From Gracilaria domingensis (Eukaryota > Rhodophyta > Florideophyceae > Gracilariales > Gracilariaceae): a stretch of 41,735 bases of DNA. Each line of letters starts with the position of its first letter. Position 1 is the stretch's first letter. The notes beneath the pieces are model-generated. The model saw only the letters and a program-made list of their open reading frames with translations. It was not told the DNA's origin and did not search any database. Positions 1-41,735 of the stretch are shown here, piece by piece. The position numbers were made by a program, and so were the translations under genes. The stretch spans positions 1 through 41,735 of the forward strand of contig VCMS01000451.1 of the NCBI GenBank assembly GCA_022539475.1, given 5' to 3'.

Positions 1-434
1 TCCCTGAGGAGTACTCAATCCGTCGTCACGGCATTTTCTTATCTATTTATGTTTCATTTCCGTCTTACGGCTTTCGCTACTCTGCCTACATTGTAGGTTT
101 GTTCTATTCGTCTCGGGAGTTTTCCCGCTTATCGCGAGTCAGTGCTCCGCAATGCGGCTCGTTTGTTTGATCTTTTGTCGTCCCATACCGTTGGGCTGGA
201 TACCCCACTCGCTGTGGCTCGCCGGAACCATCCGGATACCTACGCCGATTCTACCCCTTCTACCTCCGACTGCACGCCCAGATCGGGGCCACCCGGATTT
301 ACACCCGGCTCGTGTTGGCCCTATCGGAGGGTTCTGCCGCTCGACTGCCCTTCACAGGGAGCAGGGCCTGAACACCCTGAGGTGCTCGTCCGCGACGCGG
401 TTTGTTGTTTTCCCGTCGAGGGTTTTGCACCACA
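1..434 (+). repeat. 5' LTR of element A (R-U5 part, cut by window start)
   Basis: Direct copy of 10913-11350. From about 215 to 434 the two copies are essentially identical. In the first ~215 bases there are about a dozen differences, many of them one-base indels in homopolymers, which suggests a poorly polished contig end rather than age. It ends in CACCACA just before the primer site. Confidence 0.92.
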
Positions 435-436
435 AC

Positions 437-458
437 TGGTCTCTCGACCTAGAATCGG
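437..458 (+). other. Primer-binding site of element A
   Basis: Two bases after the LTR end, 22 bases starting TGGTCTCTCG are complementary to a plausible tRNA 3' end. The complement reads as CCA, discriminator A, a 7-base acceptor strand, a 5-base T-stem and a T-loop close to the TTCGATT type. The match therefore runs through the T-loop, longer than the usual 18 bases. I cannot name the tRNA. Element D carries a closely related site. Confidence 0.75.
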
Positions 459-596
459 CTTTATTGGCCAACAATCGTTGGAGCTGGTTCGTTTGTTTGG
501 AGCCCAGATAGTTGGGAATATCCGTTCTTACGGTTCTCTCATTGTCCGTTTTCGGAAGTTGTTTTGGTTGCCATTGGCCGACTGTGTCGGTGAACG

Positions 597-2605
597 ATGT
601 CGTCCCGTCGCAGGAGTAGCGCGCCACGTGCCGCTTCTGTGCCCGGTTCGTCCGGTTTGCCGGCAAGTTTGCCTCCGTTGCCGAAAGACGCACTGGAGGT
701 CCCAGGCAATGGCGACCCGAAACCGGCTTCCCGGGGCCGCCGTTCTGATAACGGGACCCCACCCACTCGTGGGCCAACCGAGACCGCACCTGCGGCTGAT
801 GCCGCCGCAGCGGTTGACGTTATGTCGTCGCGGTCCGACGAGTATACCCTCCGTGAATTAGAGGCTCAGGTTCGCATCCTGCAGAACTCCCAAGTGGGCC
901 TCATCCGGGATATTACGAAACTCCGGCAACGGCTCGATGAAGCCGGTGTCCGGGATGTTTCGAGCGACGTCCGTGTTTTACGGTCTGATGTCAACCAGAT
1001 TATGGAACACCGACAGGTGTCGGCTGGTCTGCACGAGCAGGCTGCCGCACGCCTGGACCGCCTGGCTACCCGTCTGGAGACGGTCGAGCAAATCATCGTA
1101 TCTGATGCTGTTGCGCCGGGAGCCCCGGTTCTGAGGGTTCTCAGCACTCGCGCCGTTCCCGGGATCGTCCGGCAAAGAAGAAGGTCAAGGTTGAGTCTGA
1201 CTCGTCTTCTTCATCCTCTTCTGATGAGGAGGGCCCCAAAAAGGGGTCGTCTACCGACTCTTCGGACAGCGCGGAAGAGCGCTCTCGCTATCGTGCATCC
1301 CGTTCGCGGGCTACTGAAGCCACTTCTGGTGTTGCACGAGGCCGTACGAAAGGACGGAGACACCTCGGATTGAAGGAGTTGAAGCCGACAAACTTACTGT
1401 ATCGGAAGCTACTATCTTACCGATATTATCGGCTTGATGACACGACGCCACAGAGGACCCCACGTGGGACTGGCAAAGTGCGAAATCATCTCCGACAAAT
1501 GGAGCTCACGCTAAAGCCCCACAAGTTCTCTGGGGAAGATCCAATTCTTGTCTTGGATTTTCTTAGCCGCTTCGTAGCGGAAGCCGATGTACTTCGGATG
1601 AGTGAGGCACAGGCCTACATCGCGCTGCCGTACTTTTTGACGGGTGTAGCCGAAGATCAATTCAATTCGGTTCGTGGGTCGTCTCGCGCCTCCGAAGGAG
1701 GAGTTACGTGCTGGCCGGAAGCGGTACAATATCTCCTGCGCTCTTACGCGACAGGCAATGCGATACAAGGTGCCATACTCGCGCTACGAGACACGAAGCA
1801 AGGAGCCGAAGAGTCGGAAACCGTTTATTCGACCCGCCTCAATAAGGCTTTCCACAGATGTGGCAACGTGTTCTCCGCAGCCGAGCGGTGTACGATGTTT
1901 GTTGATGGACTGGACCGATCAATTCGGACGTTGGTAGCCCATTATCGGGAGAACAAACGCCGGATTACCTATCTGGAACTCGTTCAATTTGCCCAAGCGG
2001 AGGGAGATGCAGCTCGAGCACGCACTGGTATCAAGACGCGCACGCGCCGACTCCTTCATGTAGAAGGCCGAGACTCCTCACTGCCTCATTCGCGAGGTTC
2101 TGTTCAAGGGGGTTATGATAACCTGCACCTGTTACAGGACGATGTTTCAATGCCGAGTTCGGAATTGCCGTCGACGACGGAGCAGTCTACAGTAGACGGA
2201 GACCCCGCTCTGTACGCCGGACGTCAAGTCCCGGCATTGCCCGTGCCGCACTCTGGCGGATATCGAAGCCAACGCCCTGGATGGAGGGACCCGTACCCTC
2301 CTCGACAGGAGCGCCGGCCGCCCAACGCGGATCTTCTTCGTCACCTTATTTGTCATACCTGTTACAGGCCAGGGCACATCGCTCCGAATTGCTTAATGCC
2401 CATACGGGATATGGCGAAGATCGTGCCTCAGTATGAGTCGTTGACGCCCGCCGAGCGGGAACGTGTTCCCGACAAATCGTACCTTCGTGCGAAGGCGGAG
2501 ACTCTGCCTGGGAACCAGGAAACGGTGCCACCGAATGGTGGAACTGTAGCCGCCCCTGCGGAATCGCAACCTCTGCAGATTGGCGGCGACGCTCAGAAAA
2601 ACTGA
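597..2605 (+). CDS. Gag polyprotein of element A (one frameshift)
   Basis: Structural particle protein. It starts at the ATG at 597, 162 bases after the LTR. Order: basic and Pro/Ser-rich N-terminus; a predicted coiled coil (heptad-like Leu/Ile/Val around 870-1100); then, after a one-base frameshift near 1100-1160, a Lys-rich stretch and a Ser/Asp/Glu tract (about 1185-1275); a capsid-like domain (about 1500-2050, with YFLTG and CWPEAVQYLLRSYA); and one CCHC zinc knuckle, CHTCYRPGHIAPNC, at about 2350-2390. The frame used after the shift is open continuously to the TGA at 2603, so the apparent TTG start at 1370 is not a real start. The capsid region aligns with element C gag. Confidence 0.85.
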
Positions 2606-2632
2606 GCAAGGGAGCCTCCAGCAATAGAGAGG
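2596..2632 (+). promoter_or_regulatory. Candidate -1 ribosomal frameshift site at gag/pol junction
   Basis: The pol frame is -1 relative to gag and opens at the gag stop. G AAA AAC immediately precedes the TGA, and a 5-bp stem (GCCTC at 2614, GAGGC at 2628) follows about 11 bases later. The same GAAAAACTGA occurs at the element C gag end (29187-29196), followed by a CCCC/GGGG stem. The first slippery triplet is imperfect (GAA rather than AAA), so this is a candidate only. Confidence 0.45.
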
Positions 2633-5600
2633 CGCCCCCAGCGACGGGGTTTAGTGCGCCTGAGGCTGAGAAGCCTCGCTCCCCGGTCACAATCCTTTCG
2701 AGGACACTGGCCACTGCAGACGTGGACTCTGAGCACCTTGGTGTCTTGCGTCGCCCGTGGATACGGTCTAAGAACAGCCGGTTCCCGGATAGAGTCCTGG
2801 TCATGGCGAAACGTAACTACAAAGTTTACGCCGACCTGGGTGTTTCCGACCAGTACATGGTTCGGCAGTTGTCCGTGCTCGATACAGGAGCTAGGCCAAA
2901 TTTCTTGGTTGAATCGATGATTCCGCCGCACTTGCGATCTCGCATTCGTGCGGCGACGCAGATTGACATAGCGGATGCGAACAATCGGCCACTTTCGACT
3001 GTGGGAGTAATAGACCTGCTCGTCAGGCTTGGCCACTACGTGGCGAAGCTCATTTCTTGGTTTGCAAGCAACTCGCTGCGCCGGTTATCCTCGGCTGCGA
3101 CTTCTGTGACCGCTTCGTCGATGCAATTCGACCGCGGAAGCGAACCATCGAAATGGAAGATGGGACTACTGTACCGATCGTTCGGCGTCCCCTACGCCGG
3201 GCTCTGAAGAAGCAAGTCCCTTTGCCTGCGGCACAGAAGCCTACAGCCGATGAACGGAAGTCTACAAAGCTCCGAGTAGCTCGGCCCATTTCCATCCCGC
3301 CTGAATCACAGGTCTGGGTTACTGTGACCTCCCCACAATGTGGCTTACAAACGGTACAACCGTTGCCTGCGTTACAGGAGAAGCATCAGCTTGCCCTCGC
3401 TAATGGGATTGTTTTCGTCGAACCCGAGAAGCCTTTTCAGGTGCTGGTTGCGAACTTCAGCCGTTTTTCTCAACGGTTGGTTAGGAGCCAAGTTATTGGT
3501 TCGTTGCTTCCGCACCCTGCGGCTATAGTGCCTACTCAGGTTTCTATTGCCGAGGTTCTCGGAATCCTCGAAGCTGAGGAGGGGGAGGCGGAACGGAACA
3601 ATTCCGAAACGACTGGACCGAACAGTTCGTCGGAAGATGCTACGCCGACTTCGTCGGATGCGAATAACCGCAGCCTGTCGAAGGAAGCGTTGCCGACCTC
3701 GTCGGGCAGTAATGATACAGACCTGAGTGCTGCTGACACGAAGGATAAGGCAGTACAGGAACTGGAGTCTCTGGATCTTGAACATGTCCCAGAGACTCAC
3801 CGCGATAAATTGCGGCACATGCTTGAGGAGTTCACGCCCATGTGGGATGGCACTCTGGGTAAGATTGGTATTACCGAACATCGGATTGATTTGCTACCGA
3901 ATACTCGGCCCATTTCACAGCACCCTTACAGGGCAGGACCGACAGCTCGGCAGGAGGAGAAAGCTCAAGTTGAGAAGATGCTCCGCGCTGGAGTTATCGA
4001 CCCGGCTCAGTCACCTTGGGCATCGCCGGTAGTGCTCGCGCCCAAAGCTGATGGGTCTTGGCGATTTTGCATCGATTACCGCAAGCTAAACGCGGCTACG
4101 GTCAAGGATGTGTATCCTATCCCACGAATGGATGAATGCATCGATTCGTTGGGCGACGCGAAAGTGTTCACAACCCTAGACGCGAATTGGGGCTATTGGC
4201 AAGTTCCCGTGAGGGCTGAGGATCGTGACAAGACAGCCTTCGTTTGTCATGAAGGATTGTACCGATTCAATCGGATGCCCTTTGGGTTAACGAACGCGCC
4301 AGCCACCTTTCAACGAGCTGTGGATATTTTGCTAGCCCGCTTTAAGTGGAAGACTTGCCTGGTATACCTGGATGACATCATTGTCTACTCCAGCAACCTG
4401 GATGAGCACTTGACCCACGTACGGGATGTGATGCGAGTCCTACGCGATGCAGGCATTACGCTCAAGCTCAAGAAGTGTGAGTTCTTTACCGAAACCGTCA
4501 GGTATCTCGGCCATGTTATCCGTCCGGGACGGCTTTCGATTGACGAAGTACGCGTGAAATCCCTCAAAGAGGCTAAGCATCCGAGGACGCAGACGGAACT
4601 CCGATCTTTTCTCGGCTTGTGCAATGTGTATCGCCGCTTCATTCCGAACTTCGCGGATATCGCTGCACCTCTGAACGAGCTTCTTCGCAAAGGACAGCCA
4701 GTCGATCTGGAAGAATTCGACGACCGCAAGGTCGCGGCTTTCTCGTCGCTCGTGGACGCGGTGACATCGCCACCTGTTTTATCCCTGCCTAGGGCTGGTT
4801 TGCCATATGCAGTAGATACGGATGCGAGCGACTACCAAGTCGGCTGTGCCCTATTCCAGACCACCAATGATGGCGAGCGATTGCCAATTGGGTATTGGTC
4901 AAGAAGCCTCAACGTTCACGAGAGGAATTACTCGGTATCCGAGAAGGAGTGCTTGGCAGTTGTCTGGGCGTTACAGAACTGCGGCCCTATCTTATGGGGA
5001 CCCGCTTCATTGTTCATACCGATCATTCGGCATTACGCTGGCTACTCTCTATAGCAGAGCCATCTGGCCGCTTGATGCGGTGGAGACTTCGCTTGTCGGA
5101 ATTCGATTTCGAAATCCGTTACAAGAAAGGACTCCTGAACACTCAGGCTGATGCACTGTCCCGCTTGGAAACAGCGGCTGAAGCTGCGCCAGTCGATGAT
5201 CTGGAGATACCGTGCTTCCTCGTGGAAGACGGCTCGAGCGATGCCGATGAAGAATCGGAAGGATGGGACATCTACGATGCTGTTTTAGCCGTGTCAGACA
5301 CGCAACCCGAACCGGGCTCTTTCGTACCGATCAAGCCGGAGGAACTCATCCGGGAGCAGCACACCGACCGTTTTTGTACGGAGATTCGTAGTCGTCTAAA
5401 CGGTGGAGCACAGTTGCCTTTCGTCGAGAACGACCAAGGATTTCTAATCCGAACTGTCGGAAACAGGCCACAGATTGTGGTTCCGCACTCACTTCAGTCA
5501 CGAGTACTGCATTTGTCGCACTATGCGAAGTTGTCAGCCCCCCTGGTGGCAGGAAGTTGTACTACACCTTACGGAAGGACTTTTACTGGCCAGCAATGGC

Positions 5601-6506
5601 TTTCGACGCGTATGCCACTGTTCGTGATGTTCTGACTGCGCGAAGAACCGCGTCAAGCTCCATAAGTATTCCAAGAAGTTGGCACTATTCCCTGCTAGGG
5701 CTCCACTGGAGTTTGTGGCGATCGATCTACTCGGCGAGTTTATTCGCACCCGCCGGGGAAACCGGTTTTTGCTTGTTATCACCGACCGCTTTTCTAAGCT
5801 GGTACGGACTGTGCCTTTAAAGAAGGTTACTGCTAGTGCGGTCGCCCAAGCTTTCGTTACTCACTGGGTTTTTGTCTACGGACCGCCGATTGACTTACTA
5901 TCGGATAATGGACCGCAGTTCACGGCTAAGTTCTTTCAGGACGTATGCCGCATCTTGCGGATCCAAAACTGGTTTACGACAACATATCATCCCCAGAGTA
6001 ATGGGCAGGTTGAGCGTTTTAACCGCACGATGCTCAACGCATTGCGGACGTTTGTTGCCGAGCATCCGTCGGAATGGGATCAGTACACCGATGCGGTGAC
6101 TTATGCCTACAATACGCAGGTTCATCGCACGACTCGAATCTCGCCGTTCGAGCTTGTGCTATCACGCGTCCCACCTTCGGTGGCTATCGAGCCACAGCCA
6201 ACTTTGGATAAGTTTCCGTCGCCCCGTCTACACAGGGACGCCTGGAAGGACTGGCTTAAGAACTTTATCCCTACAGTTGGGCAGCATATCGCTAAGGCCC
6301 AGGCCGCATACAAGCGGAATTTCGACGCTAGAGTGCGTAAGAATGCCCCTCAGATCAGGGAAGGTAGCTTTGCCTTCGTACGGAAGGAGTACTACAACCC
6401 TGAAAAGGAGAAGCGCCACAAGCTTTCTCCTATCGTGGACGGCCCGTTCCGGGTTATTGCTGTCACCGACACAACGGTTGTCCTTGATATCAAGGGAGAG
6501 CACTAG
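2602..6506 (+). CDS. Pol of element A: protease, reverse transcriptase, RNase H, integrase (frameshifted)
   Basis: Replication and integration polyprotein, -1 relative to gag. Protease has the DTGA active site at 2881-2892. RT has FCIDYRKLN, LDANWGYWQVP and the catalytic YLDD at 4365-4376. RNase H starts near AVDTDASDYQVGCALF (about 4809) and contains TDHSALRWLL. Integrase has an HHCC zinc domain (about 5515-5660), then catalytic D (about 5719), D (about 5904, LLSDNGPQF) and E (about 6009, NGQVERFNR). One-base shifts break it near 3050, 4980, 5545 and 5635. Comparison with the C copies supports a lost base at the first site. It ends at a TAG (6504) in frame with the downstream tail, where C has a sense codon. 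Confidence 0.9.
3576..3588 (+). other. Internal polypurine-tract-like sequence, protease-RT linker
   Basis: GAGGAGGGGGAGG, nearly the same as the 3' polypurine tract at 10481. It lies in the coding linker between protease and RT. Both C copies have the same kind of tract at the equivalent place (30336-30349 and 39066-39080). It could prime internal plus-strand synthesis, or simply encode an E/G-rich linker. Confidence 0.45.
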
Positions 6507-8132
6507 CGTTTGTCGCTAGATCGCATAACGCCTGCGCCAAAGCCTGTTTCGCAGGATTCGCTACCGTCATCGTCGGCCCCTACCGCACCCACTGTGGAAA
6601 CAGCCGTCGAAACGGAAACAGACGCCGCGGCGGGTACTCGTACTCAACCGTCTGTGTTGCCGCATCCGGATCGCGGACTTGCTCATTTGCCTGCTAAGCC
6701 GGAATCTGACCGGTCGGTCTCCAATGCCGCACATGTGCACACGCGGATAAGGGCCCCTATGGGGATACTCGCCGCCACCCCCGACACTCCCACTGAGGAG
6801 GGGGAGGAGGCAGGTCGTTCTTTTTCGTTGTCGCCGTCGTCGACGGAGTCGCCTTCGCAGGCCTCTGTATCGCACGCAAGTCGTGATGAATGCACGTCAA
6901 CGCGCGACACACAGCCGGAGAGCCGGAAAGAAGAGAACGACGCGCAGCTACCGCGGAAGCCTCAAGAAGAGGAAGATCACTCTCGCTCACCACCACCGTC
7001 GCGAACGGAGTTACGTTTGCAGGCCCAAGAACGGGAACACAGTACCGATGTGATACGTGATTTGCAGCCGGAAAGCCGGAGGGATCGCACAGTTTCGCGG
7101 AGGCCTTCTGAGAAGGACGCCACCTCGGTGACGATTGCAGCCGGAAGACCGGAAGAGGAGGACGCGCCGTTACCACGGAAGGCTGAGGTGGAAGGCACCA
7201 CTATGGTGAATCGCAAAGCCGGAAGTCCGGAGAAAGAAGAGTTAGTTCGAAAAAACCGTGCTGTTACGGCAGACCCGACTTCGGGAGATTTTAGTGCAGC
7301 ACCGAGTGCCAAAGCCGTCAAAAAGACGGAACCAACCACCAGAGTGGCGAACAGTCAAGCCACAGCAAGTGGGCAGCACTCAAGCACTGACGACGCGTGC
7401 ACGTCGCGCCAAGTGTCGAGCTCCGTGGGAGATCCGCCTCCAACCGAGGATTACAGTGCGCAAGCCGGGCACGTGCCAGCCACAGACCTGGCGCCGCCTA
7501 AAAACGGTTCAAAAAATTCCGAATTTGAATCGGCCCTTGACAGCCATGCAAAGGCGCAGGTGTCGCAAACCGCAGCGAGCGGCGAACCGCCGCCACGGCA
7601 CGTGCCAGAACACCACTCGCTGGCTCACCGCTCTGTGGACCGTTCACCGTCGCAACGGGAGATTGTGCCGGAACGCCGGAAGCTCGCTATTCGAGAAGAC
7701 CGAAGCACGGTCACAGCCCAGCAGCATGGGGAGAAGAACCAGGAATCTGGAAGCATGGTGGTCAGGAAAGTACCATGGTCACGGAGACCAACGCCTGGCG
7801 TACAGGATGTACTGCCGTCAGGACGGAAGCCGATCACGAACGACGATGCCCACGACGGGAGAAGCGACGACTACGCCTCGAAAGAGGATTCTTCAAGCAA
7901 GCCGCATACAGAGCGGAGTGTTCTCGATGAGGAATATGTCATTGACCGTCTGGTAAGTCACGGCTACGCCCCTGACGGGGAACTACTGTATCGAGTCCGT
8001 TGGTACGGCTACGCCTCCTCAAAGGATACGCACGAGCCCATTGAGCACTTGCCTCGCTCGAAGGTCTTGCAGTACCACCGTCGCACACGGACACCGATAC
8101 CGGCTACGCTGGACAAGGCCCAAGTGGGTTGA
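6507..8132 (+). CDS. Disordered C-terminal extension of pol ending in a chromodomain
   Basis: Same frame as integrase, directly after the TAG at 6504-6506, so originally or by readthrough part of one polyprotein. The first ATG-independent residues read LSLDRITPAPKP, matching the C sequence that follows integrase without a stop (ISLDRVALP). About 470 residues are rich in Ser, Pro, Glu and Arg with no fold I recognise. The last ~65 residues are a chromodomain: EEYVIDRLVSHGY, LLYRVRWYGY, HEPIEHLPRSKVLQYHRR (about 7929-8095). Chromodomains of gypsy chromoviruses are known to bind histone marks and guide integration. Repeated CCGG-N4-CCGG motifs occur within the coding tract (see findings). Confidence 0.82.
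   Translation, partial: RLSLDRITPAPKPVSQDSLPSSSAPTAPTVETAVETETDAAAGTRTQPSVLPHPDRGLAHLPAKPESDRSVSNAAHVHTRIRAPMGILAATPDTPTEEGEEAGRSFSLSPSSTESPSQASVSHASRDECTSTRDTQPESRKEENDAQLPRKPQEEEDHSRSPPPSRTELRLQAQEREHSTDVIRDLQPESRRDRTVSRRPSEKDATSVTIAAGRPEEEDAPLPRKAEVEGTTMVNRKAGSPEKEELVRKNRAVTADPTSGDFSAAPSAKAVKKTEPTTRVANSQATASGQHSSTDDACTSRQVSSSVGDPPPTEDYSAQAGHVPATDLAPPKNGSKNSEFESALDSHAKAQVSQTAASGEPPPRHVPEHHSLAHRSVDRSPSQREIVPERRKLAIREDRSTVTAQQHGEKNQESGSMVVRKVPWSRRPTPGVQDVLPSGRKPITNDDAHDGRSDDYASKEDSSSKPHTERSVLDEEYVIDRLVSHGYAPDGELLYRVRWYGYASSKDTHEPIEHLPRSKVLQYHRRTRTPIPATLDKAQVG
6795..6810 (+). other. Internal polypurine-tract-like sequence after integrase
   Basis: GAGGAGGGGGAGGAGG, within the disordered extension. 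Element C has AAGGAGGGGGAGG at the matching place (33443), although the surrounding sequence has diverged. Confidence 0.45.
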
Positions 8133-8500
8133 CCACCCACGTTCCTATTGAGCGCAGCCGTCTCGGACGGAATATGCCGCCTCATGCGGACAGTATTGCA
8201 TTACGCAAGAATATGCCGCGTCAAGCGGGTGTAACTAAGTTAACTTCATATCACTCAGCCGCCTCAGGCGGACCAGGCCGCTCTAAGCGGACAACTTTTT
8301 GCTGAACAAACATGCCGCGAAATGCGGAAGCCACTTACAGTGGAGAAGAAGATAAAGAAGAAAGAAGCCTAAGAAGAAGGAGAAGAAGCCAGGACACTGG
8401 AAGGAAGATTAAGAAGTTTTATCGCTACAGCCGCTTGTGCGGAAAAGTTACCCCTCTCTTGTGGGCCATTCGCAACAGCCTCAAACGAGGTATTGCCCAC
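8124..8500 (+). repeat. Mini-hairpin array of element A
   Basis: Non-coding stretch after the chromodomain. A 6-bp stem (GTGGGT/ACCCAC, 8124-8140) encloses the stop codon. Then come CCGTC/GACGG (8158-8170) and eight 13-base hairpins with 4-bp stems and exactly 5-base loops starting at 8177, 8196, 8216, 8259, 8278, 8298, 8315 and 8331. Five of these are CCGC-N5-GCGG with five different loops. Pitch is about 19-20 bases. More hairpins follow at 8389 (CCAG/CTGG) and 8431 (CCGC/GCGG), then a larger one, GTGGGC (8461) with GCCCAC (8495) enclosing CCTC/GAGG. Loop sequences vary while pairing is kept. Confidence 0.8.
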
Positions 8501-8501
8501 T

Positions 8502-8514
8502 GAGAAGGGGGAGA
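8502..8514 (+). other. Internal copy of the 3' polypurine tract
   Basis: GAGAAGGGGGAGA here is an exact 13-base copy of the 3' polypurine tract at 10481-10493, and the following GCAA-GACG resembles the start of the LTR. It lies between the hairpin array and the antisense ORF, so the antisense ORF is bracketed by two identical tracts. Confidence 0.6.
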
Positions 8515-8640
8515 GCAAGACGAAGAGTTTGAGCCAAGCCAGCACGGCTGGAGAAGTTTACCTCTAACTATTGAGTCGCCCCTCATCATCGGGGTCTATC
8601 GCGGACTACCGTAGCCCGTCGGGGATCGCGAGCCGAGGAA

Positions 8641-10440
8641 TTACGCGCCGGACGGTCCAGCACCTGGGGTGCTCCCACTACCGGGAGCCCCGGAGAAGCG
8701 CTGTGCCGCTATTGCTTGCAACTCCGACTCGTCGGTCACCGTATCGGGAACGGCCACTCCCACGCCTCGAAGGAAGTCGCGAATGACCGCCGCTCGCGGA
8801 GTGAGAGAAGAACTGCCGCCCACGGCGGATGCTACATCCTGAGCCCAAGGGCCGGTCGGAGCGGGAGCCGCTACAGCGGGTGGGTCAACGATCACGACTT
8901 CGTCGTCATCTCCCGTAGCGTCGGGCTCCGAGGTAACCCCCACTGGGCTCCCCTCATCCATGGGACTTCCTCCCTCTGCAGGGTCATCACCGTCATCGTC
9001 GACGTATACGAACCCACGCGGGTGCCCTTCCGGGATATATCGCTCCTCTCGGCGGCGACCAGCCGCCTCAGCGGGGCCAATTACCTCCCAAATCCATGGG
9101 TCAAAGTATACGAAGTCGCCGGCGTTGACGTTCCGTCCGGGAGAACGGTCCGACTGCCGACGGACTCCGTCGGAAACCTGACTAGCAGGCACCTCATTCC
9201 AGTCAATCTGGTCAATGACGTCCACTAACGCGGTGGCTTCGCGCGCATTGCGGACCGAGCCGAGCACTTCGGAGAGATCCAACGCTCGGATCGCTTGCCG
9301 GATGAGTTCCGGAATGAACCAAACTCGGTACGAATCATATGCCTCGATGAGGAGGAAAGCCGCAACGCGGACGGTCCATTCTGTTGCCAGGATGCTCCAC
9401 AGGCCGCGAGGCGGATCGTTCATGAAGTACGAGCCTATGTAAGTTAGGCAGGGCGGTAGCTCTACGTGACACCCTCGTGGGACTTCGACCGCAGGCCAGA
9501 ATGACGGCAGCGGCAGGTATCGCCCAGTATGGGAGTGACGCGCAATGCGTTCCACCTCCGTGCACTGGTACGGCACCAGTACCCCGAAGCGGGAACGCCA
9601 TTTCCTCTCGAATCGGAGGCCTTGATGAAATTGAGACCGTCCAGGACGGCGAAGGAACCGGAACTCGGCGCGAAGGATCGGCCGCGCCCACAGGATCAAC
9701 TCCTGCTGCGGCTGAACGGTATCCGAATATCGGTCAATCTCGTCCAACGCGTTGGCTAGGTGGTCGCCGTAGCCGACCTCGCCGAAAGTTCGGTAACGTG
9801 CCACATCGTATTGGTACTGTGCCGGCACCGGATGTTCGTTCGGAGCTCGGAAGTGTCGCGCGTACCCAATGCGGGCCATCTCATTGCGAGCGAATTGTCT
9901 CGTCTCGTTTCGACCTACAAACAGGCAGCTCAGTATAACCGCAACGCGGGCGATCCAGTCCCACGAACGGGTAACGTCAGCAGGAAGCCCACCAGGGAGT
10001 TGACCGTCGACAGCGTACGAGTCGACGAGCTCTGTATCCCGAACGGCTTCGGCGTCAAACCAGGGAGCCTGGGCAAAAAAGAAACTGTGCCGGTGCGGAT
10101 CCCGGATGCGTCACGCGCCTGCGGTAGGCCATCCACCCAGCGTAGCTGGCATCTCTGCGTTGAACCAATCCCACACGGGCGCGGGACCAGCCTGAGCTGG
10201 AGCGTGATCTTGTCCGGAAGAACCCGGCTGGGAGGTAGCCGCCGACTGCGGGAGAGGTACAGACCGGAACGGCGGGTTCGACACTTGCATGCGTGCCGTC
10301 GAGGACGGAGGGCCGTTCGGTGCGTTGGACATCGCGGAAGGGCTCGAGATGACGAGGTTCGCTACTGACACCGGAGGTGTTGGTGGCTGCGAACAGTTCT
10401 CGGCAGACCCGTCTTGGGAGACTTCCTTATATCCCTCCAT
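8641..10440 (-). CDS. Antisense accessory ORF of element A (function unknown, conserved in element C)
   Basis: A 600-codon frame on the opposite strand to gag/pol, between the chromodomain and the 3' polypurine tract, interrupted by one in-frame TGA at 10113-10111 (codon 110). Upstream is a Ser/Pro/Gln-rich N-terminus; the start could be 10440 or the internal ATG at 10332. The core (codons ~120-460) matches the antisense ORF of element C: APWF, QLPGGLP, RTFGEVGYGDHLA, RPILRAEFRFLRR, ELPPCLTYIGS, EAYDSYRVW, DRSPGR. The C-terminus is acidic, then Gly/Pro/Ser-rich, ending GAGPSGA. I see no signal peptide, clear membrane segment or known catalytic motif. No long sense ORF covers this stretch. Transcription would have to start in or near the 3' LTR. 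Conservation between diverged elements argues it is a real protein. Confidence 0.8.
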
Positions 10441-10480
10441 CGCGAGGCGTATCGAGCCGACGGAGTCGGTGTCTCAGCCT

Positions 10481-10493
10481 GAGAAGGGGGAGA
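10481..10493 (+). other. 3' polypurine tract of element A
   Basis: GAGAAGGGGGAGA directly before the LTR start TGTAGAGC. Element C has AAGGAGGGGGAGA at 37010-37022 before the same TGTAGAGC. Confidence 0.85.
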
Positions 10494-11350
10494 TGTAGAG
10501 CAAAACGCTCTTTGTGGGGATGCACCGAGGTGCTTTTCATAGATTGTTGATCCGTTACCGGCTTCGACACCTCAGGTTATGAGAGGCTACTGGGGTAGTG
10601 CCCCTATTTTGGGGTATGCCTAGGAAGGGTAGTATTTCTGCACACGTGTGCCAAGTTGGCCCGATCGCGCGGGCCCCGTGGCAAGCAGGCCACGGGGGCA
10701 CACCTGTAGTGTGTTGGCCGGCAGCGCCGGATAGTTAGATATTTTAATTGATATTTTCAAGTGCCGTATATAAGTGGCGGCACTTGCCGCCACTGTACGG
10801 GAAGTAAACCTCAACGAGGCCTTTGGCTCTGATCTTCTTGCTGCTTGCGCACGGTCACCAGCCCCATCCTGGGGAGTACCGCCGCAATTCCGGGCTGATC
10901 AACCAACCTCCGTCCCTGAGGAATACTAATCCGTCGTCACGGCACTTTTCTTATCTATTTTATTGTTTTCATTTCCGTCTTACGGCTTTCGCTAGTCTGC
11001 CCTACATTGTAGGTTTGTTCTATTTGTCTCGGGAGTTTTCCCGCTTATCGCGAGTCAGTGCTCCGCAGTGCGGCTCGTTTGTTGATCTTTTGTCGTCCCA
11101 TACCGTTGGGCTGGATACCCCCACTCGCTGTGGCTCGCCGGAACCATCCGGATACCTACGCCGATTCTACCCCTTCTACCTCCGACTGCACGCCCAGATC
11201 GGGGCCACCCGGATTTACACCCGGCTCGTGTTGGCCCTATCGGAGGGTTCTGCCGCTCGACTGCCCTTCACAGGGAGCAGGGCCTGAACACCCTGAGGTG
11301 CTCGTCCGCGACGCGGTTTGTTGTTTTCCCGTCGAGGGTTTTGCACCACA
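10494..11350 (+). repeat. 3' LTR of element A (857 bp)
   Basis: Starts TGTAGAGC after the polypurine tract and ends CACCACA, the point where identity with 1-434 stops. U3 carries a series of strong inverted repeats: GCACC/GGTGC (10522-10533), CCCC/GGGG (about 10600), a 12-base perfect palindrome at 10640-10651, a 9-bp stem with 6-base loop at 10674-10697, and CCGGC/GCCGG (10718-10730). A TATA box lies at 10767. R-U5 (from about 10803) is shared with the minus-strand LTR at 22271-22815, but U3 is not. Confidence 0.92.
10767..10809 (+). promoter_or_regulatory. Core promoter of element A LTR: TATA box, palindrome, initiator-like motif
   Basis: TATATAA at 10767-10773 overlaps a 10-bp perfect stem with a 2-base loop at 10773-10794, followed by AAGTAAAC at 10802, about 35 bases from the TATA box. 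The element D LTR has TATATAG and AAGTAAAC at the same distance. The start of R is probably near 10797-10805. Confidence 0.6.
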
Positions 11351-11997
11351 GACACCCCCCCTTCCTTGCCTCTCTCGCCTTTCTTCCTCCCTTTCCGTCG
11401 TCACCAACCTTCTTTCCTTTGGCAATCCTACCTTCCCTCAGCGCAGTCTGCGCCTCCCTGCCACCAACCTTTCCCCCTACATTTCCTTATTCCCGGCGGC
11501 CCGGTCTCCCGCCGTTCCCTACACAGTCGCCTTGTGCTGCCCTCCATTGGGCTCGTCCGCACATTGCGATCATATTTACAACCCCTTTTTCTCGGACGGA
11601 CGTGGGCAGTGTTACGCATTGCACTGGTTCCATTCCTGTCGCCACCTCGCCTGGTTGTTAGGTTTGTGGTGGTATCGACGACAGAATCGAACGCTTTAGC
11701 CCTGCCCTTTCTATTGTTCCGCCGACAGCCTTTGTGTTTTGGTCTGTTGGCCGCGCACTCTGTTGTTGTGTTGGCATTCGGCATCGAGCGCCGAAGCACA
11801 CTCTCGTTTAATTACTCTCCCCGCTTCCTGTTAGCGGACAGTTCCTACTATCTTGGGGTTATCTTGTCTGCTCCTGCAGGCATCTGAGCTACGTTAACTT
11901 GTCGCCCCTTTTGGGCTGGTGCTCTCGAGCATTTATTGTGTCGCTCTCCTTGGGTTTGTCACCACCCGCGCTGTTTCCCCCAAAAATGACGTCCACA
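11351..11997 (+). repeat. 5' LTR of element B (right part, interrupted by element A)
   Basis: Matches 20419-21064 and ends GTCCACA just before the primer site. Its left edge is the A insertion point. The tract is strongly pyrimidine-rich in its first ~250 bases. Confidence 0.9.
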
Positions 11998-13389
11998 TGG
12001 TACTCTCGAGGAGGGCCTGGCTCTCCTGATTCTGGTGTGATTTCCTTCGGTGGTTCTGCCGTCGACGTAAGGAAGTTTCTGTTTTACTTTGAGAATGTCG
12101 CTACCCCCAACGAAGAGGATAGTGTTCGGGCTATGAAGTTGCTCGGCTATCTTGAGGGGGAAGCGTTTGACTTCTACTATGACAACTATGCTGTTGATGG
12201 CTCTCTTTCGATTGAAGCAAAGGACTATCAGAAGGTGAAGTTCGCTTTGATCGAACGTTTCGGTGCAATCGAGGAACCGGCGGAGAGGATTCGCCGGGCA
12301 GTTTCGGCACGTTTAGATTACGTCGATCTGCTAGGGTCCCTGAAGAAGATGGACTCTTTCTTCGATCAGGCAGGTTTTAACTCGAAAGCTAAGTTCGGGT
12401 TACTACGAAACGCTGTCATGGAGTTTGCAGATCTTGCGCAGTTTGTCATATTCCGTGTAGCAGATGACTATGAATCCTTGAAGGTCCTCGTTAAGGACTT
12501 TGTTGGCGGAAAGAAAGCTCTCGGCTCGTATGGTACCCTCAACGCTTTCCCACCGGCGAAGCATATTCTTCAACGTGCTAAGGAACCTGCTCGTCCAAGT
12601 CCGCTGGAGTCGAAAGTGGATCACTTGGCTGACCAGATGGCACAGTTGCACCTCCTAGTGAAGAAGACTCAGAGTGCTGCGACTGCCATCGGACGTCAGG
12701 ATACGGAAAAAGTCTGTTCGTATTGCAGCCAACCCGGTCACTTTGCGGCACGTTGTGAGCTTAATCCACATCGTGGCACTCGATGTGGTAATTGTGGCAA
12801 GTTAGGTCACTCTATAGCTACGTGCTGGAGGAAGAATAACACCGATGTTGTGCGAATAGTTGCATTTGAAGGTGTGAAATCCGAATCAGAGAGAGAGAGG
12901 TTGCTGAGTGAGAAACGAGGTTCCCAGAACACAGGCGAGAACCAAGTCTCAGTTGTGATTGCTGACCCTTCAGATGATGAAGATCCCGTTACAACCGCAA
13001 AAAGAGACGCGGAAGGGGAGCCTCTGGCCAAGCAACCACGAACTGGCCATCTCTCAGGGATTTCACCCGTGATGTTCCCCGAATCCCATACCACCAGGAC
13101 TGCCTCTCAGCAAGCCAAAAACCCTCCCAAGGAGTCGACAAGACCTAGGAAGGGCACTGGGAAGAAGTCTAAGGGGAAGTCCCGGAGGGTGACGATCCAA
13201 GAACACGTTGGGAAATATAACATTTACGAGGAATTGGCGAGAGCCCCTTCTGGCATCACTTTCGGTCAATTAGTCCGCGGCGATGCGGACGAGGCCAAGA
13301 AAGACATTGGCGCATTCTTTCCGGAGGTCTTTCGTCAAGGCGTGTCAGTTACGCTCATACTCATTCACTCCCTCAGACTCTCAAAGTAG
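11986..13389 (+). CDS. Gag of element B
   Basis: Particle protein, about 467 residues from the ATG at 11986. I choose this ATG because the frame upstream runs through LTR leader sequence and the product then begins MTSTWYSRGG. The ATG lies 12 bases inside the LTR, so the LTR end and the primer site are both translated. A capsid-like helical region (about 12040-12560) is followed by two zinc knuckles, CSYCSQPGHFAARC (12715-12756) and CGNCGKLGHSIATC (12784-12825), then a Lys/Arg/Ser-rich tail. It ends at the TAG at 13387 and overlaps the pol frame by well over 100 bases in the -1 phase. I found no canonical slippery heptamer, so the junction is either programmed in an unusual way or damaged. 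Confidence 0.86.
   Translation: MTSTWYSRGGPGSPDSGVISFGGSAVDVRKFLFYFENVATPNEEDSVRAMKLLGYLEGEAFDFYYDNYAVDGSLSIEAKDYQKVKFALIERFGAIEEPAERIRRAVSARLDYVDLLGSLKKMDSFFDQAGFNSKAKFGLLRNAVMEFADLAQFVIFRVADDYESLKVLVKDFVGGKKALGSYGTLNAFPPAKHILQRAKEPARPSPLESKVDHLADQMAQLHLLVKKTQSAATAIGRQDTEKVCSYCSQPGHFAARCELNPHRGTRCGNCGKLGHSIATCWRKNNTDVVRIVAFEGVKSESERERLLSEKRGSQNTGENQVSVVIADPSDDEDPVTTAKRDAEGEPLAKQPRTGHLSGISPVMFPESHTTRTASQQAKNPPKESTRPRKGTGKKSKGKSRRVTIQEHVGKYNIYEELARAPSGITFGQLVRGDADEAKKDIGAFFPEVFRQGVSVTLILIHSLRLSK
11998..12009 (+). other. Primer-binding site of element B, inside gag
   Basis: TGGTACTCTCGA begins exactly at the base after the LTR terminal CA. Its complement reads as ...ACCA plus a 7-base acceptor strand. 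The match does not continue into a recognisable T-stem, so it is about 11-12 bases. It differs from the A/D site. Confidence 0.6.
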
Positions 13390-16300
13390 TGAATGTTACT
13401 GTCTATGGCACTAGTTCCCAGGCGTTGCTGGATTCTGGTGCTATCCCTAATCTTATGTCTATTGCGTTATGCAACCGGTTATCGTCGGAGATGAAACCGT
13501 CGAGTAGGAGGATTGTCGTTGCCGACGGAACCAAATCCTTAGTTCGCGGAAGCCTGCACGATGTTCCCCTCGAGTTTGGTTCTCTCCGCGTCCCGTTGGA
13601 TTTTCTGGTCGTTGAGAAGCCTCCCTTCAATGTGATTGTTGGCTGCCCTGCTCTTGAGTCACTCCAAGCCTGCTTGGACCTGGGTACTCAGCAAGTTTCT
13701 ATGCAATTCGACGGCGCATCTGTTGTTTTGCCTCTCGATTACCATCGCCCTGGTGTGGTGCTCGACGAAGAGGATGAACACACCGACAGTGAGGATTTCA
13801 CTTCCGCTTCAGAGTCGTTCTTCTCTGAGAGTTCAGAGAGCGACGACGAAGGATACGCGATCGCTTTCTCGAAGGGCAAAGTTGACACGTCAGTATATGC
13901 TTTGAATACTATGAATGAAGAACAAAACTCCTTACAACCACCCGAAGAGGAATCCACGAATGGGTTGGAGGATATTGGTGCTACGAGTCTCGGTCAGGAA
14001 ACATCCTCCCCTGCTGATCCTCAGGATTTGGAGGGAGGTATGAGACGATTGAATGTGAATGATGTTGAACCAGAACCTGCTATTACTACTCCTCACGCCC
14101 CTGGGGAAGCAAATAGAGAATTTGAGAACACTGAAGAATCGGAGGAAAGCCCAGACGACGACGACTCCGAAGGCTCTCCATCAGATGAAGAGCATGAACG
14201 CGATCTCGTTGTCCCAGTCAGGGATGACGTTGTTCTTCTACGAGCCGAAGATGTGAGACGCCAACCTGATTATCTTATCTTTCGAGTCTACCGTCGTTAC
14301 CCTCAGTCAACTGACAGAAACCAGCTCCACCCTCACACCTCCGAACTTCCGTATGGAGAAATGGGTGTCCTGGAGCTGAATAACGGTTCCGAACCAGTGG
14401 TTCGTTTCGGAGTAGGCTGGCCTATACCTGCACCGGCTGATAAAGAACCCTTCGCGGTCCCATCACAAAGTGAAGCTCATGAAGACCATGTCATGGTTAT
14501 AAGTCTTGACCACAGCGACGATGAGGCCGATAACCAGATGAGCGGTCTAGCTGAGCCGAATGACGATCAGCGCCACTCGGTCTATCACGCCGCGAATCCC
14601 TCGTCTTTTCAGAGTTCCATGACAGACACTAGCCTTCAACCACCTGACCCTCCCCTTTTGTCATCTGGCAATGATGGAGAAAATGAAGAGAAGAGCTCTG
14701 CAAGGGACGATGAAGAAGATGAAGATTGTGTAGAAGTAGAAGCAGGAGTTCATGAAGCAGAAGTAGAAGTAGAAGAGGAAGTGGCGAATAACGGAAATGA
14801 AGATGATCATGAAGAGGATGAAGATGGTTCCTCACCAGAAGAAGTCGAGCTGTCTGGTACCCCTCTCTACCGCAACCCTGTCCTCACCATCCCGATTACG
14901 GACAAGGTCACTTTGCTACCACCTGAAGAAGGGGAACTTATCAGCGACTTTCTTTTGGTTCGTGTCCAGATTCGGTACCCTGTACCCACTCCAGCGCACC
15001 CCCCTCACCTCAGCGTGCACAACATGCCTTTTGGTCGTACCGGGCTACTGGAGGAGGATGACGACGGCCGCTACGTGATTGCTTTCGAGGAAGAGCTTCC
15101 TCAAGAAGAGTTGTCGACGCAGGTCCCCCCACCACCTGTTAGAGAGTTGGAAGATCAACCCGACCCCTCGCAAACAGAGCCGCGTACCACTGGCTCTGGT
15201 GAAGGACACTCTACTTCACATGATAGTGAGCCGAAGGTTGCGTGTCCCGCTCCTGAGATCGAATACTCCCTGTTAGGTCCTGTCGCGTTTGATGGCAAGG
15301 GTCGTATACTGGATCGAAGAGATTACCCTCCTGACACGAGTCACGAAGAAGTCATCCTCAAAAGGCTTTCACACTTGCCCAGCAGGGAGCAACACGAACT
15401 ACTTCGTGTTTTACTTGACCTTGGGGTGGTCGCCTGGTCTTTGTACGATCTTAGACCGGCAGATGTACCAGTCATGCATGAATTCTCACTGACGACCCAG
15501 ACTCCGATACACTCAAGAGTTCGTAGGCTTCCGCCGCGACATGACGAAGTCGTCAAGAAGAAACTCGGTAAAATGCTTGACGCTGGGATAATCAAACCTT
15601 GTACATCGCCATGGTCCTTTCCGATCGTCATTGCGACCAAAAAGGATGGCAAGCCAAGGTTCTGTGTAGACTACCGAGCTCTGAACCGAGTTATGAAAGC
15701 GGACAGATGGCCCTTACCTCATATTGAACAAATCTTTGATGACTTAGGCGGCTGTTCGTTTTTCACTACGCTTGACCTTTTCTCTGGGTACTGGCAGATC
15801 AGAATGTCACCTCGGTGTAAGGAGATGACCACCTTCGTTTGCCGTCAAGGAACCTATCAGTTTGAGGTCATGCCCTTCGGCTTCATGAATGCCCCCTCAA
15901 CATTCCAAAGAATGATGGACTCTATCCTCAACAAGTATCCGTTTGTAAGGGTCTATCTGGACGACGTGGTTATCTATTCAAAAACCTTAGAGGATCACGT
16001 CGAGCACATCAAGTTGGTAGTAAGGACAGTTGCCTCCCATGGGTTGAAGCTGAAGATCTCTAAGTGCGACTTTGCCCATTCCAAGATTGAACTGCTCGGA
16101 CATGTTGTCGACCAGAGCGGAGTTGCAGTGGACGTGAAGAAAATAGAGGCCATCAAGGCGGCTCCGATCCCTAAGACAACCACTGAACTGAGGAGCTTTC
16201 TTGGGCTTGCTGGCTACTACCGCCGGTTTATCAAGCACTTTGCCAAAACTTCGGCAGTTCTCTATGCAGGAACGTCCGGAAATCGGAAACTAGTGTTCAA

Positions 16301-16832
16301 CAATGAGATGTTTGAAGCCTTCAAAGACCTGAAGGAGAAGCTAACCAGTCCTCCAGTGTTGGCCTTTCCCGACTTTGACAATCCGTTTCGGGTCGAAACC
16401 GATTCTTCTTCATTTGCGTTGGGCGCCGTTCTCGCTCAGAAGAAATCTGATGGCATGTTTCACCCAATTCAGCATGCCAGCCGCACTATGACTGCATCTG
16501 AAAGGAACTACGCGGTCTGTGAGCAGGAGGCGCTTGCTGTCATCTTCGCGTTCAAGAAATTTCGGCTATACCTTCTTGGAGCAAAGCCATTTCAATTGAT
16601 TACAGACCATCAGGCGCTGAAGTATGCGTTTCAGAAGAAGGATGTACATGGGCGATTGGCCAGGTGGCTCGATTTCCTAGCTGAATACGAGTTCGAGGTT
16701 GTGTACCGCTCAGGGGATAAGAATTGCGCTGCTGATTATCTTTCTCGCTACTCCACGATAAGGGGGCATCATGCTCCAGAGGTGGCGACTACTGTTTCTT
16801 CCCCTACATGTGAAGCTTTCTCAGGCCTCTAA
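13389..16832 (+). CDS. Pol part 1 of element B: protease, duplicated linker module, RT, RNase H
   Basis: Retropepsin-like protease with active site LLDSGAIPNLMS near its start (Asp at residue 15) and FNVIVGCPALESL at its end. Then about 450 residues of very acidic linker contain two copies of a ~75-residue module: VPVRDDVVLLRAED...YLIFRVYRRYP...LPYGEMGVLE (about 14206-14430) and IPITDKVTLLPPEE...FLLVRVQIRYP...MPFGRTGLLE (about 14886-15110). RT has FCVDYRALN, LDLFSGYWQI and YLDD (about 15952). RNase H has VETDSSSFALGAVLAQ and ITDHQALKYAF. The frame is the same as the integrase ORF; only a TAA at 16830-16832 divides them. Confidence 0.9.
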   Translation: MNVTVYGTSSQALLDSGAIPNLMSIALCNRLSSEMKPSSRRIVVADGTKSLVRGSLHDVPLEFGSLRVPLDFLVVEKPPFNVIVGCPALESLQACLDLGTQQVSMQFDGASVVLPLDYHRPGVVLDEEDEHTDSEDFTSASESFFSESSESDDEGYAIAFSKGKVDTSVYALNTMNEEQNSLQPPEEESTNGLEDIGATSLGQETSSPADPQDLEGGMRRLNVNDVEPEPAITTPHAPGEANREFENTEESEESPDDDDSEGSPSDEEHERDLVVPVRDDVVLLRAEDVRRQPDYLIFRVYRRYPQSTDRNQLHPHTSELPYGEMGVLELNNGSEPVVRFGVGWPIPAPADKEPFAVPSQSEAHEDHVMVISLDHSDDEADNQMSGLAEPNDDQRHSVYHAANPSSFQSSMTDTSLQPPDPPLLSSGNDGENEEKSSARDDEEDEDCVEVEAGVHEAEVEVEEEVANNGNEDDHEEDEDGSSPEEVELSGTPLYRNPVLTIPITDKVTLLPPEEGELISDFLLVRVQIRYPVPTPAHPPHLSVHNMPFGRTGLLEEDDDGRYVIAFEEELPQEELSTQVPPPPVRELEDQPDPSQTEPRTTGSGEGHSTSHDSEPKVACPAPEIEYSLLGPVAFDGKGRILDRRDYPPDTSHEEVILKRLSHLPSREQHELLRVLLDLGVVAWSLYDLRPADVPVMHEFSLTTQTPIHSRVRRLPPRHDEVVKKKLGKMLDAGIIKPCTSPWSFPIVIATKKDGKPRFCVDYRALNRVMKADRWPLPHIEQIFDDLGGCSFFTTLDLFSGYWQIRMSPRCKEMTTFVCRQGTYQFEVMPFGFMNAPSTFQRMMDSILNKYPFVRVYLDDVVIYSKTLEDHVEHIKLVVRTVASHGLKLKISKCDFAHSKIELLGHVVDQSGVAVDVKKIEAIKAAPIPKTTTELRSFLGLAGYYRRFIKHFAKTSAVLYAGTSGNRKLVFNNEMFEAFKDLKEKLTSPPVLAFPDFDNPFRVETDSSSFALGAVLAQKKSDGMFHPIQHASRTMTASERNYAVCEQEALAVIFAFKKFRLYLLGAKPFQLITDHQALKYAFQKKDVHGRLARWLDFLAEYEFEVVYRSGDKNCAADYLSRYSTIRGHHAPEVATTVSSPTCEAFSGL

Positions 16833-19034
16833 CCTTATTATGCAAATATTGGTCGATATTTGAGCGACCTTCTGGTTGATGAGCCCAACTCGAGCCTCAG
16901 AGGGGCGATCAAAAGGAATTCTAAGAAGTTTATGGTATGGAATGGGCAGTTGTATCGTAGAATGGGGTCCGGGTTACGACTCCTTCCCAACGTCAATGAA
17001 AGGCGTAAACTCTTGAAAACATTTCATGACGATGTGGGACACTGGGATGTCAGGGCGACCAGAAGGCACGTCATCGATCGATTCTGGTGGCCCAATATTC
17101 ACTCTGATGTCACAACCTACGTCAAGAGTTGTGATGGCTGCCAGTTCATGGGATCTTTTCTTGCTTACCGAGCGGGGCAACGAGCCCCGCTGACGGATAT
17201 CTTCCACACGTTTTCAATTGACTTTGCCGGACCCCTCAGGGTGACGAGAAACCGAAACCGATTCTTACTCATTGGGGTCGAGCACCTCACGGAATGGCCG
17301 ATCGCAGTGGCAACTCGAACATCTACTGCAGTCGACGTAGTCAACTTTATTAGAAGGGAGATCGTCACACCCTTCGGCTACCCCCGCACGATTGTCTCCG
17401 ATAACGCTACCTCCTTTCTCGCGTCAAGTGTCCAAGCTTATCTAATGCGTCATGATATCACTCTCAAACCGGTGCTCGCATATTCACCTATGTCTAATGG
17501 AAGCGCAGAAAGAATGGTAGGGACGATCAAGGGGGCGATCGCGAAAACGATTCATGATCAGAACTCTGATTGGGATGAAGTACTCCCGGAGGTTCTCTAT
17601 GGTTATCGCACTCGACAAATGGCCGAAGGATATTCTCCATTTCAGCTCATGTATGGAGTACGGCCCCGAATGCATCCATCGGATCCTCCTTCCCTGATAG
17701 CCACGCCGTCACTTGGTCATCGTGAGGTGGAACTACAAGCCTCCACTCTTGGGTGGGCCACAAGGGTATTGCAGCAGCCTCACCGTCAAGACGATGAGCG
17801 TCGTGGACATCGGTTCGCTGTTGGAGACCAGGTACTGGTAATGCGTGGTGAAGCCCTTAATCCTTCAGTGAAATGGCCATCATTCAAATCGAGGTTCTAT
17901 GGACCATGCCACGTCGTTCGAGCTAATCATCCTCGGTACATATTGGTTTCTCCACACCGACGTATGTCGAGAAGGGGCATTCATGCGAGACGCTTAAGAC
18001 CTTACCGTCCTAGACCAAGGCATATGATCCCGAGAACAGTACGATATGAAAGAAATAATCAGCCCGAAGCGGCATGCCCGGTCGTGGTACAAGGAGGACC
18101 AAATCCAACCAGACCCCCTGCTGACTATCTGAGGATAATTGTGGCTGGATGGAGACTTTCCGAATGGCTTTCCCCTGTCAGCACGAGTACGAACGATCTA
18201 CAGAAGGTGGCATGGAACCTATTACATGTTTACCTTGGGACTTTCAGACGACATGGACCCTACATAACCGAGGGTCTTCTTACTAAGCTGGTCTCATTGA
18301 CAGGAAGGGTGAACCCTTTCATTATACCGCTTGTGGGTCAGCAGTTTGTCTTTTACTACTATCACTTTGCGGTGGCTCGCTATGGACATCTTCCCCCGCA
18401 GAGAACTTACGGAGTGGAGGTGTCAAGCTTCCTGCAGCGGATTGAAGCTGGAGAGGCTTTCGAGATCGATCTGGCATATGACCAAGATCGCGGTGACGTA
18501 CCTCCTCCGCTCCAGATTGAAGAAACCACCCCAGTAACGCCGGCCCTTCTTGCAATGCCGATAATTGTTGACTACGAAGTCTACAACCAGGACGTGAACT
18601 ACTTGGAGATGGAAATCGGTGGGCGTACACTTGAGAACTGGCTCTCCCCACTAGAATGTGAGGACTGGGAGAAGCATTGTATTGTTTGGAATTGCTTTCA
18701 TCTCTGCTTGAGTATTCATCTCGTATACGGTCAGTATTTTACACAGTATGCCCATGTGATGCTTGGCAGATTGGCTAGAAGGCTCCATCCGCAGATGAAC
18801 CGACTAGGCGCTGATGCAACGATCTTCTTTATATATCACTATGTCATTGGAAAGTATGGACATCTACCAGCTGCTGCGACGCACGAAGAGCAGGTGGAAG
18901 ACTACATTCGTCGTATTGAAAATCATGAAGAGTTCCTCATTGACTTTGAACCAGATCCTGAGTATCCAGAACCTCCACACCCTTTCAGGTATACCACCGA
19001 AGAGATTTCGCCGGACGGACCCTTGGAACATTGA
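16833..19034 (+). CDS. Pol part 2 of element B: integrase with a C-terminal tandem-duplicated novel domain
   Basis: In frame with part 1, separated by a single TAA. Integrase has an HHCC zinc domain (about 17022-17150, with CDGCQ), then the DDE core: FSIDFAGPL, IVSDNATSFL and SNGSAERMVG (about 17212, 17397 and 17500). A basic tail follows to about 18060. The last ~300 residues are two copies of one domain (about 18120-18474 and 18594-18949). They share WLSP, an aromatic helix beginning WN, YH...YGHLP (YYYHFAVARYGHLP and FIYHYVIGKYGHLP), and a closing RIE...F.IDL/F. I recognise no known family in it. It sits where chromoviruses carry a chromodomain, so a targeting or protein-contact role is possible but unproven. 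Confidence 0.88.
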   Translation, partial: PYYANIGRYLSDLLVDEPNSSLRGAIKRNSKKFMVWNGQLYRRMGSGLRLLPNVNERRKLLKTFHDDVGHWDVRATRRHVIDRFWWPNIHSDVTTYVKSCDGCQFMGSFLAYRAGQRAPLTDIFHTFSIDFAGPLRVTRNRNRFLLIGVEHLTEWPIAVATRTSTAVDVVNFIRREIVTPFGYPRTIVSDNATSFLASSVQAYLMRHDITLKPVLAYSPMSNGSAERMVGTIKGAIAKTIHDQNSDWDEVLPEVLYGYRTRQMAEGYSPFQLMYGVRPRMHPSDPPSLIATPSLGHREVELQASTLGWATRVLQQPHRQDDERRGHRFAVGDQVLVMRGEALNPSVKWPSFKSRFYGPCHVVRANHPRYILVSPHRRMSRRGIHARRLRPYRPRPRHMIPRTVRYERNNQPEAACPVVVQGGPNPTRPPADYLRIIVAGWRLSEWLSPVSTSTNDLQKVAWNLLHVYLGTFRRHGPYITEGLLTKLVSLTGRVNPFIIPLVGQQFVFYYYHFAVARYGHLPPQRTYGVEVSSFLQRIEAGEAFEIDLAYDQDRGDVPPPLQIEETTPVTPALLAMPIIVDYEVYNQDVNYLEMEIGGRTLENWLSPLECEDWEKHCIVWNCFHLCLSIHLVYGQYFTQYAHVMLGRLARRLHPQMNRLGADATIFFIYHYVIGKYGHLPAAATHEEQVEDYIRRIENHEEFLIDFEPDPEYPEPPHPFRYTTEEISPDGPLEH

Positions 19035-19078
19035 TCAAAACCGTAAGTTCATGGTCGCCCAGGCGTAGCGACCGATGA

Positions 19079-19111
19079 GTTGGGGAGTGTGTGGAGGCGG
19101 ATGCAGGGGAG
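19079..19111 (+). other. Polypurine tract region of element B
   Basis: Two purine tracts precede possible LTR starts: GAGTTGGGGAG before TGTGTGGAGG (19088), and GATGCAGGGGAG before TGTCCCGCC (19112). A start at 19090 (TGTGGA) would pair as an inverted terminal repeat with the LTR end TCCACA. The true start needs the 5' LTR outside this window. Confidence 0.55.
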
Positions 19112-19263
19112 TGTCCCGCCACCCCAGGGACACTCCCGAACAATATTTTTCTATATCTCCGACACCTTCCACCCCTGGACTGCGCCGTCACTCCCGCCGT
19201 CTGCGCCCACCGCTACGCGCCGTGCACTGCGACGCGGCGGCAAGGATGATGAGGTTTCGCGCC

Positions 19264-19374
19264 GCGCGCCGCGGCGCGCCCCCGACGGAGATGAAGAAGT
19301 CGCGCGCCGCTCGCTGCGGCGCGCCCGCCGCTAAGCAGGCTTTAAAAGCTCGCGCGCCGCACGTTGCGGCGCGC
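19264..19374 (+). repeat. Triple GC-rich palindrome in element B U3
   Basis: GCGCGCCGC pairs with GCGGCGCGC three times: a perfect 16-base palindrome at 19264-19279, then 9-bp stems with 5-base loops TCGCT (19302-19324) and ACGTT (19352-19374). The spacers differ. Further GCGC-rich pieces follow at about 19468-19492. Confidence 0.75.
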
Positions 19375-19579
19375 CAGCTGCAGGGTCTGAAAAGGAACTT
19401 GCGCGCAGCACCTGACGCTGGAGGACAGTGAGTGGAGCGCTCTCTTCGGGGAGCTCAGAAAGTTGTGGCGCGCTCTTTCGCGCGCGTCGCAACACATACG
19501 AGCAGGGGATACAAATCAATTTAATCGAGAAGCAGGAGTTCTGTGACAAAGAGGCAATCGAAGATACGAGAAAGGGATA

Positions 19580-20038
19580 TCAATCAGAGGACAACAAAGC
19601 TTTCACAGCGTCATGAACGAGATGAAGCGCGCGTGCGCGGGAGGGAGAGCGTAGCGCCATCATGGAAAGCGCCAACCCAACACCAATCCCGCGCACGAAC
19701 AGTACTGAGAGCTCGTTAAGATTGTCTTTGAGCTCATTCATCGATATTCCACGCTTGAAGAGGAAGTCATATAGAGCCTCCTCGCAGGCGAAAAGTTGCG
19801 CTTCGGTACGTTCTTCGGTGGCAACGTCGTCTTCGTTCGCAAATGCGGCGTCCTCCTCGAGCTGAATGGTGTCCGCAGTAACTTCTTTTGCTTCGCTCTC
19901 GATCAGGACGGTTGATTTGGCACGCGGAACATCGGAATGGTCGGTGTCGTCGTCGGTCATTGCGGCCAGAGTTTCTCTAGCGGACATGTTGAGACGGGTG
20001 GTGCGATTGACTACTGGGATAGATGAGGATGACGACAC
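19580..20038 (-). CDS. Antisense ORF in element B U3 (hypothetical, 152 residues)
   Basis: ATG-initiated ORF on the opposite strand, entirely inside the inferred U3. It starts MSSSSSIPVVNRTTR, continues with an acidic stretch (TDDDTDHSDV, QLEEDAAFANEDDVATEER), then a helix-like region (EEALYDFLFKRGISMNEL) and a hydrophobic segment (VRGIGVGLALSMMAL). I do not recognise it and it has no visible similarity to the antisense ORF of A and C. Its even, non-repetitive composition suggests coding, but a chance ORF cannot be excluded. If real it should also occur in the 5' LTR left of the window. Confidence 0.4.
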   Translation of the reverse strand: MSSSSSIPVVNRTTRLNMSARETLAAMTDDDTDHSDVPRAKSTVLIESEAKEVTADTIQLEEDAAFANEDDVATEERTEAQLFACEEALYDFLFKRGISMNELKDNLNELSVLFVRGIGVGLALSMMALRSPSRARALHLVHDAVKALLSSD

Positions 20039-20350
20039 CGCTATCTAAATAAGCAAATGGAGCGTGACAGGTCACTATGCCAGCAAAGCACCAACCAGCC
20101 GCAAATTGACAAAATGTATCGACAGAAGCGAAAATCGTGGCGCTCCGTGGGACATGGATAAGACCTGAACATTCCAACAGAAGACATAAGCCGCCAAGTG
20201 AGGATTGGCGAGCCACCGACCACCGACCTACATAACGAAGAGCCGTGCGCTGACATCATTACATGTTATGGATGGTGAGCAGCACTAGGGTATTTAGGAC
20301 TAGACGGTGAGCAAGTTACAACTTAGGGTATACGAACCACAAGAATTGTA

Positions 20351-20397
20351 GATATAAACCCCCCGAGTTCGATTCTTCGCAGCCAACCTAACTCGGG
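20351..20397 (+). promoter_or_regulatory. Core promoter of element B LTR
   Basis: GATATAAA at 20351-20358 is followed at once by an 8-bp inverted repeat, CCCGAGTT (20362-20369) and AACTCGGG (20390-20397), spanning the expected transcription start. This layout parallels the TATA-plus-stem of the A LTR. Confidence 0.5.
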
Positions 20398-21064
20398 CAG
20401 ACCACTTCCTCTCTCGACGACACCCCCCCTTCCTTGCCTCTCTCGCCTTTCTTCCTCCCTTTCCGTCGTCACCAACCTTCTTTCCTTTGGCAATCCTACC
20501 TTCCCTCAGCGCAGTCTGCGCCTCCCTGCCACCAACCTTTCCCCCTACATTTCCTTATTCCCGGCGGCCCGGTCTCCCGCCGTTCCCTACACAGTCGCCT
20601 TGTGCTGCCCTCCATTGGGCTCGTCCGCACATTGCGATCATATTTACAACCCCGTTTTCTCGGACGGACGTGGGCAGTGTTACGCATTGCACTGGTTCCA
20701 TTCCTGTCGCCACCTCGCCTGGTTGTTAGGTTTGTGGTGGTATCGACGACAGAATCGAACGCTTTAGCCCTGCCCTTTCTATTGTTCCGCCGACAGCCTT
20801 TTTGTTTTGGTCTGTTGGCCGCGCACTCTGTTATTGTGTTGGCATTCGGCATCGAGCGCCGCGCACACTCTCGTTTAATTACTCTCCCCGCTTCCTGTTA
20901 GCGGACAGTTCCTACTATCTTGGGGTTATCTTGTCTGCTCCTGCAGGCATCTGAGCTACGTTAACTTGTCGCCCCTTTTGGGCTGGTACTCTCGAGCATT
21001 TATTGTGTCGCTCTCCTTGGGTTTGTCACCACCCGCGCTGTTTCCCCCAAAAATGGCGTCCACA

Positions 21065-21614
21065 GATAGTATCACATCGTGATCCAAAATTTTGATTCTT
21101 CATTGTTTTTTGCCTTTCAAAGATTTCTGTAACTTTATTCTCGTGCATGCTTTGCACTTATAATGAATTCTTTTTGAAAATCTTTCGTAGTTTTTTTACA
21201 ATCTGTTTTTACTGCTGACGTTTTTACAACATTCAATCACTAGCTTGGTGATGAAATGTGTGTTTGTCGCCTTTCTTTGGTGTATCATGCTCTGTCATCG
21301 ACATACCAAATAGATCACTAAACTCCAACGACTAACGTCACTAAAATATTTCATCATAGCACAGTATGTTCACTACATTCAATATTTCCATGTTATATCG
21401 TAAAATAAGTCTTGAAATAGACTCTGACACAAGAAAATTTAGTTGAAGAAAAAACTCACTGTAGAACCATTTAATTCAATTTTTGACGGTGTCTTTTGTA
21501 GCTTCAATATGAAATGAGCACATCTTGATTTTAAAGCTCTCCTGCATGTGAACTTTTTTGAATCAAAACGCGTTTTGCGCAGAATGGCACCGAAAGATGT
21601 CAGAGCAATTCCGA
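21065..21614. other. AT-rich stretch without a recognised gene
   Basis: About 550 bases between the element B 3' LTR and the minus-strand LTR at 21615. It is clearly more AT-rich than anything around it, with T-runs and no long ORF. It may be host DNA flanking B, or a remnant of another repeat. I see no tRNA or ORF in it. Confidence 0.5.
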
Positions 21615-22268
21615 TGTGGTACAGAGCCCAAAAACAAGAGAAAAACACGAAGCTGTTTGGACCCTTCTCATCAGTAGGGTAGCAACAGCAATAGAGCCCC
21701 TCACGGGTAGATGCACGAGCCGGGCATAAACCGGAATCTACCTTCGCCATATACGTGTGAGAGTGTAAAATGGGCGAGAAGTCTGGTGGAGATCCACGTG
21801 GGCGTGTGTGCATCCCTCTCATGAAATGAACCAATACACGAAAGTCGTGAGGACAACTGCAATGAGTCGAAAGTCCACAGACCACTGAAAAGTGGGCAAT
21901 AAACCCGAGAAAAGAGGACAAAAGAGAACCACAAAAGTGGAAAAAAGAAAAGAAACGACTGAAAGAAAGAGGAATACTGGGCAAGCCACGAGAGACCAGA
22001 ATGGAAAACGGAAACCATATACAGGGGTGAGAATGCACGACAGTGTGTAATAATAACTGAAATAACCACGACGAAGTCGGTGACGCTCCTGTTGGACAGG
22101 GTGGTTAAACTAACAGTGCACGACGCGGCCAACCCTCAAGGAGGTGCGGGAACACGCGAAGGTGGTGCAGCTCAGAGCCAGCAACGATGGTTCCATCCCT
22201 GTTGGGGAGTTTACTTGGCGGCGAAGGCCGAAGGCCAAGCCACTATATACCCTAGTAAGCTCCCTACA
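21615..22268 (-). repeat. LTR type D, left copy (654 bp)
   Basis: Minus-strand LTR starting TGTAGGGAGC at 22268 and ending GTACCACA at 21615. 576 bases match 27369-27944. It contains TATATAG close to its start, then AAGTAAAC 34 bases on. Very little U3 precedes the TATA box, so its left part may be missing. Its end is not followed by a primer site, so it is not a 5' LTR. Confidence 0.75.
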
Positions 22269-22270
22269 AT

Positions 22271-23214
22271 TGTGGTGCAAACCCTCGACGGGAAAACAAC
22301 AAGCCGCGTCGCGGACGAGCACCTCAGGGTGTTCAGACCCTGCTCCCTGTGAAGGGCAGTCGAGCGGCAGAACCCTCCAATAGGGCCAACACGAGCCGGG
22401 TGTAAATCCGGGTGGCCCCGATCTGGGCGTGCAGTCGGAGGTAGAAGGGGTAGAATCGGCGTAGGTATCCGGATGGTTCCGGCGAGCCACAGCGAGTGGG
22501 GGTATCCAGCCCAACGGTATGGGACGACAAAAGATCAACAAACGAGCCGCACTGCGGAGCACTGACTCGCCATAAGCGGGAAAACTCCCGAGACAAATGG
22601 GACAAACCTACAATGTAGGGCAGACTAGCGAAAGCCGTAAGACGGAAATGAAAACAATAAAATAGATAAGACAAGTGCCGTGACGACGGATTAGTACTCC
22701 TCAGGGACGGAGGTTGGTTGATCAGCCCGGAATTGCGGCGGTATTCCGCAGGATGGGGCTTGTGACCGTGCGCAAGCGGCAAGAAGATCAGAGCCAAAGG
22801 CCACGTTGAGGTTTACTGAGTGAAGCTGGCGCGCCGTCGGCACTCCTAAGTACTGTGGAGGCCGAGGCGTGCCAGTGTAAATTCCTAAAATATTACGCAA
22901 AATAAACTACTAATTCTAAGAATTGTGCCAGCAAGCCGGGGTCCAGCAATGGACACCCGGTGCATAATATGCACTGTAAAATGCGCATATTATTGCGACA
23001 GTTTGCACCAGAACAATAGATGCGAAACTATCTAAATAAATGTCTAAATTACCAGCAATGCTGTGACAACTGGCGATCATCCGTGCCAAACGTGTACAAC
23101 AAGCCAGCAATGCTGTGCCATACGCTGCAACTGTCCTCTACGTCCACTGCACTGAAGGTACCATCGACATAGCCGCGAAAGCTAGCATATACCGCGAATG
23201 CGTTGCACTACACA
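22271..23214 (-). repeat. LTR type E (944 bp), 3' LTR abutting the polypurine tract
   Basis: On the minus strand it starts TGTGTAGTGCAACGC right after a polypurine tract and ends at 22271 in GCACCACA. Its R-U5 (22271 to about 22815) is nearly the same as element A's, while its U3 is unrelated. Two bases (AT) separate it from the type D LTR. Confidence 0.75.
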
Positions 23215-23229
23215 TCCCCCTCCTGAGGA
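23215..23229 (-). other. 3' polypurine tract of element D/E
   Basis: The minus strand reads CAGGAGGGGGA followed by TGTGTAG, the same layout as the A and C tracts before their LTRs. Confidence 0.7.
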
Positions 23230-25166
23230 GCGAACATCACATCTTAATGACGGTTGGAGCACCGGAAAACCCAACAGCGTTGTGCAACAACACGCGAGAG
23301 CGGTATGTACGAGCGACCTCCATTTTGGTTCTGGCATCACACCGGTTTCCGTGTCCTTCTTCCTCATTCTAAACCACTTTCAAAGCTGCGATCACCACCC
23401 GATGATGGGGTTTGAGCCTCCCGACATTGTCGCAGAATTCCTTACAGTACGCCCAGAATGGGGTTCTTCGCGTTTGCACCAGGTCCTTTTGTAGAGTGGA
23501 ACAGCAGGCAAACATGGGGTACGATATCTCCAATGGGCGTTCAACTACGTCAATGACGGAAACTCGTCGTGCGACACAATCAGTAACTCCCCAGCTACTT
23601 GGGTGCGAAACCCCAACAACTTCCCCGAAACGGGTCTGAAATACAACACCACGTCGTTGACGGAACTCGAAAACATCACGCACTGTTGCGGTTGGCTTGT
23701 CAGCATCATAACCTGCATAATTGCGGTCTTCACACACCCTACAGGGGGGTTCACAGCGAGATATCGGGTTTTAAGTCAACTCCCCGATTGGGGAAAGTCG
23801 ACTTCCAACATCTAACTCGAAAACGGGGCCATAAATTCAAACAACGTCACAGACGGCTCTCCAAAGTCACACGCAAAACTGCGGCTGAGTTCTCCAGAAG
23901 AACAAACACGCTTTAGCTGACTTCTCACGCCTTTTGAAGGCTCTCCCACCGTGCAGAACGGCTTTTCGCACGAATCCCAAAATTGGGTGAACAAACCACC
24001 GCATTGCGGGAAGAGAACTCCCCGCGAGGTGAGTTTCTAACTGCGCGCGCAAAGCGTGGAAGGCACCTGATACAGGGAAAAGATCCGTTTGCAAAACGGA
24101 GCAAGAACCTTGAAGATACGGGTGAGTTTTCAATAAATATATTATTAAACTCCAGGAACCTGAATCTTCGGTGTACATCTTCCGTCTTTGACGTGACGAG
24201 ATCCCAACTGGGAGTGATTATGCGAAACACAGCGCCGGCATGCCGTGCAGCGAAACCCAGTATTGGGGAAAAGACAGCGTCCTAGACGAAATGAAATTCC
24301 ACATAGCGGAATATATTAAACCGGTACTCCGGGGAAGTCTACATCCCGAAAACGGAGAAAACAACCTGAAACAGTTTCAAGACCTTATGAAAGGTAGTAA
24401 AACACACGTTGTTGAAAGTCCGTGAAGACGGTAAATACCAAACCAGCGCAGCTGAGATAAATAGTGACACCATGAAAAAGGGGTAAAATGACGACTTGAA
24501 ACCTTCGAACAAGAAGTGTATCCCCTGGTATCAGAGGGTGTAGAAACGCACCAAAGCGGATCGGTAGTGCCCCAAAGCCCGTTTAAACGCTGAAATCACT
24601 GAATCAACCGCAGTGCGGGACAAACGATACTTCGGAGAAATCGGTCAACCAAAAATTAGTTTCAATCACGAGAGTGACGAAACCTAACCAAGGTGAACAA
24701 AACCGATTGCAATCGTGATTCTGCCGCAAACTGCGTGACGTTTTCGAACCACCATTGTTATGGGCAGGCAGAAATCGCCGTGCAACGGGGAACAACCGTC
24801 AGTGACAAGAACAAAACCTGCGGAACAGGAAGTAAACGAGAACCAGCAAAGCTCGACGCATAAGCCAAACGGTGATTAAAGCGGTAGATACACGTGATGC
24901 ACACAGAAAAAGTACATCCTTCTGTTAGGTAGAAACCGTGATTGCGGTCCACCAGTGTAGTAGTAAACCAGCCAGCTGGACAAAAAATCCTAACAGGGAG
25001 AAAACATCAAAAACGAATAAAGCGCGGTTAGACACGACGTGAGTCGAACTCCAACCGCATAAAGCGAGCAACAATGTGACCCCACACCAGGTGGTGATCA
25101 CTTCCGTTAGAAACGACATTAAAAATCCAAACCATATAACTTCTTCTCTTCTCTACCGCATAGCGG
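23230..25166 (-). repeat. Mini-hairpin array of element D
   Basis: About 1.9 kb without a believable ORF, filled with short inverted repeats with 3-6 bp stems and loops of 1-7 bases. Examples: CGTC-N3-GACG at 23548, 23652, 23845, 24183 and 24278; CCGC-N3-GCGG at 23999, 24608 and 25156; CGCA/TGCG at 23679, 23872 and 24725; CCCA/TGGG at 23590 and 24256; CCGTTT/AAACGG at 24085. Centres between 24004 and 24388 fall about every 22 bases (24004, 24025, 24050, 24071, 24092, 24112... and 24240, 24261, 24283, 24304, 24326, 24350, 24373). The array begins already in the E U3 (22941, 22960, 22984, 23053). The ORFs crossing it look like chance. Confidence 0.7.
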
Positions 25167-25191
25167 GGCACATTCCCCTTCGGTGGTACGG

Positions 25192-26985
25192 TTATTCCAG
25201 GAGGGCGTCGGCGATCGTTGCAGGAGTAGCTGCACCCGTTTGACAGTGATATTGCATCACAATAGAACGTGGGAGATGCCATATTGGCCGAACCGAATCA
25301 TGTTCGGGACCAACACCGTGCCAACGGACTCGATACTGCATATAACCATCTACATCCTATGAGTGTTCTACGATGTGGCTGATATTAGCCTTCAGCAAGG
25401 AAACCATCCGTCTCTGCCGTGCATACACTTCATCTTGAAGATCCCTCTCCGCAATCGCGTGTTGCGTACTGTAGCCATCCCTGCAAGGCTCCAAAGTCTG
25501 GAAACGTCTTTCCATACCCTGAGAAGGGATTGAAACCAGTTGCTCGGGTGATTCGACCGCTGTGCGTGAAACGTCCCGCGATGGGGTGTGACAAAACTCG
25601 TAATTTCGAGTGGTTCGCCCGGAGGCCATCCCGATGGCGAACTGTCCCAAAGTCACGGTCGAAATATTTACCGAGCTGTCTCGAGCGTGAATCACCCTTG
25701 AACGGGACGCCATAGAATCTCCATGGTGATCATCGGTATCGCGCTCAGCGAGGTTGAGAACATTTTCACGTCTTGACGGTGCAGAGCACGACGAAGTCGG
25801 TTGTGCAACTGTACACTGTGCGCGTTGGAGTTGACCGCCATGGGCGCTGATTGGTGCCATCCGTGGGCCAAGTTCCGTGCAGTCAAGTGCAACTTCCATT
25901 TGATGGTCCAGAGACCTCCACGCTGTGGTGCAATCCGCCTCCTCCAGTGAGGGCTCGTGTAACGGCTCTGCCGGGGACTCCCAACATCTGGGCATAACAG
26001 CGCCGCTTGTAGCCTGCAGCGCAGACTTCACCAAGGTCTGCGTGCCGACATCCCGTGCAAAACGGTGAGTTGTATCTCCATCAGGAGCGTTCAAGACCAA
26101 ACCAGCGTTTGCTGCGATAACAAATTGACTCGAAGCCGAGGATGTGCAGTGATGAACGTGCGAGTCACCCGGAAGAACGCGCGCATCGTCGACAAGACTG
26201 TCCGGTGAAAACCGAGATACTCGGCCTGCGATCGCGACTGCGAATCTCATCCTGAAAACCAACCACGTTGTGTGTCTATACTTTTCCGCATGGTGCGGTG
26301 TCCCCTGTCGACTCGGTTGTCGGAAAACCATCCCGATCAGTTCGGTACTGCGTCTCCGAGGTCCTCGGTTCAGATAGGCACGCGAGTGCCATTTTCTGAG
26401 ATTCCAGCAACGATGTTGACAGCGGACCGTGTCTCCCGGACTGTACTTCCAAAGATTTAGTGTCAGATAACGAAGGTGAAACCGGTAAATTCTCATGAGC
26501 GACGGAAGCTTCCTTCGAAGAATTCGCCACGGCGAGCAACACTTCACTGCGTGGCATTGAAGCCGAAGCAGAATCCTGATTTCGGGCAACATCATACGCA
26601 AGTGCGGTACTCTCCAGGGCAACCCGTGAATACGGAGAGCATCTGCAGTATGCAGCTCGTGTTCCACGTTAGTGGTAAGCAAAGCTTCTGATTCAGGACG
26701 CCAATCTCCTGTCAGAGAAGGATTGTATCCTAAGGTATCGGAGGAAGAGTGTGACGAGCAATCGGAAAAACTTGAACCATATGAATGGGAAGCAGCGCGA
26801 GACAACTCGGAAGATTCGCACGAGTCCCAATCGGAATCCGAAGGAATCTGAGAAACATCCTCCACAGGAGTGCCCATGTACTTGCCTAGCAAGGTTTCGA
26901 CATCCTCCTTAAGGGCATCCTGCGATTCACGTAGGACTGAAAAATGCCTTCTGGCAGTTCGACCCATGTCGAAAACAACCTCCAC
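25192..26985 (-). pseudogene. Element D ORF: N-terminal coiled-coil/acidic region joined to a chromodomain, no pol
   Basis: Starts at ATG 26985 (or 26967). The N-terminus looks helical (RHFSVLRESQDALKEDVETL), then comes a Ser/Asp-rich acidic region, in style like the N-terminus of element A gag although I cannot align them. The middle reads poorly in this frame and a neighbouring frame (26557-26276) looks more protein-like, so paired frameshifts are likely. A TAG at 25359-25357 interrupts the frame, which then continues with a chromodomain: YMQYRVRWHGVG, WHLPRSIVMQYH, ATPATIADALLE, stop at 25192. This matches the chromodomain end of A (LLYRVRWYGY, EHLPRSKVLQYH). Capsid, zinc knuckle, protease, RT and integrase are all missing. 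Confidence 0.65.
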
Positions 26986-27344
26986 ACGGAGCGAAGAAAG
27001 CCAGAAAACTGTAGATTAGAACCTTAAGCGAGAGTGAAACACGTAAGAGTGGGTAGAAACGACCGTATCGACGGGAACCACACACTACGATAGTAGGCGA
27101 TCCTACCAGAGTAGCTGCTACAAAGTTCTAGAGTAGCAACACCGTACCGACGGGAATGACAAATTACGGAAATAGGGTGAGCCACCAGTACAGAACTGAG
27201 CGAAACCAACAACCCGAACGGGGAAAGACGAAGCCAAACACGAAAGTAGTCGGCCACGACTTCCACGAGAAAACGATCTGTGTTCTGAACAACTTCAAGC
27301 CGGCAAACCGGAATGTGCACAAAACCAGCTTGCTGGGCTCAACA

Positions 27345-27366
27345 CGACTTCTAAGTCGGGAGACCA
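27345..27366 (-). other. Primer-binding site of element D
   Basis: On the minus strand, two bases after the LTR end at 27369, TGGTCTCCCGACTTAGAAGT matches the A site (TGGTCTCTCGACCTAGAATC) at most positions. This identifies 27369-27944 as a 5' LTR and suggests the same or a related tRNA primer. Confidence 0.7.
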
Positions 27367-27368
27367 AA

Positions 27369-27944
27369 TGTGGTGCAAACCCCGAGAACGGGAGAAAGAC
27401 ACGAAGGTGTTCGGAGCCTTCCCATCAGTAGGGTAGCAACAGCAATAGAGCCCCTCACGGGTAGATGCACGAGCCGGGCGTAAACCGGGATCTACCTTCA
27501 CGATATACGTGTGAGGGTGTGAGATGGCCGAGAAGTCTGGTGGAGATCCACGTGAGCGTGTGTGCATCCCTCTGATGAGGTGAACCAATCCAAGAAAGTG
27601 GTGAGGACAACGACAATGAGTCGAAAGTCCACAGACCACTGAAAAGTGGGCAATAAACCCGAGAAAAGAGGACAAAAGAGAACCACAAAAGTGGAAAAAA
27701 GAAAAGAAACGACTGAAAGAAAGAGGAATACTGGGCAAGCCACGAGAGACCAGAATGGAAAACGGAAACCATATACAGGGGTGAGAATGCACGACAGTGT
27801 GTAATAATAACTGAAATAACCACGACGAAGTCGGTGACGCTCCTGTTGGACAGGGTGGTTAAACTAACAGTGCACGACGCGGCCAACCTTCAAGGAGGTG
27901 CGGGAACACGCGAAGGTGGTGCAGCTCAGAGCCAGCAACGATGG
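27369..27944 (-). repeat. 5' LTR of element D (truncated at its U3 side)
   Basis: 576 bases matching 21615-22190. It ends in GCACCACA next to the primer site. The 78 bases that carry TATA in the left copy are absent, and element C gag starts at 27945. Confidence 0.8.
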
Positions 27945-29196
27945 CTGTTGTCGTACCGCTATTATCGGTCGGAAGATGTTACTTCGAATCGCTCCTCGCG
28001 AGGAACCGGTAATGTGAAGGACTACATTCGAAGGTTGAATGTTACCCTTGAAACAAGGAAGTTCTCGGGGACAGATCCTATCCTTATCTTGGATTTCCTT
28101 GCCAGGTTCGTCCAGGAGGCCGATATACTCGGTATGAGTGAAGCACAGGCATATGTGGCACTGCCGTACTTCCTAACAGGGACTGCGGAAGATCAGTACA
28201 ACTCAGTTCGAGGAACCTCGAGAGCCTCGGAAGGAGGAGTCACGTGTTGGCCGGAAGCCGTGAACTACCTTCTCAGGTCGTACGCGACTTCCAACGCGAT
28301 TTACAGCGCTATTCTTGCTGTTCGCGACACTAGACCGAAGAGTGGAGAATCTGAAACGGTTTATTCAACGCGGTTGAACAAAGCGTTTCACCGATGTGGT
28401 AATGTGTATTCCGCACAGGAGCGGTGTACCATGTTTGTTGATGGTTTTGACCCCACCATTCGGTCGTTGGTCGCTCGCCGACGCGAGGAAAAACGCCGAA
28501 TGACGTACCTAGAGTTGGTTAATTACGCCCAGGCGGAAGGAGAGACGTATAGAGCCCGCAACCCCGGGCAGCGCCGCTCGAAAGCGCTACTCGCGGAGAG
28601 TTCGTCACCATCGATGTCGGTTTTGCGACGTGAAACCGCTGTCGGTGATGCTGATAACGTCCACTTCATCGGAAGTAACCCCGATTCTTACGGATCTACG
28701 GACCTGCCGTCAACCTCGATTCCGAGCACGGAAGAAGACCCCGCATTGTATGCCCAAAGTGTCGGGGTGCCTGCAGCCCCGCTGCCTTACGCTAACAATT
28801 CGTCGCGTCTGAACCGTCCAGGGTGGAAGGACACAGCACCCACAACGTCGAGTGGACAATCGCCCTCGCGACAAACTGGCCTCGGTCATATGTTACCAGT
28901 GCTACCTTCCAGGTCACGTATCGATGCAGTGCGTATTTCCGCCGTCGCACAGGCCGAAAATTATTGCGTATTACGACGCCCTCACGCCCGAGGAAAAGGA
29001 ATCTGTTCCACGAAAGGAATATGATAAGGCCAGAGCTGAACTGGGATTACCGGTTCCGGTTTATGCTTAGCCCTCCGTTCCGGCACAGGCACCTTCGAAC
29101 CAGGTTCAAGGCGCAGTACCCACGCATGGGGTTCAGTTAGGCCCCCCGAACGGAGTTCACGCACCGAATTCGGTCAGCCCCGTTCAGAAAAACTGA
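27945..29196 (+). pseudogene. Gag of element C (5'-truncated, frameshift and stop)
   Basis: Aligns with A gag from LLSYRYYR through the capsid region (AQAYVALPYFLTG, CWPEAVNYLLRSYA, YSTRLNKAFHRCGN) and zinc knuckle CYQCYLPGHVSMQC (about 28900-28941). One frameshift lies near 28840. A TAG at 29068 interrupts the tail, which stays open in frame to the TGA at 29194, preceded by GAAAAAC as in A. An apparent ATG start at 27834 lies in the antisense of the D LTR and is a fusion artefact of the junction. Confidence 0.8.
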
Positions 29197-32100
29197 CTTC
29201 GGGAGTTTCCCCTACGGGAGGGGCGCCTTCCGAGCCGAAGTTGAAGGCGCCCGAGGCGTCACAGCTTCGCTCCCCAGCTGTTAGAATCCTTTCAAGGATA
29301 GCGGCTACAACTGACCTGAGCTCAGAACACCTTTCGGTTCTACGTCGTCCGTGGATACGGTCCCGTAATCTCCGTATTCCGGAAAGAGTTCTTGTGATGG
29401 CCAAGAGAAACTACAAAGTTTTNTTTTCAAGGATAGCGGCTACAACTGACGTTTGAGCTCAGAACACCTTTCGGTTCACGTCGTCCGTGGATACGACGTC
29501 CCGTAATCTCAGTATTCGGAAAGAGTTCTTGCTTGATGCGCCAAGAGAAACTACAAAGTTTATGCGATCTGGCTTGTCTAACCAGTTCATGCTTCGACAG
29601 TTGTCTGTGTTGGATACAGGACTGCCCACGAACCTGATTTCACCTTGAGTTGGTGCCACCCGCGCTACGGGATGGGAAATTCGTCATGGTCCAGGTATTG
29701 GGGAAACCAATTCCCGGGGCGCGGATGCCAAACAATAACCCGTTGCGGTACTCTTGGGTACATACCTCTCATGGTACGATTAGGAACCTGTATGGTTAAG
29801 TGGATTTCATGGTTTGCAAAAGCATTGCCCGCACCGGTGATACTCGGTTGTTGACTTTGTGATCGTTTTGTTTGAAGCATTCGACCTCGAGCTCGCAGTG
29901 TTACCATGGATGATGGTTCCGAAAATACCGATTGTAAGGAAACCGCTAAAAGAGCTAACACGCAAGCGCGTCCGCCTCCTGCTGCACAGGAAGTTCCAAC
30001 CCGTCGGACCCTATCAATCTAACTCCATGTGGCTCATGCCATCGCATCTGCGCAATCCCAAGTTTGGGTCCCACATAACTACTTAAGCAGTCTGGTCCTA
30101 CGTGTGGTTACAACCATTGCCATCATGTATGATCAGAAGCAACTACCTTTGGGCGAACGGATAATCTCGTGGCGAACCCGACAAACCATTCGCATGTTTT
30201 GGTCGCCAACTTTTGCACAACCCGACATGGTTAGCTAAAAACCAAATCCTTGGTACCACTCTCCCACACCCCTGCTGCTATCAGTACCGACGAAGAGATT
30301 ACCCGTTGCGTTATGTCTCGGTATCAACCGATGCTTAGGAGGGGGAGGATCAGCGGAAACCGCTTTACCGCATCGGTTACCCCGCGCGACGAACGTTACC
30401 GAATCGCTGGCACCCACGAGGGTAAAGCGTGCCACCAGGAACGGAAGATTACAGACCCTGTTAGAGGAACTGGAACAGTTGAATTTTAGTCATGTACCTG
30501 AATCTCATAGAGGTAAGCTAAGAGAAATGTTGAGGAGTTCACACCCATGTGGATGGATCCCTCGGGACAATTGGAATCACGGAACACCGTATTGACCTAC
30601 TTCCAGTACTAGCCCCATTTCCCAACACCCATACCGGGCTGGTCCCAAGCTAGGGAAGAAGAGCAATCTCAATTGAGAAGATGTTACGCGCTGGCGTCAT
30701 AGAGGCGGCTCAATCCGCTTGGGCCTCACCCGTGTGCTAGTTCCAAAAGCGGACGGATCGTGGCGATTCTGTATTGATTACCGTCGTCTAAATTCGGTCA
30801 CCGTCAAAGACGTTTATCCCATACCCAGGATGGACGAATACATTGACTCGCTTGGGAGTGCTACAGTGTTCACCGCCTTGGATGCCAATTGGGGATACTG
30901 GCAAGTTCCGATCCGTGAAAGGATAAGGACAAAACTGCTTTTGTGTGCCACCAAGGTTTGTACCGGTTTAAGCGAATGCCGTTCGGATTAACCAACGCAC
31001 CGGCTACGTTTCAACGTGCTATCGATATCCTCTGGCTCGATTCAAGTGGAGACCTGCTTGGTGTATCTTGACGATATCATCGTGTTCTCCGATAACCTTG
31101 ATGACCACTTAACACACGTCCGGGACGTCATGAGAGTCCTCAGGGACGCGGGCATTACGCTGAAACTCAAGAAGTGCGAGTTCTTCACAGATTCTGTCAA
31201 ATACCTAGGGCATATCATTCGACCTGGACAGCTCTCAGTTGACGCAGTTCGCGTGAAGTCGCTGAAGGAAGCGAAACACCCTACGACACAACGGAACTCC
31301 GCAGTTTTCTGGGTCTTTGTAATGTATATCGGCGTTTTGTCCCGAACTTCGCAGATATTGCGACCCCCCTTAACCACCTTTTGAGAAAGGTCAACCAGTT
31401 CAACTGGAACCCCTAGGCGACGCGGAAGCGTCTGCCTTTTCGGCATAATTGACGCAGTAACGTCACCGCCAATCTTGGCTTTGCCTAAGCTAGGACTTCC
31501 ATTCGAAGTAGACACTGACGCCAATGCACACCAGGTTGGTTGCGCCCTGTTTCAGGTCACGGAAGACGGCGTGAGACATCCAATTGGATACTGGTCGCGA
31601 TCCTTGAACGTACACGAACGTAACTACTCAGTTTCGGAGAAAGAGTGCTTAGCCGTTGTATGGCTCTAACTACACTGAGGCCATATCTTATGGGCAACCA
31701 TTTTACGGTACATACGGACCACTCATCTCTCCGATGGCTCATGGAAATCTCGGAACCATCAGGACGCTTGATGCGTTGGCGCTTGAGGTTATCGGAGTTC
31801 GATTTCACAGTTACGTACAAAAAAGGAACGTTGAATCTGCAGGCAGATGCACTCTCCCGCTTGGGACAGATGCAGAAGCGGCACCAGTTGACGATCTGGA
31901 CATACCATGCTTTATGGTGGAAGAACAAGCAGGTTGGGTCGAATCCTTGTCGGATGACATCTGTGACGACATCCTGCTCACTTCTGAGAAGTTGGATCCC
32001 TTGACTGGATCTTTTGTACCCATCACTCCCGAGGAGATGATCCGAGAACAGCAACCGGATGAGTTTGTACGCGAATTCGCGCTCGTCTCAATGGAGGAGA

Positions 32101-33246
32101 TCGTTACCTTTCAGGTTAACGATCAGGGGTACCTGGTTAGGTTGGTCGAAGCGTATACCCAAATTGTGGTCCCATACTCGCTGCAAAACCGTGTGTTGGT
32201 CATGACACACTATGTGAAGGTAGGAGCCCACCCAGGAGGTCGAAAACTATACTTGACCCTGCGTAGGGATTTTTACTGGCCGTCAATGGCATTGGACTGC
32301 TACGCAGTACGACGCTCTTGCACCGAGTGCGCTAAGAATAACGTGAAACTTCGTAAGTACTCGAAGAAGTTAACGCTGTTCCCAGCACGGTCTCCTTTGG
32401 AGTTTATCGCTATCGATATCTTAGGTGAATTGATCAGAACCGCAAGAGTAATCGATACCTTCTGGTTATCACCGATCGGTTCTCTAAGTTGGTACGGACA
32501 GTCCCGCTGAAACGGATTACGGCCACCGTGGTTGCACAAGCTTTTGTCACCCACTGGGTCTTTGTGTACGGTCCACCGGTTCATCTATTATCAGATAACG
32601 GTTCACAGTTCACGTCGAAGTTTTTCCAGGACGTCTGTCGGATCTTGAGTGTCAAGAATCTATTTACGACCACCTACCACCCCCAAACAAATGGTCAGGT
32701 AGAACGATTTAACCGTACCATGCTGAATGCATTAAGATCTTATGTGGCAGATCATCCTAAGGATTGGGATTTGTATACGGACGCTATTACGTATGCGTAC
32801 AACACCCAAGTCCACCGGGTAACGAAGCTAGCACCTTTTGAGTTGTATTGTCAAGAGTACCGCCACCGGTTGCAATCGAGGCTCAAGAAACGCTTTCTAC
32901 GTACCCGTCTGTTGGGTTATACAGGAACGCTTGGAAGGATTGGTTAACCAAAATGGTACCGGTCGCTCGCACAGCGATGGATAAGGCGCAGGCCGCTTAT
33001 AAGCGCAACTTCGATGCGAAGGTTAAGACCCCATTACCAAAGGTCAAACCAGACGATATGGTATTTCTCCGCAAAGAATACTATAATCCGGAGAAGGAAC
33101 GCCGCCACAAGCTCTCGCCTATCGCGGAAGGACCCTACAAGGTTATTTCCGTCACGGACGATACCGTAGTATTGAATATCAATAATCTCCACGAACGGAT
33201 ATCGTTAGACCGTGTCGCGCTGCCCCACCACCTACGTTCACGTTAA
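29193..33246 (+). pseudogene. Pol of element C, copy 1 (many frameshifts)
   Basis: Protease region (SVLDTG, about 29610), RT (FCIDYRRLN, LDANWGYWQVP, YLDD at about 31058), RNase H (VDTDANAHQVGCALFQ about 31510, TDHSSLRWLM), integrase zinc domain (about 32210-32340) and DDE core (FIAIDILGEL, LLSDNGSQF, NGQVERFNR). It ends ISLDRVALPHHLRSR, TAA at 33244. The protease part before and after the N is duplicated (29281-29422 and 29424-29560). At least ten one-base indels interrupt it, concentrated in 29424-31450. It is nearly identical to 38186-41735. Confidence 0.85.
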
Positions 33247-34722
33247 CACCCAACTGGGTAAAGCTACAGGGACGAACAGTCGTATCTTCGCGCCCTGCGA
33301 CTCTCCGCCCTGATCGCGGCTTATCGGATCTACCGAAGTCAGAATCACCCACGCGGGTAGCACAACCCGTTGCGGGAGACGAAGAGGAAAACTCAACTAC
33401 AGTTGACCCCCACCGGACGTCGTGGCTCCCGTGCCACCGCCTAAGGAGGGGGAGGAAAGTACGGAACCCGTTACACCGGCGTCGCACGGTCACACTCTGT
33501 CACAAGGTACCGCCACCAATCTCGCGGTCCCTACCGATAGCGTTGTGGTGCGCCGAGGCGCTGTACCTCGTGGTGATACTCCGTCGAGTTCGTTAGCAAT
33601 GCGCTGGAAACGACACGACCCACCCAGGGGTACACACCGCTGTGGATAACGTAACCCCGTCGGGAACACCACAACTGAGTGAGGTCACCACCCGCAGAGC
33701 GGAGAAGACAGTATCTGTAGACCCGGGCTTCCCGGAGAACGCAGAGCCGCAAGCGGTAGATCAGCTCAATGTTACCGACCGGTGTTAACCACGCCGTGAT
33801 ATGAGGAAACGAAAAGTCGTACTTACCCGCGTATTATTTGGGAAAACAACCTTGGAAAGGTGAAGTACGAAGTACGAGTTTGGAAACCGTCGATGGTGCA
33901 CCCACGCCGCGTGGCAGAGGACTCATGACACACCCAAGTGGAGAGTAACACGTTGTGTGACGTGGTGACGTATGGAAAGCACCGCCGACGCGGGGAACTG
34001 CTGACAGTAAGTCGCGTGCGCGAGTATCACACGCGCACGGTGCACGATGTACGTTCGCCAACCGTAGGCGAACGGACACCTGTTAGGGTAACTCGTAGCT
34101 CACACGTGCCACCGCCTGGCCAACCAGAAGGCCGCGATATGCACCGTGATTGGTCAATCCGCCTCCATGGCGCACGAGCGAGACCCTGCCCGTTCTCCGT
34201 CGCACGGACGATCCTTCTGGATAGCAAGAGGGAGCTCAGAATCCCGAAGCTACCGTTGGACGGTCGGAAGCTCAACCAAAACGAGCCGAAGTCGTCAGAC
34301 TCAAGAAGGAGAGTACTTCAAGAAGAACCTTTCAGGTTGAAGATTGGACGCTCCTGGCGTAAGTTGTAGTTGTCGCGCAGCGAGGAACTCCTAGTGAGTC
34401 GTGACTGGTTAAGTCCAAGAGGAACCCCTCTAGAGGTTAGCCGGCCACCACCTCGCCACCCTCGAAGGTACGAAACCACAATGGGTGAAGGAGAGCAGTC
34501 AAACACCGAGGTGTACCCGCAGGAATACGTGATCGAACGTATCGTACGTCATGTTGTAGACCCCGATGGGACGTACTGTACCAAGTGCGATGGTATGGCT
34601 ACTCCGCCGAGGAGGACACCATGGAGCCGGTCGAGCACCTACCTAGGTCGAAGATCGTTTCATACCACCGTCGCACTCGGTCAGCCTTGCCGTCCAACCT
34701 GGACCAAGCCCAGGTGGGATAA
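33247..34722 (+). pseudogene. Disordered extension and chromodomain of element C
   Basis: No continuous ORF. Short open pieces in several frames are rich in Pro, Thr and Arg, as in A. The chromodomain starts EYVIERIVRHVVDPDG (about 34526) and, after a one-base shift near 34575, continues with sequence encoding the VRWYGY and EHLPRSK-type motifs up to a TAA at 34720. Mini-hairpins with about 19-base pitch are evident near 33347-33437 (ACCC/GGGT, CCCG/CGGG, CAACT/AGTTG, GTGGC/GCCAC). An internal polypurine-like tract lies at 33443-33458. Confidence 0.7.
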
Positions 34723-35091
34723 GAACCGTTCCCGGTGAGGAGCTTTCAACTATACCGCGATGCGGAAGACTCAGAATGGAGAGTTGACCCCTCCTGTGTG
34801 GGGATGAATGAAGGAAGAAGACCAATGAAGCGGTGAAGACTGAACTAGAGGAAGTGAGAAGAAAGGAAGAAGAGCATACCGAAATGCCGGTTGTACCGAT
34901 TTAAAACGGTTAGAGTAGAAGAAGCACCAAAGAAGTGAAGTACACTTGAACACAGTGTGAGTGAAGAAGTAATCGAAGATCGATCAAGTTCGTGGAGAAC
35001 AGGCAAAAGGGTGAAGGGAAAGTTACCACTAGATGGTTTTACTGTTTCTATCTTATACTAAGGACCAAGTCCTCCAGCCCTGCTGGTCATC
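34723..35091. other. Purine-rich spacer between C chromodomain and antisense ORF
   Basis: About 370 bases, A/G-rich with GAAG repeats and a few hairpins (CCGC/GCGG near 34755). It corresponds to the hairpin array of A (8133-8640) but is less regular. No gene seen. Confidence 0.5.
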
Positions 35092-36979
35092 TTACACCCC
35101 CGATGAGGGACCGGCACCGCCGCTACCGGAGGGACCCTGCGAAGGGTGCGGAACGGCGTAAGCCAGTATCCCTGCCATAGTGGTGAGATGATCGGGCACG
35201 ATAATTCCAGCGTTCTGGAGAGTGGCGCGCAACATCGCGATGTTCGCCGGAGAATCTCCCGGAGCGACCGGAGCTGTCGGGGCCGGAAGGACCGAAGAAC
35301 GGTAGCCGCTACAGGGACCGGACCCACCACCGGAACACTCGCTTGAGTCGGAACATTCCAACCCACAGGAGCCTGGGGTACCCCGCCGCTGGCGTGCAAC
35401 ACCTGATTCGCCGCCGGTAGGTCGTTCACCAACTTCTGGTCCATCTTGACGAGTGCTCCAGCTGCCTCTCCACCAGTATCCATGTTCGGATCATCCAGAT
35501 CTACTGGGGCGACCCAGTTGTCACTGAACATGAACCCAACGGGGTGACTGTCTGGAATCGACCGTGGCTGGTTCGCTGCCCACTCGGCATATGCGCTAGT
35601 CGTCATCGTACCCTCCCATGGGTCGTAATACACGAAATCTCCTGCGGTGGGATGTCTCCTACCGGGTGAGCGGTCGTGGTGACGACGAGGACCTTTCCCG
35701 CGTTGCGAACGGGGCACCGTTTCCCAATCGACTCCATCGATAACATCCAAGATGTAATGGATCTCATCCACGTTCTCTTCGGACCCCAAGGGAGTGTGCA
35801 AATCCAGCGAGCGGATAATGCTGCGAAGCATCGGCGGAATATACCAAACACGGTAGTTGTCGTAAGCCTCCCAGAGGAGAAACGCTGCTACGCGTGCCGC
35901 CCACTCGCCGGCTACGAGACCCCACCATCCTGAACGCGGATCGCTGATCAATCGGGAGCCGATGTAACTCAAGCACGGAGGCAGTTCTGCAAAACACCCT
36001 TTGGGTACCTCCACATCACGCCACCAATCTGGTAGAGGGGGAACCGTCCAACAAAGGCCTGCGGTCTGTACCTCTCGGTCTCGATATTCGGGTACGGAAT
36101 CAGATACCCATGACGGGAACGAGCTTTCCGCTCAAACCGAATGCGGTTGACGAACCCACCCTGGGAAGCGTTCTTGCGAAGATAACGGAACTCCGCTCGG
36201 AGTATGGGCCGATTCCAGCACAACATCAACCTCGATGTGGTCGGGCCATCGCCAGCGTACCGCGCATGGTCGAACGTCGCCAAGTTGTCTCCATATCGGA
36301 CTTCACCGAAAGTACGGTAGAACGGAGTATCGAACCCATATGACGGTGGAACCAGGTGCTCGAGGTGCACTCGACTGAGTCTCTTGTACGCCAACTTCGC
36401 GTGTTCTGCGCGCGCGGTGTTCAGGTTCTCACCCTCGCGGGTATCGTACCGGAGGAGCATCGGGTCGATCGCTATACGAACTTTCCATTCTGGGGATTGC
36501 ACTACCGCTAACGGCAGACCGCCCGGTAGGAAGCCGTTTTCGGCATACGACTCCAGGAGAGTGTCATCGTTAACAGCTACCGGATGAAACCACGGTGCAC
36601 GGCTGAACGCAAACCCATCACGGAGTGGATCGCGTACTGCGAGAGATTCCCTCGATATCCAACCAGCTTGGTTCGCCATCAGCGGCATCGCTTGCGCTGA
36701 ATTCCATAACGGAACGTTCAGCGGAACCATCGGTTGAGACTGAGGCAATGGAGCCGTCGCAGAACCCGGCTGAGGGTAGTTCGACGCGCTCGCCTGACCC
36801 GTCGGGTGATGAGGAAACTGATTCGGGTTCATCGGAATGACAGATGATGTACTGTGATCGAGTTCGGATACTTGAATACTCTGTTCGCTTGAGTGTGTAT
36901 CGCGCTTGCGAGGTATAGAAACCGAGGAGTTGGTACCGCTCATGATTGTGACGTATTTACGTACTTGCGTTTCGCACAA
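35092..36979 (-). pseudogene. Antisense accessory ORF of element C (two frameshifts), homologue of 8641-10440
   Basis: Starts at ATG 36979 or 36943 (MSGTNSSVS, comparable to MSNAPNG in A), 44-80 bases inside the 3' LTR boundary. N-terminus is Pro/Gln/Ser-rich. Core motifs in the same order as A: RAPWF, FLPGGLP, RTFGEVRYGDNLA, RPILRAEFRYLRK, then after a frameshift near 36020 ELPPCLSYIGS, EAYDNYRVW, ILDVIDGVDWE, DRSPGR and FVYYDPW. A second frameshift near 35330 moves the reading to the frame ending GAGPSSGV at 35092. By eye the cores are roughly 40-50% identical over some 300 residues. Function unknown. Confidence 0.78.
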
Positions 36980-37009
36980 AACTTCAGCCTCGAAGTCGTT
37001 CTCGGCTCT

Positions 37010-37022
37010 AAGGAGGGGGAGA
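37010..37022 (+). other. 3' polypurine tract of element C
   Basis: AAGGAGGGGGAGA directly before TGTAGAGC, as in element A. Confidence 0.8.
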
Positions 37023-37996
37023 TGTAGAGCAACGCATTTTGCGTGGTTATCAGGATGATGCGCCTCATATACTCAGGGGAGTGATACGAGGATGCACTCG
37101 AAGAGTTATGAGTTGGACCCAATTTTGGCGGTTACTTTTGGAATGGCTTTCCCACAGTTACCTGTAATCAGGGTTGCCATTGCTGGCCAATACCGCTAGG
37201 TGGACGCGTGTACTACACCACCGTGTGTGTGCATATTACGGGACAATAGGTAGTGCACCTGAGGTGCCTGACACTGGGCTAGCCACGTGTACGGACCCCT
37301 GCGGGTGTGCACCACGTGTACATAGTTAGTTTAGACCTACTTAGGTGAGCTCGACCTCATCGTCGCGAGCACCTTTGTAAAGTCAACCCGAGCACTTCTA
37401 AGTGAACTCTTTGTCGAGTAGCGCTCTCTTGAGTGGACTCTACACGAGTGAGGCTCTGGCGCCAACCGCCTACGTGGGTTATCACTCTCGCGAGTATAGC
37501 CACGTCTGGTTACGGTGGTCCTACCCTCTCGGTACCTTTGAGGAACATCTGTCGTTGATGTCGGGACCTGAGGGTCGTACCGAGGAGGTATAGGACTAGA
37601 TTACGAAGTGATCCGACTCTGTATAGAGTTTTGCCGTGTTTACGGAAACCCGTGCATTACCGTTGGAGGATCTCGCCCCGCTCCGGGCACAGTGCCGAGG
37701 AGGCCCTACCCGTCGCGTGTGGGTGTTGTTTGGTTGTTGTTTTCTGTTGCTTTCCCTCTCGGAACTACACCTGTCGTTGGTCGTGTTTCATCGTTGCCGA
37801 TACCACCCCATCTCTGGAGTTTCTCATCGTTTCCTCACCACGTGGCCTAGCACCTCTGTAGGTATAGCCAGTTGCCACTTCGGCCTTACAACCGAGTTAC
37901 GGTGGTACAGAGGGCTCTGTCACTGGTCTGCCATCTTTCACGAGAGCGGACCTTCGGACAGTCTGGTGGGTTTCACTCTTCCGAGTTTGCCCCACA
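37023..37996 (+). repeat. 3' LTR of element C (974 bp)
   Basis: Starts TGTAGAGCAACGC after the polypurine tract and ends GTTTGCCCCACA, like the A end GTTTTGCACCACA. No second copy lies in the window, so the right boundary rests on this motif and on the abrupt switch to C gag-tail sequence at 37997. Confidence 0.7.
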
Positions 37997-40900
37997 CCAG
38001 GTTCAAGGCGAAGTACCCACGCATGGGGTTCAGTTAGGCCCCCCGAACGGAGTTCAGGCACCGAATTCGGTGAGCCCCGTTCAGAAAAAATGACTTCGGG
38101 AGTTTCCCCTACGGGAGGGGCGCCTTCTGAGCCGAAGTTGAAGGCGCCCGAGGCGTCACAGCTTCGCTCCCCAGCTGTTAGAATCCTTTCAAGGATAGCG
38201 GCTACAACTGACGTGAGCTCAGAACACCTTTCGGTTCTACGTCGTCCGTGGATACGGTCCCGTAATCTCCGTATTCCGGAAAGAGTTCTTGTGATGGCCA
38301 AGAGAAACTACAAAGTTTATGCCGATCTTGGCTTGTCTAACCAGTTCATGGTTCGACAGTTGTCTGTGTTGGATACAGGAGCTGCACCGAACCTGATTCA
38401 CCTTGAGTTGGTGCCACCCGCGCTACGGGATGAAATTCGTCATGGTCCAGGTTTGGACATCGCGGATGCCAACAATAACCCGTTGCGTACTCTTGGGTAC
38501 ATACCTCTCATGGTACGATTAGGAACCTGTATGGTTAAAGTGGATTTCATGGCTTGCAAAAGCATTGCCGCACCGGTGATACTCGGTTGTGACTTTGTGA
38601 TCGTTTTGTTGAAGCGATTCGACCTCGAGCTCGAGTTGTTACCATGGATGATGGTTCCGAAATACCGATTGTAAGGAAACCGCTAAAGAGAGCTACACGC
38701 AAGCGCGTCCCGCTCCCTGCTGTACAGGAAGTTCCAACCGTCGACCCGGTATCATCTAAGCTCCATGTGGCTCATGCCATCGCAATCCTGCGCAATCCCA
38801 AGTTTGGGTCACCATAACTACTAAGCAGTCTGGCCTACGTGTGGTACAACCATTGCCATCATTGTATGATCAGAAGCAACTCGCTTTGGCGAACGGAGTA
38901 ATCTCGGTGGAACCCGACAAACCATTCAGAGTTTTGGTCGCCAACTTTGGCACAACCCGACAGTGGTTAGCTAAAAACCAAATCCTTGGTACCACTCTCC
39001 CACACCCTGCTGCTATCGTATCGACGAAGATACCCGTTGCGGATGTTCTCGGTATAACCGATGCTAAGGAGGGGGAGGGATCAGCGGAAACCGCTTTTAC
39101 CGCATCGGTTACCCCGGCGAGCGAAGTTACCGAATCGCTGGCACCCACCGAGGGTAAAGCGTTGCCACCAGGAACGGAAGATACAGACCCTGTCAAGGAA
39201 CTGGAACAGTTGAATTTTAGTCATGTACCTGAATCTCATAGAGGTAAGCTAAGAGAAATGTTGAGGGAGTTCACACCCATGTGGGATGGATCCCTCGGGA
39301 CAATTGGAATCACGGAACACCGTATTGACCTACTTCCAGGTACTAGCCCCATTTCCCAACACCCATACCGGGCTGGTCCCAAAGCTAGGGAAGAAGAGCA
39401 ATCTCAAATTGAGAAGATGTTACGCGCTGGCGTCATAGAGGCGGCTCAATCCGCTTGGGCCTCACCCGTGGTGCTAGTTCCAAAAGCGGACGGATCGTGG
39501 CGATTCTGTATTGATTACCGTCGTCTAAATTCGGTCACCGTCAAAGACTTTATCCCATACCCAGGATGGACGAATACATTGACTCGCTTGGGAGTGCTAC
39601 AGTGTTCACCGCCTTGGATGCCAATTGGGGATACTGGCAAGTTCCGATCCGTGAAAGGATAAGGACAAAACTGCTTTTGTGTGCCACCAAGGTTTGTACC
39701 GGTTTAAGCGAATGCCGTTCGGATTAACAACGCACCGGCTACGTTTCAACGTGCTATCGATATCCTCTTGGCTCGATTCAAGTGGAAGACCTGCTTGGTG
39801 TATCTTGACGATATCATCGTGTTCTCCGATAACCTTGATGACCACTTAACACACGTCCGGGACGTCATGAGAGTCCTCAGGGACGCGGCATTACGCTGAA
39901 ACTCAAGAAGTGCGAGTTCTTCACAGATTCTGTCAAATACCTAGGGCATATCATTCGACCTGGACAGCTCTCAGTTGACGCAGTTCGCGTGAAGTCGCTG
40001 AAGGAAGCGAAACACCCTACGACACAAACGGAACTCCGCAGTTTTCTGGGTCTTTGTAATGTATATCGGCGTTTTGTCCCGAACTTCGCAGATATTGGAC
40101 CCCCTTAACCACCTTTTGAGAAAAGGTCAACCAGTTCAACTGGAACCCCTAGGCGACGCGGAAGCGTCTGCCTTTTCGGCATTAATTGACGCAGTAACGT
40201 CACCGCCAATCTTGGCTTTGCCTAAGCTAGGACTTCCATTCGAAGTAGACACTGACGCCAATGCACACCAGGTTGGTTGCGCCCTGTTTCAGGTCACGGA
40301 AGACGGCGTGAGACATCCAATTGGATACTGGTCGCGATCCTTGAACGTACACGAACGTAACTACTCAGTTTCGGAAAAGAGTGCTTAGCCGTTGTATGGG
40401 CTCTAACTACACTGAGGCCATATCTTATGGGCAACCATTTTACGGTACATACGGACCACTCATCTCCTCCGATGGCTCATGGAAATCTCGGAACCATCAG
40501 GACGCTTGATGCGTTGGCGCTTGAGGTTATCGGAGTTCGATTTCACAGTTACGTACAAAAAAGGAACGTTGAATCTGCAGGCAGATGCACTCTCCCGCTT
40601 GGGGACAGATGCAGAAGCGGCACCAGTTGACGATCTGGACATACCATGCTTTATGGTGGAAGAACAAGCAGGTTGGGTCGAATCCTTGTCGGATGACATC
40701 TGTGACGACATCCTGCTCACTTCTGAGAAGTTGGATCCCTTGACTGGATCTTTTGTACCCATCACTCCCGAGGAGATGATCCGAGAACAGCAACCGGATG
40801 AGTTTTGTACGCGAATTCGCGCTCGTCTCAATGGAGGAGATCGTTTACCTTTCAGGTTAACGATCAGGGGTACCTGGTTAGGTTGGTCGAAGCGTTACCA

Positions 40901-41735
40901 AATTGTGGTCCCATACGTCCGCCTGCAAAACGTGTGTTGTCATGACAACACGATGTGAAGTAGGAGCCCACCCAGGAGGTCGAAAACTAATAGCTTGACC
41001 CTGCGTAGGGATTTTTTACTGGCCGTCAAGTGGCATTGACTTGCTACGCAGTACGACGCTCTTGCACGAGTGCGCTAAAGAATTAACGTGAAACTTCGAA
41101 GTACTCGAGAAGTATAAAACGCTGTTCCCAGCACGGTCTCCTTTGAGTTGTATCGCTATCGATAATCTTAGTGAATTGATCAGAACCGCAAGAGGATAAT
41201 CGATACCTTTGGTTATCAACCGATCGCTTTCTTAGATTGGTACGGACAGTCCCGCTGAACGGATTACGGCCACGTGGTTGCACAAGCTTTGGTCACCCAC
41301 TGGTCTTTGTAGGACGGTCACCGGTTCAGCTATTATCAGATAACGGGTCACAGTTCACGTCGACAGTTTTTCCAGGACGTTCTGTCGGATCTTGAGTGTC
41401 ACAATTTATTTGACGACCACCTACCACCTCCCACAAATGCGTCAGGTAGAACGATTTAACCGACCATGCTGAATGCATTAAGATCTTATGTGGCAGATCA
41501 TGCCTAAGGATTGGGATTTTGTATACGCGACCTACTACGGATGCGACAACACCAAGTCCCACCGGGTACGAGCTAGCACTTTTTGAGTGGTATTGTCAAG
41601 AGTACCGCCACCGTTGCATCGAGGCTCAAGAAACGCTTTCTACGTACCGTCTGTTGGGTTATACAGGAACGCTTGGAAGGATTGGTTAACCAAAATGGTA
41701 CCGGTACGCTCGCACAGCGATGAATAAGGCGCAGG
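37997..41735 (+). pseudogene. Second copy of element C: gag tail and pol to mid-integrase
   Basis: Begins inside the gag C-terminal coding region (equivalent to about 29090) with no LTR, primer site or gag start before it. Protease DTGA is at about 38371; RT, RNase H and integrase follow in order and the window ends within the integrase core. The first part is cleaner than copy 1 (the protease-RT stretch 38841-39662 is one frame), but from about 40900 one-base indels become very dense. At the gag end the slippery-like site reads AAAAAA with the TGA lost. A purine tract at 39066-39080 matches 3576 and 30336. Confidence 0.85.

What the first reader, a model, noticed from the sequence alone, without database searches (positions are those of the whole stretch)
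8124..8343. Array of 13-base mini-hairpins with a ~20-base pitch and variable sequence
Eight hairpins with 4-bp stems and exactly 5-base loops start at 8177, 8196, 8216, 8259, 8278, 8298, 8315 and 8331. At equal base frequency a given position matches this form about once in 256, so ~0.65 are expected in this stretch. Five are CCGC-N5-GCGG with different loops, and others keep the fold with other stems (TTGC/GCAA, TTTG/CAAA, CCAC/GTGG). Pairing rather than sequence seems selected. Possible roles: Gag binding and packaging signal, RNA condensation, or resistance to silencing with stems too short for Dicer.
Basis: seen in the sequence. Interest (0 to 1): 0.9.

Follow-up and report, generated by a model that had tools for sequence, protein, structure and literature searches.

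The report
Family-tagged mini-hairpins fill algal retrotransposons
The hairpin array is real, but it is only the densest patch of a tiny folded tag that recurs about every 60 bases along an entire family of mobile elements in a red seaweed, with different outer letters in different families and signs of selection, which suggests that each family marks its own genetic material.

Summary
In detail: all eight hairpins exist, plus three more; 11 stem-4/loop-5 hairpins in 220 bases against 0.86 expected, 0 of 5000 shuffles reaching 11. The array lies between the pol stop and a conserved antisense ORF of a Ty3-type chromodomain element (E1) in a 78-Mb genome, probably a Gracilaria-like red alga (name inferred). 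It is not a local curiosity. E1 and relatives carry about 2-3 times the expected short hairpins along their length, coding regions included; a different Ty3 element nested beside it (E2) and nine host chaperonin loci do not. Stems are mostly 4-5 bp and Watson-Crick, loops 3-8. The outermost pairs are a family tag, though not an exclusive one: CCNN..NNGG in E1 (189 against 16 expected), ACNN..NNGT in E3 (88 against 11.5). Tagged stems are conserved between same-tag subfamilies (8-18% changed against 32-37% outside, at all codon positions) but not between different-tag families. One of two polymorphism tests supports selection. Best reading: a dispersed self-recognition signal read on a folded single strand, perhaps for Gag packaging. 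The reader protein, and whether RNA or cDNA is read, are unknown.

The parts
8124..8138 (.). overlapping hairpins GTGG-N5-CCAC (8124) and GGGT-N5-ACCC (8126), at the pol stop codon
8158..8170 (.). array hairpin CCGT-CTCGG-ACGG
   Evidence: stem kept in the four copies listed, with loop changes in two
8177..8189 (.). array hairpin CCGC-CTCAT-GCGG
8196..8208 (.). array hairpin TTGC-ATTAC-GCAA
8216..8228 (.). array hairpin CCGC-GTCAA-GCGG
8259..8271 (.). array hairpin CCGC-CTCAG-GCGG
   Evidence: absent from the L030 list
8278..8290 (.). array hairpin CCGC-TCTAA-GCGG
8298..8310 (.). array hairpin TTTG-CTGAA-CAAA
8315..8327 (.). array hairpin CCGC-GAAAT-GCGG
8331..8343 (.). array hairpin CCAC-TTACA-GTGG
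8389..8551 (.). further tagged hairpins after the purine tract: CCAG-GACA-CTGG (8389), CCGC-TTGT-GCGG (8431), CCTC-AAAC-GAGG (8479), CCAG-CACGG-CTGG (8539)
1..11350 (+). element E1 (5' LTR cut by the window edge): 184 non-overlapping CCNN-loop(3-6)-NNGG hairpins, 16 per kb
1..438 (+). E1 5' LTR (its right-hand part)
   Evidence: 1-434 is 97% identical to 10913-11350, and 1-438 is 95% identical to 22707-22267
597..2605 (+). E1 ORF 597-1373 and gag ORF 1370-2605
   Evidence: no Pfam match; gag 60% identical to the E3 gag ORF over 311 aligned positions; the name gag is by position and zinc-knuckle-like motif (recalled)
3057..8132 (+). E1 pol in several open frames: RT and RNase H, integrase, chromodomain at the C-end
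8641..9879 (-). antisense ORF (412 aa), conserved but with no Pfam domain and no solved-structure match
10803..11350 (+). E1 3' LTR, with E2 abutting its end (insertion inferred)
11351..21064 (+). element E2, a different Ty3 element with LTRs at both ends and no overall hairpin excess (natural control)
27834..37000 (+). element E3 (frames broken), range used for the counts; its first ~110 bases belong to the right LTR of 'mid'. ACNN..NNGT hairpins 88 against 11.5 expected
21614..27944 (-). 'mid', an LTR-bounded element in which no pol was detected; internal part CC 38 against 4.1 and CG 29 against 5.7; orientation inferred from its ORF only
37636..41735 (+). second, incomplete relative of E3 with the same hairpin excess (1.2-3.5 by 500-base block)

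Best explanation
The array is a dense patch of a dispersed, family-specific hairpin tag. Each element family fills its whole length with 11-15-base hairpins: 4-5 Watson-Crick pairs, a loop of 3-8, a preferred outer dinucleotide pair (CC/GG in E1, AC/GT in E3) and, in E1, usually an unpaired base just outside. Shown here: existence, extent, geometry, family tag and absence from E2. Supported here: selection on the tagged stems. Inferred: the hairpins are read on a folded single strand (loops of 0-2 are barely enriched) by a binder that checks the base of the stem and its pairing, not the loop. Most likely the binder is made by the element itself (Gag, or the antisense-ORF protein), and many weak sites together mark the element's own RNA, or its cDNA, for selective packaging and compaction in virus-like particles. 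Families that diverge change tag, which would keep competitors and parasitic copies out.
For: Shuffle tests. In E1 excess at stems of exactly 4 and 5 bp (265 against 126, 99 against 31); 3 bp 509 against 484, 6 bp 15 against 7.9, 7 bp or more 3 against about 2.4; none for one G.T pair (381 against 365). Excess over synonymous-codon shuffles in 6 of 6 E1 ORF pieces (1.9-2.4), not in 3 of 3 of E2 (0.8-0.9). Tags: E1 CC 189/16.3, E3 AC 88/11.5, mid stretch CC 52/5.4, E2 CC 10/8.6. Third pair of E1 CC stems: AT 29/2.5, TA 30/2.8, CG 33/4.2, GC 97/6.8 against GT 4/4.8, TG 7/4.4. Loop lengths: E1 CC 30, 52, 69, 38 at 3-6 against 4-5 expected each, 19 against 12 at 0-2; mirror repeats not enriched in E1. 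Host: 9 chaperonin loci 0.8-1.4. Relatives: 12 of 12 loci 1.9-3.3, tags differing by family. Conservation between same-tag subfamilies: L017 to L004 OR 0.15 (p 1.5e-16), L030 to L004 0.22 (6e-14), L018 to L004 0.19 (8.5e-11), L004 to L030 0.49 (7e-5), L058 to E1 0.21 (5e-5), L049 to E3 0.57 (0.002); different tags 1.12 and 1.10, not significant. Stratified by base and codon position OR 0.15-0.58. 20 E1 copies: shared variants 12 in stems/127 outside, private ones 40/157, p 0.0035. An LTR element without detected pol carries the tag too.
Against: No binding partner, expression or packaging data. The same polymorphism test in the E3 family shows nothing (AC stems: shared 12/108, private 70/538). 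In the RT-integrase region only 5 of 12 same-tag or overlapping-tag comparisons reach p below 0.05, though all 12 odds ratios are below 1. Conservation is asymmetric: E1-type hairpins are less conserved in relatives than the reverse (L004 to L025 OR 1.03, reverse 0.10; E1 to L055 0.82, p 0.22). Tags are leaky: in E3, AT, CC, CT and TC stems are also 3-4-fold enriched. G.T pairs are not accepted although A-T pairs are, odd for plain RNA folding. In the equilibrium fold of the array several hairpins lose to longer-range pairing, and mean folding z is -0.7 in E1 against -0.25 (sense) and -0.5 (antisense) in E2. Strand asymmetry is weak, so sense RNA is not singled out.
Confidence: 0.42

Rival explanations
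1. Structure-only shielding, like genome-scale ordered RNA structure: short hairpins everywhere hide both the sense RNA and an antisense RNA from duplex formation, small RNAs or dsRNA sensors, with stems kept too short for Dicer. Watson-Crick-only pairing would follow if both strands must fold.
For: Pervasive and position-agnostic when all families are pooled; few stems beyond 5-6 bp; G.T at most 1.3-fold on either strand, like other mismatches; a conserved antisense ORF suggests antisense transcripts; folding-energy difference 7.5% in E1 against 2.1% in E2.
Against: Does not explain the preferred outer base pairs, their change between families, or conservation only where tags agree. Energy is only modestly lowered.
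Confidence: 0.2
2. The hairpins act at the single-stranded DNA stage: they fold in cDNA during reverse transcription and are bound or measured there (cDNA compaction, protection, or control of second-strand synthesis).
For: G.T is treated like a mismatch while A-T and G-C are both accepted, as expected of DNA hairpins; the stem motif is strand-symmetric; loops of 3-5 suit DNA (recalled).
Against: Loops are slightly A-rich in the sense strand of E1 (298 A against 246 T, p 0.016) and L055, but not significantly in the other 6 of 8 families; hairpins might obstruct second-strand synthesis; no retroelement precedent recalled.
Confidence: 0.16
3. A mutational by-product: hairpin-templated copying errors by reverse transcriptase or a host polymerase convert near-palindromes to perfect ones, with no function.
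For: Watson-Crick-only pairing and short loops fit templated repair; the excess was found in one lineage of Ty3 elements and in 'mid', not in E2.
Against: Conversion should make paired double changes common and leave the per-site rate unchanged; instead tagged stems change 1.7-4.7 times less than surroundings and paired changes are few (5 of 118 and 4 of 105 pairs; none at CC stems among 21 E1 copies). Tags differ between families with RT 83-88% identical, and selection-like contrasts appear.
Confidence: 0.08
4. The 8124-8343 array has a separate local role, for example 3'-end formation or stability of the two convergent transcripts (pol sense, antisense ORF), beyond the element-wide tag.
For: It is the densest patch, with 13-base units dominant (10 of 15 maximal hairpins of 11-18 bases), lies between two convergent ORFs and is kept in recombinant subfamilies.
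Against: No pol or antisense-ORF protein is coded there, so it may simply show the tag free of coding constraint; the E3 region 34720-35060 has, by eye, fewer and less regular hairpins.
Confidence: 0.1

Closest known systems
Dispersed packaging signals of ssRNA viruses (MS2 and others; review PMC6281560, passages read)
   Same: Many stem-loops spread through the RNA with a shared recognition feature, variable around it.
   Different: In MS2 the recognition motif is in the apical loop plus a 5' bulged A; here loops are free and the tag is the outer base pairs. About 184 copies per element, tag differs between sister families, pairing strictly Watson-Crick, no binding shown.
[quoted passage not shown] PMC7642675, passages read)
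   Same: Pervasive short-range pairing throughout coding sequence, with positions and pairings poorly conserved between relatives.
   Different: GORS is described as agnostic about which bases pair and is measured as a folding-energy excess; here particular outer pairs are preferred, stems mostly stop at 4-5 bp and the energy excess is modest.
RNA genomes of Ty1/Ty3 LTR retrotransposons (PMC11381356, abstract and section list seen; PMC4974528 and PMC5454406, abstract openings in the search listing)
   Same: Same class of element; structured genomic RNA; short palindromes proposed for dimerization.
   Different: The Ty3 abstract describes a well-folded core and a candidate dimerization palindrome at the 5' end; the abstract mentions no element-wide repeated hairpin tag (the body was not read).
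LTR retrotransposons with antisense ORFs (for example plant Retand; recalled, not looked up)
   Same: Antisense ORF between pol and the 3' LTR.
   Different: No hairpin tag recalled for them; the protein here matched 8 proteins, one named (Gracilariopsis chorda), among 7997 scored candidates.

Membership tests
Ty3-type chromodomain LTR retrotransposon | RT, RNase H, integrase core and C-terminal chromodomain between LTRs | tested here: met
   Pfam RVT_1, RT_RNaseH, rve and Chromo in order; LTR pair 1-434 and 10913-11350, 97% identical
Dispersed packaging signals | many dispersed stem-loops sharing a recognition feature | tested here: met
   E1 CCNN..NNGG 189 against 16.3; 184 non-overlapping; that it is a recognition feature is inferred
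Dispersed packaging signals | recognition motif in the apical loop, as in MS2 | tested here: not met
   loops near background composition, with A slightly raised, and fast-changing in the pol C-terminal region; the tag is in the stem
Dispersed packaging signals | binding by the element's coat protein and effect on assembly | not testable with these tools
   needs biochemistry
Genome-scale ordered RNA structure | pervasive pairing with folding-energy excess over shuffled sequence | tested here: met
   sense MFED 7.5 +- 1.6% in E1 and 4.7 +- 1.1% in E3, against 2.1 +- 1.2% in E2; antisense 5.8, 3.1 and 2.2%. Modest: with 120-base windows mean z is -0.72 in E1, -0.43 in E3, -0.25 in E2
Genome-scale ordered RNA structure | agnostic about which bases are paired | tested here: not met
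   family-specific preferred outer pairs
Hairpin-templated mutation (quasipalindrome correction; recalled) | paired double changes common; no slowing of stem evolution | tested here: not met
Known RNA families (Rfam) | match to a covariance model | not tested
   no Rfam search was run; the units are 13-base hairpins of variable sequence

The most novel reading that the evidence does not exclude
A nucleic-acid self-recognition code: sister retrotransposon families in one genome each carry their own two-base-pair 'password' on nearly two hundred mini-hairpins, read by their own protein, so that an element's genome is recognised as self along its whole length, at the price of shaping its codons and even free protein linkers; families diverge by changing password, and pol-less elements travel by copying it.
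Probability: 0.33. Interest if true: 0.95.

Novelty: new variant of a known kind. Interest (0 to 1): 0.86.

Why it matters
How LTR elements tell their own RNA from thousands of others, and from rival elements, is not settled (my understanding, recalled). Here is a countable, family-specific signal in nucleotide sequence alone, strong enough (11-fold in E1) to be scanned for in any genome, and testable at once: tag against protein phylogeny, tag sharing by non-autonomous elements, protein binding to short oligonucleotides. It also shows protein-coding sequence, including a linker that otherwise changes almost equally at all three codon positions, held more tightly by hairpins than by its amino acids, a caution for dN/dS work on mobile elements.

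Tried and rejected
Composition or clustering artefact: rejected, because in E1 mirror repeats are not enriched (203 against 208), direct repeats barely (272 against 242), and the Watson-Crick diagonal stands out. Same-direction complements are raised (301 against 187), probably through the CC..GG clustering. A property of the whole genome: rejected, since 9 chaperonin loci give 0.8-1.4 (two of them with z near 3) and 6 of 8 arbitrary stretches 0.94-1.44; of the other two, L047 (2.42) holds, by eye, a gag relative of E1 and L046 (1.67) is unexplained. Plain dsDNA palindrome: not supported, since loops of 0-2 are hardly enriched. Positional conservation across all families pooled: not found. Sense-strand preference: loop A over T is significant in 2 of 8 families only (E1, L055); the G..A flank asymmetry in E1 (66 against 23, ratio 2.9) is close to what background trinucleotides predict (ratio 2.4, worked by hand). 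Antisense-ORF fold: AlphaFold mean pLDDT 63, no PDB match with E at or below 0.001. Relatives in viral and prokaryote contigs: none found with the few patterns used. One 1.3-kb Copia stretch: 39 against 26.4 (1.48), no CC excess, CA 8 against 2.2; too small to judge. Print: searches listed no paper whose title or shown abstract describes such a code; subscription papers are not held.

Choices that limit the counts: 12 RT loci were picked by eye for different scores from 150 listed of 1776 candidates, and several are near-identical (E1/L059/L060; L050/L057/E3; L051-L053/L056), so they stand for about seven families. One search used 9 of 15 sequences. One search used 20 of 30 E1-type copies; L011, L017, L018, L024, L025 and L027-L030 were left out as under 90% identical to L001 over the locus, and L019 for holding N. 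In some searches L004, L030, L017 and L018 stand for the rest of the 30; the comparisons reuse sequences and run in both directions, so they are not independent. In one search the E2 slice was roughly placed and not RT-aligned. In one search the first comparison of L081 failed on orientation and was redone. The unpaired base outside E1 hairpins (193 of 215) depends partly on how the hairpins were picked.
Full report
WHAT WAS CLAIMED AND CHECKED. All are there, with three more. Dinucleotide-preserving shuffles of the stretch give 0.86 stem-4/loop-5 hairpins on average and never more than 6 in 5000 trials; the stretch has 11. It is the densest 220 bases in the window. Within the array the step is 16-20 bases with one gap of 43.

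WHERE IT LIES. The window is G000:C451:1-41735 of a 77.9-Mb assembly in 680 contigs. Contig C680 carries groEL and a histidyl-tRNA-synthetase-like ORF in a 29%-GC stretch, like a red-algal plastid (the second gene name and the plastid reading are recalled knowledge). Of 120 integrase relatives listed (of 502), the four that bear an organism name are from Agarophyton chilense and Chondrus crispus, and the antisense-ORF protein has a 71% relative in Gracilariopsis chorda. Paper PMC10388701 (passages) gives 78 Mb for Gracilaria domingensis; the species name is only an inference. The array sits just after the pol stop (8132) of a Ty3-type element E1 with RT, RNase H, integrase and chromodomain, and before the 3' end of an antisense ORF (8641-9879). 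A second Ty3 element, E2 (11351-21064), abuts the end of the E1 3' LTR. Downstream are an LTR element in which no pol was detected ('mid') and two relatives of E1 (E3 and an incomplete copy).

THE PHENOMENON IS ELEMENT-WIDE. Counting 4-bp stems with loops of 3-6 in 500-base blocks, E1, E3, its neighbour and 'mid' mostly run at 1.5-3.8 times the shuffled expectation (the lowest blocks in them are about 1.2), whereas E2 mostly runs at 0.4-1.2, with 1.66, 1.62 and 1.39 in three blocks. Over the window the excess is greatest for loops of 3-5 and fades beyond 8. In E1 stems of exactly 4 and 5 bp are enriched 2.1- and 3.2-fold, 3-bp stems are not (509 against 484), 6-bp stems are 15 against 7.9 and longer ones 3 against about 2.4. 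When synonymous codons are shuffled, six E1 ORF pieces still hold 1.9-2.4 times too many hairpins, four of E3 1.8-2.5, the 'mid' ORF 2.25, and three of E2 0.8-0.9. Nine host chaperonin loci give 0.8-1.4; of eight arbitrary stretches six give 0.94-1.44, one 1.67 (L046, unexplained) and one 2.42, which by eye holds a gag relative of E1.

A FAMILY TAG. Sorting hairpins by their first two bases shows a code. In E1, 189 begin CC (and end GG) against 16.3 expected; in E3, 88 begin AC against 11.5; in the stretch containing 'mid', CC 52 against 5.4 and CG 35 against 6.9; in E2 CC is 10 against 8.6 and the largest excess is AA, 14 against 7.7. The tag is not exclusive: CT, CA, CG and AC are 2-3-fold enriched in E1, and AT, CC, CT and TC 3-4-fold in E3. 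With CC and GG fixed, the inner pairs in E1 are any Watson-Crick pair: third pair AT 29, TA 30, CG 33, GC 97 against 2.5-6.8 expected, while GT and TG stand at 4 and 7 against 4.8 and 4.4. At the fourth pair several mismatches are raised two- to fourfold (for example A.C 14 against 3.9) but G.T is not, which I cannot explain. Pooled over eight families the second pair is C-G 4.2-fold, and G.T in either direction is 0.9-1.3. By loop length, E1 CC stems number 30, 52, 69, 38, 22 and 19 for loops 3-8 against 3-5 expected each, and 19 against 12 for loops 0-2, as for a folded single strand. In E1 the base just outside is usually unpaired (193 of 215, partly by how they were picked), G..A most often. 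Element-wide there are 184 non-overlapping tagged hairpins, 16 per kb, against 1.2 per kb in E2.

OTHER FAMILIES. Twelve RT-anchored loci from the same genome all show the excess (1.9-3.3). Tags fall into groups: CC (E1, L055, L058-L060), AC (E3, L050, L057), AC with TC (L049), TC with CC and AC (L051-L053, L056), and a mixed, hairpin-richest one (L054). RT pieces are 83-88% identical to that of E1 in the three families aligned, so the tag changes while the enzyme stays similar.

IS IT SELECTED? With all families pooled, hairpin positions are not conserved. That hides a pattern: tagged stems tend to be conserved between families with the same tag and not between families with different tags. 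In the pol C-terminal region, CC stems of L017, L030 and L018 differ from L004 at 8, 11 and 9% of sites against 35-37% outside (p from 1.5e-16 to 8.5e-11); L004 stems differ from L030 at 18% against 32% (p 7e-5). Loops differ at 30-47%. For the RT-integrase region 12 comparisons of families with the same or overlapping tags (three of them with a looser test, C at the second or third base) give odds ratios of 0.21-0.88, five of 12 with p below 0.05 (L058 to E1, L049 to E3, L051 AC to E3, L051 CC to E1, L051 to L054), while the two different-tag comparisons give 1.12 and 1.10. Stratifying the C-terminal comparison by base and codon position leaves odds ratios of 0.15-0.58; outside stems all three codon positions change at 0.28-0.41, second positions least, so there the hairpins are held more tightly than the protein. 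Among 20 E1 copies, variants shared by two or more copies avoid tagged stems (12 in, 127 out) while private ones do not (40 in, 157 out; p 0.0035), as expected if selection acted while elements were active. In the younger E3 family the same test shows nothing. Copies of 'mid' give odds ratios of 0.42-0.82, two of six comparisons with p below 0.05. Conservation is lopsided: relatives' hairpins are mostly kept in E1, but E1 has more (L004 171 against L025 72 stem columns in the antisense-ORF part, 69 shared; odds ratios 1.03 and 0.10 in the two directions), so E1 gained or L025 lost many.

WHAT IT PROBABLY DOES. The tag, the free loop, the strict pairing and the steric loop minimum point to a binder that reads the base of a small folded hairpin. 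The element family is the unit that shares a tag, which points to an element-encoded reader. Packaging is the natural job for many weak sites along a retroelement genome. These last steps are inference. Whether RNA or cDNA is read is open: strict Watson-Crick pairing suits DNA or a need on both strands, and a conserved antisense ORF (45-52% identical between E1 and E3) makes antisense RNA likely near the array. Equilibrium folding does not favour every hairpin and the folding-energy excess is modest.

AGAINST KNOWN KINDS. Dispersed packaging signals (PMC6281560, passages) share the layout but use a loop motif in MS2; genome-scale ordered RNA structure (PMC7642675, passages) shares the spread and the turnover but is described as agnostic about which bases pair. 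The passages I read of neither describe a family-specific outer pair. Eight paper searches listed nothing like it. I rate it a new variant of a known kind, because dispersed stem-loop signals exist, and leave the stronger reading, a self/non-self password, as the novel case.

Noticed in passing
8641-9879 (-) and 35058-36979 (-): Antisense ORF conserved between E1 and E3 at 45-52% identity over aligned parts, with 8 database relatives (one named, Gracilariopsis chorda) and no Pfam domain or solved-structure match; a candidate reader of the hairpins.
   Followed up: partly
8341-8390: Purine-rich GAAGAA tract directly after the array; by eye a similar purine-rich spacer separates hairpins at 34760-34990 in E3. 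Possibly an internal polypurine tract.
   Followed up: no
L017, L018, L024, L027-L030: Recombinant-looking subfamilies: array and 3' part 97-100% identical to L004 where shown (L017, L018, L024, L028, L030), pol C-terminal region mostly 68-78% with one block of 48-64%, so the 3' module seems exchanged as a block.
   Followed up: partly
L025, aORF part: Has 9 CC hairpins where L004 has 22, at about 12% divergence, nearly all a subset; a snapshot of hairpin gain or loss.
   Followed up: partly
21614-27944: LTR-bounded element without detected pol, with CC and CG hairpins and an unknown 542-aa ORF; contains an E1-type LTR at 22267-22817 in reverse, and its right LTR abuts the E3 gag region.
   Followed up: partly
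L046 (G000:C8:100001-102500): Hairpin ratio 1.67 with a GC outer dinucleotide (16 against 6.1); origin unknown.
   Followed up: no
G000 contig C680: Contig with groEL and a hisS-like ORF in a 29%-GC stretch, probably the red-algal plastid genome.
   Followed up: no
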